Assembly (NCBI GenBank): GCA_018826295.1
Contig: JAHJZX010000037.1
Coordinates: 62,001 to 126,000, forward strand
DNA from: Gammaproteobacteria bacterium
GTDB taxonomy: Bacteria > Pseudomonadota > Gammaproteobacteria > Enterobacterales > Alteromonadaceae
Reading direction: 5' to 3'
Length of the DNA: 64,000 nucleotides
Under the pieces are notes generated by a model. It saw only the letters and a program-made list of their open reading frames with translations. It was not told the DNA's origin and did not search any database. Shown here piece by piece: positions 1 through 64,000 of this stretch. Every line of letters starts with the position of its first letter. Positions within the stretch are counted from its first letter, which is position 1. A program made the translations under genes and the position numbers.

Positions 1-1502
1 TTAATGTCGGCGATTTAAAACCGATGGAGTTTCCCATCGACTTTTTCTTACGCATGGCGTGGAACCCCGAAGCCTTTAACGCGGATAACTTACAGCAATT
101 TGCTACCGACTGGGCCAGCCAGCAATTTGGCCCGGCACATGCCGCCACTATCGCGCAATTGCTGCAGGGCTATACCAGGCATAACGGCCGGCGCAAACCC
201 GAGGCAGTGGAGCCCGGCACCTACAGCATTTTTCATTACAGCGAAGCGCAGCGGGTAAGCGCAGAGTTAACACAACTGGTGCAAACATCAGACAGCGTAC
301 AACAGCAATTAGGCCCTGCGCTGCAGGATGCTTATATTCAGCTGGTCGCACACCCGTTAAAAGCCAGCCGCGCCGTGTTCGAGCTTAACCGTGCTGTGGC
401 GCTAAACCGGCTGCATGGCGAGCAAGGCCGCGCCAGCACCAACCACCAGGCAGAGCAGGTAAAATTCTGGTTTGCCGAAGATGCCCGCCTGACAGAGCAA
501 TACCACAGCCTCGGCGACGGCCGCTGGAACCATATGATGTCGCAGCCACATATTGGCTTTACGTACTGGCGTAACCCGCCGGCCAATTTAATGCCGGTAG
601 TATCGATAGCCAGCCCGATGCCAGTGGCCGATATGGGCGTAGCGGCTGAAGGCTCAGCGCAGTCGTGGCCGATAAGTGAATACGCCGGCCAGCAATTGGT
701 GCTGGACACCTTTTACCCGCACGGCCAGCTACAGCGACAAATTGAAGTGTTTAATAAAGGCACAATGCCGTTTGAGTTCAGCGCTAAGGCCTCAGCGGAC
801 TGGATACAACTAAGCCACAGCAGCGGCAAAATTACTGTTGAGCAAAACATTGCCGTTTCTATTGACTGGAGCAAAGCCCAAACCGGACTAAATCAGGCCG
901 AAGTACATGTTCAGGGTACCGGTTGGGGCGGTGCGAAAGTGCAGGTGTCGGCGTTTAAACCGGCCAGTACCCCAACAACCGGCTTTGTCGAAGCCGATGG
1001 CTATATTGCCGTGGAAGCGGCCAGTGCAAAGGTGGGCGGTAACAACAGCAAGGCCTGGTGGCAAAAAGTGGACGGCCTCGGCCGCACCGGTCCGGCTATG
1101 GTGGCGATGACGCAAGCGGATTATCAGCTCAGTGATCTAAGCCAGGCGCCTTATCTGGAGTATCCGTTGTATTTTCACAGCAGCGGCAATTTCACCCTAC
1201 ACAGCATAGTGGCACCAACACTACAGTTAATACCCGGCCGTCAGCTGCGTATTGCTGTGGCGTTAAACGATGGCCCGCCGCACATTGTCGACACCTTACC
1301 CGATCACACTGAGCAAGCCTGGCAGCAGGCGGTGCTGGATGGCGTGCGCACTACTAAAACCCCACTGCAGGTAGTGCAGCCAGGCGCGCATCGGCTGCGT
1401 ATTTATCTGCTTGACCCGGCGGTGGTGCTGCAAAAGCTGCTGATCGATACCGGCGGCTTACAGCCGAGTTACCTGGGGCCAGCGCAAAGCCCGCGTTTAT
1501 AA
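1..1502 (+). CDS. GH115 alpha-glucuronidase, C-terminal part (cut by window edge)
   Basis: The reading frame enters from the left edge with no stop (residues NVGDLKP lie before the first visible Met at 24) and ends at 1502, so about 500 residues of a protein that normally has 800-1000 are seen. The segment PMEFPIDFFLRMAWNP and the later HPHIGF-like stretch (SQPHIGFTYWRNPP) are typical of glycoside hydrolase family 115, whose members remove alpha-1,2-linked (4-O-methyl)glucuronic acid from xylan. The last 170 residues or so (from FVEADGYIAVEAASA) match the family's C-terminal beta-sandwich domain. The signal peptide cannot be assessed. It is separated by a minus-strand terminator from the convergent GFA gene, and its operon partners lie outside the window. 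The family call is firm; substrate is by family. Confidence 0.85.
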   Translation, partial: NVGDLKPMEFPIDFFLRMAWNPEAFNADNLQQFATDWASQQFGPAHAATIAQLLQGYTRHNGRRKPEAVEPGTYSIFHYSEAQRVSAELTQLVQTSDSVQQQLGPALQDAYIQLVAHPLKASRAVFELNRAVALNRLHGEQGRASTNHQAEQVKFWFAEDARLTEQYHSLGDGRWNHMMSQPHIGFTYWRNPPANLMPVVSIASPMPVADMGVAAEGSAQSWPISEYAGQQLVLDTFYPHGQLQRQIEVFNKGTMPFEFSAKASADWIQLSHSSGKITVEQNIAVSIDWSKAQTGLNQAEVHVQGTGWGGAKVQVSAFKPASTPTTGFVEADGYIAVEAASAKVGGNNSKAWWQKVDGLGRTGPAMVAMTQADYQLSDLSQAPYLEYPLYFHSSGNFTLHSIVAPTLQLIPGRQLRIAVALNDGPPHIVDTLPDHTEQAWQQAVLDGVRTTKTPLQVVQPGAHRLRIYLLDPAVVLQKLLIDTGGLQPSYLGPAQSPRL

Positions 1503-1522
1503 GCGCAGCCGGGCTATGGCAT

Positions 1523-1548
1523 AAAAAACGCCGCCGGCGCAGCGGCGT
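1523..1548 (-). terminator. Rho-independent terminator of the GFA gene
   Basis: Read on the minus strand, a 7-bp GC-rich stem (ACGCCGC/GCGGCGT, 7-nt loop, 1528-1548) is followed directly by six T residues (1523-1528). It lies just past the stop of the minus-strand gene at 1557. On the plus strand there is no T run, so it probably serves the GFA gene only. Confidence 0.7.
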
Positions 1549-1556
1549 AACGCCGG

Positions 1557-1976
1557 CTATTGCGGCGGTGCAAAGGCGGCAAACATTTCTTCACAGGTCA
1601 TATTGTGTGTAGTTTCGGCGAAATTATAGTAACCGGGCTTGCTGTCGATGCACACCTGATGGTCCAGCACCAGGTCGTCAGCGTTATCAAATAGCCCTGC
1701 CGGCATAATATATTGGCCATTTTGATTTAAACGGTAAAACAAATGGGTGCCACATTCACTGCAAAAACCACGCGAGGCCCAATCCGATGAGCGAAAGGCA
1801 CGGACATACTGCTCGCCAGCAAAGCTGACGTCGCTGCCGCAGTCGATTGCCAGCAGCGGGCCGCCGCCCCAGCGCCGGCAAATGTTGCAGTGACAGGCAC
1901 CTATTTTACTGTCTGCCGCAGTAGCACTAATTTTTACCTTTCCGCAGACACATTGACCATGACGTTGTACAGACAT
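1557..1976 (-). CDS. GFA-family (CENP-V-like) zinc-binding protein
   Basis: A 139-residue protein with the cysteine pattern of the GFA fold: GQCVCGKV near the N-terminus, ACHCNICRR around residue 28, and FCSECGTHLFYR around residue 71. These cysteines bind zinc in characterised members. The family was named after a proposed glutathione-dependent formaldehyde-activating activity, but most members have no proven substrate. It is monocistronic, divergent from arsR, and closed by its own terminator. Family certain; function unknown. Confidence 0.8.
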   Translation of the reverse strand: MSVQRHGQCVCGKVKISATAADSKIGACHCNICRRWGGGPLLAIDCGSDVSFAGEQYVRAFRSSDWASRGFCSECGTHLFYRLNQNGQYIMPAGLFDNADDLVLDHQVCIDSKPGYYNFAETTHNMTCEEMFAAFAPPQ

Positions 1977-2052
1977 TGTTATGCTCCTGTTATTTTTTGC
2001 TAGCTAACCATAGCACAGCGCACGCTGACCGGCTGTCATCAAAATGTCATTT

Positions 2053-2090
2053 ATATATGCGAATATCCATATATACTCTGATGCATATAT
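2053..2090. promoter_or_regulatory. Candidate ArsR operator/promoter region
   Basis: An inverted repeat ATATATGC (2053-2060) / GCATATAT (2083-2090) with a 22-bp spacer lies directly upstream of arsR and spans a TATACT (2073-2078) that could be a -10 element. ArsR proteins bind AT-rich dyads overlapping their own promoter, so the location fits autoregulation. No footprint is implied; the exact operator is an inference. Confidence 0.45.
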
Positions 2091-2110
2091 TAATAGCTGA
2101 AGCCAAGCCA

Positions 2111-2458
2111 ATGACACCACTACAGCTGTTTAAATTACTGGCCGACGAAACCAGGCTGCAATGCGTGCTGTTAATTGCCGAGCAAGGCGAGCTTTGCGTT
2201 TGTGAGCTAACCTGCGCGCTTAAGCAAATTCAGCCCAAAATTTCCCGCCATCTGGCTATGCTGCGTAAAGCCAGCTTGCTGTTGGACCGCCGCCAGGGTC
2301 AGTGGGTGTACTACCGCATTAACCCGGCACTACCCGATTGGGCACTAAGCTGTATCCAGCAGACACTGGCACAAAACAGCACCCTGTTAAGCCCGTTACA
2401 ACAAAACCTGTGCGCTATGGGCGAGCGGCCACAACGCTTGTCAGCATGCTGCGCTTAA
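2111..2458 (+). CDS. arsR: ArsR-family arsenite-responsive repressor
   Basis: A 115-residue winged-helix repressor. Start at 2111 chosen because family members begin MTPLQLFKLLADETR; upstream in-frame starts would run through the operator. The metalloid-binding loop ELCVCELTC gives Cys29, Cys31 and Cys35, close to the three-cysteine arsenite site of E. coli ArsR but with the third cysteine one position later, as in many Pseudomonas-type ArsRs. The recognition helix reads QPKISRHLAMLR. The C-terminus ends with a CC pair (SACCA). First gene of an arsR-gapdh-arsJ-chrA operon (18 bp to the next start), so arsenite should induce the whole set by releasing ArsR. Confidence 0.9.
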   Translation: MTPLQLFKLLADETRLQCVLLIAEQGELCVCELTCALKQIQPKISRHLAMLRKASLLLDRRQGQWVYYRINPALPDWALSCIQQTLAQNSTLLSPLQQNLCAMGERPQRLSACCA

Positions 2459-2476
2459 GCTGATTTGGAGACCATA

Positions 2477-3481
2477 ATGACGATTAAAGTAGGTATTAAC
2501 GGTTTTGGCCGTATTGGCCGTTTAGCCCTGCGGGCCGCCTTTGACTGGCCTGAGCTGGAATTTGTGCAAATTAACGATCCGGCCGCTGACGCCGCTACCT
2601 TTGCACATTTACTGAATTTCGACTCAGTACACGGCCGTTGGCAGCATAATGCCAGCCATAACGACCAGGGCATTAGCATTAATGGCCACACCATCGCCGT
2701 AACAGGCAACAAGGCCATTAATGACACTGACTGGTCTGGTTGTGACGTGGTAATTGAGGCCTCCGGCAAAATGAAAAGCAGCGCCGTATTGCAGGCTTAT
2801 TTGGATCAGGGTGTAAAACGGGTAGTAGTAAGCGCACCGGTAAAAGAAGCCGGCGTGCTAAATGTGGTTATGGGGGTAAACCAGCAGCTGTTCGATGCCA
2901 GCATACATCGTATTGTTACCGCTGCCAGTTGCACTACCAACTGCCTGGCGCCGGTGGTGAAAGTGATCCACGAAAACCTGGGCATTAAGCATGGCAGCAT
3001 TACCACTATCCATGACTTAACCAACACCCAGTCAATTTTAGATACACCCCACAAAGATTTACGCCGGGCCCGCGCCTGTGGCAGCAGCCTTATTCCTACC
3101 ACCACCGGCTCGGCCACTGCCATTACCGAGATCTTCCCTGAGCTAAAAGGCCGCTTAAACGGCCATGCCGTGCGGGTGCCGCTGGCCAATGCTTCATTAA
3201 CCGACTGCGTGTTTGAACTAGAGCGCGCCACCAGCGTTGCTGAAGTCAATGCACTGTTAAAAGCCGCTGCCGAGCAAGAGCTAGCCGGTATTTTAGGTTA
3301 TGAAGAGCGGCCACTGGTATCGGTAGATTATAAAACTGACCCGCGATCATCTGTTATTGATGGGCTGTCGACCATGGTAATAAACGGCACCCAGCTGAAA
3401 ATTTATGCCTGGTACGATAACGAGTGGGGCTACGCTAACCGCACAGTCGAGCTGGCACGGCTGGTTGGGCAGGCAAACTAA
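2477..3481 (+). CDS. gapdh: ArsJ-associated glyceraldehyde-3-phosphate dehydrogenase
   Basis: A 334-residue GAPDH with NAD motif [10 protein letters not shown] at the N-terminus, catalytic Cys152 in AASCTTNC, and IHDLTNTQ after the active site. Start at 2477 is preceded by GGAG; an upstream TTG is less likely. In ars operons that carry arsJ, this enzyme uses arsenate in place of phosphate to make 1-arseno-3-phosphoglycerate, the extruded substrate. Its place between arsR and arsJ makes the detoxification role far more likely than glycolysis. The resistance role follows from published arsJ work; here it is inferred from context. Confidence 0.9.
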
Positions 3482-3495
3482 CAGAGGCAAACCCT

Positions 3496-4716
3496 ATGCG
3501 CGCCGACATCCGCCAGTATCTTGTTGTTACCGGTAACTACTGGGCCTTTACCCTGACCGACGGCGCGCTACGCATGCTTATTGTGCTGCACTTTTACCAG
3601 CTGGGTTATACGCCGCTGGCTATTGCCTCACTGTTTTTGTTTTATGAGTTTTTTGGCATCGTCACTAACCTGGTTGGTGGCTGGCTGGGCGCAAAACTTG
3701 GCCTGAACACCACCATGAACATCGGTTTATTGTTGCAAATTATTGCGCTGTCGATGCTGCTGGTACCGGCCGATGCTTTAACGGTAGTCTGGGTAATGGC
3801 GGCGCAGGCGGTGTCCGGCATTGCCAAAGATTTAAATAAAATGAGCGCCAAGAGCGCCATTAAACTATTGCTGCCAGCCGATGCGCAAAGTGCTTTGTAT
3901 CAATGGGTAGCACTGCTTACCGGCTCGAAAAATGCGCTAAAAGGCGTTGGCTTTTTCTTGGGCGGCCTGCTGTTATCCTGGCTTGGCTTTGCCGGCGCAA
4001 TTGGCGCTATGGCTGCGGCGCTGCTGCTGGTGTGGCTGCTTAGCCTGCTACTGCTAAAGCGTGATTTGGGTAAAAGCCGTTTTAAACCGAAATTCAGAGA
4101 GCTACTGTCGAAAAGCCCGGCGCTGAATACGTTGTCAGCCGCCAGACTGTTTTTATTCGCCGCCCGCGATGTCTGGTTTGTTATTGCCCTGCCACTGTAC
4201 CTGGCCAGCCAGTTTAGCTGGCCGCACAGCGCTATTGGAAGTTTTCTTGCCTGTTGGGTTATTGGTTATGGTGTAGTGCAGGCCTTAGCACCGCGTATTA
4301 CCGGCAATAGCAAGCAGCAGCCAACGGGCGCGAACGCCTTGTTAAACTGGGTACTGCTGCTGTGCGCTTTACCACTGCTCATCGCGCTGGGCATCAGCTA
4401 CAGCCAGTATGCGCTGGTGTGGCTGTTAGCCGGTTTGCTGTTATTTGGCGCGGTGTTTGCCGTCAATTCCGCGCTGCATAGCTTCTATATAGTGCAGTTG
4501 GCGCGAGCCGATGGCGTATCGTTGGATGTAGGCTTTTACTATATGGCCAACGCTGCCGGCCGTTTACTCGGTACGCTGTTATCCGGCTGGATCTATCAGC
4601 AATCGGGGCTGGCTGCCTGCTTAATAGTGTCATCGATACTGCTGCTGGCGGCGGTATTATGCAGCTGGCGCTTAACCCGCCTGACAACAGACAGCAACCA
4701 TGACAGCCGCAACTAA
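3496..4716 (+). CDS. arsJ: ArsJ organoarsenical efflux permease (MFS)
   Basis: A 406-residue major facilitator protein with about 12 hydrophobic segments, beginning MRADIRQYLVVTGNYW, which is characteristic of ArsJ. A conserved stretch DLNKMSAKSAIK follows the fourth helix. ArsJ exports 1-arseno-3-phosphoglycerate made by the adjacent GAPDH; the product breaks down outside to arsenate, so the pair acts as an arsenate efflux system. It has a ribosome site AGAGG at 3483 and overlaps the next gene, chrA, by 17 bp, indicating translational coupling. Confidence 0.9.
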   Translation: MRADIRQYLVVTGNYWAFTLTDGALRMLIVLHFYQLGYTPLAIASLFLFYEFFGIVTNLVGGWLGAKLGLNTTMNIGLLLQIIALSMLLVPADALTVVWVMAAQAVSGIAKDLNKMSAKSAIKLLLPADAQSALYQWVALLTGSKNALKGVGFFLGGLLLSWLGFAGAIGAMAAALLLVWLLSLLLLKRDLGKSRFKPKFRELLSKSPALNTLSAARLFLFAARDVWFVIALPLYLASQFSWPHSAIGSFLACWVIGYGVVQALAPRITGNSKQQPTGANALLNWVLLLCALPLLIALGISYSQYALVWLLAGLLLFGAVFAVNSALHSFYIVQLARADGVSLDVGFYYMANAAGRLLGTLLSGWIYQQSGLAACLIVSSILLLAAVLCSWRLTRLTTDSNHDSRN

Positions 4717-5896
4717 AAAACCAGGCTTCTGGGCCATTTTCAGTATCTTTTTGCTGTTGGGGTTAACCAGCTTTGGCGGCCCGGCGGCGCATATTGGCTA
4801 TTTTCGCCAGCAGTTTGTCAGTAAAAGACGCTGGCTTAGTGACGCTGAATTTGCCTCTTTATTAGCCTTGTGTCAGTTTTTACCCGGCCCGGCCAGCAGC
4901 CAACTGGGTATGGCGATTGGCCTGCTACAACATAAATTTCGCGGTGCTTTAGCCGCCTGGCTTGGCTTTACCCTGCCCTCGGCGCTACTGATGCTGGCCT
5001 TTGCGCTAAGCCTGACATGGTGGCAACAACCGCTGCTAAACGGCGTGCTGCATGGCCTGAAACTGGTTGCCGTTGCGGTGGTCGCACAGGCAATATGGGC
5101 GATGGCGCAAAGCCTGTGCAACAGCAGCCGTAAAGCACTGATTATGCTGCTGAATGCGGCTATCGTGCTATGGCAACCGGGGGCTATAGTACAGCCATTG
5201 CTGATCCTGGCAGCGGCGGTAGCCGGTGTTATGCTGCTGCGCCATCAACCCGCGGCCGCCGGTACAGCGCTAACAGGCAAACCGGTATCACAGCGGCTGG
5301 CACTAAGTTGCGGCCTGTTGTTTTTGATATTGTTAATAGGTTTACCGGTGGCAGCGCAGCTTTATCCGCAGCCGGCACTGCAGCTGGTGGATATTTTTTA
5401 TCGCACTGGCGCCTTGGTTTTTGGCGGCGGCCATGTGGTACTGCCGTTGCTGCAAGCCGAACTGGTGCCGGCTGCGCTGGTTAACGCTGACCAGTTTATG
5501 GCCGGTTATGCAGCGGCCCAGGCCGTGCCCGGGCCGTTATTTAGTTTTGCCGCTTTTGTTGGCGCAGTAGCGCAAAGTGGTATTAGCCCGCTACACGGCG
5601 GCGTACTGGCGCTACTGGCGATATTTTTACCTTCGTTTTTAATTCTTAGCGCGGTATTGCCCTACTGGCAGCGTGTTTCGCAGCAGCCGACGGTACGTTC
5701 GGCTATCGCCGGGGTGGGTGCAGCCGTTACCGGTCTGCTACTGGCAACCTTGTACCAGCCTCTTGTCAGTAGCAGCATTTTAACGCCGCTTGATGCTGCT
5801 CTGGCCCTGCTGGCCCTTATTGCCCTGCAGTATTTACGCCTGCCGCCCTGGTTGCTGGTGCTGGCCGCCGTTGTGATGTCTAGTGTGCTGCATTAA
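4700..5896 (+). CDS. chrA: ChrA chromate efflux transporter (two-domain CHR family)
   Basis: A 398-residue membrane protein with the two homologous halves of long-chain CHR transporters: the N-terminal half carries SFGGPAAHIGYF and LCQFLPGPASSQLGMAIG, the C-terminal half FGGGHVVLPLL and AQAVPGPLFSFAAF. ChrA exports chromate by proton-driven antiport in characterised bacteria. The gene starts 17 bp before arsJ ends, so it is almost certainly cotranscribed and under ArsR control, an unusual coupling of arsenate and chromate resistance. A terminator follows at 6051. Confidence 0.9.
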   Translation: MTAATKKPGFWAIFSIFLLLGLTSFGGPAAHIGYFRQQFVSKRRWLSDAEFASLLALCQFLPGPASSQLGMAIGLLQHKFRGALAAWLGFTLPSALLMLAFALSLTWWQQPLLNGVLHGLKLVAVAVVAQAIWAMAQSLCNSSRKALIMLLNAAIVLWQPGAIVQPLLILAAAVAGVMLLRHQPAAAGTALTGKPVSQRLALSCGLLFLILLIGLPVAAQLYPQPALQLVDIFYRTGALVFGGGHVVLPLLQAELVPAALVNADQFMAGYAAAQAVPGPLFSFAAFVGAVAQSGISPLHGGVLALLAIFLPSFLILSAVLPYWQRVSQQPTVRSAIAGVGAAVTGLLLATLYQPLVSSSILTPLDAALALLALIALQYLRLPPWLLVLAAVVMSSVLH

Positions 5897-6254
5897 CACA
5901 AACCATCGCATTAACCTATGGCTGCTCATTTCACGTATATATGCCAGAGGTATACTCTAACAGCGACTGATAATTCAGTTTCCGGTAACCGGCCGGAACA
6001 CTCCCGTTCCCGGCCTTCGTTTAACTTACCTCCTGGCATTATATTTACCACAGGGCGCCTGACGCCCTGTCTTTTTCGCTACAAATTTCACATAAATGAA
6101 ACAACTTATCGCATCAGCCGATGCTAACCATTTTCCCAAGCTGTTTTATCGTTTTTATAGTCTGCCAATGGCCCAGCTGTACCGTGCCATCGCCACTACA
6201 AGGAGTAGTGAGATAACAAGACGGACAACGAAAAAATAACAGTTGGAGAACACA
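5897..6254. other. 358-bp intergenic region between chrA and the C39 gene
   Basis: No convincing coding sequence. It holds a small GC hairpin TTCCGG/CCGGAA at 5980-5998, the terminator at 6051-6076, and then AT-richer DNA that must contain the promoter of the gene starting at 6255. A short open frame at 5918-6127 has no ribosome site and no recognisable similarity and was not called. Confidence 0.6.
6051..6076 (+). terminator. Rho-independent terminator of the ars-chr operon
   Basis: A perfect 7-bp stem CAGGGCG/CGCCCTG with a 5-nt loop is followed by TCTTTTT. It lies 155 bp after the chrA stop and is the first strong plus-strand terminator after the operon. Confidence 0.8.
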
Positions 6255-8114
6255 ATGAAATACTTATCCGGCCTGCTGCTATTATCAGCACTGGCTTCAT
6301 TTGACACCCTGGCACTGTGCCCGGATGGCGCCAGCTTTGATAACAACTTAAGCTTCTGTGCCAACAGCACAGATGTATACGGCCCTTTTACCAAAACCAT
6401 GACCAACCGCTGCGTAAACGCCGGCGGTGGCAGTGCCTGCACTACGCCACGCACCGTTAGCGTTAACGGCAGCAACATCAGCGTACTGCGCTGGTCGCGT
6501 GGTTTTACCACCAACCTGCGCGGCACTGGCAGCTGCCCGGATGGCGCAGTACGCTCAGCACAATATGGCAACCACTGCTTTGAGCAGCGCACTGACGGCA
6601 CGCCGAACAATGTCTATGGCAATTTTACTGCCGACGAAGTGGCGAAATGCCAGTATTTAAACGGCGGCACGGCTTGCCTGACAACCCGCTGGTCGGCGCA
6701 GTTTTACACCAGTGTAAAAAACACTACCCTGCCCGGCAGCTGGGTAAACAAATTTGGCGCCTGGCTTTGGTATATCGACGAAGCGGGCGTAAACAAAACC
6801 CACACCCAGCTGGCCAACGAGCTTGCCGCTATGGGCGTAAAGCGCATCTTTATTAAAATTGCCGACGATGCTGCCGCCTGTTCGCTGTTTGTCGATGCCT
6901 GCTCTACCACTACCACTAACATATACAAAAACAAAGGCATAGAGCCATGGGCCTGGTCGTATAACTATCCGGGTAACAATGCCGCGCAGGCCGATGCCTT
7001 ATATCAGGCAGCTCGCTATGGTTATGTTGGCTTTGTCTCTGATGTTGAAGTGGAATTTAATAACAAAACCACTGAGCTGCACAGCCTGTTTCAGGCGTTT
7101 CGCGCCGCCCGCACCCGCGCCATTAACGATGGCTATGCCCGTAGCGATTTCCCGCTCGGTGCGACTACCTGGAGCAACCCGGCCGATCAGGGCATGCGGG
7201 TGGATATTATTGATCAGTACGTCGATTTTCATATGCCGCAAACCTATCTGGAGGTGTGGGGCAGCAGCTATATGGCCGATCCGAAACGTTGGATTGAAAC
7301 CGGCAACTGCGAATACCGCGCCCTGGGCGCCAATAAACCCATCTGGCACATTGTCTCTACCGAGTACGACATTATCAGCCCGGCGCAGTTAAATACCTTC
7401 CTGAATGCCGCCGGCCCCAATGCCAGTATCTGGCGGGTACCGGGCGGCTCGGTACCGCAAGCGGTGTGGCAGGATTGGAACAACGTTAACTGGCAACGCA
7501 GCAGCTTTGATAATGATGTGGATTGCGCCAGCGGTAACAACAGCTTTAAAAATTACCTCACCGGCACAACACCACCGCCGCCACCTGCGCCAAGCGTTGT
7601 GCCGTACTGGGACCAAAAGCAAAATGCCGTGAACCCGAATGGCACCTGCAGCATTACCTCTCTGGCGATGATTACCGACTACTTTGGCTTAACCGACCCT
7701 GCGGTGCTGGGCCAGCGTACACCGGATTATTTAAACAACCGCTTTGGTGTATTGCAGGATGTACCCTCACTGGCCTGGGGCTTTAATACCATAGCGCAGG
7801 AAAAAGGCAGCCCGCTGCGTGATATCGGTGTGACTAACGGCACCTTTACGCAACTGCGCGCGCTGGCCAGTGCCGGCAAGCCGACCATAGTACATGGCTG
7901 GTTTACCGTACCCGGCCATATCATGGTGGTGACCGGTTATGACGGCACTCACTACACGGTAAATGACCCCTATGGTGTATGGAACCTGCAAAAATGGGGC
8001 AGCTATGACACCAGTAAGTCCGGCAAAGGCGTGCGCTACCCGAAAGCCGCCTTTGAGTACGCCATTAACGACAATGGCAGCGGTAATGATCTGTGGTTGC
8101 ACCGGTTTGAGTAA
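6255..8114 (+). CDS. Secreted protein: Cys-rich repeats, TIM-barrel-like domain and C39-type peptidase
   Basis: A 619-residue exported protein. Start at 6255 is preceded by GGAG; residues 1-21 form a signal peptide. Two Cys-rich repeats follow (CPDGA at residues 22 and 94, each continuing C..VYG.FT..C..GG.AC.T.RW). Residues about 160-430 resemble a TIM-barrel glycosidase-like domain (SWVNKFGAWLWY, GFVSDVEVEF, WGSSYMADPKRW). A proline linker (PPPPPAP) leads to a peptidase C39-like domain with Cys465 (NGTCSIT), His555 (PGHIMVV) and Asp571 (NDPYG), all catalytic positions kept. Such papain-like domains cleave peptides or peptidoglycan cross-links. The order of domains is unfamiliar to me. A homologous C-terminal fragment sits at 15083. 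Function of the central domain is uncertain. Confidence 0.7.
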   Translation: MKYLSGLLLLSALASFDTLALCPDGASFDNNLSFCANSTDVYGPFTKTMTNRCVNAGGGSACTTPRTVSVNGSNISVLRWSRGFTTNLRGTGSCPDGAVRSAQYGNHCFEQRTDGTPNNVYGNFTADEVAKCQYLNGGTACLTTRWSAQFYTSVKNTTLPGSWVNKFGAWLWYIDEAGVNKTHTQLANELAAMGVKRIFIKIADDAAACSLFVDACSTTTTNIYKNKGIEPWAWSYNYPGNNAAQADALYQAARYGYVGFVSDVEVEFNNKTTELHSLFQAFRAARTRAINDGYARSDFPLGATTWSNPADQGMRVDIIDQYVDFHMPQTYLEVWGSSYMADPKRWIETGNCEYRALGANKPIWHIVSTEYDIISPAQLNTFLNAAGPNASIWRVPGGSVPQAVWQDWNNVNWQRSSFDNDVDCASGNNSFKNYLTGTTPPPPPAPSVVPYWDQKQNAVNPNGTCSITSLAMITDYFGLTDPAVLGQRTPDYLNNRFGVLQDVPSLAWGFNTIAQEKGSPLRDIGVTNGTFTQLRALASAGKPTIVHGWFTVPGHIMVVTGYDGTHYTVNDPYGVWNLQKWGSYDTSKSGKGVRYPKAAFEYAINDNGSGNDLWLHRFE

Positions 8115-8148
8115 CTGCTTTATTGATAGAAAGCCAGTGTCTAAAGCA

Positions 8149-8243
8149 GGAATCGGTTTGCTCTAAGTCAACCGTTGAAGCCCTGGACGGGCTGAGACGA
8201 GCCCCCAGGGATGGGTTTACGGCGTGTTGATGTGAGCAAACCG
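8149..8243 (-). repeat. Interspersed palindromic repeat, copy 1 (short form)
   Basis: A non-coding element between two genes with terminal inverted repeats GGTTTGCTC (8155-8163) and GAGCAAACC (8234-8242) and a central hairpin CCCTGG...CCAGGG with inner GGGCT/AGCCC. Read on the minus strand it shares CAACACGCCGT, TCCCTG, GGCTCG, TCAACGGTTG, TTAGAGCA and CGATTCC, in that order, with the element at 27903-28067. It resembles ERIC/MITE-like bacterial intergenic repeats; mobility is an inference. Confidence 0.6.
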
Positions 8244-8282
8244 GTTTCTGCCAACGCTGAATCCGATGTTAAACCTGTGATT

Positions 8283-9443
8283 TTATGCCCGCTTTTGTGC
8301 CAGCTGCAGGCACAGCGCACTTAATACAATCGCTACAGCACCCAAAGGTAGCACTGCCGTCAGGCTAAAGGTACTGATAGTGAGTGCCGCTATCGGCGGC
8401 CCCAGCATTAAGCCCACTTTAAAGGCGCTTAAGCAAAACACAATTAAGCGTCCTGACGGGTCAACATCATTAAAAATGCCCATCATCACCGGCACCACAA
8501 AGCTCCAGAAAATCTGATACACAATGGTCGCTGCAGCATAAATCAGCCAGGCCGGGCCGCTGCTTAACAAGCCCAGCGCCAGCAAACAGGGTAACTGCAC
8601 CGCTACCGTTAGCCACAGCGCTGCAGTGCGGCCATACTTGCCGACAAAGGCACCCGATAACATTGAACCCACCGCGCTGATGGCAAAACCTAACCCCAGC
8701 ACATAGCCGACTTCTGCCATGGTGAGTCCGGCGGAGACGCCTAAGCGCTCGAGGTAGCCCCAGACACCGCCCTGGGCAAAGTAATACAACACCACGCCAC
8801 AAAAAACCCACAGCGCCGGTGCTAACCGGCCGCTAAGTTCAAACCGCACACTGTGCTGCGGCTTTTGGTTTTGCGCAAAACGCACCAAGCTTAGCAATAA
8901 GGCTGCCAGCAAAAACAGATTAAAACTCTGATAAATGGCAGCGTAGCCAAAACGGCCAATCAGCTCTGGCAATACCATAAAGCCGACCGTGCCAAACACT
9001 ACCTGTATGGTCACCATTACGCCAAAGGCTTTATCTACCCGGCTTGAATCACCCAGTGCCGCCAGCGCGATGGCATAGCTGACCCCACAGGCCACCCCTG
9101 CAGCAAAACGCAACAGCAACAAGGCACTGTAGCCCTCGGCCCAACTGGTAAACAGGTTAGCAGCAATAAACAGCAATAAACTCAGCTGCACTGCGGGGCG
9201 CCACGGCACCCGGCGCACCCACCAAAAGGCGGAAGTGGTAGAAAGTAAAATACCGGCCACATCAGCAGCGGCCAGATAACCTACCTGCTGGGTGCTGAAG
9301 AGCCCGCTATCAGAAAAGGCACCGACGATAAGTGGCATTAAATTGGTCACCGCTGCGCCCATCATGGCAATCAGCATTAGGCCGGCATATTCGGCCCAGT
9401 AAGCGGCGGGTTTTAGCTCGGTGTCCATGGATAATTCCTGCAT
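8283..9443 (-). CDS. MFS transporter, substrate unknown
   Basis: A 386-residue protein with about 12 membrane segments of the major facilitator superfamily; ribosome site AAGGAG precedes the ATG at 9443. It contains the MFS-like YGRTAALW loop between helices 6-8 and no large soluble domain. It lies 69 bp after the TonB receptor gene on the same strand, so the two probably form one unit in which the receptor brings a compound across the outer membrane and this carrier moves it across the inner membrane, or exports it. Substrate cannot be read from the sequence. Confidence 0.75.
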   Translation of the reverse strand: MQELSMDTELKPAAYWAEYAGLMLIAMMGAAVTNLMPLIVGAFSDSGLFSTQQVGYLAAADVAGILLSTTSAFWWVRRVPWRPAVQLSLLLFIAANLFTSWAEGYSALLLLRFAAGVACGVSYAIALAALGDSSRVDKAFGVMVTIQVVFGTVGFMVLPELIGRFGYAAIYQSFNLFLLAALLLSLVRFAQNQKPQHSVRFELSGRLAPALWVFCGVVLYYFAQGGVWGYLERLGVSAGLTMAEVGYVLGLGFAISAVGSMLSGAFVGKYGRTAALWLTVAVQLPCLLALGLLSSGPAWLIYAAATIVYQIFWSFVVPVMMGIFNDVDPSGRLIVFCLSAFKVGLMLGPPIAALTISTFSLTAVLPLGAVAIVLSALCLQLAQKRA

Positions 9444-9512
9444 CTACGGCTCCTTAAAGCAGAAAAAGTGAGCGCGGCGAACCGGCTAACTTTTACCTAG
9501 CCTACATCACTG

Positions 9513-11933
9513 TTAGTAGTATTTGTAGGAGAAATTAATACCAATAGTGCGTGGCGTCAGCGCTATAGTGCGCCGGCCCAGTACACCGCCATTTAAGTTA
9601 GATACAATGGCATCTTCATCGGTCAGGTTTTGTGCCCAAATCGCCAGATCCCAGTTATCTTTACCAAAGCCAATGTTGGCACTAAAGGTGGTGTACGACG
9701 GGTATTCAAATACCGGTGATGTAGGGTCGTCCTGGCGGTCGTTCTGCACTTTGCTGACAAAACGGCCGTTTAACGCAGCATAAGCGGTCATGCCGTTGTC
9801 AAAGTCGGTGTCATAACGCACACCAAAGTTGTGGCGCCATTTCGGCGAGCCGCCCAGTAAACCGCCCTTGTTCCAGGTACGACACTCGTTATCGGCTTGC
9901 GCTACATCCTGATACACACATTTGGTTAAGGTTTCATCCCATTTACCCTCAGTAGTAGCAGTGGCATAGCTTAGCGTAATATTGTCGGTTAAATAGTAAC
10001 GGCTGTTTAACTCCCAGCCGCGGGTTACCGCATCCGGGCCATTGGTAGTGCCGTTAACCGGGAAAATGCCGTCAATAGTTTGCGAGAAATAGGTTTGTAC
10101 ATTGTTCCAGTTAATCTGGTAGACGTTGGTTTGCACATACCAGCCATCGGCCAGATAACCTTTTACGCCCAACTCCAGGTTGTCGGTAGAATCCGGTTCA
10201 TAGCTTTGTACATCATCGGCCACCAGCTGGCCGCCCTCATCACGGAAGCCGTTAGTCCCGCCACGACGGAAGCCCTGCGAATAAGTGAAATAGGCAAACA
10301 CTTCATCACTGAACTTGTACGAGGCGTTAAATTTATAAAAGCTCTCGCCGTTTTCTTTATTGCTAAATTCACGGTTTGAGTCGGTGCTGCCTAAGTAGTC
10401 TTTAATCAGCGCCAGGCCGGTATCTTCATAGTTAAACACCCGGGCGCCAACGGTGACATTTAGCTTGTCGGTAATGTCAAAACCCAGTTCACCAAACAAC
10501 GCCAGCTCTTTGTATTTACTACCTAAATCTTCCTCATAGCCCTGCCCGGGCACACCGCCGACCGCACTGCGATCAATCGCCGCCCATGCCGTTTCAGCAG
10601 CAATTTCATCTAACTTTTCAAACCACTCGGAAAAGCGGAAATTGCGTTCTTGATCAGTGTAATACACGCCGGCAATCCAGCTTAAGCGGCTGTCGCTGTC
10701 AGAGGTTAAGCGGGTTTCATGCGTCAGGCCTTTGTAAGTGTTATCAAAGGTCATATAGGCCGAGTCGTTGCCATCATCCAGTGCTAAGCCCGGGATCCAG
10801 CCGTAATAGGCATCGCCCTGTGAGGCATAATCGGCCTGGCCGACACTGCTGTCTTTATAGTACGAAGTGGTGCTGTGCAGTTTCATGCCCGATAACTGCC
10901 AGTCTAAGTCCAGCGTATCCATGGTCAGTTCACGGTCGGCATATTCTTCAAAGCGCGCTACGATAGTGTGATCGTTGTATTGAAACGGCGTATCAAAAGA
11001 GGTGAAGCTACAATCAGCAATACCTTCACAGGCGCGGTCAATATAGACCCGTGCAGCGCCGTTAGTACCATGCGCCAGCTGATCTTGCTGAATATGGCTA
11101 AAGGTCAGTTTTACATCATCACTAACCTGCCATAACAGTGCCACCTTGCCGCCGGTAACATACTGGTAATCATCATCTTTGTATAACGTCTGGCTCGGAT
11201 TAGGGTCGCCGGGGAAACCCTCCCCCTCAGCCAGCCAGCTGGGATTCACCTGGCGGTCGGTGTAGCCTTTCTCATTCAGGTTAGCCAGGGAGGCACGCAG
11301 TGCCACCCGCTCGCCCAGTGGCACGTTTACCACGATATCAGTATCGTTACTGACGCCGCCATTTTTGGTTTGATACAGGCTGGTATTAAAGTCGAACTGG
11401 AAATCGTCCAGTACCGGCTGATTGGTAATATAACGGATAGTACCGCCTAAACTGCCGGCACCATACAAGGTGCCCTGCGGGCCTAACAGGGTTTCTACCC
11501 GGTTAATGTCTTTAATTCGGTAGTTAATATTCGGCAGTGGCGTCGCATCCAGATAATACGCCATGGTCGTGCGGATAAACTGCTGAATATTATTGGCATT
11601 TACACCCGACACGTTTAAGCCACGTACCGAAACCGAATCGGCAAAACGGGCACTGTTACCCGGCGCGCTGATCTCGACGCTGTCGGCAATTAAATCTTTT
11701 AGGTTACCAATGCGCTTTTCCCGCAGTTCAGCTTCGGTCATGGCACTAATATTCATCGGAATTTCCGATGCTAATTGTGGCCGGCCAGAAGCGGTTACCG
11801 TGATCACTTCAATTTGCTTTTCTTGCTTAGCTTGCTCAGTGCCACTTGGTTCTGCTTGCTGAGCATAAGCTGTTCCGCTCAGTAATACTGCTGAAATTAC
11901 CAGACTTAACCTGTGTTTAGTAAAAGGTACCAT
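9513..11933 (-). CDS. TonB-dependent outer-membrane receptor
   Basis: An 806-residue receptor. Start at 11933 is chosen over 11957 because AGGAAGG lies just upstream of it; it gives a clean signal peptide ending AQA-like at SGTAYAQQ. A TonB-box-like EVITVTA precedes the plug domain (SVSVRGLNVSG, GPQGTLYGAGSLGGTIRY), and the protein ends in a C-terminal aromatic beta-strand (NFSYKYY). It is divergent from the LysR gene, which may control it. The neighbours (aminotransferase, MFS) point to a small nitrogen compound or peptide ligand, but this is an inference. Confidence 0.85.
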   Translation of the reverse strand: MVPFTKHRLSLVISAVLLSGTAYAQQAEPSGTEQAKQEKQIEVITVTASGRPQLASEIPMNISAMTEAELREKRIGNLKDLIADSVEISAPGNSARFADSVSVRGLNVSGVNANNIQQFIRTTMAYYLDATPLPNINYRIKDINRVETLLGPQGTLYGAGSLGGTIRYITNQPVLDDFQFDFNTSLYQTKNGGVSNDTDIVVNVPLGERVALRASLANLNEKGYTDRQVNPSWLAEGEGFPGDPNPSQTLYKDDDYQYVTGGKVALLWQVSDDVKLTFSHIQQDQLAHGTNGAARVYIDRACEGIADCSFTSFDTPFQYNDHTIVARFEEYADRELTMDTLDLDWQLSGMKLHSTTSYYKDSSVGQADYASQGDAYYGWIPGLALDDGNDSAYMTFDNTYKGLTHETRLTSDSDSRLSWIAGVYYTDQERNFRFSEWFEKLDEIAAETAWAAIDRSAVGGVPGQGYEEDLGSKYKELALFGELGFDITDKLNVTVGARVFNYEDTGLALIKDYLGSTDSNREFSNKENGESFYKFNASYKFSDEVFAYFTYSQGFRRGGTNGFRDEGGQLVADDVQSYEPDSTDNLELGVKGYLADGWYVQTNVYQINWNNVQTYFSQTIDGIFPVNGTTNGPDAVTRGWELNSRYYLTDNITLSYATATTEGKWDETLTKCVYQDVAQADNECRTWNKGGLLGGSPKWRHNFGVRYDTDFDNGMTAYAALNGRFVSKVQNDRQDDPTSPVFEYPSYTTFSANIGFGKDNWDLAIWAQNLTDEDAIVSNLNGGVLGRRTIALTPRTIGINFSYKYY

Positions 11934-12082
11934 GCTAAGTTTCCTTCCTGTTCCCATTATTATTTTTAATTTACAAGTCTGGTAATCCTGCTAAATTATT
12001 TGCTCAGAACTTGTACGCTACCATGAATAAAAGCTTTCGCATGGGATGTACAGTTACTAACCATCGGTTGAGGCGATACAAG

Positions 12083-12997
12083 ATGCAATTATCTTTTGAA
12101 CAGCTACAGGCATTTTTAACCACAGTTGAAACCGGTAGTTTCTCGGCCGCGGCGCGTAAACTGGGTAAGGCACAATCATCAATTAGCGGCCTTATCAGTA
12201 ACCTTGAGATAGATGCCGGCTTTGAAGTGTTCGACCGCAGCAAACGCACGCCGCCGCTGACGGCCGAAGGTCTGGCACTGTTAAACGATATAAAATCGGT
12301 ATTGAAAAGCTATAACAACCTGCTAAGCCGCATTCAGAACCTGAACAAAGATGTCGAAACCGAAATCAGCCTGGCGTTTGATGATTTAGCCCTGCCGGTG
12401 CCGATTATGCTAAAAGTGGCTGAGGAGTTTAAACAGCACTTCGCCAATACCTCGCTTATGTTGCTTAAAGCCAGCCATCAGCAGGGCTACCAGCTGCTAA
12501 AACAGGGCAAGGTCGATATTGCTATTGCCATCAGCCAGGATGACTACCCGGAGAACGTGGCGTTTCGTGGTATTTCGCATGTGCACTACGGTACTGTGGT
12601 AAGCCGCGAGCACCCGCTGGCGCAGCTAAGCCAGGTAACGCCGTATGATTTATCGCAGCACCGCCATTTGCGTATTACCGATGCCGACAACGGTTTTCGC
12701 CGCTTCGACTCCGACTTATCCAGCAATATCTGGTTTACCAACAGCTCTACGTTGCTGATTGATGCAGTAACAGCGGGCTTAGGCTGGGCCGAACTGCCGC
12801 TGCATCTGATTAAACGCCAGCTACAAGCTGGCGAGCTGGTTAAACTGCCCACCAGCCATCAGGCGGTGTCGTTTCCGCATTGCGTCGATATGGTGTGGCA
12901 AAGCGAAACGCCGGTAGGGCAAGGCATGCAATGGCTGTTAAACGCGCTGACCGAGCAGGGCATTGCCTTTAGCAAGCAAAGCGGCGCGCTAAGCTAA
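12083..12997 (+). CDS. LysR-family transcriptional regulator
   Basis: A 304-residue regulator with an N-terminal winged helix (FEQLQAFLTTVETGSFSAAA, then KAQSSISGLISNLE) and a periplasmic-binding-like effector domain. Start at 12083 matches the usual LysR beginning and follows GAGG; upstream in-frame codons would add an atypical 24-residue extension. It stands between the divergent TonB receptor gene and the downstream aminotransferase, so either or both may be its targets. Effector unknown. Confidence 0.8.
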   Translation: MQLSFEQLQAFLTTVETGSFSAAARKLGKAQSSISGLISNLEIDAGFEVFDRSKRTPPLTAEGLALLNDIKSVLKSYNNLLSRIQNLNKDVETEISLAFDDLALPVPIMLKVAEEFKQHFANTSLMLLKASHQQGYQLLKQGKVDIAIAISQDDYPENVAFRGISHVHYGTVVSREHPLAQLSQVTPYDLSQHRHLRITDADNGFRRFDSDLSSNIWFTNSSTLLIDAVTAGLGWAELPLHLIKRQLQAGELVKLPTSHQAVSFPHCVDMVWQSETPVGQGMQWLLNALTEQGIAFSKQSGALS

Positions 12998-13024
12998 CAT
13001 TTAAGCAAGCCAGCACCCACAAAC

Positions 13025-13042
13025 GGGGGTAAAGCTACCCCC
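13025..13042 (+). other. Stable hairpin between lysR and the aminotransferase gene
   Basis: GGGGGTA/TACCCCC with a 4-nt loop. No T run follows, so a classical terminator is unlikely; it may slow or attenuate transcription or stabilise an mRNA end. Confidence 0.35.
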
Positions 13043-13116
13043 ATCCGCCCGAACGGGGAATGGCTGCACCAGCGTTAACTGCGGTACAACCTGTGCTACT
13101 GAAACAGGAGTACCTT

Positions 13117-14547
13117 ATGCACAAACCTTTTGATACTGCCGAATTAACCCGGCTCGATCAGCAACATTTTACTCACCCCTGGACCGTGTTTGATGTGTTT
13201 ACTGAACAGGGTGCCTTACCGATAAGCTCTGGCGAAGGCTGTTATATTGAAGATACCAACGGCCGCCGCTACCTGGATGCCGTGGGCGGTCTCTGGTGCA
13301 CTAACATTGGCCTGGGCCGTACGGAAATGGCCGATGCCATTGCCGCGCAGTGCCGCCAGCTGGCCTTTGCCAACCCCTTTGTCGATATGACCAATGTGCC
13401 GGCCACCCTATTGGCGGCCAAACTGGCCGGGCTGGCACCGGGCGATCTGAACCATGTTATTTTTACCTGTGGCGGCTCTACCGCAGTCGATTCGTCTTAC
13501 CGGCTGATCCAGTACTATCAGAACTGTCGCGGCAAACCAGAGAAAAAACACATTATCTCACGCAAGAACTCCTACCACGGCTCAACTTACTTATCGATGT
13601 CGATTGGTGGCAAAGCCGGCGATCATCCGCCCGAGTTCGATTTTATCAGTGATACGATTCACCATATCAGCTGCCCGAACTACTACCGTGCGCCCCAGGG
13701 TTTAACCGAAGCGCAGTATCTTCGCTTTTTACTTGATGAGCTGGAGCAAACCATCTTGCGCATTGGCCCGGACAAGGTAGCCGCCTTTTACGCCGAGCCG
13801 GTGTTGGGTGCCGGCGGCGTTATCGTGCCGCCGCAGGGTTATCATCAGGCTACGTTTGACATCTGCCGTAAGTACGATGTGCTCTATGTCTCCGATGAAG
13901 TGGTTACCGCCTTTGGCCGGCTTGGCCATTGGTTTGCCAGCAAAGACGTCTTTGGTTTTGAGCCGGATATTATCATTACTGCTAAGGGCTTAACCTCGGG
14001 TTACCAGCCACTGGGCGCCTGCATTTACTCTGATCGTATCCACCAGGTGATAAGTGAACCTGGCCATGGCCGCTGCTTTGCCCACGGCTTTACCTATTCC
14101 GGCCATCCGGTAGCCTGCGCCGCGGCGCTAAAAAACATCGAGATTATCCAGCGCGAGCAGTTGCTAGAGCGCGTGCAGCAGTTGGGGCCTTATTTTCAGC
14201 AGCAGATGAAAACGCTGGAAGATTTACCCATCGTTGGTCAGGTGCGCGGTATGCAACTGATGGTGTGTGTGGAGAACGTGCGCTGCAAAAAAACCAAGGC
14301 ACTGTTCCCGGAAGAGCTGGATATTGGCAAACGCATTGCCGATCACGCCGAAACACTGGGGCTGATTGTGCGGCCGATAGTGCATTTAAATGTGATGTCA
14401 CCGCCGCTAACCATCAGTCGCTCACAAATTGATGATATCGTTGTCACCTTGCGCAAAGCGATTGAACTGACCATCGACGATCTTTATGCTGAAGGGCATT
14501 TAGTCCGCCAGCATGACCAGCTGCCAGCGAACAGTATCTGCGCTTAA
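13117..14547 (+). CDS. Class III (omega) aminotransferase, SpuC-like
   Basis: A 476-residue PLP enzyme; start at 13117 follows CAGGAG. It shows the class III landmarks: GCYIEDTNGRRYLDAVGG, CGGSTAVDSSYRLI, DEVVTAFGRLG and the PLP-binding Lys290 in AKGLTSGYQPLGA. Relatives transfer amino groups from putrescine, GABA or beta-alanine-type amines to pyruvate. A guanidinobutyrase-like enzyme and an aldehyde dehydrogenase lie 6-8 kb away in an opposing operon, which would make GABA or aminoaldehyde metabolism a reasonable role, but the substrate is not proven. The NlpC-like gene starts 11 bp downstream. Confidence 0.8.
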   Translation: MHKPFDTAELTRLDQQHFTHPWTVFDVFTEQGALPISSGEGCYIEDTNGRRYLDAVGGLWCTNIGLGRTEMADAIAAQCRQLAFANPFVDMTNVPATLLAAKLAGLAPGDLNHVIFTCGGSTAVDSSYRLIQYYQNCRGKPEKKHIISRKNSYHGSTYLSMSIGGKAGDHPPEFDFISDTIHHISCPNYYRAPQGLTEAQYLRFLLDELEQTILRIGPDKVAAFYAEPVLGAGGVIVPPQGYHQATFDICRKYDVLYVSDEVVTAFGRLGHWFASKDVFGFEPDIIITAKGLTSGYQPLGACIYSDRIHQVISEPGHGRCFAHGFTYSGHPVACAAALKNIEIIQREQLLERVQQLGPYFQQQMKTLEDLPIVGQVRGMQLMVCVENVRCKKTKALFPEELDIGKRIADHAETLGLIVRPIVHLNVMSPPLTISRSQIDDIVVTLRKAIELTIDDLYAEGHLVRQHDQLPANSICA

Positions 14548-14557
14548 GGAGAGCATT

Positions 14558-15079
14558 ATGCGCCAAAGTCATTTATTTTCTGGCCTGTTACTGGGCTGCC
14601 TGTTGCAACAAGGTTCTGCCTTAGCAGCCCCTGCTGATAAGATAATGCAGGCGGCTCTGCCGTGGCAAAACCAGACCTTTGAGCAAGGCAAAGCCGAGCA
14701 GTGCATGAACTGGACCCGCGAGGTGCTACAGCAGGCCTGTGGCGATAAGTTTGCCAGCTTGCAAAGCCAACAGCCATGGGATTTAGCCCAGCTTGGGTCG
14801 GGTGATGAGCTAAAGCCCGAGCATGCCGATTCACTCGCCGCCGATGAATTCGGTACAAAAATTCAGCATATTGATGCGCTGCAAGCAGGTGATTTAGTGT
14901 TTTTACAAAACACCTACGGCAACTGGAACAAGGGCGTCATTACCCATGTCGGTATCGCCACCGGCGATGGCAATTATATCCACCGTATGACCTCTAATCA
15001 GGGCTATGTGCGGATAGAGCCGATACCCGAGGCCGATTTTCAGGCCGGCCTGCGGTTAAAACCGGAGTTATGCCGGTAA
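14558..15079 (+). CDS. Secreted NlpC/P60- or CHAP-like hydrolase
   Basis: A 173-residue exported protein: signal peptide to about residue 23 (GSALAAPA), then a compact papain-like domain with candidate catalytic Cys49 (EQCMNWTREV) and His130 (ITHVGIATGDG). This arrangement is that of NlpC/P60 and CHAP enzymes, which cut peptide bonds in peptidoglycan stems. Start follows AAGGAGAG and is 11 bp after the aminotransferase stop. Immediately past its stop begins the remnant of a C39-type peptidase gene, so the 3' flank has been rearranged. The exact family is uncertain; the fold class is likely. Confidence 0.65.
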   Translation: MRQSHLFSGLLLGCLLQQGSALAAPADKIMQAALPWQNQTFEQGKAEQCMNWTREVLQQACGDKFASLQSQQPWDLAQLGSGDELKPEHADSLAADEFGTKIQHIDALQAGDLVFLQNTYGNWNKGVITHVGIATGDGNYIHRMTSNQGYVRIEPIPEADFQAGLRLKPELCR

Positions 15080-15082
15080 CCG

Positions 15083-15335
15083 CCTGCCCGCTATAGTACA
15101 TGGCTGGTTTACGCCGCCTGGCCATATTTTGGTAGTCACCGGCTATGACGGCGAGTACTACAGGGTGCATGACCCTTATGGTAAGTGGGATTTGACGAAA
15201 TTTGGCGGCTACGACAGCAGCGTATCAGGTAAAAACATCAGCTACCCGAAAGCCGAATTTGAGCATGCCATTAACGACAATGGCACTGGCGATGATCTCT
15301 GGTTACACCTGTTTGCCCCGCAAACAGCCGATTAA
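15083..15335 (+). pseudogene. Truncated C39-type peptidase fragment (relative of the 6255-8114 gene)
   Basis: The frame ending at 15335 encodes about 84 residues that align without gaps to the last 83 residues of the protein at 6255-8114 (shared IVHGWFT.PGH, VVTGYDG, DPYG.W, AINDNG.G.DLWLH). The match begins four bases after the NlpC-like stop, in another frame, and lacks the catalytic cysteine half, a signal peptide and a start codon with a ribosome site. It keeps the His and Asp. The simplest reading is the leftover of a deletion or unequal recombination that removed the 5' part. Confidence 0.75.
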
Positions 15336-15346
15336 AACCAAGTCGG

Positions 15347-15383
15347 AATTGAGTGGCAGTAGTGTAATTATTGCCACTCAATT
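15347..15383. terminator. Perfect 12-bp inverted repeat, possible bidirectional terminator
   Basis: AATTGAGTGGCA (15347-15358) pairs with TGCCACTCAATT (15372-15383) around a 13-nt loop. It lies between the plus-strand fragment and the minus-strand small membrane gene. T runs are weak on both sides, so termination is plausible but not certain. Confidence 0.4.
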
Positions 15384-15476
15384 AACCGCGTACGCATAAA
15401 TTTTTAGCAAAACACTGCCAGACAACAACATTTAACCGCGATAGCACGTATTTAAACTTTAATACCGCTATTTCTG

Positions 15477-15605
15477 CTATTGTTTGTAGCGGTTTACCTG
15501 CGCAACGCCCCAAAAGAATACCCCAGCGCCGATACCAGAAAAAAAGAAGAATAATGCGATACCGACCGGTGAGCCCCAAGATAAAACGCTGTATAACACT
15601 TCCAT
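15477..15605 (-). CDS. 42-residue predicted membrane protein
   Basis: A short frame (M at 15605) encoding a single hydrophobic helix, with SWGSPVGIALFFFFSG in the middle and a basic tail VNRYKQ. A GGGGTG sequence precedes the ATG by a suitable distance. The pattern of one membrane helix and a positively charged C-terminus is common for bacterial small membrane proteins that modulate larger partners. It is below usual annotation size; I do not recognise a family. A longer upstream start at 15701 would give an unlikely soluble extension. Confidence 0.5.
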   Translation of the reverse strand: MEVLYSVLSWGSPVGIALFFFFSGIGAGVFFWGVAQVNRYKQ

Positions 15606-15815
15606 AATTGTCACCCCGTAGTTGATTTTATTATCTGTTTTAACTCTGCATACTGCCCAACCATACTCAGCTCTGGGTGTTGTTACAACTATTAATGCCA
15701 CCCGTCTGAAGCGGGTTGTGCCAAAAGCTACCGATACGGTTTATTAGCGGTGCTCTTGAGCCGCCAGCAGGCTTTGCCTACAATGACGCACTTTTTAAAA
15801 ATTAAGGCCCATGCC

Positions 15816-16088
15816 ATGAACGATACCACGCAAGATACAGTAAACAACGAACAAGCCCGCCCGGCGTTACCGGATCGGCTGTCGGTTAACCCGCGCAGCC
15901 CGCATTATGTCAAAGAGATTTTTCAGTACGATGTTGGTATTACTTTAAACGGTAAAGACCGTTTTGATGTAGAAGAGTACTGTATCAGCGAAGGTTGGGT
16001 AAAAGTAGCAGCGGCCAAAGCACTGGATCGCCGTGGCCAGCCGCTATTAATGACATTAAAAGGTAAAGTAGAAGCCTTTTACCGCTAA
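15816..16088 (+). CDS. DUF3297 family protein
   Basis: A 90-residue soluble protein whose core (PDRLSVNPRSPHY, GITLNGKDR, VEEYCISEGWVKVAAAKALD) is the DUF3297 signature. The family is widespread in Proteobacteria and has no established function. Start at 15816 gives the family-like N-terminus; upstream codons would run into an unrelated region. It is monocistronic and converges on the mazF gene. Confidence 0.8.
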   Translation: MNDTTQDTVNNEQARPALPDRLSVNPRSPHYVKEIFQYDVGITLNGKDRFDVEEYCISEGWVKVAAAKALDRRGQPLLMTLKGKVEAFYR

Positions 16089-16117
16089 CAGCGGCTTTAA
16101 TTAAACAGACGCCAGCG

Positions 16118-16492
16118 TTACGCCTGGCCGTTCAGCAGCTTGTCTATCAGCTCATCGGCACCAATTAACGGTAGTATACGCAGCAGCACGGCGTCCAGTA
16201 CGCCCTGCTCTGCCTGAGCGATAAATTTAGCTTTTCTGTCCCGCCACGATAAGGTTTGGATCAGGCTGGCAGCGACCACTGACGGCTCGGCCAGATTGTT
16301 AAGTACCACTTCGGTTTTAACGCCGCGTATGCTGGTACTGATGGGGCTGCAGATCAGCAGGCCGGTTTGCTGGTTATACAGCTTACTGCTCAGCACCAAA
16401 GCTGGCCGGTACTTGCCAATTTCTTTGCCTTTAGTCGGCTCAAAATCCAGCCAGATAATATCGTTGCGCTGCGGCACATAACTGCCCGGCAT
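16118..16492 (-). CDS. mazF: MazF/PemK-family mRNA interferase toxin
   Basis: A 124-residue protein with the MazF/PemK beta-barrel pattern: RNDIIWLDFEPTKGKEIGKYRPALVLS at the N-terminus, including the conserved G-x-E...RPALV region, then SPISTSIRG. Family toxins cut single-stranded mRNA at short sequences. It starts on the last base of the antitoxin stop (TAATG), the usual coupling in type II pairs. Confidence 0.85.
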   Translation of the reverse strand: MPGSYVPQRNDIIWLDFEPTKGKEIGKYRPALVLSSKLYNQQTGLLICSPISTSIRGVKTEVVLNNLAEPSVVAASLIQTLSWRDRKAKFIAQAEQGVLDAVLLRILPLIGADELIDKLLNGQA

Positions 16493-16758
16493 TAATACTC
16501 CAGCTCCGCTGTGCTGGGCGTAGCCAATAACTCCGCCTGAGCCGTATCAGCATTTAAACCCTGCAACAGCTCCGCTTCAGAAAACGGTAAACTGCGTTTA
16601 ACTGGCTGCACTTTACGCACAGTAAAGCCATCGGCAAATACTTCCACTTCAATGTCGGTGTCCGGGGTAAAATGCGGGATATCGCGCATCAAACCGGCCA
16701 CACGCAGCCCCAGGCCATTGCCCCAACGCTGAATTTTTGCATTAACTTTATATGCCAT
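16492..16758 (-). CDS. mazE: MazE-like AbrB-type antitoxin
   Basis: An 88-residue protein with an AbrB/MazE swapped-hairpin domain (AKIQRWGNGLGLRVAG) at the N-terminus, which binds its own promoter, and an acidic, probably unstructured C-terminal tail that would neutralise the toxin. It precedes mazF with a one-base overlap. The 50-bp region upstream of 16758 should hold the autoregulated promoter. Confidence 0.85.
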   Translation of the reverse strand: MAYKVNAKIQRWGNGLGLRVAGLMRDIPHFTPDTDIEVEVFADGFTVRKVQPVKRSLPFSEAELLQGLNADTAQAELLATPSTAELEY

Positions 16759-16820
16759 GGCACTACCCCGACTGCTTACATTTTACACAGGCGTTAAGTG
16801 TACACTATGTATAAACAAGG

Positions 16821-18710
16821 TCAATTCAGCTGATTGTTGCTCAGGTCTGCATCGGCCAGCAGCTGTAGCTCTGTCCTTAACAGCTTAGCCGCCGGGCGCG
16901 GTATGCGAACACTGGTTTGCTGGTTATCTAACCGCCATATATCGACCGGCAGATGCCGCTCAACCGTGCTGCCATCGGCAAAGCTTAGCCTAAGCGTAAA
17001 CGGCATTACGATGCCACCGCGATTGTCGATACTGATAGTCAGCATGTCGCCCTGCTCGCTAATACCAGCCAGCGCTAAATCAACATGCTTGTTGCTGTAA
17101 AACCAGCCGCGCCAGAACCAATGTAAATCCAGCCCGGTTTTGGCATGGAAAAAGCGGATAATATCGGCAAACTGCGCCCTTTTACCGCGCCAGTGGTGGA
17201 CAAAATCACTTAAGGTTGCATCAAACAATTCAGGCCCGATAAGGTGCTGGCGTAAGATCACCCAGGCCACCGCCGGCACATGGTAGTGCGAGTCGAGCTT
17301 GGCACTAAAATGGTCAGCACGCCTAACCGGTGCCGCATAACTGCTTTTATGCATCACCACGCCTACCTCGCCTGGGTCGCCATAAAAGCTTTGAAAATCC
17401 GTGCTCCAGCGCTGCTCCAGTAAATAGGACAAAAAGCTGACCATACCTTCATCAAAAAAGCCTTCCTGCCGCTCATCAGTATTGACCAGCATCGGAAAAT
17501 AGCTGTGCGCCACTTCATGCATAATGCCGCCGAGCACATCATGCTTTTCGGTGCGGCTGTATGCCGGTGCCGGGCCATTAATTGCGGCATTTGGGCCGCG
17601 AAAGCCAACAAAGGTGATACCCGGATATTCCATACCAATACCGGCAATATTTACCACGTTCATCGCAGTAAACGGAAAATCACCGAAATACTGCGCTAAT
17701 TGCTGCACTGAATGCCTGGTACTGGCCAGCGAATATTTATGCCACAGCCAGCGGCCGTTATCCGGATAAGCCACATTTAGCCTGTGCCAGCGCCCGTTCA
17801 GCTTAAGCTGCTGAGTCTGCCAGATCAGCTTGTTGCCGGCGGCAAAGGCCACGTCACGCACCTTGTTGGCGCTAAACTGCCAGCTTTTTTTGCCTGAGCT
17901 CGCGCTGTTATTGCCAGCGTTAGCCGCACTCTCAGGCAATACCAGCTGTGCAGTGTCTTGTTGCTGCCAGGCCTGATATTGCGTGGTACTTAATACCTGT
18001 CTGGCATTTTGCAGCTCACCGCTGGCCAGCACCAAATAGCCGTCTGGCACGGTGATATTCAGCTGATAATCGCCCAGTTCGGTAGCAAATTCGGCATCTT
18101 TAATAAAAGGGCTAAGTGCCCAGCCGCTGTCGGTAAAGGCCACTGCGCGTGGGAACCATAGCGCTACGCCAAATAGCTTGCTGTCATCGCTGAAACGCTC
18201 TACTCCGGCGCGCGGCCGGCGCGGATCGGTTCGCTCAGGCAGCTGTAACTGCCAGCTCACGTGTAATTTGATGCTGGCACCGGCAGCCAGTGGCTTGGGC
18301 AGGCTTACACGGTAAAAGGTATCCTGACGTAGCAGAGGCAACGGTTTTTTTGCAGCGAAAAATTCAATCTGAGTAACACCGGCGCTAGCCAGGCCTTCGC
18401 CATGCAAGGCGGTGCTAATACTGTCGGGCAAAAAGCGGTTTAGCGGCAGTTCAAACCAAAGCTCGGTTAAAGGTTGTGGTGAGTTATTCTGATACTGAAT
18501 ATCGGCGCTGGCATTAAGCGTGGCTGTATCTGGCAGCAGCTCGGCCTGAATGCGGTAATTGACCTGCTGTTGCCAGTATTGTGCTGCAGGCACACCAAGG
18601 CTGCTACTGCCCGGCGGTAAGGGTAGCGGCAAAGGGGCAAATAGATCGGCCAGAGCAGAAAATGCAGTGCCAAGTGCGAGCATAGCACTGAGTAATAGCC
18701 GGTTTTTCAT
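16821..18710 (-). CDS. Exported M1-family metallopeptidase
   Basis: A 629-residue secreted protein (signal peptide ending FSALA) with the M1 aminopeptidase core: GMEYP in the substrate-binding GxMEN position, then the zinc motif HEVAH at residues 398-402 with the third ligand Glu 19 residues later (FFDEG). N-terminal residues 50-250 form the expected beta-saddle. Family members remove N-terminal residues from peptides. It is the last gene of a five-gene minus-strand operon (lipoprotein, aldehyde dehydrogenase, ureohydrolase, LuxR, M1), starting 9 bp past the luxR stop with a strong AAGGAG. This suggests peptide-derived substrates feed the operon. Confidence 0.85.
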   Translation of the reverse strand: MKNRLLLSAMLALGTAFSALADLFAPLPLPLPPGSSSLGVPAAQYWQQQVNYRIQAELLPDTATLNASADIQYQNNSPQPLTELWFELPLNRFLPDSISTALHGEGLASAGVTQIEFFAAKKPLPLLRQDTFYRVSLPKPLAAGASIKLHVSWQLQLPERTDPRRPRAGVERFSDDSKLFGVALWFPRAVAFTDSGWALSPFIKDAEFATELGDYQLNITVPDGYLVLASGELQNARQVLSTTQYQAWQQQDTAQLVLPESAANAGNNSASSGKKSWQFSANKVRDVAFAAGNKLIWQTQQLKLNGRWHRLNVAYPDNGRWLWHKYSLASTRHSVQQLAQYFGDFPFTAMNVVNIAGIGMEYPGITFVGFRGPNAAINGPAPAYSRTEKHDVLGGIMHEVAHSYFPMLVNTDERQEGFFDEGMVSFLSYLLEQRWSTDFQSFYGDPGEVGVVMHKSSYAAPVRRADHFSAKLDSHYHVPAVAWVILRQHLIGPELFDATLSDFVHHWRGKRAQFADIIRFFHAKTGLDLHWFWRGWFYSNKHVDLALAGISEQGDMLTISIDNRGGIVMPFTLRLSFADGSTVERHLPVDIWRLDNQQTSVRIPRPAAKLLRTELQLLADADLSNNQLN

Positions 18711-18719
18711 TAACTCTCC

Positions 18720-19565
18720 TTACCCCGTACGCTTTAGCTCTACTGCGGCAGCTACCGGCAGTAGCGGGTCGCGCAGCACCGGTGCTTCTGAGTTGGCCAG
18801 CAGTTCAATAAACAACGCCAGCAACTCAGGATGCGAGCTGATGCCAAGCTTAGCGTACAGGTTTTTACGGTGCATTTTCACCGTTTCCAACCCCAGCTTT
18901 AGCTGGCGGGCAATGGCTTTAACGCAATGGCCCTCCAGCATTAAATTCAGCACATCACGCTCACGTGTGGTGCACACTTCACTGCCAAAGCAGCGCTGAA
19001 AATCATCCACCAGATAACCGGTAGCGTAAGATCTTGGCTCGTCGGCATGACACAATTGCTGATGCTGCAGCACCAGCTGCTCGACCATACAAAACAACGC
19101 CTGCCACTGCGCAATCACCTCCAGCCGGAACAGCTCACTGCCGGCAATTTGCGCCAGTTCAATATGTACAAAGCCCTGATGTAAGCCAAGCGGAATAATA
19201 AAGCCAACTTCATCCTGAATTTTCAGATGGCGAAAATAGCTGTTGTAGTACTGTTCAAACTCGGCGTAGTTTTCCGGCGCGATATCACTTAAGCGCCACA
19301 CGCCTTTATGGCTGCCGCGTAACCCAAGACGGTAAAACGGATCCAGCACATAGGCCGATTTTAAATACAGGCCAAAGTTGTCACCGGGCAAGGGTGCACG
19401 CTGATATAACAATTGTGGCGGCTGGGCCGGGCGAAACAACAGCACTACGCATTCATCGGCATGCTGCAGCTGACCCAGCAGCTGACACAGCGCCGGGTAA
19501 AACCGCTCGCTGCCCTGGCTTTGCTGCACCCGCAGCAGCTGTTCACTCCAGTTCGCCAGTTGCAT
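18720..19565 (-). CDS. LuxR-type HTH transcriptional regulator
   Basis: A 281-residue regulator with a C-terminal LuxR/FixJ helix-turn-helix (TTRERDVLNLMLEGHCVKAI, then LGLETVKMHRKNLYAKLG, residues about 197-255). The N-terminal 180 residues are a sensor-like domain without a phosphoacceptor pattern or convincing autoinducer-binding residues. Translation starts three bases after the ureohydrolase stop, so it is cotranscribed with the genes it probably controls. Ligand unknown; a metabolite of the operon is likely. Confidence 0.8.
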   Translation of the reverse strand: MQLANWSEQLLRVQQSQGSERFYPALCQLLGQLQHADECVVLLFRPAQPPQLLYQRAPLPGDNFGLYLKSAYVLDPFYRLGLRGSHKGVWRLSDIAPENYAEFEQYYNSYFRHLKIQDEVGFIIPLGLHQGFVHIELAQIAGSELFRLEVIAQWQALFCMVEQLVLQHQQLCHADEPRSYATGYLVDDFQRCFGSEVCTTRERDVLNLMLEGHCVKAIARQLKLGLETVKMHRKNLYAKLGISSHPELLALFIELLANSEAPVLRDPLLPVAAAVELKRTG

Positions 19566-19568
19566 TAT

Positions 19569-20540
19569 TTAGCCGCCACCGGCTGCACGATAGCTAACGC
19601 CGGGCAGCACACAAAGCATTTCATAGACTAAGTTGGCCGCCAGCAGCGCCGTATTACCCGTAGTGTCATAAGGCGGTGACACCTCAACCAGATCGCCACC
19701 GACCAGATTCAGGCCTTTAGTGCCACGGATAATCTGCAAGGCCTGCGGCACCGTTAAACCGGCAATTTCGACAGTACCTGTACCAGGCGCATAGGCCGGA
19801 TCAATACCGTCGATATCAAACGAAATATAACAAGGCGTATCGCCGATAGTCTGGCGCACCTGTGCCATTAATGTCTCCAGCGACTTACCCCAACAGTCTT
19901 CTGCGGTAACCACGGTAAACCCCTGCTGGCGCGGCCAGTCAAAATCATCCGCGGCATAGCCGGTGCCGCGCAGGCCAATCTGAAACACCTTATCGCCCTG
20001 CAGCAAGCCCTCTTCCACCGCCCGGCGAAACGGCGTGCCATGGGCTATCGGCTCGCCGAACATATGCTCGTTGACATCGGCGTGGGCATCGACATGTACC
20101 AGTGCCAGCGGGCCATGTTGCGCCGCCAGCGCCCGTAGTATCGGCAGCACTATGGTATGATCGCCACCCAGCGTCAGTGGCAGCACGCCGGCTGCGGTAA
20201 GCTGGCGGTAATGCTGCTCGATAATGTTGATGCTTTTGCTCAGGTTAAAGGTGTTAATGGCCACATCACCCAGATCAGCAACTTGCAGTGAATCAAAAGG
20301 CGCAGCCCGGGTAGCCATATTGTACGGCCGTAACATACGTGACTCGTCACGAATTTGCCGTGGTGCCAGCCGGGCACCGGGCCGGTTAGAGGTGCCGATG
20401 TCAAAGGGCACGCCAATAATGCCAACATCAATACCGCTAAGCTCTGTCGCCGTAGGCAGGCGCATAAAGGTTGCCGGCCCACCAAAGCGCGGCATCTCAT
20501 TACCGCCAAGCGGTTGGTTTAACACCTTGCCCGAGTTCAT
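19569..20540 (-). CDS. gbuA: Ureohydrolase, guanidinobutyrase-like (agmatinase family)
   Basis: A 323-residue manganese ureohydrolase with all metal motifs: GGDHTI, DAHADVN and SFDIDGIDP. The N-terminus (NQPLGGNEMPRFGG) and the C-terminus (VSPPYDTTGNTALLAANL, YEMLCVLPGV) closely resemble Pseudomonas guanidinobutyrase GbuA rather than E. coli agmatinase SpeB. Predicted reaction: 4-guanidinobutyrate + water to 4-aminobutyrate + urea. Its ATG overlaps the aldehyde dehydrogenase stop by four bases. Agmatine or guanidinopropionate remain possible substrates. Confidence 0.8.
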   Translation of the reverse strand: MNSGKVLNQPLGGNEMPRFGGPATFMRLPTATELSGIDVGIIGVPFDIGTSNRPGARLAPRQIRDESRMLRPYNMATRAAPFDSLQVADLGDVAINTFNLSKSINIIEQHYRQLTAAGVLPLTLGGDHTIVLPILRALAAQHGPLALVHVDAHADVNEHMFGEPIAHGTPFRRAVEEGLLQGDKVFQIGLRGTGYAADDFDWPRQQGFTVVTAEDCWGKSLETLMAQVRQTIGDTPCYISFDIDGIDPAYAPGTGTVEIAGLTVPQALQIIRGTKGLNLVGGDLVEVSPPYDTTGNTALLAANLVYEMLCVLPGVSYRAAGGG

Positions 20541-21976
20541 GCTGTGCCCTCAGTGACAATGGCTTTCAGCTCCAGGTATTCTTCTACGCCTTTTAAGCCC
20601 AGCTCGCGGCCATTGCCGCTTTGTTTATAGCCACCAAAAGGCGCAGCGTTATGCCAGGGAGCGGCATTAATAAAGATAAGCCCGGCGCGGATACCCTCTG
20701 CCAGACGCTGTGCGGTAGCCTCATCATCTGCCCAAACCCGGCCACTCAGACCAAAAGGCGAGTCATTAGCAATACGCAAGGCATCGGCTTCATCCTGATA
20801 AGGTAAAATACACAGCACCGGGCCGAAAATTTCCTCACGGGCGATCTGCATCTGGTTATGTACATTGGCAAACACCGTGGGCCGCAGGTAATAGCCGGCG
20901 CCAAGTTCAGGCAGCGGTTCAGCGCCACCGGCCACCAGCTCTGCGCCCTCTGCCAGCCCCAGTTCAATATAACGCTGCACGCTCTGATACTGAGCTGCGC
21001 TTATCAACGGGCCTAAAAATACACCGTCCTGATGCGGCTCACCCAGTGTCAGGCTGTTAGCATGGGCGGCAGCAATAGCGACCGCATCGGCATACTGGCT
21101 GTGATGCACCAGCATACGGCTAAGCGCCGTACAGGTTTGGCCCGAGTTGGCCATTACATCTTCTACCCCCAGCTTTACCGCTGCGCTAAGCTGCTCAGTC
21201 GGGCTGATAATAAAGGCCGACTTACCGCCCAGCTCTAAACAAACCCGCTTAACCGAAGCTGCCGCTTGCTGCTGAATATGGCGGCCAATTTCAGTCGAGC
21301 CGGTAAAGGACACGCAATCAATATCGGCATGCGTTGATAAAATATCACCAATCTGGCTGCCACTGCCCAGCACCAGATTAAACACACCGGCTGGCAAACC
21401 GGCGGCATCGGCAGCCATCGCCACACAAAGCGCCGTTTTTGGCGTTAGCTCAGCAGGTTTTAATACTACAGTACAGCCAGCTAATAACGCCGGTGCCAGC
21501 TTGGCAATAATTTGATGCAGTGGGTAATTCCACGGCGTGATCAGCGCACATACGCCCACCGGCTCTTTACGCAGTTTTAAGCGTGCATCCAGCTGCAGCT
21601 GCTCGTTTTCAAGCACCCGGGCATACTCCAGGTGCTTGGCAAAAGCGTCTAACGGGTCATCCACATGCACGTCGCGGGCAAACCATAGTGGTGCACCCAA
21701 TTCTGTCACCACGGCTTCGACCAGCTCGTCACGCCGTTGTTGTAGCTGCTGAATAAAAGCTGCCAGGTACTCAGCGCGCTGCACAAAGCTAAGTGCAGCC
21801 CAGGCCGGGAAGGCATGGCTGGCAGCCGATACCGCGTCATTTACCAGGCCGGCGTCGGCACGGGCAACACAGGCATAGGCTTCACCACTGGCCGGGTTAA
21901 CCAGCGTATGCCAGTCGGGCGCGGCAATAGTGCGCCACTGGCCATTTACATAATGCGCATTAATGCGTTGTAACAT
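20537..21976 (-). CDS. NAD(P)-dependent aldehyde dehydrogenase
   Basis: A 479-residue aldehyde dehydrogenase with PWNYPLHQ, FTGSTEIG, the catalytic Glu in LELGGKSA and the catalytic Cys in NSGQTCTA. Start at 21976 is preceded by AAGGAG and overlaps the lipoprotein gene by 17 bp. In this operon it would oxidise an aminoaldehyde or succinate semialdehyde arising from guanidino compounds, GABA or polyamines. Sequence alone does not fix the substrate. Confidence 0.85.
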   Translation of the reverse strand: MLQRINAHYVNGQWRTIAAPDWHTLVNPASGEAYACVARADAGLVNDAVSAASHAFPAWAALSFVQRAEYLAAFIQQLQQRRDELVEAVVTELGAPLWFARDVHVDDPLDAFAKHLEYARVLENEQLQLDARLKLRKEPVGVCALITPWNYPLHQIIAKLAPALLAGCTVVLKPAELTPKTALCVAMAADAAGLPAGVFNLVLGSGSQIGDILSTHADIDCVSFTGSTEIGRHIQQQAAASVKRVCLELGGKSAFIISPTEQLSAAVKLGVEDVMANSGQTCTALSRMLVHHSQYADAVAIAAAHANSLTLGEPHQDGVFLGPLISAAQYQSVQRYIELGLAEGAELVAGGAEPLPELGAGYYLRPTVFANVHNQMQIAREEIFGPVLCILPYQDEADALRIANDSPFGLSGRVWADDEATAQRLAEGIRAGLIFINAAPWHNAAPFGGYKQSGNGRELGLKGVEEYLELKAIVTEGTA

Positions 21977-22877
21977 AAGAAAGCTCCTTGCAGCTTGGCA
22001 GGCCATAGCCTTGCAGGCAGGCCCATTCGGTCATGGCATCGGCTATAGCATCAAACAGTGGCGCGGCCCATTGCCGGCCGTTTTCAATGCTGCCGGCCTG
22101 TTCAACAATATCTATTGCGCGGCTGACTTCCATAATGCTAACAGTGGCGCCATAGCCGGCGGCACGCTCAATCAACGGATGCCAGGCAGCTGAGGAGCCC
22201 TCGACATCCGAATGGCCTCCACGTACCCGGGCGCCCTGATTGCCCAAGCCAACCTGCTGATAAAACGGCGCGATATGGCGCTGTATCAGTGCTTCCCACT
22301 GAAGATTGCGTGGGTTAGTGCCGGTGACCAGCATTTGCGCACCCGGTAGCGGATTTTGCACATTAGGATTATGCGCATCGGCGGTTAGCAGCACGGTTTG
22401 CACATGCGGGTTACCCTTGTGAATAGCGGCGATGTAATGCTCAAACGCCTGATAACCATCCAGGTTTTCGCCGTAGTATTGAATGCTGGGCGTCAGCACA
22501 AAAAAGCCTTGCTGCCGTAAACGCCAGGCCATCTCCTGCTGGGTGATGTCATTCCACTGCTTGCCGACATTGCGGCCATTAACCGCTGCGCCCGGCATCA
22601 TCTTGCCTTCTGTCGTATATTGCTGCGGAATTATCGCAATAGGCGCTTTGGTATCGATACGAATGGCGGCCACATCGGCCACTGTCCAGTTTTTACCGCT
22701 GTAGTTAAAACGCACCCGGTGCGTACCCTCACCCCGGTCAAACTGATAATCGGTGTTCTGATCCAGTTGAATAAAGTTTGCTGCTGCCGTTTGCTCTGGC
22801 AGCGCTGGCATTACAGACTTAGTGCCGCTACTGCAGGCGGTTAACAAGCTAACGAGCAATAGAGAATAGACTCGCAT
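21960..22877 (-). CDS. Lipoprotein of unknown function heading the ureohydrolase operon
   Basis: A 305-residue protein starting at 22877 (AAAGGA upstream) with a lipoprotein signal (MRVYSLLLVSLLTAC) that anchors it to a membrane. The mature part contains IIPQQY, NGRNVGKQWND, a TADAHNPN segment and RGGHSDVEGSSAAWHP, with several His/Asp residues that could bind metal. I do not recognise the family; an amidohydrolase or N-acetylmuramoyl amidase-like fold is possible. As the first gene, it may deliver the substrate used by the enzymes behind it. Confidence 0.6.
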   Translation of the reverse strand: MRVYSLLLVSLLTACSSGTKSVMPALPEQTAAANFIQLDQNTDYQFDRGEGTHRVRFNYSGKNWTVADVAAIRIDTKAPIAIIPQQYTTEGKMMPGAAVNGRNVGKQWNDITQQEMAWRLRQQGFFVLTPSIQYYGENLDGYQAFEHYIAAIHKGNPHVQTVLLTADAHNPNVQNPLPGAQMLVTGTNPRNLQWEALIQRHIAPFYQQVGLGNQGARVRGGHSDVEGSSAAWHPLIERAAGYGATVSIMEVSRAIDIVEQAGSIENGRQWAAPLFDAIADAMTEWACLQGYGLPSCKELSYVTTH

Positions 22878-23097
22878 AAGGCGTCCTTTTTGCGCTAATT
22901 TCAACCGATGCTAGCAGTGGCCGTTGGCACTGGCATGTTAGTAACTATCGGTTTACACGATATGTCAGGCACCAACAAAAACCGGCTTGCTGGCGCTTAA
23001 ACCCGGCCGCATCCATAGCGTAAACCGATGGTTATTCATTTTCTGCTTGTTCAGGCTGTGCGCACAATGGCGTATTATTTATTGCCGGAGTTTGCCC

Positions 23098-24522
23098 TTG
23101 AGCCCACTTTATCTGCCCCTGACCGAGCAATTGCGCCAGTTTAACAGTGGCCAGTTATCGCCCGTGACGTTAATGCAGCAAAGCCTTCAGCGTATTGCCC
23201 GGCATAACCCGGCGTTAAATGCCTTTAACTTTGTGTTTGCCGATACAGCACTGGCGCAGGCAGAGCAAGCGGCAATGGCTTACCAGCAAGGCTCAGCCGG
23301 GCCACTTTCTGGCTTGCCGCTGGCGATTAAAGATGAAACCTATATCAAGGGGCAAATAACCACTAATGGCTCACGCTGCCTGGCGGATTTTGTCGCCAAA
23401 GAAACCGATCCGGCGGCGCAGCGCTTGCTGGATGCCGGCGCTATTGTACTTGGCCGCACTACTACACCGGAGTTTTCCACTTCAGCGGTTACCTGGTCAG
23501 ATTTATGGGGGGTTAGCCGCAACCCATGGAATGCTGATATCACCTGTGGTGGCTCGTCCGGCGGCTCAGCAATAGCTGTGGCCAGTGGCATGGCCAGCTT
23601 TGCCAATGCTACCGATATTGGTGGTTCGGTGCGCATTCCGGCGGCGTTTTGTGGCCTGTATGGCTATAAGCCACCGCATGGCCGGGTGGCCGAGATCAGC
23701 CCTTACAACATCGATTTGTATTGCCATCACAGCATTTTAACCCGCAGCCTGGCTGACTTACGCTATGTTTACCCCTTGCTGCGCGGCGCTGACTGGCGCG
23801 ATTCTCATTCGTTTATCCCGGATACCAACCCCGATCTGGCTCCACGCAAACCGGTTAAGCAACTAAAAATCGCCGTCTGTGCGCATTTAGGTTTTTACCC
23901 GCTGGCAACCGATATTAAGCGCGAATTGCAGCGCAGCGTCGACGCATTACGTGCACAAGGCTTGCAGGTGGATGAGGTTGAACTTGACTGGGACGAGCGC
24001 GTAATCGACACCGCCAAAATTCAGCAGCGCGCGCTGATGGGGTTATTGTTAAGGCGGCAGTTTGGTAAGCCGCAGCAGCGCGCTATGATGACACCCTATA
24101 TGCAGCAGTATCTGGCGCAGGTAGATAGCTTAACGCCGGAGCAAATGCTGGATGCCAACTTATATCTGTGCCAGATGTGGGACGCGCTGGCAAAGGTGTT
24201 TAAACACTATGACTTGCTGCTGTGCCCGACGGTCGCCACCAGCGATATCCGGCCAGACTTTGACTATAGCCAGCATCAGGTGAGTGTTGATGGTAAGCCG
24301 GTCGATGCCAATAAAGGCTGGTTTATGACCTACCCGTTTAACAGCTTAAGCCAGTGCCCGGTGCTGGCCATGCCGAACGGCTTTTGTGATAACGGCGTGC
24401 CCAGCTCGGTGCAGATTGTTGGTCAACCGTATCAGGAAGGCGATGTATTTGCCGTGGCGCAACTGCTGGCAGATACCGTGGCAAAGGACTTCTATCAGTC
24501 GGTGCTGCCGCCGTTAAACTAA
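23098..24522 (+). CDS. Amidase signature family enzyme
   Basis: A 474-residue amidase. I take the TTG at 23098 as start because CCGGAG lies seven bases upstream and the product then begins MSPLYLPLTEQL; the longer ATG frame adds an unlikely hydrophobic leader. The Ser-cisSer-Lys machinery is intact: IKDETY (Lys), GGSSGGSAIAVASG (cis-Ser) and ATDIGGSVRIPA (nucleophile Ser). Family members hydrolyse linear or aromatic amides. It lies 117 bp ahead of pxpA on the same strand and could supply amino acids or 5-oxoproline from an amide, but no specific substrate is visible. Confidence 0.8.
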   Translation: MSPLYLPLTEQLRQFNSGQLSPVTLMQQSLQRIARHNPALNAFNFVFADTALAQAEQAAMAYQQGSAGPLSGLPLAIKDETYIKGQITTNGSRCLADFVAKETDPAAQRLLDAGAIVLGRTTTPEFSTSAVTWSDLWGVSRNPWNADITCGGSSGGSAIAVASGMASFANATDIGGSVRIPAAFCGLYGYKPPHGRVAEISPYNIDLYCHHSILTRSLADLRYVYPLLRGADWRDSHSFIPDTNPDLAPRKPVKQLKIAVCAHLGFYPLATDIKRELQRSVDALRAQGLQVDEVELDWDERVIDTAKIQQRALMGLLLRRQFGKPQQRAMMTPYMQQYLAQVDSLTPEQMLDANLYLCQMWDALAKVFKHYDLLLCPTVATSDIRPDFDYSQHQVSVDGKPVDANKGWFMTYPFNSLSQCPVLAMPNGFCDNGVPSSVQIVGQPYQEGDVFAVAQLLADTVAKDFYQSVLPPLN

Positions 24523-24639
24523 GTAGCATACATAAACCAGACCTTAACGATGCGCTACCGAAATTGGTCGCATCCGACTAGACTATTACAAAATTAGTAA
24601 GCAACATGAATAAATTATTTCTGCAGTGGTGGTGCGGCA

Positions 24640-25365
24640 ATGAAATTAAATTGTGATCTGGGCGAAAGTTATGGCAGCTGGCAAATGGGGCTGGATAGCG
24701 ATGTGATGCCGCATATCGATATGGCCAATATTGCCTGTGGCTTTCATGCCGGTGATGCCGATGTGATAGCGCGCACCCTGACGCTGGCAAAACAGCATAG
24801 CGTAACCATTGGCGCTCACCCATCTTACCCCGATTTACAGGGCTTTGGCCGGCGCAGTATGGCACTGTCGCACAGTGAAATTGTTAACTGTATGCGCTAT
24901 CAGATTGCCGCGCTGGATGGCATGGCGTTAAGCGCAGGCGTAACGCTGAGTTACGTTAAGCCGCATGGCGCGCTATACAACGATATGATGGCCAAACCGG
25001 CGGTATTTAATGCCGTGCTTGAAGCCGTGGCCGGTTTTTACAAACCGTTAAAGCTAATGATTTTAGCCACGGCGCAGCAGCAAACGTTTGCAGAGCAAGC
25101 CAAGGCGCAGGACGTAGCACTGTTGTTTGAAGCCTTTGCCGACCGGCGCTACACCGACGAAGGCACACTAACGCCACGCAGCCAGGCCGGCGCTGTGTTA
25201 CATGGCGATGAGATGCTCTCTCAGGTCAGACAGTTGGTTAAGCACGGCAGTGTCACCACCGCTTCCGGCAAACAGCTGGCACTACAGGCAGACACGCTGT
25301 GCGTGCATGGTGATAACCAGGCGGCGATAGCTCAGGTGCAGCAAATACGGGCACTGTTGGTATGA
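24640..25365 (+). CDS. pxpA: 5-oxoprolinase subunit A (LamB/YcsF family)
   Basis: A 241-residue protein with the family signatures LNCDLGESYGSWQMG, ANIACGFHAGDADV, IGAHPSYPDLQGFGRR and VKPHGALYNDMM. With PxpB and PxpC it forms the ATP-dependent bacterial 5-oxoprolinase that opens pyroglutamate to glutamate. The genes pxpA-pxpB-pxpC are in the common order and overlap, so one complex is made from one mRNA. Confidence 0.92.
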   Translation: MKLNCDLGESYGSWQMGLDSDVMPHIDMANIACGFHAGDADVIARTLTLAKQHSVTIGAHPSYPDLQGFGRRSMALSHSEIVNCMRYQIAALDGMALSAGVTLSYVKPHGALYNDMMAKPAVFNAVLEAVAGFYKPLKLMILATAQQQTFAEQAKAQDVALLFEAFADRRYTDEGTLTPRSQAGAVLHGDEMLSQVRQLVKHGSVTTASGKQLALQADTLCVHGDNQAAIAQVQQIRALLV

Positions 25366-26099
25366 GCTCGGTTGGCATGAGCAAGCCACAGTATCAGCTG
25401 ACTATTGCCGGTGAAAATGCACTGATGCTGTATTTTGAGCAGCGCATCGACCCGGCTATTTCTGCACTGGTGCAGCAGGCGTGTGCGCTAATTAAAGCCG
25501 AGCTGGCCGATGATGTGGTCGATATCCTACCGTCCTATGCCTCTGTGTTGGTGATATATAACCCCTTTAGCACCGATTTATACCGGGTGCAGGCGCAGCT
25601 GCAGCATTGTCTGGCCCAGCTGCAAACTGGCGATAGTCATAGCGGCAAACTGGTTGAACTGCCGGTGTATTACAGTAAAGAATCCGGCCCGGATTTAGCC
25701 CTGATTGCCCAGACAAAAAATATCAGTATCGATGAAGTGATTAAGCGCCATCAGGCTATCAGTTACCGCGTGTACGCCATTGGATTCGCGCCCGGTTTTG
25801 CCTATTTAGGCGAGGTTGACCCACTGCTGCAAATGCCGCGATTAGCCACGCCGCGGGCCAAAGTACCGCGCGGCGCTGTCGCGATTGCCGACAGGCAAAC
25901 CGCGGTATATCCGGCGCCTTCTCCCGGCGGCTGGAACCTGATAGGCCTGTGCCCAACGCGGATGTTTAACCCGCAAGCCGAGCCCGCGATGCCGGTAGCA
26001 GTGGGTGATGAAGTGCGTTTTGTTGCGATAGATAAAGCCGAATTTATCCGCTTAGGTGGCGAGCTGCTAGACGCTGCGCCGACGGGAGCTAAGCCATGA
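25362..26099 (+). CDS. pxpB: 5-oxoprolinase subunit B
   Basis: A 245-residue subunit with the KipI-type signature: YAIGFAPGFAYLGE, TPRAKVPRGAVAIA, QTAVYPAPSPGGWNLIG. Its ATG overlaps the pxpA stop by four bases; a second ATG at 25377 (MSKPQYQL) is also possible. It pairs with PxpC to phosphorylate 5-oxoproline in the complex. Confidence 0.92.
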   Translation: MSSVGMSKPQYQLTIAGENALMLYFEQRIDPAISALVQQACALIKAELADDVVDILPSYASVLVIYNPFSTDLYRVQAQLQHCLAQLQTGDSHSGKLVELPVYYSKESGPDLALIAQTKNISIDEVIKRHQAISYRVYAIGFAPGFAYLGEVDPLLQMPRLATPRAKVPRGAVAIADRQTAVYPAPSPGGWNLIGLCPTRMFNPQAEPAMPVAVGDEVRFVAIDKAEFIRLGGELLDAAPTGAKP

Positions 26100-27037
26100 G
26101 CGGATTTAGCGTCATAGCACCCGGCGTATTGAGTTTACTGCAGGACAGCGGCCGCGTTGGTCAGGCTGCACTGGGCTTAACCACCGGCGGACCCATGGAT
26201 GTACCTTCTGCCGCCTGGGCCAACCGCTTGCTGGGTAATAGTAGCAATGCCACCTTAATTGAGTGCAGTGTTGGCGGCCTGCAGCTGCGCGCCGAAACCC
26301 ACATTTTTATTGCCGTTACCGGTGCCATATTACCATTGAGCATTAACGGTAAAGCCGTCGAGCAATGGACAGTACAACAGGTACAGGCCGGTGATGTGAT
26401 TGAGCTTGGCATGGTAAGCAAAGGCCTGCGTGCTTATATTGCTGTCGCAGGCGGTTTTAATATAACGCCGCAGTTTGGTAGCAGCGCTACCGTGCTGCGC
26501 GAAGGTATCGGCGGCTTAAACGGCAATAAACTGCAAGCCGGCGATAAGCTTGGCGCGCAGACCGTCAACAAGCTGCAACGCCAGCGCTTACCGGCACGTT
26601 ACCGGCCGCAATTTAACCAGACACTGACGCTACGGCTGATTGAAGGCTATCAGGCCAGCAGCTTTAGCACTACCGAGCGCCAGCGTTTCTACCTTAATAG
26701 TTATAAGGTCACGCCGCAGGCCGACCGTATGGGCTACAAACTAAAAGGTGCGGCTATTCAGTGCCAGCAAACGCAGCTGCTGTCCGAGGGCATTTGCTAT
26801 GGCGCAGTGCAAATTCCACCCGACGGCCAGCCGATTGTACTGTTAAACGATAGGCAAACGCTGGGCGGTTACCCGAAAATCGGTAGTGTGTTGTCGCTCG
26901 ACTGTGCCTTGCTGGCCCAGGCCGGCGCCGGTACCGAAGTATACTTTACGCCTATTAGCCCGCAGCAGGCGCATAATGCGCTGTGTCTGGCCAAAGTGCG
27001 TAGCGATGCCATAACCAGCCAATTGGTGAACCTGTAA
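26096..27037 (+). CDS. pxpC: 5-oxoprolinase subunit C
   Basis: A 313-residue KipA-like subunit with the usual start (VIAPGVLSLLQDSGRVG), GGPMDVPSAAWANRLLGN, and the C-terminal VQIPPDGQPIVLLNDRQT, GGYPKIGSV segments. It overlaps pxpB by four bases, and the DUF4392 gene begins on the next base after its stop codon. Confidence 0.92.
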   Translation: MSGFSVIAPGVLSLLQDSGRVGQAALGLTTGGPMDVPSAAWANRLLGNSSNATLIECSVGGLQLRAETHIFIAVTGAILPLSINGKAVEQWTVQQVQAGDVIELGMVSKGLRAYIAVAGGFNITPQFGSSATVLREGIGGLNGNKLQAGDKLGAQTVNKLQRQRLPARYRPQFNQTLTLRLIEGYQASSFSTTERQRFYLNSYKVTPQADRMGYKLKGAAIQCQQTQLLSEGICYGAVQIPPDGQPIVLLNDRQTLGGYPKIGSVLSLDCALLAQAGAGTEVYFTPISPQQAHNALCLAKVRSDAITSQLVNL

Positions 27038-27883
27038 ATGAGCACAGCAGCAGTGGATTATCTGGCCATTAGCCAGCAAATAGAACACTTATTAGTGCGG
27101 CAAAATTTGCGCGGTATGGCAACCTTACAACCGCATTTGCGACCGGGTTATATATTGCGCGCCGCAAAACTACTGAACCAATGCAATGGCACTGTGCTGA
27201 TTGGCACCGGCTTTCCGGTGCTGGATACCTTTGAAACTGACGGCCCGGTCGGTGCTATTGGTTTATACCAGTTATTGCAAAAACTGGGCGCAAAGCCGGT
27301 AATTGTCTGTGGCGACCCACTGTACAGCGCGTTAAAAGCTGATTATCAGTGCTATCAAATCACGGTAAATCAGTACAATGCATTGCCGGCTATTGCCGAA
27401 GCCGCGCTGGCTGCACTGAAACCCCAGCTGGTGATCTCGATTGAACGGCCCGGTTTTAATACCAACAAGCGCTACGCCAATATGCGTGGCGAAGACATTA
27501 GCGCCCGCTGCGCCAGCTTCGATTATTTTTTAACACAAGCCGCCTGCCCGACCATTGGTATTGGTGATGGCGGTAATGAAATTGGTATGGGGAACTTGTA
27601 TCAGCAGGTTAGCGCGTTGAATATCACGCCCTGTGTTACGCAGTGCGACGAACTGATTGTCGCTGATGTATCTAACTGGGCGGCCTGGGCGTTAGCAGCA
27701 ATGGTGTCAGTATTGCGCAATGAGAACCAGCTAAGCGACGCCGATCCACTGGCCATTTTGCAGTATTTATCGGCCAAAGGCAGCGTGGATGGCGTTACCC
27801 GGTTAAATACACTAACCGAAGATGGCCTAGCGCATACCGAAGGCGAGCAACTGATTAAAGATCTTGAATTACTAACAAAATGA
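27038..27883 (+). CDS. DUF4392 D-glutamate cyclase-like protein
   Basis: A 281-residue protein with the DUF4392 pattern: GTGFPVLDTFETDGPVGA, a second ERPGFNTNKRYANMRGEDIS segment, and the hallmark GIGDGGNEIGMGN. The mammalian relative (DGLUCY) turns D-glutamate into 5-oxo-D-proline. Here the gene begins immediately after the pxpC stop with no spacer, so it is almost certainly in the same mRNA as the ring-opening enzyme. This supports a D-glutamate to 5-oxoproline route. Whether PxpABC accepts the D form is not known from sequence. Confidence 0.8.
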   Translation: MSTAAVDYLAISQQIEHLLVRQNLRGMATLQPHLRPGYILRAAKLLNQCNGTVLIGTGFPVLDTFETDGPVGAIGLYQLLQKLGAKPVIVCGDPLYSALKADYQCYQITVNQYNALPAIAEAALAALKPQLVISIERPGFNTNKRYANMRGEDISARCASFDYFLTQAACPTIGIGDGGNEIGMGNLYQQVSALNITPCVTQCDELIVADVSNWAAWALAAMVSVLRNENQLSDADPLAILQYLSAKGSVDGVTRLNTLTEDGLAHTEGEQLIKDLELLTK

Positions 27884-27902
27884 GAATCTGTGTAACAGCC
27901 GA

Positions 27903-28067
27903 ACCGATATACCCACACCAACACGCCGTGAATACGTCCCTGTAGGCTCGGTTATGAACTTCATCCATGAAGTTCACCCTGGCGGGCCAGCGGAGCTGTT
28001 CAAATTCGTTCCTGACGAATTTGTCAGCATCCATGCCGTCAACGGTTGGTTTAGAGCATAACGATTC
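27903..28067 (+). repeat. Interspersed palindromic repeat, copy 2 (long form)
   Basis: The same element as 8149-8243 in the opposite orientation, with a longer middle. Within it are two perfect hairpins: GAACTTCAT/ATGAAGTTC (27956-27975) and CAAATTCGT/ACGAATTTG (28001-28023). The outer blocks CAACACGCCGT and TCAACGGTTG are shared with copy 1. It separates the pxp operon from the transaminase gene and may act as a terminator or RNA-processing site. Confidence 0.6.
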
Positions 28068-28108
28068 CGCTCAACAAACATTTGAGTATCTTTGACGAGA
28101 GAACCGCA

Positions 28109-28975
28109 ATGACAACAGTATATTTAAACGGCGCCTTTGTACCGGCCAGCGAAGCTAAGATATCGCCGATGGACCGCGGCTTTCTATTTGGCGACGGTAT
28201 TTATGAAGTGATACCAAGCTACGGCGGCCGCTTTGTTGGCTTTGGCCCGCATATAGACCGTATGCACAGCGGCCTGGCCCAGCTGTCAATTGACCCCGAG
28301 CTAAGCCTGGCCGATTGGCAAAGCATTGCTGATAAGCTGCTGGCTGATAACCGCGCTGAACTGGGTGACAATATCGGTGTGTATTTTCAGGTAAGCCGTG
28401 GCACCGACAGCAAGCGCGGCCATGCCTTCCCGGCCAATATTGCACCGACCGTATTCGGTTTTGCCTTTGCTATTCCGCCTGAGCCGGTAGCCGACAAAAG
28501 TAAAGCCACCACTTACAACGTAGTTACCGGCCAGGACTTGCGCTGGCAGCGTTGCCATATTAAATCCACCTCACTGTTAGGCAATGTGCTGCATTACCAA
28601 CAAGGCTACAGCCAGGGCGCACAGGAAATTTTGCTGTTTGATAAAGACGGCAACTTAACCGAAGGCGCAGCAGTAAATGTGTTTATCGTTAAAAACGGCG
28701 TTATCGTCACCCCGCCACTAAGCCATAAATTACTACCCGGCATTACCCGGCAGATATTGCTGGCTATTTTAGCTAAACACAGCAGCATTAAGGTGCAAGA
28801 GCGCGATATCACTGAAGCGGAAGTACTGGCCGCTGATGAAATCTGGCTTACCAGCTCCAGCAAAGAAATTGCACCGGTGCTGCAGGTTAACGATAAAGCT
28901 GTAGGTACTGGTGAAGTCGGCGATGTCTGGCTGGCCGTGCAACAGCTATTTAGTGCGCATAAATTCGACTACTAA
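28109..28975 (+). CDS. dat: D-amino-acid transaminase
   Basis: A 288-residue fold-type IV PLP enzyme. Start at 28109 gives the typical MTTVYLNGAFVPASEAKISP. Signature segments are DRGFLFGDGIYEV, the PLP lysine at about residue 152 (CHIKSTSLLGNVL), and EGAAVNVFIVKNG. This fits D-alanine/D-glutamate transaminases better than branched-chain enzymes, by the length and by RGFLFGDGIYEV. With the D-glutamate cyclase upstream it would link D-alanine and D-glutamate pools, which are both murein amino acids. An own promoter is likely because a repeat element separates it from pxp. Confidence 0.85.
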   Translation: MTTVYLNGAFVPASEAKISPMDRGFLFGDGIYEVIPSYGGRFVGFGPHIDRMHSGLAQLSIDPELSLADWQSIADKLLADNRAELGDNIGVYFQVSRGTDSKRGHAFPANIAPTVFGFAFAIPPEPVADKSKATTYNVVTGQDLRWQRCHIKSTSLLGNVLHYQQGYSQGAQEILLFDKDGNLTEGAAVNVFIVKNGVIVTPPLSHKLLPGITRQILLAILAKHSSIKVQERDITEAEVLAADEIWLTSSSKEIAPVLQVNDKAVGTGEVGDVWLAVQQLFSAHKFDY

Positions 28976-29111
28976 GCTATTGTTTTTCCGGCGCTGCCAT
29001 CACTGACAGCGCCCTAACCCCGCCACTCTCACACTACACCAATAAATATTTAATTTACAAAATTGCATTATTTATATATCTTTTAGCAACGTCATTTCAG
29101 CAGAGCCCAGC

Positions 29112-29651
29112 ATGTCTACTTCTATGTTCAGGCGAAAGCCATTGCTGCTGTTGGCTGCAGCGCTGAGTTTTCTGGTTTTTATTGTTTTCTCACAACAGGT
29201 TATGGCAGATATGTTTAGTTGGTTTAAAAAATACGATGTGCATTTATCACCTGCGGTACAAGGCAGTATTACTTTTGATGGTAAGCCGCTAGCGGGTATC
29301 AAAGTGTTTCGCGAACTGGACTACGACAAATCGTACAATGATGAAGCCGTTACTGATGAACACGGACAATTTTCTTTTGCCGAGAAAAATATCAAATCGC
29401 GCCAACCCGGTAACAAGCTGGATCAATCTACTATCCGCCAAGTGATCTCACTGGATTATCAGGGCAAGACTTATGTGCTGTGGTACACCTCGACACCGAG
29501 TATTGCGCCACATGCCACATTCCAACGTTTACTGGGGGCATTGCATTGCGAGTTAACCACAGCTGAAGAAAAATACCGTTTGCCCAATATAGAGTACCCC
29601 GACTTTCCTCATGGCGTAGTAAGTATTTGCCAGTTGGATACCACTTTGTAA
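29112..29651 (+). CDS. DUF6795-type exported or membrane-anchored protein
   Basis: A 179-residue protein with one N-terminal hydrophobic segment (residues 10-32) and a beta-sandwich-like region with GKPLAGIKVFRELDY and TDEHGQFSFAEK, then LWYTST. This matches my recollection of DUF6795, a transthyretin-like domain found in clusters with lipases or secretion effectors. It lies 30 bp ahead of the lipase gene. Function unknown; a carrier, chaperone or immunity role for the lipase is an inference. Confidence 0.6.
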   Translation: MSTSMFRRKPLLLLAAALSFLVFIVFSQQVMADMFSWFKKYDVHLSPAVQGSITFDGKPLAGIKVFRELDYDKSYNDEAVTDEHGQFSFAEKNIKSRQPGNKLDQSTIRQVISLDYQGKTYVLWYTSTPSIAPHATFQRLLGALHCELTTAEEKYRLPNIEYPDFPHGVVSICQLDTTL

Positions 29652-29681
29652 CGTCAGTTTTCACAAAAGGAATTTCCTCAC

Positions 29682-30854
29682 ATGAGCACTATTACCCCTA
29701 AGATCGCCTCCGATTTGGCCAGTTTGGTTTACGATGTCCGCACACCAACATCGCGAGGGGTATACCGGTTTAGCCGTGATTCAGAAAGCACAAAACACTT
29801 CTCGTTCGATTTATCCAATGGCCCGGTGCAGGGTGTAAGTGGGGGCGGCCCCTTCGGTTTATTTAATAAAACCACCGGCTTTGCCATTATTGGCCAAGGC
29901 AAAGAGCGTTACCGCAATCATGTTGCTATTGCCATTCGCGGCACCAAGTTCACCAGCGGCAATGACTGGCTGACTAATGCCAATATCGGTTATGCCGGTT
30001 CAGATAATGGCAGCATGGTGCATGCCGGTTTTAACAAAACTTTTCAAAGCATGAAATCTATTCTGGAACGCTCCTTAAACCCGATTTTATCAGGCACAAC
30101 CACAGTACATTGTGTTGGCCACAGCCTGGGCGGTGCGCTGGCGTCACTGACGGCAGATTGGGTTAAGTTACGCTATAAATGTCCGGTAAATCTTTACACT
30201 TTCGGCGCGCCAAGAGTGGGTTTAGAAAGCTTTGCTTTAAAACACACTGGCAGCCTGGACGGCAGTATTTACCGCTGCACCCACGGTGCGGACCCGGTGC
30301 CTTTAGTGCCACTATGGCCTTTTCATCATGCGCCCTATAAAGGCGTAGAGTATCGTTTAGATGCCGGCCAGGGCATTAACATTGGTGCCCATGGTATGCA
30401 CTTCACTGATACACCGGGTTATGCCAATACCGCAAACAGCGATGATTGGGGTAGTCTGGGCGACCGCTCCGCTGACATTGTCAGGCAAGTAGAGCTGGAT
30501 TATGAAAGACGCCATCAAGCTTCATTTACCACCTACTGGGCCAATAAAATTGGTGATGCATTGATAACGTTGCTTAAAGCGGCAGGAAAGTTAACCGCCG
30601 TTATCGCTCAGGCCGGCATCAGTACCGGGTTAACCTTTTACGACATGCTGGCCCGCACGCTGGAAGATGTGGCCAAATCAACTACACAGTTTGCCGGACA
30701 AGTGCGCGGATTATTAGGCCATATGCTGGTGTTTGCCCGCCAGGCCGTGACCACCGTAACTGATCTGTCATTTAAATTTATTCGCTGGGTATTTGAGAAA
30801 ACCGTTGGTGCACTTTACCGCAGCGCCCGTAACGCTATTGATAGCGTGATGTAA
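29682..30854 (+). CDS. Class 3 (fungal-type) lipase-fold hydrolase
   Basis: A 390-residue protein with no signal peptide. Residues about 80-240 are an alpha/beta hydrolase of the Lipase_3 family: VAIAIRGT (oxyanion region), nucleophile Ser in VGHSLGGALAS, YTFGAPRVG, Asp in THGADPVPLVP and a late His (GAHGMHF). The last 130 residues are helical and include amphipathic stretches (GDALITLLKAAGKLTAVI). A lipase of this kind without an export signal, flanked by a DUF6795 protein and a small membrane protein, is what is seen in effector-immunity cassettes. Ribosome site AAAAGGAA. Confidence 0.75.
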   Translation: MSTITPKIASDLASLVYDVRTPTSRGVYRFSRDSESTKHFSFDLSNGPVQGVSGGGPFGLFNKTTGFAIIGQGKERYRNHVAIAIRGTKFTSGNDWLTNANIGYAGSDNGSMVHAGFNKTFQSMKSILERSLNPILSGTTTVHCVGHSLGGALASLTADWVKLRYKCPVNLYTFGAPRVGLESFALKHTGSLDGSIYRCTHGADPVPLVPLWPFHHAPYKGVEYRLDAGQGINIGAHGMHFTDTPGYANTANSDDWGSLGDRSADIVRQVELDYERRHQASFTTYWANKIGDALITLLKAAGKLTAVIAQAGISTGLTFYDMLARTLEDVAKSTTQFAGQVRGLLGHMLVFARQAVTTVTDLSFKFIRWVFEKTVGALYRSARNAIDSVM

Positions 30855-30861
30855 CAAGCAG

Positions 30862-30878
30862 GCCCGGCTTTGCCGGGC
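30862..30878 (+). terminator. Hairpin after the lipase gene
   Basis: GCCCGGC/GCCGGGC with a 3-nt loop, followed by TATTT. The T run is short, so it may only partly stop transcription before the small membrane gene at 30912. Confidence 0.4.
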
Positions 30879-30911
30879 TATTTAACCTGGTACGTAATCA
30901 GAACATACATT

Positions 30912-31172
30912 ATGACCCCAACCCGTCTTGCCGTTATCAGCATTGCTATTGGCATATCACCGTTGCTAATAGCTTTGTTGGGCGCCTTACTTGCTGGCCT
31001 ACTGGGTTGCGAGCAAGAAGGCGGTGGCATAAGCGAGTGTTATTTTTGTGGCAAAGACGTCAGCGATATTCTTTATGGCATGATGATGATGCATTGGCTG
31101 GTGATCATCACCGGCGGTATTACTGTGTGGGGTTTGGCTGCCAGCGCTGTTTGGGCTTACTGGCCCTGGTAA
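30912..31172 (+). CDS. Small two-helix membrane protein, possible lipase immunity partner
   Basis: An 86-residue protein: hydrophobic helix 1 (residues 5-31), a Cys-containing loop (GCEQEGGGISECYFCGKDVS, with three cysteines) and helix 2 (residues 58-80). Start at 30912 is chosen over the longer frame because the latter begins in the hairpin. Small membrane proteins with such a Cys-rich loop are often next to secreted lipases. Its 3' end overlaps the convergent paiB gene by 16 bp. Immunity is an inference. Confidence 0.55.
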   Translation: MTPTRLAVISIAIGISPLLIALLGALLAGLLGCEQEGGGISECYFCGKDVSDILYGMMMMHWLVIITGGITVWGLAASAVWAYWPW

Positions 31173-31747
31173 AGGTTACGCATCAGCTGCCATACTGTGG
31201 CTGGCTGTTCGCTTTGCTGCAAATAATCGATAACCGCCTGCTGCTCGGCCGGGGCTTTGTTTTGCGATAACTTAAACCGGCCTGCTATGCTGCTGAGGTT
31301 AATCTCTACGCCGACTATCGCCTGCACCAGCTTTTGTTGGTAGTCCGCTGCTTGCAGCATTGCCGGTGCGCTGTGTGCTTCTTGTTTTCTGACCAGTGCC
31401 AGCGTCTGCCCGGCATCTAACAAGCGTGCTGTGCCTGTTAGCTCAACCAGGGAGTAGTTCCAGGTAGACACGGCGGGTTGCTGCTGATAACAGCTGGCCG
31501 GTACAAAGGCATGCGGCCCCTGAACAACAACCTTCACCTCAAGACCGTCGAGCTGGCTAAGCTGCGGGTTATTCCGCGCTAAATGACAGTAGGCTTGGCC
31601 TGTACCAAGTTGCCAGTCAAATAAAAACGGCAGCGGTGTGTAGCTTAAGCCGCCGTGACTCGTTAGCAACAAACCAAAATAATGTTGCTGCAAAAAAGCC
31701 TGCAATTGCGCCCGGTTGGAAGTGTGATAATACGGCGGTGGATACAC
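31157..31747 (-). CDS. PaiB-like FMN-binding protein
   Basis: A 196-residue protein of the PaiB/FMN-binding split-barrel family: MYPPPYYHTSN at the start, FGLLLTSHGGLSYTPLPFL, and the late AGRFKLSQNKAP, all of which are family marks. The GTG start at 31747 follows a strong AGGAGG. Bacillus PaiB was described as a negative regulator of sporulation and protease genes; other members have no proven role. It is 12 bp after the GNAT gene, and both diverge from the MocR regulator, which probably controls them. Confidence 0.8.
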   Translation of the reverse strand: MYPPPYYHTSNRAQLQAFLQQHYFGLLLTSHGGLSYTPLPFLFDWQLGTGQAYCHLARNNPQLSQLDGLEVKVVVQGPHAFVPASCYQQQPAVSTWNYSLVELTGTARLLDAGQTLALVRKQEAHSAPAMLQAADYQQKLVQAIVGVEINLSSIAGRFKLSQNKAPAEQQAVIDYLQQSEQPATVWQLMRNLYQGQ

Positions 31748-31759
31748 AGCTCCTCCTGC

Positions 31760-32158
31760 TCAGCACTGACGCTGAATATGAAAAGCATTGTCTATCGCGG
31801 TAAAACCCACTGCCGGATAATACTGCATAGCCGAGGGGGCACTGCGCAGTAGCTGCTGTACCTGCGGCCCGGTAGCCTGTTGCACCGCAGCCAGCAGTGC
31901 TTTGCCAATACCTTGCTGCTGGTAGGCTTTATCGACCAGCAGATCACAGATATACACCACATAGGCTTTGTCGGTTAAGCAGCGCGCCAACCCTACTAAG
32001 TTGCCATCCAATCTTGCCGTCACCAATAAGTTGCTACTTGCCAGCATAATGGCCATCCGGGCGCAGTCTTCAGTCGGCCGGTTAATACCCGACGCGCGGT
32101 ACAGCGTAAGCATGTCGTCCAGTTTAAAACTGCTTTCTTGTTGATACACTATCGTCAT
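31760..32158 (-). CDS. GNAT-family N-acetyltransferase
   Basis: A 132-residue acetyltransferase with the acetyl-CoA loop QQQGIGKALL and the typical LLVDKAYQ strand before it. GNAT enzymes of this size often acetylate small amines or antibiotics; the acceptor is not evident. Start follows GAGAG. It is paired with the paiB-like gene, as paiA (an acetyltransferase) and paiB are in Bacillus. Confidence 0.8.
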   Translation of the reverse strand: MTIVYQQESSFKLDDMLTLYRASGINRPTEDCARMAIMLASSNLLVTARLDGNLVGLARCLTDKAYVVYICDLLVDKAYQQQGIGKALLAAVQQATGPQVQQLLRSAPSAMQYYPAVGFTAIDNAFHIQRQC

Positions 32159-32245
32159 TGTCTGCTCTCCTGTTGTGTTGCCGTTAGCATAGCGGCTAGA
32201 CTGGTGCTATAAAAAGTACCGGTTTTAACAGAAAAGAGGATCCAG

Positions 32246-33682
32246 TTGCGTTTAGTCACCGAGGGTTTGCAACTTAGCGGGGCGGGTAGCTTGCGCCAGC
32301 AGCTGTATTTGCTGCTGCAACAGCAATTATTAACCGGTATCTGGCCAGCTGGCGCCTTGTTGCCGTCCAGCCGGGTGCTGGCTGCCGATTTAGGCCTTAG
32401 CCGCAATACCGTTAACCAGGTGCTGCAACAATTAGTCGCCGAAGGCTATATTGACGGCTTACCAGGACGAGGTTACCGGGTAGCCGCCCTGCCAGAGCAG
32501 TATTTCCAGCCGGAAACCGCCAGCAGTAACGCTTTGCCTGAGCTGGCAACACAGCAGTATGGCTTACCGCAAAAAACCGCTGCGGTAAATGGCGTGCTGC
32601 AACCCGGCGTCTCGGCACTGCAGCAGTTTCCTTATGCAATCTGGCAGCGCATGTTACAACGACATTGTCAGCGCACTGCGCTAAGCGGTTTTGCCGACCC
32701 ACTCGGTTATGCTGCGCTGCGCCAGGCATTGGTGCAGTATCTGCGACAGGCAAGGCAGGTGGTGTGTGATGAGCAATGCATTCTGATCACTGCCGGTGCC
32801 CAACAAGCACTGGTTATTGCGGCTAAACTGGTGGCGCGCGCCGGCCAACAGGTTTTAATGGAAACCCCCGGCTACCCGCGCTTAAAGCAGGCTCTGCAAC
32901 TGTGTGAACTGCAGGTGCAACATCTGGATGCTGCCGGCTCAGATGGTCTAAACATCGACACCCTGCCCACCGACACTGCCGCCAAAGCACTGTTTTTAAC
33001 ACCCGGCCATCAGTATCCGCTGGGCGGTATTATGCCGCTGCCACAACGTATGGCGCTGCTGGATTGGGCACGCCAGCAAGGTGTTTGGCTGGTAGAAGAT
33101 GATTACGACAGCGAATTTCAGTACCGCAACCGGCCTATTGCCAGCTTGCAGGGGCTGGCCGGCGGTGAAGGCGTGCTGTTTGTTGGTTCTTTTAGTAAAA
33201 CGCTGTTTCCGGCGCTACGACTTGGTTATCTGGTGGCACCGCGGCGGGTAATAGCGCAGGCGGCGGCCATATTGCAGGCGCTGCATGGCGATGTGGCGTT
33301 GTTGCCACAGGCGGCACTGGCCGATTTTATCACTGAGGGCCATTTTGGCCGTCATCTGCGTAAAATGCGCCGTCACTATCAGCAACGCAAATTACACGCC
33401 GTGCAGATGTTATCGCAACAGCTACCGCAATGTCGTTTATATGCAAAGGACGCTGGCTTGCATCTGGTGCTGGAGTTGCCCCAAACTGTTGCTGAAGCCG
33501 CATTGTTAACGGCGTTGGCCAAACATAACATTAAAGCACAACCGCTTAGTCGCTATGTATTTAACAACACAGCACGCTACGGCCTGGTACTGGGCATCGC
33601 CAACCACAGTGAGGCTGAATTTACCGCTGCTCTGCAGCTTTTGATTCAGCAGTGCCAGCTAGCGCTGAGTGAAGGTACCTAG
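32246..33682 (+). CDS. MocR/PdxR-type GntR regulator with aminotransferase domain
   Basis: A 478-residue fusion: GntR winged helix at residues 10-75 (LLPSSRVLAADLGLSRNTVN), a linker, and a fold-type I aminotransferase-like domain with EDDYDSEFQYR and the PLP lysine in GSFSKTLFPALRLGY. The start is TTG at 32246 after AGAGGA. MocR proteins sense PLP or an amino compound and usually activate divergent genes, here GNAT-paiB. The 3' end overlaps the convergent GGDEF-EAL gene by 24 bp. Confidence 0.85.
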   Translation: MRLVTEGLQLSGAGSLRQQLYLLLQQQLLTGIWPAGALLPSSRVLAADLGLSRNTVNQVLQQLVAEGYIDGLPGRGYRVAALPEQYFQPETASSNALPELATQQYGLPQKTAAVNGVLQPGVSALQQFPYAIWQRMLQRHCQRTALSGFADPLGYAALRQALVQYLRQARQVVCDEQCILITAGAQQALVIAAKLVARAGQQVLMETPGYPRLKQALQLCELQVQHLDAAGSDGLNIDTLPTDTAAKALFLTPGHQYPLGGIMPLPQRMALLDWARQQGVWLVEDDYDSEFQYRNRPIASLQGLAGGEGVLFVGSFSKTLFPALRLGYLVAPRRVIAQAAAILQALHGDVALLPQAALADFITEGHFGRHLRKMRRHYQQRKLHAVQMLSQQLPQCRLYAKDAGLHLVLELPQTVAEAALLTALAKHNIKAQPLSRYVFNNTARYGLVLGIANHSEAEFTAALQLLIQQCQLALSEGT

Positions 33683-36205
33683 CGGAGCTTTAGCAAACTC
33701 AGCCAGTGCGACCGGTTTGCCAAATAAGTAACCCTGAAATTGCTGACACCCCAGTTGCTGTAACTTTTGATATTGCGGCTCTGTTTCCACACCTTCGGCA
33801 ATAACCGCCAGCTCCAGGCTCTGGCCCAGCGCCAGTATGGTTTTGATAATGGCCTTATCATTGGCGTCGGTAAGAATATCGCGCACAAAGGAGCGGTCTA
33901 TTTTCAGCTGGCTTAGCGGCAAGCGCTTCAAATAACTTAGCGACGAATAGCCGGTACCAAAATCATCCAGCGAAAACCGCACGCCCAAGGCAGTTAACTG
34001 CTGCATTTTGTGGATCACTGTATCGATATCCTGCAGCAGCTGGCTTTCAGTAAGCTCCAACACTAAATTTTCTGCAATGGCACCACTGTCACGCAGGGCT
34101 TTTTTAACTTCATCGACAAAATGTACGTCATGTAACTGGCGGGCACTGACGTTCACCGCCAGATACCAGCTTGCAGTGTCGCTATGCCGTGCCCATTCTG
34201 CCAGTTGCATACAGGCTTGCTGCAACACCCAGCGGCCAATCTGCAGAATTTGACCACTGGACTCCGCCACCGGAATAAACAGCCCAGGTGCGACCAAACC
34301 TTTGTCCGGATGCTGCCAACGCAGTAGCACTTCAGCGCCGACAATGGTGTCGCCTTGTATTTGCGGTTGAAAATGCAGCACAAATTGCTGTTGCACCAAA
34401 GCCTGACGTAAACCTGTAGCCAATTCAGTCCGGGCGCTGACTTCAGCCTGCATTTGCTGATTAAAAAACCGTACGCCATTGCGGCCGCGCTCTTTGGCGT
34501 CATACATAGCTAAATCGGCGCGCTGCAACAGCTCATCAGCATTGCAGCCATCAGAGAACATCACCACGCCGACACTGGCTGATAAGCTATAAGGCCGCTC
34601 TTGCAGCATAAAGGCTTCGGCCATTAGCTGGACAATTTTATCGGCGATTAAGCCGGCTTTCTGAATAGCCAGTTCCGCATCCGGATGCATGTCAGTTAAC
34701 AGCACGACAAATTCATCGCCGCCCAGCCGCGCCAGCGTATCAATTTTACGCAGATGTTGCTGCAACCGCTGTGCTGCTAACTGCAGTAACTTGTCGCCCA
34801 TAGCATGGCCCAGGCTGTCATTTAAATCTTTAAAATGGTCCAGATCAATAAACAGTAAGGCGCCTTGTTGAGGCTGACGCTGGTTTAACGCCACGGCATG
34901 CTGCAAACGCTCTAACAACAAGCGACGGTTTGGTAGCCCGGTAAGGGCGTCATAAAACGCCAGTTGATGAATTTCCTGTTGCTGTTGTTTATGCTCGGTA
35001 ATATCGGTAGAAATACCACAGAGCGCATAGATTTTCCCTTTTGCATCGCGCAGTGGCATTTTAACCGACAAATAGGTGTGGCAGTGCTGGCCGTCCAGCG
35101 AACAGTTGCGCTCTTCTTCGACAATGCGTAGGCCTTGTTGCAACACCCGCTGGTCATTTTGCTGCAGCTTGGCGCAACTGGCATTGTCAAAGAATGCATC
35201 ATCACGCCGGCCCAGCGCTTGCTCTGCTGTGCAACCGAACAGCTCGGCGACTTTGCGGTTAAGATACTGATACCGGCCTTTGGTGTCCTTGATATAGATA
35301 TGCGCATCAACGCTGTTTAATATGGTGCTAAGCCGCTCTTCACTGGCTTGCAAATGGCGGGTTTTTTCGGCGACCTGCTTTTTAAGCCACCAGGCGCCCA
35401 GCAATGCCAATAATAACAAAGATGACAACATCGACAGCAACCACCAAACGCGCTCCGGCATTTGCAGAGGCGGTGAGTCTGCGCCCCAGCGCTGTAATAT
35501 TTGGTAATAAGGTGAGCTGGCATTGGCTTGCCACTGCGCCAGATTGGTTTCAATAACCGTCAGTAAATCCTGATTGCGCCCCTTTCGGCTGGCATAAAAT
35601 AGCTGCACCGGCTGAAAAACAATATCGCCTTGCATCAACTGGTACTCGTCCATATGAGCGCGGCCAAAATAATGGTTGGCCGCCACAGCGTCGGCTTGTC
35701 CGGCGGCAACCATAGCGAACGCTTCGGCCATAGAACGTGTTTCTATTAATTGTGCTTCGATCCCGGCACTATTAAGCTGCTGTTGCAAATAACGCTGCTG
35801 TATTGAGTCGCGCAGTACCAGCACTCTTTTACCGGTTAAATCGGCTAACGAGCCCAGTGGCACGCCAGGCGCAAGGTATAACTGTGACCAGCTAAACAAA
35901 GCCGGTGTACGATGAAAATCCAACCGTTGTGCCCGCTCTTCGCTAAAGGCCACATCTGGCAGCAAATCTATTTCGCCGGCTTGCAACAACTGCAGGCAAT
36001 AAGCCCAGTCACACTGCACTGTCTTCAACTGCCAGTTTTCATGCCCGGCGATCGCTGTCAGCAAATCACCAAGAATACCCGACGCCGAACCATCATCGGC
36101 TGCAACCAGTTTGGGCGGATTTTGATAAACCCCCACTACGACTTCACGGCCATGCGCCTGAGCAGCACTTACTAACAGCAACAGTATCACTACAGCTCTG
36201 ATCAT
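33659..36205 (-). CDS. Periplasmic-sensor PAS-GGDEF-EAL cyclic-di-GMP protein
   Basis: An 848-residue protein: signal peptide, a periplasmic bacterial solute-binding domain type 3 (residues about 22-245), one membrane helix near 255-275, a PAS domain (about 290-410), GGDEF (about 418-585, ARLGGDEFVVLL intact) and EAL (about 600-840). The EAL motif reads EVLLRW, keeping the glutamate; ELTESQL, LDDFGTGYSSL and AEGVET are also kept. It should bind an amino acid-like ligand outside and change c-di-GMP inside; which activity dominates cannot be told. Ribosome site GAAGGAG before 36205. Confidence 0.88.
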   Translation of the reverse strand: MIRAVVILLLLVSAAQAHGREVVVGVYQNPPKLVAADDGSASGILGDLLTAIAGHENWQLKTVQCDWAYCLQLLQAGEIDLLPDVAFSEERAQRLDFHRTPALFSWSQLYLAPGVPLGSLADLTGKRVLVLRDSIQQRYLQQQLNSAGIEAQLIETRSMAEAFAMVAAGQADAVAANHYFGRAHMDEYQLMQGDIVFQPVQLFYASRKGRNQDLLTVIETNLAQWQANASSPYYQILQRWGADSPPLQMPERVWWLLSMLSSLLLLALLGAWWLKKQVAEKTRHLQASEERLSTILNSVDAHIYIKDTKGRYQYLNRKVAELFGCTAEQALGRRDDAFFDNASCAKLQQNDQRVLQQGLRIVEEERNCSLDGQHCHTYLSVKMPLRDAKGKIYALCGISTDITEHKQQQQEIHQLAFYDALTGLPNRRLLLERLQHAVALNQRQPQQGALLFIDLDHFKDLNDSLGHAMGDKLLQLAAQRLQQHLRKIDTLARLGGDEFVVLLTDMHPDAELAIQKAGLIADKIVQLMAEAFMLQERPYSLSASVGVVMFSDGCNADELLQRADLAMYDAKERGRNGVRFFNQQMQAEVSARTELATGLRQALVQQQFVLHFQPQIQGDTIVGAEVLLRWQHPDKGLVAPGLFIPVAESSGQILQIGRWVLQQACMQLAEWARHSDTASWYLAVNVSARQLHDVHFVDEVKKALRDSGAIAENLVLELTESQLLQDIDTVIHKMQQLTALGVRFSLDDFGTGYSSLSYLKRLPLSQLKIDRSFVRDILTDANDKAIIKTILALGQSLELAVIAEGVETEPQYQKLQQLGCQQFQGYLFGKPVALAEFAKAPLGTFTQR

Positions 36206-36340
36206 TAGTGCTCCTTCACTCTGTTGGCTTCGGTCCCTGAAGCTTATGTTATAGCTGAAAATTTGCCAGTACCTGGCCAGGCTTATAATTTAACGGCGGC
36301 TAATGATGCCCTGTGGTTTTGCCGCGGCAAGCTGGGCGCT

Positions 36341-37333
36341 TTAGCTGGCCAATAATGCCGATGCCGCGTGTAACTGCGCCGACCCAGCATGTTGCAGCGC
36401 GAAATTAAACCCAGGCTGCAGGCAATAGCTACCATGCTCACCTTGTTTATTCAGTGCAATAAAGCCAATTTGCGTATCGGCAATATTGCCCTGGCGCAAT
36501 TTCAGCTTGTGATAAATACGCTGCACTGCCTGCTCGCAAGCCTGCTGCGGACTGAACCCCTGACGCATTAACTCCACCACCAAAAAAGATCCTGTCACCC
36601 GGATCACTTCTTCGCCATGGCCAGTAGCTGTGGCTGCGCCTACTTCGTTGTCGACATACAGTCCGGCGCCGATAATAGGTGAGTCGCCTACCCGACCGTG
36701 CATTTTAAACGCCATGCCACTGGTGGTGCAGGCGCCGGCTAAATTGCCATGGCTATCCAGCGCCAGCATACCTATAGTGTCATGGTTTTCGATATTAACG
36801 ACAGGCCGGTAGTTAGCATCTTTTAACCACTGCCGCCATTCTTGCTCCGACTCTGGCGTGAGTAAATTCTCCCTGACAAAACCCTGCTCCAGCGCAAAAT
36901 CGAGCGCGCCCTGACCAACCAGCATGACATGGGGTGTATGCTCCATAACGGCCCGAGCCACCGCTACCGGATGTTTAATATGTTGTAACACAGCAACAGC
37001 ACCAATATTGGCAAATTCGTCCATAATGCAGGCATCTAGCGTCACTTTGCCATCACGGTCGGGCCGGCCGCCATAGCCGACACTGCGTTCAGTCGGATCG
37101 GCTTCGGTTAACATTACCCCTTGCTGCACCGCATCAACGGCGCGCTGGCCCTGTTGCAGTAAATTAAACGCCAGCTTATTCGCCTGCAGGCCAAAATCCC
37201 AGGTACTGATCACCACCGGCTTGCGGGCAGGGCCGGACGAGGTGCTACCGGGTTTCGCCAGCAATGGCCCTGCATTCGTACTCAGCCCAAAGGCGGTGGC
37301 CAACTTTAAGAAATGTCGTCGTGTAAATATCAT
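36341..37333 (-). CDS. Tat-exported glycosylasparaginase
   Basis: A 330-residue N-terminal nucleophile hydrolase with a Tat signal (TRRHFLKLATAFGL). The autocatalytic cleavage site and nucleophile Thr186 sit in NHDTIGMLALDSHGN, exactly as in aspartylglucosaminidase; GSGVVGDS-like GRVGDSPIIGAG follows. It would cleave the bond between GlcNAc and asparagine (N4-(beta-N-acetylglucosaminyl)-L-asparaginase), the step after endo-glycosidase trimming. It is the last gene of the N-glycan cluster, 14 bp after cutC. Confidence 0.88.
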   Translation of the reverse strand: MIFTRRHFLKLATAFGLSTNAGPLLAKPGSTSSGPARKPVVISTWDFGLQANKLAFNLLQQGQRAVDAVQQGVMLTEADPTERSVGYGGRPDRDGKVTLDACIMDEFANIGAVAVLQHIKHPVAVARAVMEHTPHVMLVGQGALDFALEQGFVRENLLTPESEQEWRQWLKDANYRPVVNIENHDTIGMLALDSHGNLAGACTTSGMAFKMHGRVGDSPIIGAGLYVDNEVGAATATGHGEEVIRVTGSFLVVELMRQGFSPQQACEQAVQRIYHKLKLRQGNIADTQIGFIALNKQGEHGSYCLQPGFNFALQHAGSAQLHAASALLAS

Positions 37334-37347
37334 GCATCCTACCCTTG

Positions 37348-38088
37348 CTAAACGTGCTCTGAGGCGACAACCGCCTTGACTAAGCGCCTGACTGTTTGCA
37401 GCTTTTGTGCATCAATTTGCTGACCGGTTAATACCGCTGAGTACAGATGCCAGCATAACTGCGGGCCATCTGCCAGTTGACGGCGTAAAAACGGCAAGTT
37501 GTCTGCCGTTACCCCACCACCTGCTACTAACGTTAAGCGCTGCTGATTATGGCGTTGCAGCGCTGCCAGCTCTGCCATACCAGCGCTAATAGGTAAACCT
37601 GATAACCAGGGCGTGCCATTGCTCAGAACACGCTTTACACCCAGCATTACCAGCAGATCTAAGGTCGCTGCGCTGTTCTGACAAAGATCAAAAGCCCGGT
37701 GCATAGTGCAATCCAACGTCAGCCGCTTGCACAGTTCTGCAGCTGTCTGCATAAAGTGCTGATCCAGCTGGTTATCTGGCAACACTGCACCCAGTACTAC
37801 GCCATCGGCACCCAGTTCTGCTGCCTGGTTAATCTGCTGCAACATCAGTTGCTTTTCGGCCGGGCTATAAACAAAGTCGCCGGCTCGCGAGCGGATCATG
37901 ACCCGTAGTTTGGTATCGGCGCGACACGCTTGCCGGGCCTGGCGCAATACTGCGGCGGGCACAGATAAGCCTTGCTCAGCCATCTGGCTGCACAGCTCGA
38001 TGCTGTCTGCGCCCGCCGCACAGACTTTAGCAATATTTTGCACCAGGTAGTCGCTGTCACTGCTGAGACAAATTTCCAATTGCGCCAT
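37348..38088 (-). CDS. cutC: CutC-family TIM-barrel protein
   Basis: A 246-residue CutC protein with LEICLSSDSD, GADSIELCSQ, MIRSRAGDFVYS and CTMHRAFDLC. The start at 38088 (ATG) lies one base after the GH85 stop; an upstream TTG is less likely. CutC was first linked to copper tolerance in E. coli, a role later questioned. Its place between an endo-N-acetylglucosaminidase and a glycosylasparaginase speaks for a job in amino-sugar metabolism. That is an inference; its reaction is unknown. Confidence 0.85.
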   Translation of the reverse strand: MAQLEICLSSDSDYLVQNIAKVCAAGADSIELCSQMAEQGLSVPAAVLRQARQACRADTKLRVMIRSRAGDFVYSPAEKQLMLQQINQAAELGADGVVLGAVLPDNQLDQHFMQTAAELCKRLTLDCTMHRAFDLCQNSAATLDLLVMLGVKRVLSNGTPWLSGLPISAGMAELAALQRHNQQRLTLVAGGGVTADNLPFLRRQLADGPQLCWHLYSAVLTGQQIDAQKLQTVRRLVKAVVASEHV

Positions 38089-38089
38089 A

Positions 38090-39766
38090 CTATTCAACCC
38101 TTATCGCACCCAATCGCGCCTGATACTGCCTCTGATCTGCTGCAGCCAAAGTAATGCCAATGCGGCTTAGCTGACGGCCGGCAAATTCTGCCAGCGAGAA
38201 CTGCTGTTGCTGCCAGTGCTCTGACACCGGCAAGGGGAAAAATTGTTTTTTACCGTCCAGCTCTAACCACAATTGCAACACCGCCACCCCACTCTGCTGC
38301 GCCACTATGGTTAAACTGCTGTCTGACGCTAATGTCAGCCCGGTTAAATACAAGGGGATATCCGCGGTGCCCTGACGCAAATCAGCGCTGATAGCCAGGC
38401 TGCTGCCGCCCTGATAGGGTTGGCTGAAATCATACTGCAACTGCACTGTCGGGTTGCCATGCACCGCAAATTGCCAGCTGGGCAAAATATCTTGCTGGCG
38501 GATATCATGCCAGTCGCAGTGTTCCAGTACACCCGCCCGGGCGTAACGCTGGCCATGGCCGGTATTAAAATGCGTAGTAAAGGGTAACTGCGTAACCACA
38601 GTACGCGCCGGCATAAACTGAGCTAATCCCGGCCACTCACCGGCAACCGCTAAGCGGGCTTTATTCATATTATCACCACTAAACAGGCGCTGTTCTGCCC
38701 GGTAAAATGACTGAACATCACTGCTATCACGGGCAAAAGTGCTAAAGGCCGGTGTTTGTTGATCACCGTTAAAGCTAAAATTAAAGTTGTTGCCAAATAA
38801 CGCCAAAGAGGTATAGGCCTTACTGCCATCAGTATCAAATAAGGCCTTTAGCCAATGCTGATTACTAAAAGCCGCTTGATCACGTCGGCCTGGCCAGAGA
38901 TCGGCACCGGTATAAATGGCATAGGGATCGATGCCTTGTGTCAGCGCATATTGCTGGCTTTGGCCAGGTTCTGCGCCACGCCAGAAATAATTCAGAAATA
39001 TCGCATCAGCAAATAGCTGTCCTTGCGGCATAATCATTTCAGCCAGTTTACTGTTAAGTTGATTTTGCCAGCGTACTTCGCCGGAGCTGAGCATGGCGTC
39101 GTACCAGTGGATCTCCATAGTATCCGGCCGGATGCTAAGCAAATACTGCATAAAAGCCTGCATTTTTTCGCTGAGTGCCCGCGCCTCCGCCGCAGGTAAA
39201 GCGCTAACACTGGTTTCCTGGTTAATCAACCAACCGTCAAAACCATAGTGCTGCGCCATAGCCACCAGCTTGTCGGCCACAGGAAAACGTCCTTGTGCAT
39301 CTTGCTGTACCAGTTGCTGCACCGTGCTGGCATTGCCACCCCAGGCCGTCGGCGCCAGAAATACCGAACCAATCACTTTTACGCCATTACGATGCGCCGT
39401 TGCTACCCAATTAGCGGCAGGTATATTGACGGTATTGTCAGCTGAGCCGGCAAACCAGTTAAGTACATCGATATAAGCCCAGTTCGTTATCACATAGTGG
39501 TTAAACTGCTTGCCGGGCGAGTCCAGTGCCAGGTTATCCATACCGTCGGGTGCAACCAGCAGCTTGAACTGCCGATCCTGCCCGGCAAATAGCTGGCCCG
39601 CCAACGGAACAGTGCGGTTGGCTAAAGGAACAGTGCTGATATGCTGCTCTGTATCGGGCGACGGTTGCCAGTCCAGTGTTTGTGGTAACGTCAATGCCAG
39701 GCCTGCCGCCTGGCTGAACAGAGGCAGCAGCCATAGCATACTGCCAAGAAAAACTGTTTTAAGCAT
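38090..39766 (-). CDS. GH85 endo-beta-N-acetylglucosaminidase
   Basis: A 558-residue secreted enzyme; start at 39766 (overlapping the kinase gene) gives a signal peptide MLKTVFLGSMLWLLPLFSQA. GH85 marks: YIDVLNWFAG, AHRNGVKVIGSVFLAP and the catalytic Asn182/Glu184 pair in INQETS. Enzymes of this family cut between the two GlcNAc residues of the N-glycan core by substrate-assisted catalysis. The last 150 residues form a beta-sandwich, perhaps carbohydrate-binding. It works ahead of glycosylasparaginase. Confidence 0.9.
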   Translation of the reverse strand: MLKTVFLGSMLWLLPLFSQAAGLALTLPQTLDWQPSPDTEQHISTVPLANRTVPLAGQLFAGQDRQFKLLVAPDGMDNLALDSPGKQFNHYVITNWAYIDVLNWFAGSADNTVNIPAANWVATAHRNGVKVIGSVFLAPTAWGGNASTVQQLVQQDAQGRFPVADKLVAMAQHYGFDGWLINQETSVSALPAAEARALSEKMQAFMQYLLSIRPDTMEIHWYDAMLSSGEVRWQNQLNSKLAEMIMPQGQLFADAIFLNYFWRGAEPGQSQQYALTQGIDPYAIYTGADLWPGRRDQAAFSNQHWLKALFDTDGSKAYTSLALFGNNFNFSFNGDQQTPAFSTFARDSSDVQSFYRAEQRLFSGDNMNKARLAVAGEWPGLAQFMPARTVVTQLPFTTHFNTGHGQRYARAGVLEHCDWHDIRQQDILPSWQFAVHGNPTVQLQYDFSQPYQGGSSLAISADLRQGTADIPLYLTGLTLASDSSLTIVAQQSGVAVLQLWLELDGKKQFFPLPVSEHWQQQQFSLAEFAGRQLSRIGITLAAADQRQYQARLGAIRVE

Positions 39767-40664
39767 GCTGTGTTGCCGCCTGAGATTGCGCCCAGTGTTG
39801 CCGGGCAAGATAAATAGCGCCTTGCATCGCATCGCCAAGTGCAGGCGTTAAGGCATTTTGACAATTAGCTGGCAACAGCGGCACAAATTGCTGGCCAACC
39901 CCACCTACCAGACACAGCCTTTGCACACCAGACAATTTAATCTGGCTAATTAAGCAGCTAATAAAGTCTACTCCGTCGGCCAGCAGTTTTTGCGCTACCT
40001 CGTCTTTCGCTCTGGCGGCGTTGAAAACCAGAGGTGCCAGTTCGGCGTAGGCTTGCGGCGTAGCATCTAACAGCTTTTCCGCCAAAGCATAGCCTTTGGC
40101 AGCAAAGTGCTGCTCCAGCATCGGCACTAAGACAGTATCCGGCGCTAAATTATCTGTCGCCAATAATACCGCTTGCACCGCTTGCAACCCCAGGCCCGAC
40201 CCGCTACAAACCGCATTGACAGGGAAACCATAACCGCCAATTAACCGCTCTTGCTGTTCGCTCAGCACGATAGCACTAAAGCCGGTACCGAGAATAATGA
40301 CGCCGCCCGGCTGGCCCTGATGTGCGCCATAACAGGCGACATGTAAGTCGGTGCTAACATGCCAGCTGGCAAAAGGGTGCGGCCAATGTAGCGCACTGGC
40401 CTTTAACCCGGCCAGATGGGCACCGGCAAAACCGGCACCAACATGCAAACGGCCAACAGCACTGCTGTCCAGACCGGCCTGCTGCAAAGCCGCATTTAGC
40501 GCCTGCCAGACATTCGCTTCAACCTGTGGCCACCCCAACGCCAGATTTGCCGCGCCAGAGCGGCCTTCACCGAGCAGCGTGCCGGTTTCATCTTCAAGCC
40601 GCACCCGGCAATGGCTGCCACCGGCATCGATACCGGCAAACAGAGCAGAGCTTACAGTTAACAT
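39759..40664 (-). CDS. BadF/BadG-type amino-sugar kinase (GspK/NagK-like)
   Basis: A 301-residue ASKHA kinase with the phosphate loop FAGIDAGGSHCRVRLED, then GSGLGLQAVQ and a LVGGVGQQF adenosine loop. The order and the SGAANLALG segment resemble glucosamine kinase GspK and GlcNAc kinases. In this locus it would phosphorylate GlcNAc released from N-glycans. It overlaps the GH85 gene by eight bases. Glucosamine cannot be excluded as substrate. Confidence 0.8.
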   Translation of the reverse strand: MLTVSSALFAGIDAGGSHCRVRLEDETGTLLGEGRSGAANLALGWPQVEANVWQALNAALQQAGLDSSAVGRLHVGAGFAGAHLAGLKASALHWPHPFASWHVSTDLHVACYGAHQGQPGGVIILGTGFSAIVLSEQQERLIGGYGFPVNAVCSGSGLGLQAVQAVLLATDNLAPDTVLVPMLEQHFAAKGYALAEKLLDATPQAYAELAPLVFNAARAKDEVAQKLLADGVDFISCLISQIKLSGVQRLCLVGGVGQQFVPLLPANCQNALTPALGDAMQGAIYLARQHWAQSQAATQHA

Positions 40665-40687
40665 TGTTCAGACTACCTTTATCAGCA

Positions 40688-40711
40688 AAGGCGCAGCCTG
40701 AGCGGCGCCTT
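40688..40711 (-). terminator. Hairpin between the discoidin lipoprotein and kinase genes
   Basis: AAGGCGC/GCGCCTT with a 10-nt loop, read on the minus strand after the stop at 40731. T residues behind it are few, so it may attenuate rather than end transcription into the kinase gene. Confidence 0.35.
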
Positions 40712-40730
40712 GTTTCTGTATTGCCTTAGC

Positions 40731-42480
40731 TTAAAGTTCAGGCCCAATCAGCTCAAATTCTGCTACCTGCATCAGGCTGTTGTCACCTTTGTTTTTGCTG
40801 ATCTCAATACGGTAGTGGCTGAAACTGCGACCATTAAGCAGGCTGAAGCTGCGCCGTTCAGCGCGCGCGGCAAAACTCTCGCCGGCCCAATCAGCCAGTG
40901 CGTGCCAATTTTCACCATCGTTTGAGCCGAGCAGACGGAAATTCTCCGGGTCGCGCTCAGGTGCATCATTAGCACTGGTCATCGCAAAGGTATTAACAAT
41001 TACCGGCTGCGGTAAGCTGATTTCCAGCCAGGATGGCGCATCCACCGACGGTACACCGCCGTTGTCCAGCCACTTGGTTGCCGGGTCGTTGTCAAACACC
41101 ATAGTTCCCGCTTCGCTGTCACTGATAGCTGCACGCGCACTTACCTGCGCCGCGGCAGTATCGCTGTGATCCTGCGCCTGCACTTGCGGGCCAATCAACT
41201 CAATTTCCGCCACCTGCATTAAACTGTTGTCACCTTTGTTTTTGCTGATATTCAGCCGGTAATGCTGATAGCCCAACGCATTGGCGACAGCAAAGCTTTG
41301 CCGCTCAGCTCGTTGGCTAAAACTGATGCCAGCCCATTGGCCCAGGCTTACCCAGTATTCACCATCATTGGATGCCAGCAGGCTGACGTTTTCCGGATCA
41401 CGCTCTGGCGCGTCATTCGCGCTGATTAGCGCCAGCATATTTACTGCTTGCGGCTGCGCCAAAGCAACGCTGGCCCAGGCCGGGGCTTCTGGCGTTGGCA
41501 CAGCAGTGTTGTCCAGCCATTTGGTCTGGCTGTCACCATCAAAGGCATAGTCGGCCGCTTCAGCGTCACTGATAGCACCGCTGGATGTTACGGCTGTGGC
41601 GGCTAAAGCATGATTCAGTGCCGGTACTGCCGGCCCGATAAGCTCAATTTCCGCAATTTGCATTAAGCTGTTATCGCCTTTGTTTTTACTGATATTCAGC
41701 CGGTAATACAAATAAGCCAGGCTATTGTTAGTGCTAAACAGGCGGCGCTGACCGCGGCTGTCAAAACTTTCACCGGCCCATTCGCCTAATGTCAGCCAAC
41801 TGACACCATCGTTAGATGCCTGCAGGCTAAAGTTTTCCGGGTCACGCTCCGGTGCATCATTGGCGCTGCTGAGCGCCAGGCTGCTAACGGCTTTTGCTGC
41901 GCTAAACTGCAGCTGAACCCAGGATGGTTGCTCGGCTGTTGGTACCGCTGTGTTATCCAACCATTTTGTCGTCAGTAAGCCATCAAACGCCATTTCAGCA
42001 CGCTCTGCATCACCAATAGCACCGCGGGCGCTGATACTGCCGCCTTGCTGAACCTGGTCGGGATATACCGGGCCAAACAGCTGTACTTCGGCCAGCTGCA
42101 TCAGGTTGGTATCGGCTTTGTTTTTTGTCACATTCAGCCGGTAATAGCTATACGGCAGGCTGTTATTAAAAGCAAAGTCCTGCGCTGCTAAGCGCTGGTC
42201 AAAACTCACACCGGCCCATTGCCCCAGCGTAAACCAGCTTTCGCCATCGTTGGAGGCCTGCAGATTGAAGTTTTCCGGATCGCGGTCCGGTGCATCATTG
42301 GCGCTGGTAATAGACAGCACACTAACGGCCTGCGGCTGCGCAAATTGCAGCGTTAACCAGGCCGGAGCTTCTGCAGTAGGTACCGCCGTGTTGTCCAGCC
42401 ATTTGCTGTCCACACTGCCATCAAAGGCATACTCACCACTTTCACTATCACTAATAGCACCACGATAACTGATTTGCGCG
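40731..42480 (-). repeat. Four tandem discoidin-like domain repeats (coding)
   Basis: Four in-frame repeats of about 440 bp inside the lipoprotein gene, with the conserved SANDAP.RDPEN coding block near 40938, 41388, 41831 and 42268. Repeats 2-4 are closest to each other in KNKGDN ends. Their similarity points to internal duplication and makes the gene prone to copy-number change. Confidence 0.75.
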
Positions 42481-43460
42481 CCGGCTAAATAAGCCGCAGT
42501 AGTGTATTGCCGAATAGGCCCACTGCTGTTATCTGCCAGTACCAGCGGTAACCCGATATCGATAATACCGTCTGGCGTTAAACCCAGCTCTGCCAGTACC
42601 GGGTGGCCCTGCAATGCATCCAGCAACTGCTGCCGCAACGTTGTAGCAGCCATTTCATCGCCCTGTGCCGCCAGCGCCACCTGCGCTGCTGCCGCAGCAA
42701 AGCTGTCGGCTAACGTTGCCTCTGCGCTAATGTGAGCGAAAGCCGCATTAACAAACGACAAGCGAACAAGCTGATTGCTGCTTTGAGCAAAGTTCTCTGC
42801 GCTGTCGGCACTTTGCAGTGGCTGCTGCATCAGGTTTATTGCCGGCATATCAACGCCAAGAATGCGTAGCAACTGCGCTGAGTATTCCAGCTGCGCCGGT
42901 TCCAGCGTGGCCAATGCCGACACATTGCGCCCGCCGGCTATCGCCGCCTCCAGCAATTGGCTGGCAAAAGTAGTCAGTGCATTAACTTGCACTGTGGCAT
43001 CAGCAGTACCATCGGCCGTGGTACCCAGCGGCGCTTTTAACCAGAACAGATTACTCAGCGCTAAGGTTCCCAGCGTTTCTGCGCCAACGTCGGCGCCTAG
43101 TGCCGTTTCGCCGCACAGACTTAGATCGCACAGCATGCTGCTATCAGCAGTGGTCGTTACCGTTAGCCGGTGCACGCCGCTAAAGGCATAGCCGGCAGCC
43201 GACGTCAATGTGGTAACGGCCGTGCCGTTGCTGTCGGTTTGCGCCGCAATACTGTTTACTGCAGTACCGTTTAAAGCGCTGACACTAACGGTCGCGCCGC
43301 TTAAAGTACCTTTTACTGCACTGGCACTGAGTTCTGCCGAAGTTGATACCGGTGTTGGTGCGTTATTTACATCCGGGTCTTTACCACCATCGCAACCGGT
43401 TAATACCGCTATTGCTGCTGCCATGGCACACAGCAGCTGACGTTGTTGTAATGTTTTCAT
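40731..43460 (-). CDS. Lipoprotein with four discoidin-like (F5/8 type C) domains
   Basis: A 909-residue lipoprotein. Start at 43460 gives the lipobox VLTGC with Cys23. Residues 40-320 are an Ala/Thr-rich region with a beta-sandwich and a helical part. Then four repeats of about 130-145 residues follow, each with KWLDN, SANDAP-DPEN, ASNDG-like and WAG-SF motifs and ending KNKGDN/ADTNLMQ.AE..L.GP. They resemble F5/8 type C carbohydrate-binding domains. It sits next to the TonB receptor, so a surface glycan-binding role like SusD is likely, but inferred. Each unit is about 440 bp apart. Confidence 0.8.
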   Translation of the reverse strand: MKTLQQRQLLCAMAAAIAVLTGCDGGKDPDVNNAPTPVSTSAELSASAVKGTLSGATVSVSALNGTAVNSIAAQTDSNGTAVTTLTSAAGYAFSGVHRLTVTTTADSSMLCDLSLCGETALGADVGAETLGTLALSNLFWLKAPLGTTADGTADATVQVNALTTFASQLLEAAIAGGRNVSALATLEPAQLEYSAQLLRILGVDMPAINLMQQPLQSADSAENFAQSSNQLVRLSFVNAAFAHISAEATLADSFAAAAAQVALAAQGDEMAATTLRQQLLDALQGHPVLAELGLTPDGIIDIGLPLVLADNSSGPIRQYTTAAYLAGAQISYRGAISDSESGEYAFDGSVDSKWLDNTAVPTAEAPAWLTLQFAQPQAVSVLSITSANDAPDRDPENFNLQASNDGESWFTLGQWAGVSFDQRLAAQDFAFNNSLPYSYYRLNVTKNKADTNLMQLAEVQLFGPVYPDQVQQGGSISARGAIGDAERAEMAFDGLLTTKWLDNTAVPTAEQPSWVQLQFSAAKAVSSLALSSANDAPERDPENFSLQASNDGVSWLTLGEWAGESFDSRGQRRLFSTNNSLAYLYYRLNISKNKGDNSLMQIAEIELIGPAVPALNHALAATAVTSSGAISDAEAADYAFDGDSQTKWLDNTAVPTPEAPAWASVALAQPQAVNMLALISANDAPERDPENVSLLASNDGEYWVSLGQWAGISFSQRAERQSFAVANALGYQHYRLNISKNKGDNSLMQVAEIELIGPQVQAQDHSDTAAAQVSARAAISDSEAGTMVFDNDPATKWLDNGGVPSVDAPSWLEISLPQPVIVNTFAMTSANDAPERDPENFRLLGSNDGENWHALADWAGESFAARAERRSFSLLNGRSFSHYRIEISKNKGDNSLMQVAEFELIGPEL

Positions 43461-43487
43461 AGATAATCTGCCTCTTGTCTGCATGGC

Positions 43488-46448
43488 TCAGAAATTAAAA
43501 GTGATACCAGCGTAGTAGCGCCGGCCGGCGTAGCTACTGCTGAGTAAACGGGCATCGGTGTCGTTGCCTAATCTGGAGGTTGACTCAGATTTGGTCAGGT
43601 TAATCACCGATGCACTTAGCAGCCAACGCTCGGTCAGCGCGTAAGAGGCATTTACATCGACCTGATCGTATGGGTCCTGGTACACGTTTAAGCCACTGTT
43701 AATCCCCAACACGGTTTCACCGCGTTTGTTGTATGACGCCCGGACACTGTAAGTGTCGGTTTCGTAGAACGCAGACAAGTTGTATTGATATTTGGCACTC
43801 CCGACCAGTGGCGACTCGCCGAACTTTTCACCGTCGACATTGACGTCGGCCTGGTTGGTTTTGTTGTAGGTATAGTTGGCGTTAAGGCCAAAACCGTTAT
43901 CAAATGCATGCTGAATAAACAGCTCAACGCCCTGTGATTTGGCGTTAGAGCCATTACCTACCGTGCTGTAAGGGCTGATGGTGATCTGGCCCGGCTCTAC
44001 CACACCGGGCTCGCCGGCAAAATCACGTACCGAGTCAATCACCAATGGCACGACAAAGTTATCAACGTCTTTATAAAACAACGCCATACCTACTGCCGAG
44101 CCGGTGCCGTAGTAATACTCTATTGATAAATCAGCCTGCAGCGATTCAAACGGTTTCAGGTTTTTATTCCCGCCACTGCCGCTGAAACCGGGTTGGGTAT
44201 TAAAGGCTGCGCGGTCATCCGCCCATTCGTCTGAAACAAAGCTGATACGCTCCTGACTGCCCAGGTCGCTATAACCCGGTGGCGACATCACTTTTGCCAG
44301 CGCACCACGCACCACCAAATTGTCACCTGCGTCCCATACCAGGTTCAGGCTGGGTAACACATAGGTTTCTTCACTGGTTTGCGATATTAACTGCCAGTTT
44401 TCGACAAAGCGGGCGTCGCCGGTAACCGGTAAACCGGTTACATCGTCGGTATGATCAAGAAAGTAGGTGTATAAATCGGTCGACTCGCCGGTGGTTTTGG
44501 TTTTTACCACCCGCACGCCGGTATTACCGCGGAAATTACCAAAGCTAAAATCACCCTGTAGGTAAAACGCCTCACCTTGTTCGCGGATATTGTAAACAAA
44601 GTTATCTTCAATCCGCGTGTAGGGTTTGTAGTTGCTCAAAATAATGTTGCGGTATTTGTCCCAGTCGATCACCGGCATCAGGTTAATATTAAAGCCGCCG
44701 GCGATATTGCCTTCGCCTTTGGCTTTCAATACATCCTGCGCCAGCGGCATACCGCCGTTCCATTGGTAGCTGTCAAACTGATCTATGCCGCGGCCACTGG
44801 CCAGCGCCCCTTCAATATCAAAATCGGGCGCCAGAAAGAAGTTATTGCCGGTTTCGCGGTGCAGCTTGGCATCGCGCAGTTTTACGCCACTGCGGATCAG
44901 CGTAAAAATGCCCCAATCGACATCAAAATCGACATCCAACTGATAGTAGCGCTCTTCCAGCGTACTGCGCACAAAGCTGGAATTGGATGAACCCGGATCG
45001 CGACCACCACCAACACCATTTAACAAATTAGTTAGCGTATTGGGGTCGATATACATCGACATTCTGTCACCCAGCGACCAGCCGGCATACTGGGCTGCAT
45101 TTTCAATATTGGGCTGGCCTTCGCCCCAGTTAGAGCTCTTAAAGGCTGCATCCCAGCTTTCGCTTGGGCCGCCTTTGGCTTTGGTATTACCGGCAACCAG
45201 CTTCAGCCGGTAACTGTCGCCCTCATAGCTGAGGTTAAAATCGAAAGTATCTGAGGTAGACTCTTCCCGCACATAGGTGCCACGCATCCATGGAAACTGC
45301 ATGTCGTTTTCAGCACCACCGGCCCCGACGGTGTAATCCATACCGGTGATCACGGTACCGGACGGGTCCAGCGTGACACCGGTCAGAAAATTCGGATTTA
45401 ACGACCACTCCGGAATATCCACCACCGAGGTGGTTCTGTCCTGGCCCAGCGTAAAACCAAAATAGTTAAACCCCAGTTCTAACCGGTCAGTGGGCCGCCA
45501 TTGCCCGGTAAACTGCACCCCTTCACGCTCGCGCTGTTCTTTGATTACGCCCGCCCGCGCCACCTGCGGAAACCACACCCCACTGTAAACATTGCCCTGT
45601 GCATCGGTCAGCGCTGCCCAGTTATTATTATTGTCTACCGGATTGCCGTTAACATCTACTGCGGTATCGTTCTCGCCGCTCCAGCGCCAGATGTTTGAGC
45701 TAGTGCTACCTGTTAACACGCGACTGGTACGGTTTTGCCGGGTGTAGCCTACTAACAAGCCGACACTCTCAGCGGTGTTTTTCCACGAATACACGCCGGT
45801 AAACTGCGGCTCATGCTTGTCGGTAACATCGGCATAGGTAGATTCAATGTTCAGCACGCCGGAATTGGCGTCCATATCAAACGGTTTACGTGTGTGCAGC
45901 AGAACTGTGCCGCCAACGCCACCGGCGTCAAGCCGCGCTTCAGGCGATTTAAACACTTCAACGGTTTGGATCATTGCCGACGGCAGCAAGGTGTAGTCAA
46001 ACGAACGCGATGGTTCGCCGGGTGATGAAGCAATAAAGTTGCCGTTTAGTTGGGTGAAGGTTAGGCCGGACGATAAACCGCGAATACTTACTGTTGAACC
46101 TTCGCCACCATCGCGCTGGATCACAACGCCTGGTACGCGTTGCAAGGAATCAGCGATATTTTTATCCGGAAATTTACCAATGTCTTCGGCAGTAATGGCA
46201 TCCACCACCGAGCTGGACAGGCGTTTAATCGCCAGGTTCTCTGCCATACTGGCGCGAATACCGCGCACCTGCACCACTTCAATTTCAGCTTCTTTTTTGT
46301 CATCTACCGCAGGCTCCGCCTGTTGTGCCAACGCAGCATTGCTGGCGGCCGTTAATAACAAGCTCAGGCTGATGGCTTGTGACAGCCGGTGTTTGCGCAG
46401 TGGCTGCGTGATGTTCCCCGTGTTACTGTAACTGTTTTTGCTGGACAT
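43488..46448 (-). CDS. TonB-dependent receptor of the Xanthomonas/Caulobacter type
   Basis: A 986-residue outer-membrane receptor. Signal peptide ends NAALAQQ; a TonB-box-like EIEVVQVRG precedes the plug, whose VVDAITAEDIGKFPDKN, IADSLQRVPGV block is diagnostic for the TIGR01782 subfamily. The last residues YYAGITFNF form the membrane-insertion strand. Members of this subfamily import glycans. With the discoidin lipoprotein and GH85 downstream, the ligand is likely an N-glycan or a glycopeptide (inference). The gene is the first of the N-glycan set. Confidence 0.88.
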   Translation of the reverse strand: MSSKNSYSNTGNITQPLRKHRLSQAISLSLLLTAASNAALAQQAEPAVDDKKEAEIEVVQVRGIRASMAENLAIKRLSSSVVDAITAEDIGKFPDKNIADSLQRVPGVVIQRDGGEGSTVSIRGLSSGLTFTQLNGNFIASSPGEPSRSFDYTLLPSAMIQTVEVFKSPEARLDAGGVGGTVLLHTRKPFDMDANSGVLNIESTYADVTDKHEPQFTGVYSWKNTAESVGLLVGYTRQNRTSRVLTGSTSSNIWRWSGENDTAVDVNGNPVDNNNNWAALTDAQGNVYSGVWFPQVARAGVIKEQREREGVQFTGQWRPTDRLELGFNYFGFTLGQDRTTSVVDIPEWSLNPNFLTGVTLDPSGTVITGMDYTVGAGGAENDMQFPWMRGTYVREESTSDTFDFNLSYEGDSYRLKLVAGNTKAKGGPSESWDAAFKSSNWGEGQPNIENAAQYAGWSLGDRMSMYIDPNTLTNLLNGVGGGRDPGSSNSSFVRSTLEERYYQLDVDFDVDWGIFTLIRSGVKLRDAKLHRETGNNFFLAPDFDIEGALASGRGIDQFDSYQWNGGMPLAQDVLKAKGEGNIAGGFNINLMPVIDWDKYRNIILSNYKPYTRIEDNFVYNIREQGEAFYLQGDFSFGNFRGNTGVRVVKTKTTGESTDLYTYFLDHTDDVTGLPVTGDARFVENWQLISQTSEETYVLPSLNLVWDAGDNLVVRGALAKVMSPPGYSDLGSQERISFVSDEWADDRAAFNTQPGFSGSGGNKNLKPFESLQADLSIEYYYGTGSAVGMALFYKDVDNFVVPLVIDSVRDFAGEPGVVEPGQITISPYSTVGNGSNAKSQGVELFIQHAFDNGFGLNANYTYNKTNQADVNVDGEKFGESPLVGSAKYQYNLSAFYETDTYSVRASYNKRGETVLGINSGLNVYQDPYDQVDVNASYALTERWLLSASVINLTKSESTSRLGNDTDARLLSSSYAGRRYYAGITFNF

Positions 46449-46560
46449 AGTGTGTTGCTCTCATTTTTCTAGTTTTAGCTATTGTTCTGAGCAATGAGTT
46501 TCTCTTACCGCCTAAACGCAGTCAGAACCCTGTCTTCTATCACTTGTGCAAGATTAAGCA

Positions 46561-46580
46561 GCCCTCACGTAGCGGAGGGC
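46561..46580 (-). terminator. Hairpin ending the glucoside dehydrogenase unit
   Basis: GCCCTC/GAGGGC around an 8-nt loop just after the stop at 46587 on the minus strand. The following bases are only modestly T-rich, so this is a likely but not certain terminator. Confidence 0.45.
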
Positions 46581-46586
46581 CCTGGT

Positions 46587-47246
46587 TTAACTTTTTAGTT
46601 TCAGCTGGCGCAGCACCTCATCAGATGGGCCGTCAAAACTGGCCATCGGTTTATTACCGATAAAACCAATGTCGGCCATGCCAGCTTCAGTGGTGTAGAA
46701 CGCCGTGGCGGTTAAATCGCGCACTTTGGCAAAGAAGCGCGCACCGTGTTTCAGGTTGGTGGCAGCCTTGGGCTCGTAACGAATATCGTCACAAATCTGC
46801 CGCTGCTCGTCGTTGCCTAGTTTGGCGAAGGCCTTAGCAAAACGCTTTTTCGCTTCTGCGTTAAGCCAAACCAAGCCACCACGCACCAGCACCAGGTCAG
46901 CTTTTTGCTGCGGATAAGGCGCACTGACCCATTCATTAATAAAGTGCTGCGCGCCCAGGCTGCCAGCAGACGGCGACTGTGCATCGGCCGGGATAATGAT
47001 GTCTGCCAATACCGCTAAATCATCCAGCTCCGCCTGGGTTAGCGTCATGCTCCAGGGCACTATGGGCTTGAGCATATCCGGATCGGTGGGCCGGTAAATT
47101 AGCTCCGCGCCCTTGGTTTTGGCCATTACTGCCGCCGCGTTGCCAGCCATACCCAATGCCGGTATCGCCACTGCTGCTGTAGCCAGCAGCTTCAACGCAT
47201 CTCGGCGTGTTACATTGGTGCCAGGGTTAGAGTTGTCATGTGCCAT
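46587..47246 (-). CDS. Gluconate-2-dehydrogenase subunit 3-like, Tat hitchhiker subunit
   Basis: A 219-residue protein with a Tat signal (TRRDALKLLATAAVAIPA) and a Gluconate_2-dh3 domain (TLTQAELDDLAVLADIIIPA, FINEWVS). Start at 47246 follows AAAGGA and lies one base after the GMC stop. In characterised glucoside 3-dehydrogenases, this subunit carries the Tat signal and takes the folded FAD subunit with it into the periplasm. The GMC partner lacks a signal, as expected. Confidence 0.88.
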   Translation of the reverse strand: MAHDNSNPGTNVTRRDALKLLATAAVAIPALGMAGNAAAVMAKTKGAELIYRPTDPDMLKPIVPWSMTLTQAELDDLAVLADIIIPADAQSPSAGSLGAQHFINEWVSAPYPQQKADLVLVRGGLVWLNAEAKKRFAKAFAKLGNDEQRQICDDIRYEPKAATNLKHGARFFAKVRDLTATAFYTTEAGMADIGFIGNKPMASFDGPSDEVLRQLKLKS

Positions 47247-47247
47247 G

Positions 47248-49044
47248 TTAAATATTCCTTTGCTTGAACTGTTCAACAATGTAATCACTGGTGCGCCAGG
47301 CCAGCGCCAGAATAGTCAGGGTTGGGTTTTTATCGGCGTTAGACGCAAAAGGCGCGCCGTCGGCAACAAACAGGTTAGGCACATCCCAGGCTTGGCAATG
47401 CTGGTTTAGTACAGACTTTTTCCGATCAGCCCCCATAATGGTGCCGCCGACTTCGTGGATAATCGAGCCACCGCTGGCGATAGCCTTGCTGCCGTCCGCT
47501 TCTATCGTACTGGTGACCTTGCCGCCCATACCGGTGATAATATCGGCGAAGGTTTTATGCATATGCGCTGCCTGATTGCGTTCATGATCTGACCATTGCC
47601 AGTGAAACTTCAGTACCGGTATACCCCATTGATCCACTACCGTCGGGTCCAGTTCGGCGTAGCTGTTTTCGTTCGGGATCATTTCACCACGGCCGGCAAA
47701 ATGGACAAAGGTGCCGTAATAGCGCCGACATGCCTGCTTAAATTCAGCGCCGTAAGCACCTTCGGTAAAACTCTGCAAGCCGCCAAAAGCACCGGCGCCT
47801 GGCATTCCACGGCCACCGCTCATTTCAATATGGTAACCACGGGCGAAATTCAGCTTGCCGGCCTTTTGCTCCTTATACAGCCACCACGGTTGGTACAGGT
47901 GCATACCGGATGAACCGTCTTCATTCATCGGCGGCAGGTTTTCCAGTGCCGGAATTTGGCCGCTGACCCCAGCACCAACAGTATCCATCAGGTATTTGCC
48001 GACCAGGCCAGAGCTGTTGGCGATACCGTCCGGAAACAGTGGGCTGCGCGAATTAAGGAAAATCCTTGCGGTTTCTGCTGCACTGGCCGCCACGACGACT
48101 GCGCGGCCTTTTACTTTCACTTCTTGCCGGCTGTGTTTGTCGATATAGATCACGCCATCGGCCTTACCGGCTTTGTTCAGCGTAACTTCGCGTACCATGG
48201 CATCGGTAATAATGCTCAGATTACCGGTCGCCAGTGCCGGCGGAATAAGCACCGTCGTCGACTGAAAATTAGCTTTAATAGAACAGCCTCGGCCACAAGG
48301 GGTAGCCCAAAAACAGGCTGCACGGGATTGCATAGAATCGGCCACCACCTTTTGTCCCAGCGCACTGTTTGGAAACAGCTTCGCTGGCAAGCGGGTGTGA
48401 TCCTGACGTTGGCTTAAAATGGCCAGATGTGCCGGGATCACCGGAATTTTCAGCTCATCACAGGATTTTTTCGCCAGTAGCTCATAAGCGCGCGGTTTCG
48501 GTGCCGGCTGTAAAATGCCTTCCGGCGAATCGGGGGTGTTTTCCAGGCCGTGGCCGGTTTCACCGTACACACCTATCAGCATTTCGGTTTTATCGTAGTA
48601 AGGCGCCAGGTCGGCATAGCTTATCGGCCAGTCAAGCCCCAAACCATCGCGGCTGTAGGGTTTAAAGTCGTATTCGCCATTACGCAGCGAGATACGGCCC
48701 CAATGGTTGGTGCGCCCACCCAACATGCGGGCGCGCCACCAGTCAAAACGTTGCTGTGGCTCGCGGCTGGCCTGCGTATAAGGTTCACCCGGCACCTGCC
48801 AGCCACCATCAATGGTAGCGTCATAAAAGCCAAAGGGTTTATCCGGTGTGCTGGCACCACGCAGCGGCGCATCTTTGGGTAGGTTAAACATTGGTGTTTC
48901 GGTTACCGGATCATAATGCCGACCGGCTTCAAGCATTAATACCTTTAAGCCGGCAATACTCAGTATCAATGCTGACATACCACCGCCAGCCCCCGAGCCG
49001 ACCACTATTACATCATATTCCTGTTGTCCGGATGGTCCTGACAT
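47248..49044 (-). CDS. GMC oxidoreductase, glucoside/glucose 3-dehydrogenase FAD subunit
   Basis: A 598-residue FAD enzyme; start at 49044 follows GAGGAGAG. FAD motif VIVVGSGAGGGMSALI, the RAAC-like SRAACFWATPCGRGC cysteine region, and catalytic His/Asn in HEVGGTIMGAD and NADKNPTLTIL. The combination with the Gluconate_2-dh3 hitchhiker is that of glucoside 3-dehydrogenases, which oxidise C3 of glucose or glycosides; such enzymes are known from Rheinheimera and Halomonas. There is no signal peptide, so export relies on the partner. Operator 49126-49139 lies upstream. Confidence 0.85.
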   Translation of the reverse strand: MSGPSGQQEYDVIVVGSGAGGGMSALILSIAGLKVLMLEAGRHYDPVTETPMFNLPKDAPLRGASTPDKPFGFYDATIDGGWQVPGEPYTQASREPQQRFDWWRARMLGGRTNHWGRISLRNGEYDFKPYSRDGLGLDWPISYADLAPYYDKTEMLIGVYGETGHGLENTPDSPEGILQPAPKPRAYELLAKKSCDELKIPVIPAHLAILSQRQDHTRLPAKLFPNSALGQKVVADSMQSRAACFWATPCGRGCSIKANFQSTTVLIPPALATGNLSIITDAMVREVTLNKAGKADGVIYIDKHSRQEVKVKGRAVVVAASAAETARIFLNSRSPLFPDGIANSSGLVGKYLMDTVGAGVSGQIPALENLPPMNEDGSSGMHLYQPWWLYKEQKAGKLNFARGYHIEMSGGRGMPGAGAFGGLQSFTEGAYGAEFKQACRRYYGTFVHFAGRGEMIPNENSYAELDPTVVDQWGIPVLKFHWQWSDHERNQAAHMHKTFADIITGMGGKVTSTIEADGSKAIASGGSIIHEVGGTIMGADRKKSVLNQHCQAWDVPNLFVADGAPFASNADKNPTLTILALAWRTSDYIVEQFKQRNI

Positions 49045-49125
49045 CTTGCACTCTCCTCGTCTGCACACTTTGTACTAGTGCGCCTTGTTATAATATTTTT
49101 TGCCGCTCGTGGGCTTCAAACCAAC

Positions 49126-49139
49126 TGTAACCGGTTACA
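49126..49139 (-). promoter_or_regulatory. LacI-type operator upstream of the GMC gene
   Basis: Perfect palindrome TGTAACCGGTTACA, 82 bp before the GMC start. The same 14-mer is at 54476 and 55820; it shares 20 bp of sequence with the latter. The CpG-centred palindrome is typical for LacI-family repressors, and one such gene is in the locus. Confidence 0.8.
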
Positions 49140-49174
49140 CTCATACAGCAAAAATACCGGGTGTTAAGTGCCTC

Positions 49175-50068
49175 TTAACGCCCGGCGTGGCTGGCTACAG
49201 CCAGCAGTAAATCACGGGTGGCGCGGATACCGGCATCTTCGTCAGCATTTTGGCCTTCGTACTCAATGCCAATATAACCCTGGTAACCTGCAGCGCGGAT
49301 CAACTGCCACATACGCTGATAATCGATACTGCTCTCGGCACCGCTGGCATCAAAAGCATAACTTTTAGCACTGACGCCTTTGGCAAATGGCAGCAGCAAC
49401 TGCATGCCCTGGTATTTATCACCGCTAAAGTTGCCGAAATCCGGCAGGCTGCCAACATTACCGGCTTGCTGCAACACCGTTGCCAGCCAATGGGCATCCA
49501 TCGAGTGGCCCATATGGTTTTCAACGATAATGCTGATTCCAAATGGCGCCGCGAAGGCCGCTAATTGTTGCAGACCAGACACTGCCGCCTGTTGCATTTG
49601 CAGTGCATCCGTTTTGGCGTGATCTGCAATACTGACGCGGATAGCGTGACAGCCTAAAAAGGCTGCGGCCTCAACCCACTTATAGTGATTTTCTACCGCC
49701 TGCTGGCGCTGCTTTGTATCCACCGCAGCCAGATCGCCTTCAGCATCGACCATAATCAGTAAGCTACTAACACCATTGTCATCGGCGCGCTGTTTTAACT
49801 GGCGTAAAAATACCTGGTCCTGCGCTTTGTCGGCAAAAAACTGATTCACGTATTCGATTGCGCCAAGCTGGAAATCACGCCGGGTTTTCAGCGCAAAATC
49901 TAATACCGCTAGCTGACCAGAACGCAGCTGACGATGCAAAGACCATTGCGCCAGCGAAATCTTCGGCTGCACCGGGCTGGCCGCAAACGCCGACCAACTT
50001 AGCGGTAACTGACTGGCCAGGCCGGCTGCGGCAGCCGCGGCCAGAAAACGACGGCGATTAAGGCTCAT
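49175..50068 (-). CDS. Tat-exported sugar isomerase/epimerase-like protein
   Basis: A 297-residue TIM barrel of the AP_endonuc_2/xylose isomerase-like group with a Tat signal ([13 protein letters not shown]). Candidate metal ligands lie in [15 protein letters not shown] and IGIEYEG. Its start overlaps the tatA gene by 11 bp. Periplasmic placement suggests it acts on the 3-keto product of the dehydrogenase or a related sugar; the reaction is unknown. Confidence 0.8.
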
Positions 50069-50255
50069 GGCGTTGCTCCTGCGTTGTTGCTGTTGGCTGC
50101 GGCAATTCAGGCTGCGCGGTTAAACCACGGCGTAAACCGGCTACAGCAGCGCCTAAATCAGCACCCAGATGGCGCAGTTTTTTGCTGCCAAATAACAAGA
50201 CAACTATCAGCAGAACAATCGCCAGCTGCCAAATACCAATGCCACTGAATCCCAT
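50058..50255 (-). CDS. tatA: TatA/TatE-like translocase subunit
   Basis: A 65-residue protein: one membrane helix ([18 protein letters not shown]) followed by the amphipathic helix signature [14 protein letters not shown]. It is embedded between the DUF1080 gene and a Tat-exported isomerase and not with tatBC, so it is an extra, locus-specific TatA. AGGAG precedes the ATG. Confidence 0.88.
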
Positions 50256-50267
50256 AACGTGCTCCTG

Positions 50268-51005
50268 TTATAACGCACGGATACGGATCTGACGAAAGGC
50301 TACTCTGTCACCATGATCCTGCAGCGCAATATGGCCACGTTCGGTTTTAGCAAAGGCGTCCATGGTAGCAAACTTGCTGTTGGCAGTACGTTGGAGCCAG
50401 TCGGCTGATCCCAATTCAAACTGCAATACCAGCTTGCCGTTGAGCCAGTGCTCTACCTGTGGATGGCGCACCACAATGCGGGTTGTATTCCAGCTACCTG
50501 CTGGCAAATGGGCATCAACTTGCGGAGCGTAGATATCAAATAATGACGCGCTAAAGTGAATAGGGTTATCGTGGCCGGGGTAATTGTCATCATCAAGTAA
50601 CTGGTACTCTAAACCGCTAGACCAGACGGCACCATCAACTCCGGCAACCTTATAAAAGATACCACTGTTACCTGCAGCGGCGATTTGCCACTCCAGTTCC
50701 AGTTCAAAATCACTAAAGCTTTGTTTGCTGACAATATCACCGCCGCCACCGGCGGTCAGCACCAGTGTGCTGTCGATAATTTGCCACTGCTCGCCCGGCG
50801 CTTTGCCGCCATTGCCGGTCCAGGCGGCCATAGAGTCGCCATTAAACAACCATTGCCATGGTGCAGCGGCTGCGGTAGTGGTTGCAGCAGCTTGCACTGT
50901 GCTTTCGGTAGTAGTTGCTGCAGGTTTACAGCCGGTAATAGCGGCTGACAACAGCATGCCAAGCGCTGCTGTGCGGAAAAATGCACCTGAGTTGACTCTG
51001 TTCAC
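50268..51005 (-). CDS. DUF1080 (3-keto-disaccharide hydrolase-like) lipoprotein
   Basis: A 245-residue lipoprotein (lipobox AITGC) followed by a Thr/Ala-rich spacer and a DUF1080/3-keto-disaccharide hydrolase jelly roll: WLFNGDSMAAW, ELEWQIAAAGNSGIFYK, EYQLLDDDNY, NTTRIVVR and HWLNGKL. Family members split 3-keto-glycosides. Located in the periplasmic face, it would act right after the glucoside 3-dehydrogenase. Operator 51097-51110 lies 92 bp upstream. Confidence 0.85.
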   Translation of the reverse strand: MNRVNSGAFFRTAALGMLLSAAITGCKPAATTTESTVQAAATTTAAAAPWQWLFNGDSMAAWTGNGGKAPGEQWQIIDSTLVLTAGGGGDIVSKQSFSDFELELEWQIAAAGNSGIFYKVAGVDGAVWSSGLEYQLLDDDNYPGHDNPIHFSASLFDIYAPQVDAHLPAGSWNTTRIVVRHPQVEHWLNGKLVLQFELGSADWLQRTANSKFATMDAFAKTERGHIALQDHGDRVAFRQIRIRAL

Positions 51006-51096
51006 TCTGACTCCCCCTTGCTGTAGCCAGCATTATTGCTGGCCGGTACCGCTCGTTATAGTTATTTTGCTGGCGTGATTCTGTGCTCACCACCAA

Positions 51097-51110
51097 TGAA
51101 ACCGGTTACA
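51097..51110 (-). promoter_or_regulatory. LacI-type operator upstream of the DUF1080-tatA-isomerase unit
   Basis: TGAAACCGGTTACA, one mismatch from the perfect palindrome seen at three other places in the locus. Confidence 0.7.
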
Positions 51111-51155
51111 TCACTAAACTTAAATCCCGCACAGAATTTTGTCAAGCCGGATTGG

Positions 51156-52169
51156 TTATTTTTTGTCTGTTATTGCCGCAGTACTGTCGCGCAGCACCAG
51201 GCGGTATGGCAACATCATATGTTGCTGTGCCAGCGGCGTGCCTTGCATCAATTGATACAGCGCACGCATAGCCTGGCGCCCTAATTGCTCTGCCGGTTGG
51301 TCAATTGTCGTCAGGCCGGGTTCGGTAAAGGCGGCATATTCAATGTTATCAAAGCCGGCAATGGCAATATCCTGCGGAATACGCAGTCCATGCTTACGAA
51401 TACAGCTCATTGCGCCTATGGCCATCTCGTCGTTCATACAAAAGAAGGCTTGTGGCCGCTCTGGCTGCAGCAATAGCTGTGCTGCCGCGTCATGACCAGA
51501 TTGCATAGTAAAATTACCTTCAACCACGGCGGCCGGGTTTAAGGTTAACCCAGCACCGAGCAGCGCATCCTGGGTGCCGGCCAGGCGGTCACGCACTATC
51601 GGGCTGTGGGCCGGACCGGTGATCACCGCCAGCCGCTTCAGGTTTAAGTCGAGCAAGTGTTGCGTTAATGCGCGGGCTGCGCCACGGTTATCCAGCTCAA
51701 CCACCGGATAACCGGCTGGCTCAGTGATACGCTCACAGGCATTGACAAAGGGTACGGTAGCAGCCAACTGACGATCTTCATCAGAAAACGGGTAACGGCT
51801 ATCAAGTTGAATTAAACCATCGGCCTGGCTGGTTAAGCCCATACGGGCGTATTCCTGTTCACGGCTGACACTGCCCTGAGTATCTCCCAGCAACACCGCG
51901 TAACCACAAGCCTGAGCCTCCTGCTCGATACCGCGAATAACCCTGGAAAAGAACGGGTTAGCCACATTAGGCACCAGCACCACCACGGCATAGGCCTTGC
52001 CCGAACTAAAATTGCGTGCCAGCTGATTTGGCCGGTAACCGGCAGTTTGTACCGCCTGCATTACCCGCTGTCGCGTATCCGGCGATACCAGCTGCGGATT
52101 TTTTAGCGTGCGCGACACAGTCGCAGTAGACACGCCAGCGAGTTTAGAAACGATCCTGATGGTGGTCAT
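51156..52169 (-). CDS. LacI-family repressor of the glycoside-oxidation locus
   Basis: A 337-residue regulator: N-terminal LacI helix-turn-helix (IRIVSKLAGVSTATVSRTLK) with hinge, then a sugar-binding periplasmic-like domain (VVLVPNVANPFFSRVIRGIE, FCMNDEMAIGAM, DIAIAGFDNIEYA). It lies 63 bp behind the cytosolic isomerase and is the only regulator in the locus, so it is the natural binder of the four palindromes. Ligand likely a glucoside or keto-sugar. Confidence 0.88.
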   Translation of the reverse strand: MTTIRIVSKLAGVSTATVSRTLKNPQLVSPDTRQRVMQAVQTAGYRPNQLARNFSSGKAYAVVVLVPNVANPFFSRVIRGIEQEAQACGYAVLLGDTQGSVSREQEYARMGLTSQADGLIQLDSRYPFSDEDRQLAATVPFVNACERITEPAGYPVVELDNRGAARALTQHLLDLNLKRLAVITGPAHSPIVRDRLAGTQDALLGAGLTLNPAAVVEGNFTMQSGHDAAAQLLLQPERPQAFFCMNDEMAIGAMSCIRKHGLRIPQDIAIAGFDNIEYAAFTEPGLTTIDQPAEQLGRQAMRALYQLMQGTPLAQQHMMLPYRLVLRDSTAAITDKK

Positions 52170-52232
52170 GTTGCTGTCGTCTTATCCTATGTTAGCAGTA
52201 CCTTAATCTGCACTGAGATAAATTGCCAGATC

Positions 52233-53294
52233 TCAGTCGCTTAAACCAAGAATACGTCGGTTACGGCCCGCATCGGTAGCGCCACCGGCAAAATCATCAA
52301 ACGGCCGTTCAGCCACACAAATCAGTTGTTTGGCAATAAAAGGCGCGCCCTCCGCGGCACCTTGCTGTGGATGTTTTAAACAACACTCCCACTCTAATAC
52401 TGCCCAGCCGCTATAACCGTACTGCGTAAGTTTACTGAAAATAGCGTTGAAATCGATCTGGCCATCGCCAAGCGAACGAAACCGGCCCGGCCGCTCCAGC
52501 CAGCTGCTGTAACCGCCATAAACACCCGCTTTCCCCGACGGGCGAAATTCGGCATCTTTAACATGAAAAGCGCGGATACGTTGATGATAAAAATCAATAA
52601 ACTGCAGGTAATCCATTTGCTGCAGCAGAAAGTGGCTCGGGTCATACAAAATGCAGGCTCGCGGGTGCTGGCCAGTGGCATGCAAAAAGCGCTCAAACGA
52701 CAGACCATCATGTAAATCTTCACCCGGATGCAGCTCAAAGCAGACATCAACCCCCGCTGCATCAAAGGCATCCAACACTGGCAGCCAGCGCCGCGCTAAT
52801 TCGGCAAAGCCCTGCTCAACTAAACCGGCCGGGCGCTGTGGCCACGGATATACCGTATGCCACAGCAAGGCGCCGGAAAAGGTAACATGGCAGTTCAGGC
52901 CCAGCCGTTTTGATGCCTTCGCTGCCAGCAACAGTTGTTCGCTCGCCCATTGCTGTTTTTCTGCTTCAGTTTGCACGGAAGCTGGCGCAAAGCCTTGATA
53001 TAGATCGTTATACGCCGGATGCACCGCCATTAACTGGCCCTGTAGATGGGTAGATAACTCTGTGATTTGTAATTGATAACGCTGACAAAGAGCCAGCAGT
53101 TGATCACAATATTGCTGGCTCTGCGCCGCTTGCTGCAAATCAAAAATGCGTTTATCCCAGGTCGGCAGTTGAACTCCTTTATAGCCCAGCTTTGCCGCCC
53201 AGCCTAATAACGCCTCCAGCGAACATGCCTCATTGGCAGGTGGCAGATACTGCGCCAGAAATATTGCCGGCCCGTTAATTTTGCTTGTCAGCAT
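52233..53294 (-). CDS. Cytosolic sugar phosphate isomerase/epimerase-like protein
   Basis: A 353-residue TIM barrel of the AP_endonuc_2 group: LEALLGWAAKLGYKGVQLP at the start, metal/active residues in CFELHPGEDLHDG, LYDPSHF, HVKDAEF and VLEWECC. No signal peptide from the start at 53294. The gene begins 4 bp after the Gfo/Idh stop, so the two form a pair that should handle imported keto-sugars. Confidence 0.82.
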   Translation of the reverse strand: MLTSKINGPAIFLAQYLPPANEACSLEALLGWAAKLGYKGVQLPTWDKRIFDLQQAAQSQQYCDQLLALCQRYQLQITELSTHLQGQLMAVHPAYNDLYQGFAPASVQTEAEKQQWASEQLLLAAKASKRLGLNCHVTFSGALLWHTVYPWPQRPAGLVEQGFAELARRWLPVLDAFDAAGVDVCFELHPGEDLHDGLSFERFLHATGQHPRACILYDPSHFLLQQMDYLQFIDFYHQRIRAFHVKDAEFRPSGKAGVYGGYSSWLERPGRFRSLGDGQIDFNAIFSKLTQYGYSGWAVLEWECCLKHPQQGAAEGAPFIAKQLICVAERPFDDFAGGATDAGRNRRILGLSD

Positions 53295-53298
53295 AAAG

Positions 53299-54465
53299 TC
53301 ATTGTCCTGTAAAAGTAGCGTGCCCGGCAATGCTCACCCAAGCCGCATTTTGTTTACTGCTGGTCACCGCTGCCTGTAAAAAGGCCATGCCACGCACAGC
53401 CTCTGAAATGCCTGCAGCCAGATTGCTGGCCGTGGGTTGGCGTAACGCCAGCGCAAAATCACGATAAATATTCGCAAAGGCCTCCAGATAACCCTCAGGA
53501 TGCCCCGCCGGGGTACGGCAATACTGCCGTACCTGCGCAGCCAAATAGGCGTTGTCGCTGCCGGCCTGCCAGATTTGTTGCGGCTGGCCGCGCAGCTGTA
53601 ACAGCAGCTGATTCGGTTGTTCCTGCTGCCAACTGAGCGAGCCCAGCTCGCCATAAACACTGATTTGCAAGCCATTAGCCATACCGGCACAGACCTGACT
53701 AGCCATTAAGGTGCCACGCGCGCCATTATTAAAACGTAACAAGGCTGCACCATCATCATCCAGCAAGCGACCTTCCACCACCGTCGCCAAATCGGCACTC
53801 AGTTCGGTTACCTGCAGCGCGCTGATAAATTCAGTCAGTTGAAAAGCATGGCTGCCGATATCAGCAAAGCAACCACTGCTGCCGGCACGCTGCGGATCTA
53901 AGCGCCACTGTGCCTGAGTACTGCCGTCGCTGTCGGCTTTATCTGCCAGCCAGCCTTGTGGATAACTGACAGCCACCCGGCGCACAGCCCCTAACCTGCC
54001 CTGCTGTATCAACAGCCTGGCTTGTTGCACCATAGGGTAAGCCGCATAGGTGTGGGTTAAACCATAGTGCAAGCCGGTTTGTTGTACCAAGGCTTGCAAT
54101 TGCTGCGCTTGCGCCAGCGATAAGGTAGCCGGCTTGTCTGACAACACATGAAAGCCGGCCTGTAATGCTGCCTGCGCCACCGGAAAATGCAGATGATTTG
54201 GCGTAACAATAGCAACAAACTCGATACGCTGCTCTGAAGGTAACTGCGCTTCTGCAGCAAACAGCTGCTGGTACGAATCGTAGCAACGCGCCGCATTGAT
54301 GCCCAGTTCTGCCGCCATCGCTTTACTGCGTTCAGCCTTGCTGCTAAAGCAGCCTGCAACCAGCTCAATCTGATTGTCCAGCCTGGCCGCTATACGATGT
54401 ATAGCACCGATAAAAGCACCTTCACCGCCGCCAACCATCGCCATTCTGACTTTTGTCTGTGCCAT
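53299..54465 (-). CDS. Gfo/Idh/MocA-family dehydrogenase
   Basis: A 388-residue NAD(P) oxidoreductase: Rossmann motif MVGGGEGAFIGAIHR, then DKPATLSLAQA (the catalytic Lys of the EKP-like motif), and GSHAFQL. Start at 54465, with the operator palindrome only 10 bp upstream. Members of this family often reduce 3-keto sugars, which fits a locus with a 3-dehydrogenase. Confidence 0.85.
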   Translation of the reverse strand: MAQTKVRMAMVGGGEGAFIGAIHRIAARLDNQIELVAGCFSSKAERSKAMAAELGINAARCYDSYQQLFAAEAQLPSEQRIEFVAIVTPNHLHFPVAQAALQAGFHVLSDKPATLSLAQAQQLQALVQQTGLHYGLTHTYAAYPMVQQARLLIQQGRLGAVRRVAVSYPQGWLADKADSDGSTQAQWRLDPQRAGSSGCFADIGSHAFQLTEFISALQVTELSADLATVVEGRLLDDDGAALLRFNNGARGTLMASQVCAGMANGLQISVYGELGSLSWQQEQPNQLLLQLRGQPQQIWQAGSDNAYLAAQVRQYCRTPAGHPEGYLEAFANIYRDFALALRQPTASNLAAGISEAVRGMAFLQAAVTSSKQNAAWVSIAGHATFTGQ

Positions 54466-54474
54466 TACCACCTC

Positions 54475-54490
54475 TTGTAACCGGTTACAA
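54475..54490 (-). promoter_or_regulatory. LacI-type operator overlapping the Gfo/Idh ribosome site
   Basis: TTGTAACCGGTTACAA, a perfect 16-bp palindrome between the MFS and Gfo/Idh genes, which ends 9 bp before the ATG and adjoins the AAGAGG ribosome site. A bound repressor would sit in the transcribed leader. Confidence 0.8.
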
Positions 54491-54530
54491 TACTAACTAA
54501 ATAGAGTGTTACTTAGCTGCGACACTGCCG

Positions 54531-55733
54531 TTATGCCGGCAACCGGCGCTGCCTGGGAAAGCTTAGTACAAATACCACTAGTACCAGTGCCGCTATACCG
54601 GCCGGTATCAGCCAGATCTGCCACCATTGATAACCGCTGTCTAACTGGTACACATCAGTTATATATCCAGCCAGACGGAAGCCCAGGAGCATGCCTACGC
54701 CATAAGTAGCCAGGGTGATCAGCCCCTGCGCTGCGGCTTTTATTTCACGACCGGCTTTCTGTTCAGTGTAGATCTGGCCGCTGACAAAGAAAAAATCATA
54801 ACAAATACCGTGCAGCAAGATACCAAAAAACAGCATCCACAACTGTTCGCCACTGTTGCCGTAAGCAAACAATACATAGCGTAGCACCCAGGCCAGCATA
54901 CCCACTAACAAGGTAGCTTTAATGCCGTAGCGGCGTAAAAACACTGGCAGCAGCAGCATAAAAGCAATTTCAGACATTTGCCCCAGCGACATTTTTGCTG
55001 CCGCGCCACTGATGCCCAAATCATTCAGATACAGGTTGGCATTCTGATAGTAAAATGCCAGCGGAATACAAATAAGCACCGAGGCCAGAAAAAACACCAA
55101 ATAAGCCCGGTCTTTCAGCAACGCCAGTGCATCCAGACCTAATAGTTGCCGCAAAGTTGGCCGCGGCAGTGACGCCTGCGGCGGAGTGTCCGGCAACGCC
55201 AGGCTAAATAAGCCCAAAGCAAAAGACGCAACAGCGGCCAGCAAAAAAGTAAACTGCAACTGCTGGCTGCCTTCCCAGCCAAACCAGCCAATTAACAAGC
55301 CTGCGGTAATCCAACCAACGGTGCCTAACACCCGAATATGGGCAAACTGCGCGGCTTTTTCTGCCAACTGCCGAAAGCTGATGGCATTAACCAGCGCCAG
55401 CGTTGGCATATACAGCACCATATACAACAAAATGTACGGGTAAAAGCTACTGAAGCTGCCGCTGTATGCAGCACTGAGTAGCAAGGCCGCGCCCGCCAAA
55501 TGCAGCAACGCCAGAATTTTCTGCGCGGCAAAGTAGCGGTCGGCAATCAGGCCAATAACAAAGGGCGCAATAATGGCGCCGATAGACTGCGTTTCATACG
55601 CCATGCCCATTTGCGCACCAGAGGCAGAGAAACGCTGCGACAGATAAGTGCCCATGGTAACAAACCAGGCGCCCCAGATAAAAAACTGCAGAAACATCAT
55701 TAGCGACAGCTTAAGTCGGATACTGATCAGCAT
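54531..55733 (-). CDS. MFS importer of the nucleoside:H+ symporter type
   Basis: A 400-residue transporter with about 12 helices that starts LKLSLMMFLQFFIWGAWFV, the NupG/XapB-like beginning, and contains YETQSIGAIIAPFVIGLIAD. Its place in a LacI-controlled sugar locus suggests import of a glycoside or keto-sugar rather than a nucleoside. Operator 55820-55833 lies about 90 bp upstream. Confidence 0.82.
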   Translation of the reverse strand: MLISIRLKLSLMMFLQFFIWGAWFVTMGTYLSQRFSASGAQMGMAYETQSIGAIIAPFVIGLIADRYFAAQKILALLHLAGAALLLSAAYSGSFSSFYPYILLYMVLYMPTLALVNAISFRQLAEKAAQFAHIRVLGTVGWITAGLLIGWFGWEGSQQLQFTFLLAAVASFALGLFSLALPDTPPQASLPRPTLRQLLGLDALALLKDRAYLVFFLASVLICIPLAFYYQNANLYLNDLGISGAAAKMSLGQMSEIAFMLLLPVFLRRYGIKATLLVGMLAWVLRYVLFAYGNSGEQLWMLFFGILLHGICYDFFFVSGQIYTEQKAGREIKAAAQGLITLATYGVGMLLGFRLAGYITDVYQLDSGYQWWQIWLIPAGIAALVLVVFVLSFPRQRRLPA

Positions 55734-55819
55734 AGCGTTGTTTTTCCTGTTGGTTTTATTGTCATTAGTGGCTGCTAACTCTGCCGGCCAGCATACTTTT
55801 TACTCACAACAACACCAAC

Positions 55820-55833
55820 TGTAACCGGTTACA
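55820..55833 (-). promoter_or_regulatory. LacI-type operator upstream of the MFS importer gene
   Basis: Perfect TGTAACCGGTTACA palindrome 87 bp before the MFS start; flanks CCAAC...C are shared with the site at 49126. Confidence 0.8.
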
Positions 55834-55879
55834 CCAGAAATTACAAGCCGAGGCTAAACAGAAAAACAGCAGGAGAAAC

Positions 55880-57073
55880 TCAAACTTTAAAGATATAACC
55901 GCGCTTATAGCACCAGTGCATTAATAGGTAGGATACGAGCAAAAAGCTTAGCGCAAAAGCCAGTGAACCGTTGTAATCGCCAAACAACGGTTGATACAGT
56001 GCACTGAACAGCCAGCTTTGCAGTGAACTTTGCCCAACGCTGACCATGCCCAGCAAACGCGCGGCAATACCGGCAAACATAAAGAACAAGATGGCGTTGG
56101 CACCAAATACCACAAAGGGCGCGCTCCAGCGCCGCCAGCGTTTTACATCACACAGCCAGATACAGGCCGCCAGCGCAATGGCGCAATAACCGCTGCTTAG
56201 CAAGACAAAGCTGGGGGTCCACAGGCTTTTGTTAATTGGCAAGCCAAAATGCCACAGCTCGGCCAGCCATACTGCTACCACACCGCATAACAGCAAGCCG
56301 CGTATCTTCTGTGCCAGGTTGCGTTCAGTTTGCAGCCACTGCGCAATTAACACCCCACTAAGACAACTGGCAATAGCCGGTAAAGTAGACCAAAGCCCTT
56401 CAGGGTCAAAGGCAAAGGGTGTGGCGCTGCGGTAATACACATGGTTTGCTCCCAATACGGTATGATCAAGCCAGGCGGCGAAGCTATTACCAAATTGCAG
56501 CAAGCCGGTAAACTGATTACCGTGCGCGTCGGCATAGGGCAAATACAGCATACCAACCAAATACAGCGCACATAAGCCTAATAGCCAACCAATCCGGCCA
56601 CGACTACCGCAATACAACACAATAAGTACAGTGAAAAAGTAAACCAAGCCAATGCGTTGCAATACGCCCAGCCAGCGCAGTGTTAGCAACTTTTGCTCAA
56701 TGTAGCTGTAAGCCGGGTCGCGAAAATTGTAGTAAAACAACACCAGAAACAAACCAAGGCCAATAAGTTTTACACTGCGCAGTGCCGCCTGTTTTATTAC
56801 CACTGCATGCGCCACAGCTGATTGCCGCTGCAGGCTAAGTTGCAATGAAATACCGACAATAACAATAAAAAACGGAAAGATTAGGTCAGTTAGCGTCCAG
56901 CCATGCCAATAGGCATGGCGCAGCGGGCCGTAAACATAGCTCCAGCTACCCGGGTTATTGACCAAAATCATCGCGGTAATGGTTACACCACGCAGCGCAT
57001 CCAGTGCCAGTAAACGGTTACCTGGCAACACCGACAAGATGGCATCAGCATAACGCCGGTACAGACTTAGCAT
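55880..57073 (-). CDS. nagX: NagX-like (DUF5009/HGSNAT-type) membrane protein
   Basis: A 397-residue membrane protein with about 11 helices and the signature LALDALRGVTITAMILVNNPG, HAYWHGWTLTDLIFPFFIVIVG. This is the NagX family, common in amino-sugar loci of Alteromonadales and related to lysosomal heparan-alpha-glucosaminide acetyltransferase. It has been proposed to transport or acetylate amino sugars. Its ATG overlaps the GH3 stop by one base (TGATG). Confidence 0.85.
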   Translation of the reverse strand: MLSLYRRYADAILSVLPGNRLLALDALRGVTITAMILVNNPGSWSYVYGPLRHAYWHGWTLTDLIFPFFIVIVGISLQLSLQRQSAVAHAVVIKQAALRSVKLIGLGLFLVLFYYNFRDPAYSYIEQKLLTLRWLGVLQRIGLVYFFTVLIVLYCGSRGRIGWLLGLCALYLVGMLYLPYADAHGNQFTGLLQFGNSFAAWLDHTVLGANHVYYRSATPFAFDPEGLWSTLPAIASCLSGVLIAQWLQTERNLAQKIRGLLLCGVVAVWLAELWHFGLPINKSLWTPSFVLLSSGYCAIALAACIWLCDVKRWRRWSAPFVVFGANAILFFMFAGIAARLLGMVSVGQSSLQSWLFSALYQPLFGDYNGSLAFALSFLLVSYLLMHWCYKRGYIFKV

Positions 57074-58962
57074 CAGTCGTTGTAGCCAGCAACGGTAACC
57101 GGCAGTTTACCGGTTAGCGGATATAGCCGCAGCAGTGCCTGAGCCAGGGCTTCATAAGTCGCATTACCGGCCGCCATAGCACTGGCATCTTCTGCTGTGT
57201 TATAGGCATAGCTGGCCAGCACCACATCGGCATGCCGGCCATAGCGGCTGATGTCGTAAGGAGCACGCAGGCTAAGGAAAATATGCGCTTTTTTCTGTGC
57301 GTTTATCAACGGCAATAAGGTTTCGTATTGCTGCGTCTGGCGCTCGTAGGCGGCAGCAATATTGCGAATACCGGTCAGGTCATCCATGCCGCCAATATCG
57401 GCCAGGCTTTGCATCGGCGAGATAAAACCACTGATCACCAGATCGGCCGCCGCAATTTGCGCAGCTGCCTGGCTTAAATCGGTTTGTTGCAAACTGATAA
57501 CGGCAATATCAAACGGCTGTTTGGCGTAATGTTTTAGCGCCGCAGCCAGTGCTTGAGCTTTCATTTGATCCGGCAACACCAGCAGCAGTTTTTTGCTGTC
57601 GCTAACAGTCAGCGGCCAGTCCGCCGTGGCCGGTTTTACTTGTGTTATTGCCGCTTTGGCCAACAATAGTTCTTGCTGACGATGTTCTGGCTTACCCAGG
57701 CTCGCCTTCGCCTGCGCCAGTTGCAGCGCCTGGGTTTTAGCCTGCGGCAACAACGGATATTGTTGTTTTAACGTCACTATGCGCTGATAAGACTCTGCCA
57801 GCTCAGTTGGGCTGATATCGCCGTTATCTACCGCCGTTGCCAGGGCATCCAGCAGCTTAGCCAGAGCCGGTAACTCACCGGGGTGTTGCAGCTTTACCGG
57901 CATCAGCGCAATGTCAGCACCGGCAGCAAAAGTTTGTACCACTGCTTCGGTATGGGTAAAAAACTTACTGATGCCGGCCATATCCAGCGCGTCGGTCACT
58001 ATTACACCGTTATAGCCCAGCTCTTCGCGCAGCACGCCATGCAGAATTTTGCGCGATAAAGTCGCCGGCTTTAGCATCTGCTCGCCGTCTTTTGAAGTAA
58101 AAGTACTGTTATCCAGCGCCGGATACTGGATGTGCGCCGTCATGATCATGCCAGGCGCGTGCTGGCTGATAATGTCGGCAAAGGGCTTTAAATCTATCTG
58201 GCGGATTTGCCCGGCACTGTGCTCTACCCGCGGCAGGCCTAAATGGCTGTCTACCTCGGTATCACCATGGCCGGGAAAATGTTTTAACGCCGCTATCATA
58301 CCGCGCTGCTGCATTGCTGCAGTCATGGCACCGCCCAACTCTGCCACCAGCTTGGCATCCTCACCAAAAGCACGCACATTTATTACCGGGTTTAGCGGGT
58401 TAACATTCACGTCGATAGTCGGCGCAAAATTAACGTTAATACCCAGCGGTAACAGTTCATCGGCCAGTACCCGGCCTACTGCCGCCGCATACTTAGTACC
58501 GTGCTCAGCGAAGGTGGCGCCTATTGCCATATTGCCGGCGAAAGATGTCGCCAGGCTTCGCGGTAAGCGCGCAACACGGCCGCCTTCCTGATCAATACTG
58601 ATAAACAACGGCAATTTTAACGCCGACTCTGCTGCGGCTTGTTGTAAATCATGGTTAAGCTGCACAATTTGTTCAATGCTATGCAGGTTTTCGGCAAACA
58701 AAATGACGCCGCCAATATCGTAGTCACGGATCAGCGCGGCCAGCTCTGGCGGCAGTTGAGTCATCGGCGTGCGGCACTGGCCTTGCACTGGCAACTCAGC
58801 GCAGTAATAGCGCAGGTCCAGCATCAGTTTTTGCCCCAGCATTTGTTTTACGCTGGCCGGTGTTTTAAACAGTGCTGCAGCATTAAGTGGCATGGCAATT
58901 AAGCTCACACTTAGCAACAACACACCCCAGACAGCTGAATAGCCCCGACCACAACATGACAT
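57073..58962 (-). CDS. nagZ: Secreted GH3 beta-N-acetylhexosaminidase (NagZ-like)
   Basis: A 629-residue enzyme; start at 58962 follows AGGAAAATC and gives a signal peptide. GH3 motif KHFPGHGDTEVDSH at residues 227-240 carries the His-Asp general acid loop typical of NagZ, and the nucleophile is Asp324 in VTDALDM. It is nearly twice as long as cytosolic E. coli NagZ and matches the two-domain, exported Bacillus type. It should release GlcNAc from murein or chitin-type chains outside the cytoplasm. First gene of the nagZ-nagX unit, divergent from the symporter. Confidence 0.88.
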   Translation of the reverse strand: MSCCGRGYSAVWGVLLLSVSLIAMPLNAAALFKTPASVKQMLGQKLMLDLRYYCAELPVQGQCRTPMTQLPPELAALIRDYDIGGVILFAENLHSIEQIVQLNHDLQQAAAESALKLPLFISIDQEGGRVARLPRSLATSFAGNMAIGATFAEHGTKYAAAVGRVLADELLPLGINVNFAPTIDVNVNPLNPVINVRAFGEDAKLVAELGGAMTAAMQQRGMIAALKHFPGHGDTEVDSHLGLPRVEHSAGQIRQIDLKPFADIISQHAPGMIMTAHIQYPALDNSTFTSKDGEQMLKPATLSRKILHGVLREELGYNGVIVTDALDMAGISKFFTHTEAVVQTFAAGADIALMPVKLQHPGELPALAKLLDALATAVDNGDISPTELAESYQRIVTLKQQYPLLPQAKTQALQLAQAKASLGKPEHRQQELLLAKAAITQVKPATADWPLTVSDSKKLLLVLPDQMKAQALAAALKHYAKQPFDIAVISLQQTDLSQAAAQIAAADLVISGFISPMQSLADIGGMDDLTGIRNIAAAYERQTQQYETLLPLINAQKKAHIFLSLRAPYDISRYGRHADVVLASYAYNTAEDASAMAAGNATYEALAQALLRLYPLTGKLPVTVAGYND

Positions 58963-59038
58963 GATTTTCCTGACAATTAACTTAAGCACAGCGCCACTCC
59001 GGTATTGTGAACAAAGCCCGCTGTAGTACAACAAAAAT

Positions 59039-59075
59039 AATTTATACATTCAAGATAATTTAAAATGTATAAATT
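59039..59075. promoter_or_regulatory. Perfect 12-bp inverted repeat in the divergent murein-sugar promoter
   Basis: AATTTATACATT (59039-59050) and AATGTATAAATT (59064-59075) around a 13-bp spacer, in the 170 bp between nagZ (minus) and the symporter (plus). Strongly suggests a dimeric repressor site shared by both units. No cognate regulator gene is in the neighbouring cluster. Confidence 0.7.
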
Positions 59076-59132
59076 ACCCATGCAATAATTTCTGTGATAT
59101 GTTAATTGCAGTGCTATCAGCTGGAACCCCCT

Positions 59133-60695
59133 ATGCAACTGACCCTTTTGGACTGGATAGTTTTTTTTGGCTACTTCGCCATACTGGCCGCTGTCGGTTG
59201 GGCTGTTAACCGCCGCCGTGCCGGTAATAGCCAGGATTATTTTCTTGCCGCCAACACCATGCCAGTATGGGTTGTGGCTATTTCAGTACTGGCCACATCA
59301 CAATCGGCCGCCACTTTTCTTGGTGGGCCTGATATGGGGTTTCGTGGCAACCTGAGTTATCTGGCATCAAATATCGGCGCCCTAATTGCGGCAGTGCTGG
59401 TAATGAAGCTGCTGCTGCCACGTTATTATCAGCTTAAAGTCACCACAGTGTACGAGTTGCTGGAACGCCGTTTCGGTGCCAGCGCGAAAGATCATGCCGG
59501 CAAGATGTACTTGTTTGGCCGTTTGTTTGCCAGCGGCGCCCGCTTATATATGGCGGCGATAGCCGTGGCCATGCTGCTGTTTAATAACATTGCCGCCTCC
59601 AGCGTGTTAATTGCGGTTGGGCTGCTGGCGGTTATCGGCTTGCTGTGCACAGTAATGGGTGGCATTCGTTCGGTAATCTATACCGATGCGTTGCAATGCG
59701 CGGTTTATGTCAGTGCGGCAATGCTGGTACTTGGCTACCTGTATTACAGTTTGGGACTGGACTGGCATACTATTTATGCTGCCTTAGATACGCCGACAGA
59801 GGGTGGCGCTTCAAAATGGCTGCTGTTTGACTGGTCGCTCGATTTCAGCTCAGCCGGGGTGTTTAATATGTACTCGGCACTCACCGGCTTTGTGCTGCTG
59901 AATATCGCTGCCTTTGGCATGGATCAGGACATGACACAGCGGGTACTCACCTGTAAAGACAGCAAGGCAGGTGCCCGTGCGTTGTTAAGCTCAGTGCTGT
60001 TGGTTATTCCAACTATGCTGGTGTTTATCCTTATCGGCTTTTTGCTGTACATCTTTTATCAAAGACCTGATTTATATCAGCCGGTACAGGGCTTTGCCGA
60101 TAGCTTTGCCGGCGAAAAAGTTACCGTGTTTATGTATTATGTACTGAATGAAATGCCATCCGGTTTACGCGGTTTAGTGGTGGTTGGCGTCATTGCCGCT
60201 GCGTTATCAACCATTACGTCCGGCCTTAATTCGATGGCCTCGGTGTTGGTGGCCGATATTTATCAGCCATGGCGTTTACAGCGTAAGCCAGATACCGCGC
60301 CCGGCCATTTTGTCCGCGCTGGCCAGTTAGCAATGTTGCTTACCGCTACAGCGCTGGCCCTGATGGCAATTCTGTGTTTTTACTGGCAGCAATATTCCGC
60401 CATGCCGTTGCTGGCATTTGCCCTAAGTGTGATGGTGTTTTCGTACAGCGGCCTGCTGGGGGTGTTTTTTACCGCCCTGTTTAGCCACCGTGGTAACCGG
60501 CGCAGTGTAACGGCCGCCCTGCTAAGTGGCTTTGCCGTTACCCTGGCATTACAGCCCTATGTTGTACAATTTTGGAGCCCGGCACTGGCCGCGCTGGATT
60601 TGGGTTTTACCTGGCAGCTGTGTCTGGGCACATTAGTATCCAGCCTGGTGTGCCTGGCTGGAACTGCGCAGCCTGATGCTGCAAGCAAGGAGTAA
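59133..60695 (+). CDS. SSS-family sodium/sugar symporter
   Basis: A 520-residue membrane protein with about 13-14 helices. Start at 59133 gives MQLTLLDWIVFFGY. Family segments: QDYFLAANTMPVWVVAISVLAT, GGIRSVIYTDALQ, AAALSTITSGLNSMASVLVADIY (sodium site region). As first gene of the symporter-kinase-murQ-namZ operon, it probably imports MurNAc and/or GlcNAc with sodium. Confidence 0.88.
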   Translation: MQLTLLDWIVFFGYFAILAAVGWAVNRRRAGNSQDYFLAANTMPVWVVAISVLATSQSAATFLGGPDMGFRGNLSYLASNIGALIAAVLVMKLLLPRYYQLKVTTVYELLERRFGASAKDHAGKMYLFGRLFASGARLYMAAIAVAMLLFNNIAASSVLIAVGLLAVIGLLCTVMGGIRSVIYTDALQCAVYVSAAMLVLGYLYYSLGLDWHTIYAALDTPTEGGASKWLLFDWSLDFSSAGVFNMYSALTGFVLLNIAAFGMDQDMTQRVLTCKDSKAGARALLSSVLLVIPTMLVFILIGFLLYIFYQRPDLYQPVQGFADSFAGEKVTVFMYYVLNEMPSGLRGLVVVGVIAAALSTITSGLNSMASVLVADIYQPWRLQRKPDTAPGHFVRAGQLAMLLTATALALMAILCFYWQQYSAMPLLAFALSVMVFSYSGLLGVFFTALFSHRGNRRSVTAALLSGFAVTLALQPYVVQFWSPALAALDLGFTWQLCLGTLVSSLVCLAGTAQPDAASKE

Positions 60696-60698
60696 TAT

Positions 60699-61586
60699 AT
60701 GTGGATCCTGACGCTGGACGGTGGCGGAAGTAAAACGCTGGCCCGTCTGACAAACAGCGCAACCGGCCAGCAATGGCAACAGCAAGCCGGCCCGGCGTCG
60801 CTGACCAATGATTTTGACCTGGCGCTGAGTAACATTCGCCAGCTCAGTCAGGCTTTGTGTCAGCAAGCCGCCGTGACCAGCCAGCAGCTTGTTGCCGTTA
60901 TGGGCCTGGCGGGTGCCGGTAATCCGCAACAACATCAGCAGGCCATGCAGTTGCTGCAGGACGATTACCAGCAGCTACTGATCACCACAGATGCGCGGAC
61001 GTCTTTATATGGCGCCAATCTGGGGCAACCGGTGTTAGTCGTAGCTCTGGGTACCGGCTCGGTTGCCATGCGCTTACTGGCCAATGGCAATGAGCAGCAA
61101 ATTGGTGGCTGGGGTTTTAATATTGGCGATGAAGGTGGTGGTGCCTGGTTGGGTAAACAAGTCGTGCGCGAGCTGCTGTGGCAGGTAGACAGCCTCAGCG
61201 GCGTACAAAGCCCGTTGCTTAAAGCGGTAGCACAGCACATTGGCGACAGCGCTGAGCGCTTATTGCCCTGGCTAAAAAACGCCAGCCCGACCGATTTCGC
61301 GGAATTCGCGCCGCTGGTGTTTCAGTTTGCCAGCCAGTGTCCGCTAGCCTTAATGCTGCGCCAGCGCCATATCGATGCGGTAGAGCAACTGTTATGGCAA
61401 GCGCTGGAACAATTTTCCCTGCCGGTGGTGTTATTAGGCGGTCTGGCTAAAGATACTTTGCCGCTGCTAAGTGCAGCCTGCCAACCGTTAGTGCAGCAGG
61501 CAAAAGGCAGTGCGCTTGACGGCGGCTTGCTGCTGGCACAACAACTTATTTCTAATGTTTCGGAGCCAGCGCATGAACATCAATAA
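60699..61586 (+). CDS. murK: BadF-type kinase, likely MurNAc/GlcNAc kinase (MurK-like)
   Basis: A 295-residue ASKHA kinase with phosphate loop LTLDGGGSKTLARL, GTGSVAMRL, and GFNIGDEGGGAWLGKQ. It starts three bases past the symporter stop and overlaps murQ. MurK of Clostridium acetobutylicum, of the same family, phosphorylates both MurNAc and GlcNAc. Since MurQ needs MurNAc-6-phosphate and no PTS gene is present, this kinase would supply it. Distant from the 39759 kinase. Specificity is inferred. Confidence 0.8.
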   Translation: MWILTLDGGGSKTLARLTNSATGQQWQQQAGPASLTNDFDLALSNIRQLSQALCQQAAVTSQQLVAVMGLAGAGNPQQHQQAMQLLQDDYQQLLITTDARTSLYGANLGQPVLVVALGTGSVAMRLLANGNEQQIGGWGFNIGDEGGGAWLGKQVVRELLWQVDSLSGVQSPLLKAVAQHIGDSAERLLPWLKNASPTDFAEFAPLVFQFASQCPLALMLRQRHIDAVEQLLWQALEQFSLPVVLLGGLAKDTLPLLSAACQPLVQQAKGSALDGGLLLAQQLISNVSEPAHEHQ

Positions 61587-62496
61587 TCAGGATACCCTGC
61601 TAAATCAGCTTAACAGCATGAGTTCAGAAGCACGTAACCCTGACAGTATCGATATCGATTTACTCAGCAGCCTGGAAATAGTGCAGCGGATAAATCAGCA
61701 AGATCAGAGTGTGGCACTCAGTGTCAGTCAGTGTCTGCCGCAGGTCGCAATAGTGGCCGACCGCATTGTTGAGGCCTTTGCCCGTGGTGGCCGGCTGGTT
61801 TATCTCGGTGCCGGTACCAGTGGCCGGTTGGGTATTTTAGATGCGGTAGAATGTCCGCCAACCTTTAGCGTGCCTTCAAGTATGGTCGTCGCTCTAATTG
61901 CCGGTGGCGACGGCGCGGTGTACAAAGCCGTGGAAGGCGCCGAAGACGACCCACAGCTGGCCGTGGCTGATTTACAGCGAATTAAATTAGATGCCAACGA
62001 TATTTTGGTTGGCATTGCCGCCAGCGGCCGCACGCCCTATGTACTGGGCGGCCTGGCCTACGCCCGTAGCCTGGGCTGCTATACCGCCGCCATTAGCTGT
62101 AATGCCAATGCGCCGGTACTCAGTGCCGCCGATACCGGCATTTGCGCCGTAACCGGACCTGAGGTGCTAACCGGCTCGACCCGGATGAAAGCCGGCAGTG
62201 CACAAAAGATGCTACTGAATATGCTTAGCACCGCTGCGATGATCAGAAGCGGCAAGGTATACCAGAATCTGATGGTAGATTTACACGCCAGCAATGAAAA
62301 GCTGGTGGCCCGCGCCGTACGTATCGTGATGCAGGCAACCGACTGCAGCGCAGACGACGCCCGTCAGGCGCTGGATGCTGCCGGCATGAGTGCCAAACTG
62401 GCCATTTTGCATCTGTTAAGCGGTCAGAGCATTAGCCAATGCCGCGAACAGTTGGCACAGCAAAACGGTTTTATCCGCCGCGTGCTGGAGAGTTGA
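61573..62496 (+). CDS. murQ: N-acetylmuramic acid 6-phosphate etherase
   Basis: A 307-residue SIS-fold enzyme; start at 61573 after GGAG. Signatures: SEARNPDSIDID, LVYLGAGTSGRLGILDA, EDD (catalytic region in EGAEDDPQLA) and GPEVLTGSTRMKAG. It splits MurNAc-6-phosphate into GlcNAc-6-phosphate and lactate in the cytoplasm. It overlaps the kinase gene by 14 bp and is followed one base later by namZ. Confidence 0.95.
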   Translation: MNINNQDTLLNQLNSMSSEARNPDSIDIDLLSSLEIVQRINQQDQSVALSVSQCLPQVAIVADRIVEAFARGGRLVYLGAGTSGRLGILDAVECPPTFSVPSSMVVALIAGGDGAVYKAVEGAEDDPQLAVADLQRIKLDANDILVGIAASGRTPYVLGGLAYARSLGCYTAAISCNANAPVLSAADTGICAVTGPEVLTGSTRMKAGSAQKMLLNMLSTAAMIRSGKVYQNLMVDLHASNEKLVARAVRIVMQATDCSADDARQALDAAGMSAKLAILHLLSGQSISQCREQLAQQNGFIRRVLES

Positions 62497-62497
62497 T

Positions 62498-63649
62498 ATG
62501 CGTTTTATTAGCCTGTTGTTGGTCTGTTTTGTGGCAAAGCTTAGCGCTGCACAACCACAGTTTGAAACCGGTGCCGGACAATTGCAGCGTTATTTACCCT
62601 TGCTAGCCGGAAAACGGGTTGGCTTACTGGTCAACCAAACTTCGCTGATTGCTGAGCAGCATCTGGTCGATGTGCTGTTGGCCAATAAGGTGAATGTGGT
62701 CGGCATTTTTGCCCCCGAGCATGGTTTTCGCGGTGATCATGATGCCGGCGCTACAGTAAACAGTGGTACCGACAGCAAAACCGGCCTGCCGTTATGGTCG
62801 ATGTATGGTGCCAACAAGCAACCGTCAGCCCAACAGATGCAACAGCTGGACCTGGTCATTTTTGATATTCAGGATGTAGGCGTGCGCTATTACACCTACA
62901 TCAGTTCGATGCACTATATGATGCAGGCTGCAGCTGAGCATGGTGTTGGCATGCTGATACTGGACAGACCCAACCCGAACGGCGCCTATGTCGATGGCCC
63001 GCTGCTGGATTTAGCCTTCCAGTCTTTTGTTGGCATGCATCCTATTCCGCTGCTGCACGGCATGACCGTCGGCGAGCTGGCCAGGATGATTAAAGGCGAA
63101 GGCTGGATCAGCAATGCGGATAAGCTGCAGCTTAGCGTAGTACCGATGACCGGCTACCGCCGTGATATGCCTTATGCGCTGCCGGTAAAGCCCAGCCCTA
63201 ACCTGCCCGATGCCCAGGCGGTAGCACTGTATCCGTCGTTAGGTTTTTTTGAAGCCACGCCACTCAGTGTCGGCCGTGGCACAGCCTTTCCGTTTAACGT
63301 TATCGGCTATGACAAATTTGGCCCGGCCGGTTTCAGCTTTACCCCGGTATCGACACCGGGCGCCGCGCTAACACCACCACTAATGAATAAAACCTTGTAT
63401 GGCGAGGACTTACGTCAGGTAACTGCTAACGGCTTGGATTTACAGTACTTACAGCGCTGGCATGCCTTATTTAAACAGCATAATGAGGTATTTTTTACCG
63501 CGCCGGCCTTTATGGATAAACTGGCTGGTACCGATAAGCTCAGGTTGCAAATAGAACAAGGCCTGTCAGAGCAGACCATCCGCTTAAGCTGGCAGCCCGC
63601 TTTACAGCAGTTTATGTGCCAGCGTCAGCCTTACCTGCTATACCCGTAA
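62498..63649 (+). CDS. namZ: Exo-beta-N-acetylmuramidase NamZ (DUF1343)
   Basis: A 383-residue exported protein (signal peptide to about residue 19). DUF1343 marks: RVGLLVNQTS, FAPEHGFRGDHDAG, FDIQDVGVRYYTY, LDRPNPNG..VDGP. Bacillus NamZ cuts MurNAc from the non-reducing end of murein chains. With the secreted GH3 it would take glycan strands apart step by step. ATG is one base after the murQ stop. Confidence 0.92.
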   Translation: MRFISLLLVCFVAKLSAAQPQFETGAGQLQRYLPLLAGKRVGLLVNQTSLIAEQHLVDVLLANKVNVVGIFAPEHGFRGDHDAGATVNSGTDSKTGLPLWSMYGANKQPSAQQMQQLDLVIFDIQDVGVRYYTYISSMHYMMQAAAEHGVGMLILDRPNPNGAYVDGPLLDLAFQSFVGMHPIPLLHGMTVGELARMIKGEGWISNADKLQLSVVPMTGYRRDMPYALPVKPSPNLPDAQAVALYPSLGFFEATPLSVGRGTAFPFNVIGYDKFGPAGFSFTPVSTPGAALTPPLMNKTLYGEDLRQVTANGLDLQYLQRWHALFKQHNEVFFTAPAFMDKLAGTDKLRLQIEQGLSEQTIRLSWQPALQQFMCQRQPYLLYP

Positions 63650-63654
63650 CAAGC

Positions 63655-64000
63655 TTAGTGCAGATAGCGGGCGATAACCCGCTCAACTTCACCGCTGGCT
63701 TGTTGTTGCTGCAAATACTGGTTTAGTGCCTGCAACAACGGCTGCCAGTTCGGATGAAGCGCAATAGTCAGCCCCGATTTACCAATCAGCAATGGCGTCG
63801 GATACAAGGTAGTCGTATCGTAATGTTGCTGCAGTAGCCAATGCGCGATCAAATCATTCATATAGGCTAAATCACAACGTTTGCTCAGCACCATGCGCAG
63901 CTGTGCTTCCTGGCTGGAGGAATCTACTCTTAGCAGTGTGCCACGGCTAAATAACGCTTCCAGGGTCGGATAAACATAATATTCACGGGTGCAGATTTTT
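63655..64000 (-). CDS. Substrate-binding protein, C-terminal part (cut by window edge)
   Basis: The frame stays open from the stop at 63655 to the right edge (residues ICTREYYVYPTLEALF at the visible start). The end of a periplasmic type 3 solute-binding domain is recognisable from the pattern RCDLAYMNDLIAHWLL and the IALHPNWQPLLQALNQYL helix. It converges with namZ (5 bp apart). Ligand and neighbours are outside the window. Confidence 0.6.
   Translation of the reverse strand, partial: KICTREYYVYPTLEALFSRGTLLRVDSSSQEAQLRMVLSKRCDLAYMNDLIAHWLLQQHYDTTTLYPTPLLIGKSGLTIALHPNWQPLLQALNQYLQQQQASGEVERVIARYLH

Follow-up and report, generated by a model that had tools for sequence, protein, structure and literature searches.

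Four palindromic operators and a local LacI-family repressor appear to form a conserved regulon for a sugar-oxidation route in Rheinheimera

A stretch of 64,000 nucleotides (the window) from a genome that is a Rheinheimera, judged by its kin, carries a cluster of minus-strand genes in which one short palindrome recurs. The locus raises the question of whether a single LacI-family repressor controls these genes jointly, and which sugar route they encode. The sequence-only reading had placed four copies of a 14-bp palindrome, one of them mismatched, ahead of four minus-strand units, and this arrangement was confirmed (Table 1). The sites are even palindromes with a central CG, located upstream of the linked genes. 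The centre of the Gfo/Idh site lies about 17 bp from the ATG, while the other three sites are 88-98 bp away.

Table 1. Operators, regulator and genes of the four transcription units, in window positions. Gene starts were partly shifted to the first ATG.
Feature	Position	Strand	Basis or remark
Operator 1	55820..55833	.	exact 14-mer TGTAACCGGTTACA, before MFS gene
MFS importer, nucleoside-H+ symporter family (Nuc_H_symport)	54531-55733	-	Pfam PF03825, 390.9 bits
Operator 2	54476..54489	.	exact 14-mer TGTAACCGGTTACA, just before Gfo/Idh start codon
Gfo/Idh/MocA oxidoreductase, proposed 3-keto-glucose reductase	53299-54465	-	Pfam; putative function
2-hydroxy-3-keto-glucal hydratase family (AP_endonuc_2)	52233-53294	-	PDB 8ro4 match
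LacI-family regulator	51156-52169	-	PF00356 and Peripla_BP_3; recognition residues T-A before TVSR
Operator 3	51097..51110	.	one mismatch (TGAAACCGGTTACA), before DUF1080
DUF1080 / 3-keto-disaccharide hydrolase family, putative lipoprotein	50268-51005	-	PF06439
TatA-like translocase subunit	50058-50255	-	Pfam PF02416, 32.8 bits, cut-off 21
Tat-signal AP_endonuc_2 protein	49175-50068	-	putative periplasmic 3-keto-glycoside eliminase or epimerase
Operator 4	49126..49139	.	exact 14-mer TGTAACCGGTTACA, before GMC
GMC flavoprotein, proposed glycoside 3-dehydrogenase large subunit	47248-49044	-	Pfam GMC_oxred_C and GMC_oxred_N
Gluconate_2-dh3 hitchhiker subunit with Tat signal	46587-47246	-	PF13618, 81.8 bits

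The region from 46587 to 57073 contained four matches at no more than one mismatch, against none in every one of 200 dinucleotide shuffles. A scan of the whole genome (4,572,141 bases, 89 contigs) had been set beforehand as the check that could overturn the regulon. The palindrome proved not to be common: exact TGTAACCGGTTACA occurred at three places, all at the locus, against an expectation of 0.015 per genome from the window base composition. Allowing one mismatch added 51097 and C75:16667, giving five places in total. The latter was dropped as an operator, being inside the coding frame of a 336-aa ORF (L102:4348-5358). With one mismatch allowed, the reversed pattern was found at 4 places in the source genome, compared with 5 for the real one, and at 0-4 compared with 3-6 across ten genomes. 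An isolated one-mismatch site therefore says little, and clustering and conservation bear the weight. Other genomes also held one-mismatch sites beyond the cluster, with two in G017, of which C10:361860 falls between ORFs, and one each in G002, G007 and G029. A scan of the locus for consensus sigma-70 promoters revealed no excess (4 found, 9.1 expected).

All four sites were kept in place in eight same-genus genomes, and two of the four in a ninth. With gapped columns scored as varying, all 14 columns of operator 1 were invariant among 9 genomes, compared with 86 of 128 other columns. Operators 3 and 4, each aligned over 10 genomes, were likewise invariant at 14 of 14 columns, compared with 53 of 141 and 47 of 157 other columns, respectively. 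Operator 2 was split by the aligner in this alignment; eight further genomes carried this site, either as TGTAACCGGTTACA or as TGTAACCGGTTTCA. Alkalimonas collagenimarina carried four exact sites together with a LacI 72% identical to the local one. The palindromes might still be a generic LacI-type motif that clustered by chance, without coordinated regulation. LacI proteins usually use even palindromes with a central CG, according to a published survey (Ravcheev 2014), and the one-mismatch control in the source genome came close to the real count. However, the clustering, the in-place conservation and the linkage to LacI at other loci all speak against this explanation, which we regard as extremely improbable; conservation in place in other genomes largely refutes it.

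The local LacI combines a LacI HTH (PF00356, 59.2 bits, cut-off 27) with a periplasmic-binding-protein-like sensor domain (PF13377, 129.8 bits, cut-off 26.5). In a sample of 80 hydratase loci, TGTAAYCGRTTACA at no more than one mismatch was present at 17 of the 19 with a detected LacI, 10 of these exact, but at only 5 of the 61 without one (Fisher p 4e-11). No site was found at L110 and L181, both LacI-linked hydratase loci. Records from Pseudomonas syringae and P. floridensis showed the order LacI, TGTAACCGGTTACA, gfo-hydratase-MFS. In another genus, locus L081 of genome G033 had a T-A LacI and six such sites at no more than two mismatches, compared with a mean of 0.08 and a maximum of 1 in shuffles; the sites surrounded SSF-hitchhiker-GMC-AP_endonuc_2 and epimerase genes. 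At six Betaproteobacterial loci (Janthinobacterium, Paraburkholderia, Allopusillimonas) and at Microvirga L158, the site adjoined lacI several kb away from the hydratase gene, and may serve autoregulation only. Genome-wide rarity, in-place conservation and the LacI-linked hydratase loci of other genera thus supported the LacI regulon beyond the window. The four operators and the local LacI appear, as far as sequence can tell, to be a conserved regulon that would jointly control a known sugar-oxidation route.

The best NCBIfam models of two gene products suggested a different regulon, in which the LacI would be CytR (304.3 bits) and the MFS protein a nucleoside permease (378.2 bits). E. coli CytR also grouped broadly with the local LacI in the tree of LacI proteins, though outside its clade. 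Neither score, however, reached its curated cut-off (436 and 446.1, respectively), and the remaining genes belong to 3-keto-sugar enzyme families. The CytR sites described in the literature (PMC3454398) are weak repeats, for the most part imperfect, that lie between CRP sites, unlike the palindromes seen here. A CytR/NupG nucleoside regulon was consequently rejected, on the sub-threshold scores and the misfit of the other genes, and we consider it very unlikely.

The gene families themselves pointed to glycoside oxidation. The sequence-only reading had proposed oxidation, cleavage outside the cell, import and re-reduction, which was right in outline, but the protein that it had called an isomerase (52233-53294) matched the hydratase 8ro4 over residues 7-353 of 355 (E 9.9e-156, 521.7 bits). 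It is most likely a hydratase, to judge from this match, and the route is therefore most likely C3 oxidation, beta-elimination, hydration and reduction, a chemistry already known. The best solved relative of the Gfo/Idh protein was 3v5n (E 1.4e-102), and this protein failed the NCBIfam model for the BT_2158 glycoside 3-dehydrogenase (31.8 bits against 750). The DUF1080 protein scored 162.1 bits against PF06439 (cut-off 26.8) and had 14 solved relatives, among them 3u1x, 8rr2 and 8tda; a putative lipobox was read in it by eye. The closest solved structures to the GMC protein were glucose and fructose dehydrogenase subunits. A twin-arginine motif was read by eye in the hitchhiker, so that a GMC subunit and a Tat-signal Gluconate_2-dh3 hitchhiker are both present, as in the LacABC-type glycoside 3-dehydrogenase. 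LacB is the cytochrome subunit of LacABC in Caulobacter crescentus; none of the annotated genes of the present cluster was recognised as coding for a cytochrome c.

The Tat-exported AP_endonuc_2 protein is a distant relative of both 3-keto-glycoside eliminases and epimerases. It matched 4ovx (E 1.1e-77), and its profile reached the DgpC/CGD chains of C-glycoside deglycosidases (E 2e-11 to 7e-5), mostly over short stretches. The predicted structure (mean pLDDT 85.9) resembled 7drd and 8qvc in fold, yet also epimerases, including 6wn6, which is titled as YcjR. YcjR and YcjS act on 3-keto-glucosides, and ThuAB belongs to 3-keto chemistry as well. By residue spacing alone, a Lys would stand here in place of one metal His of AtOGE.

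Not all relatives retained the repressor gene. The local lacI was absent from a clade of six genomes, among them R. oceanensis (G002), a loss that amounts to a single change on the locus tree. Across these six genomes, none of 56 operator columns varied, compared with 99 of 448 flanking columns. The sites alone are thus no proof that the local LacI reads them, and it is not certain that this protein is their sole reader. All six genomes, and G007, contained a LacI about 51% identical, with a V-A helix in each. In all six it adjoins a second oxidation module (GMC-hitchhiker-DUF1080) with a site such as TGTAATCCGTTACA, which makes replacement of the regulator by this paralogue likely in the clade. 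These observations also raise the alternative that a LacI-family protein other than the local one is the main reader of the operators, with the V-A paralogue and a shared L-A type regulator as candidates. The local LacI would then be one reader among several, or an autoregulator. In two Pseudomonas records, V-A regulators from the same LacI clade adjoin exact TGTAACCGGTTACA, and the source genome (G000) encodes an additional LacI in which A precedes TVSR (C27, L-A). On the other hand, the V-A sites of the six genomes are two bases off the 14-mer. The 51% paralogue was missing from G000, G017 and G027, where the GMC of the second module was also unmatched at E 1e-60, leaving the local LacI as the obvious reader there. 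We consider another main reader rather unlikely.

Genes for a TonB receptor, GH85, CutC, a BadF-kinase and a Tat-signal asparaginase-2 neighbour the locus. Inclusion of the TonB receptor (43488-46448) and GH85 block in the GMC transcript was weakened by two intervening features. The gap after the hitchhiker gene contains a hairpin, identified by eye and retained in most aligned rows despite sequence change, and the TonB receptor is preceded by a leader that was strongly conserved in ten same-genus genomes but not in Alkalimonas. No palindrome of the TGTAACCGGTTACA type was found from 36000 to 47400. However, the G033 LacI nearest to the local one outside Rheinheimera and Alkalimonas (97/91 support) precedes TonB receptor-F5/8-GH85-CutC, with TGTAATCGATTGCA-type sites, so a link of these genes to the regulon is possible.

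Taken together, we consider it quite probable that the local LacI represses four units of a glycoside pathway that starts with C3 oxidation, and that its role passed to the V-A paralogue in the six-genome clade. The local LacI, with its T-A recognition pair, would bind the four palindromes and keep the units off until a sugar derivative in the cytoplasm, most likely 3-keto-glucose, the glycal or a close product, released it and turned on all four. In the periplasm, the GMC flavoprotein, exported with its hitchhiker, would oxidise C3 of the glycoside. Cleavage of the resulting 3-keto-glycoside, through beta-elimination (or hydrolysis), would fall to the DUF1080 lipoprotein, the Tat-exported AP_endonuc_2 protein or both, and the cytoplasmic hydratase and Gfo/Idh reductase would yield a normal hexose. 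In the six relatives, control of these operators most likely passed to the V-A LacI. A more speculative scheme, which we hold only tentatively, is that LacI repressors sharing one operator code are interchangeable, while periplasmic oxidation modules are gained and lost around a single-copy core of import, hydratase and reductase genes. Since every module would drain into the same keto-sugar, the repressors would sense the same inducer and could be swapped. In this lineage, N-glycan or mannosidic oligosaccharides may be the substrate of the module, as the configuration at C2 is lost on elimination and the neighbouring genes listed above would fit such a substrate.

A literature search found no description of a LacI regulon for glycoside use by oxidation and elimination. 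The locus offers a concrete candidate regulator and operator for this route, and similar LacI-site-hydratase loci span Rheinheimera to Pseudomonas. The six genomes with operators but no repressor gene amount to a natural experiment in regulator replacement. The operator could also be a handle for finding further members of such pathways and their inducer.

The cluster resembles several known systems in part. The lactose locus of Caulobacter crescentus comprises LacABC, the DUF1080 protein CCNA_01705, a transporter, two sugar epimerases and a sugar reductase, reported as needed for lactose utilisation or important to it (PMC9007349). A pair of 'epimerases' is common to both loci, as are an oxidising dehydrogenase, a DUF1080 protein, a transporter and a reductase, but the excerpted text of that study describes no LacI operator set like the one here. 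The A. tumefaciens GlycDH-AtOGE-AtHYD-Gfo operon carries out oxidation, elimination, hydration and reduction (PMC10628242). It shares the hydratase and Gfo/Idh steps and the four-step route, whereas the cleaving enzyme is AtOGE there and would be the DUF1080 and Tat-exported AP_endonuc_2 proteins here. In Rhizobiales, the LacI-family ThuR regulates a trehalose operon, but with a different motif, natcnAAAnCGnTTTngatt, and an ABC transporter (PMC4052901). A similar regulatory layout is that of E. coli YcjW, described as a LacI-type repressor with a 14-bp motif that controls the sugar cluster ycjMNOPQRSTUV-ompG (PMC6599011). Both systems have a LacI-type repressor and a 14-bp motif over a sugar cluster, although the gene set differs and kojibiose affects YcjW in vitro.

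In the window, one lacI gene was surrounded by four minus-strand units, each preceded by a LacI-type palindrome. Three of the four sites were exact copies of TGTAACCGGTTACA, and the fourth differed by one mismatch, so that the arrangement described in the sequence-only reading, with four copies (one mismatched) before four minus-strand units beside a LacI gene, was indeed seen. The genome-wide scan for the 14-mer suggested there found exact copies at these three places and nowhere else in the 4.57-Mb genome. One further one-mismatch site fell within a coding frame. Within the region 46587-57073, none of 200 shuffles yielded any site at one mismatch. Searched genome-wide at one mismatch, the reversed-pattern control matched 4 places in this genome versus 5 for the real pattern, and 0-4 versus 3-6 across ten genomes.

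Features of the cluster, its surroundings and related loci
Feature	Stretch	Position	Strand	Remark
Possible N-glycan type locus	window	36341-40664		Tat-signal asparaginase-2, CutC, GH85, BadF kinase genes
Hitchhiker-TonB receptor gap	window	46449-46586		hairpin
Hitchhiker	window	46587-47246	-	
GMC	window	47248-49044	-	
Predicted operator	window	49126		before GMC
AP_endonuc_2 TIM barrel	window	49175-50068	-	Tat signal
tatA-like gene	window	50058-50255		between DUF1080 and TIM-barrel genes
DUF1080	window	50268-51005	-	
Predicted operator	window	51097		before DUF1080; one mismatch
lacI	window	51156-52169	-	T-A pair before TVSR
Hydratase	window	52233-53294	-	
Gfo/Idh	window	53299-54465	-	
Predicted operator	window	54476		before Gfo/Idh
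MFS	window	54531-55733	-	
Predicted operator	window	55820		before MFS
Muramic-acid / peptidoglycan sugar cluster	window	57073-63649 and 55880-57073		GH3, NagX-like acyltransferase, SSF, BadF kinase, GKRP/SIS, NamZ
tatA-like gene	L109 (Alkalimonas)	11010-11201		same place
LacI locus	L081 (G033:C9)	4669-12485		other genus; 44% LacI, six palindromes of the same type (<=2 mismatches)
LacI locus	L084 (G033:C4)	9711-20000		LacI, then TonB receptor, F5/8 protein, GH85, CutC

The exact 14-mer occurred in 11 of the 60 genomes searched (own included) and in two of 30 genera, and the reversed pattern had no exact match in the same 60 genomes. The cluster was retrieved from nine other genomes of the same genus. 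Eight of them contained all four units with a site ahead of every one, while the ninth, Rheinheimera aquimaris (G007), had only LacI and the DUF1080-TIM-barrel and GMC-hitchhiker parts at the locus, and kept its two sites. In promoter alignments, with gapped columns scored as varying, all 14 predicted operator columns were invariant, versus 86/128 other columns before MFS (9 genomes), 53/141 before DUF1080 and 47/157 before GMC (10 genomes each). The aligner split the Gfo/Idh site (13/30 columns in that row), and its conservation was judged from the fetched clusters instead. Alkalimonas collagenimarina had the same gene order, four exact sites and a 72% LacI.

The site was also linked to LacI at more distant loci. 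A hydratase-alignment scan returned at least 594 stretches encoding a relative, of which the best 80 were examined. A LacI similar to the local one was detected at 19 of these 80 by tblastn at E 1e-8, which would miss remoter LacI genes. Over the best 80 of at least 594, TGTAAYCGRTTACA at <=1 mismatch was present at 17/19 LacI-linked loci (10 exact) versus 5/61 others (1 exact; Fisher p 4e-11), the 19 being non-independent, with four Janthinobacterium, two Alteromonas and two Pseudomonas among them. The single exact site without a detected LacI belonged to R. oceanensis, whose local lacI is absent. Two more of these five site-bearing loci were L127, a short contig with the site ahead of gfo, and L156, with the site within gfo. 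LacI-linked loci L110 and L181 had no TGTAAYCGRTTACA site at <=1 mismatch. At six Betaproteobacterial loci and Microvirga L158, the site adjoined lacI, not the hydratase.

Six same-genus genomes (G002, which is R. oceanensis, G009, G013, G014, G024 and G029) contained the cluster and four sites, with LacI absent from the cluster. They formed one clade (99/100) in a tree of GMC and the TonB receptor, on which lacI presence changed once; this change was a loss, because Alkalimonas has lacI at the same place. Among the six, 0/56 predicted operator columns varied versus 99/448 ungapped flanking columns (p 3e-6). Therefore, something appears still to read the sites.

The nearest LacI in these genomes, about 51% identical and encoded elsewhere, was a paralogue with a V-A recognition pair. 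In a tree of 40 LacI proteins with long branches on several distant rows, the local LacI grouped with Rheinheimera and Alkalimonas LacI and one protein of G033, a genome of another genus (97/91). The adjacent clade (100/99) held ten V-A regulators from Alteromonadaceae, Rheinheimera, one MAG and Pseudomonas, the two clades being joined at only 88/77; Betaproteobacterial and Agarivorans regulators were placed elsewhere. Members of both clades have alanine directly before TVSR, the position that parts of Camas et al. (PMC2978694) give as the strongest specificity determinant, so both clades may recognize like operators. V-A regulators of the adjacent clade adjoined exact TGTAACCGGTTACA in P. syringae and P. 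floridensis.

In 6/6 lacI-less genomes, the V-A paralogue adjoined a second GMC, hitchhiker, DUF1080 and two AP_endonuc_2 genes (families assigned by Pfam in G013 only), and a site such as TGTAATCCGTTACA lay at this module. The own genome, G017 and G027 had no paralogue of about 51% identity, kept the local lacI, and gave no match to the second module's GMC at E 1e-60. R. aquimaris carried both regulators. The hydratase had one match apiece in the 11 same-genus genomes possessing it. The simplest reading, which turns on one event, is that the V-A paralogue replaced the local repressor in the six-genome clade, because the V-A helix and second module occur in all six, Pseudomonas V-A regulators have such sites, paralogue-free genomes keep lacI, and the hydratase is single.

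To the left of the cluster were a TonB receptor, an F5/8 protein, a BadF kinase, GH85, CutC and a Tat-signal asparaginase-2. To the right were GH3, an HGSNAT-family (NagX-like) protein, SSF, a BadF kinase, a MurQ-like GKRP/SIS protein and NamZ. At three Pseudoalteromonas loci, the gfo, hydratase, DUF1080, GMC and hitchhiker genes were preceded by CutC and BadF; in L145, the one annotated further, an AraC regulator lay in between, an MFS gene followed the hydratase, and no LacI was detected. These neighbors hint at N-glycan-type oligosaccharides as the substrate. By eye, the hairpin in the hitchhiker-TonB receptor gap was kept in most same-genus rows while its sequence changed; past it lay some 100 bases of very conserved leader sequence, in which the palindrome was absent.

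Two further LacI loci were noted in G033. The L081 palindromes flanked SSF-hitchhiker-GMC-AP_endonuc_2, a GlcNAc-2-epimerase-family gene and a phosphoglucose isomerase gene, and this locus is predicted to be another LacI regulon in which several operators serve a GMC module. The L084 LacI was the nearest to the local LacI outside Rheinheimera and Alkalimonas, with TGTAATCGATTGCA-type sites ahead of lacI and of the TonB receptor.

The cluster families comprised GMC, a Gluconate_2-dh3 hitchhiker with a Tat motif, DUF1080, a Tat-signal AP_endonuc_2 protein, TatA, Gfo/Idh, hydratase and MFS. The hydratase assignment is strongly suggested by its sequence match to PDB entry 8ro4. Either DUF1080 or the Tat-exported TIM barrel may cut the glycosidic bond; the TIM barrel is distantly related to C-glycoside eliminases, and its fold also matches epimerases. 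From the chemistry, glucosides and mannosides would be expected to converge on a single glycal upon elimination. The tatA-like gene had the same place in the own genome, G027 and Alkalimonas; in the other eight same-genus genomes, the DUF1080 and TIM-barrel matches were only ~15-30 bp apart.

No account of this regulon was found in searches of the main text of open-licence PubMed Central papers. LacI control of sugar clusters through such palindromes is ordinary, E. coli YcjW being a tested case (PMC6599011), and the pathway is already known. Parts of Bitter et al. (PMC10628242) describe an A. tumefaciens route of oxidation, elimination, hydration and reduction. The enzymes given for it are GlycDH, an eliminase, a Gfo reductase and a hydratase whose label is based on preliminary evidence. 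For Caulobacter lactose use, parts of Price et al. (PMC9007349) list LacABC, a DUF1080 protein, a transporter, two epimerases and a reductase. The gene set in the window is of the same kind as these two, with the addition of a predicted LacI switch.
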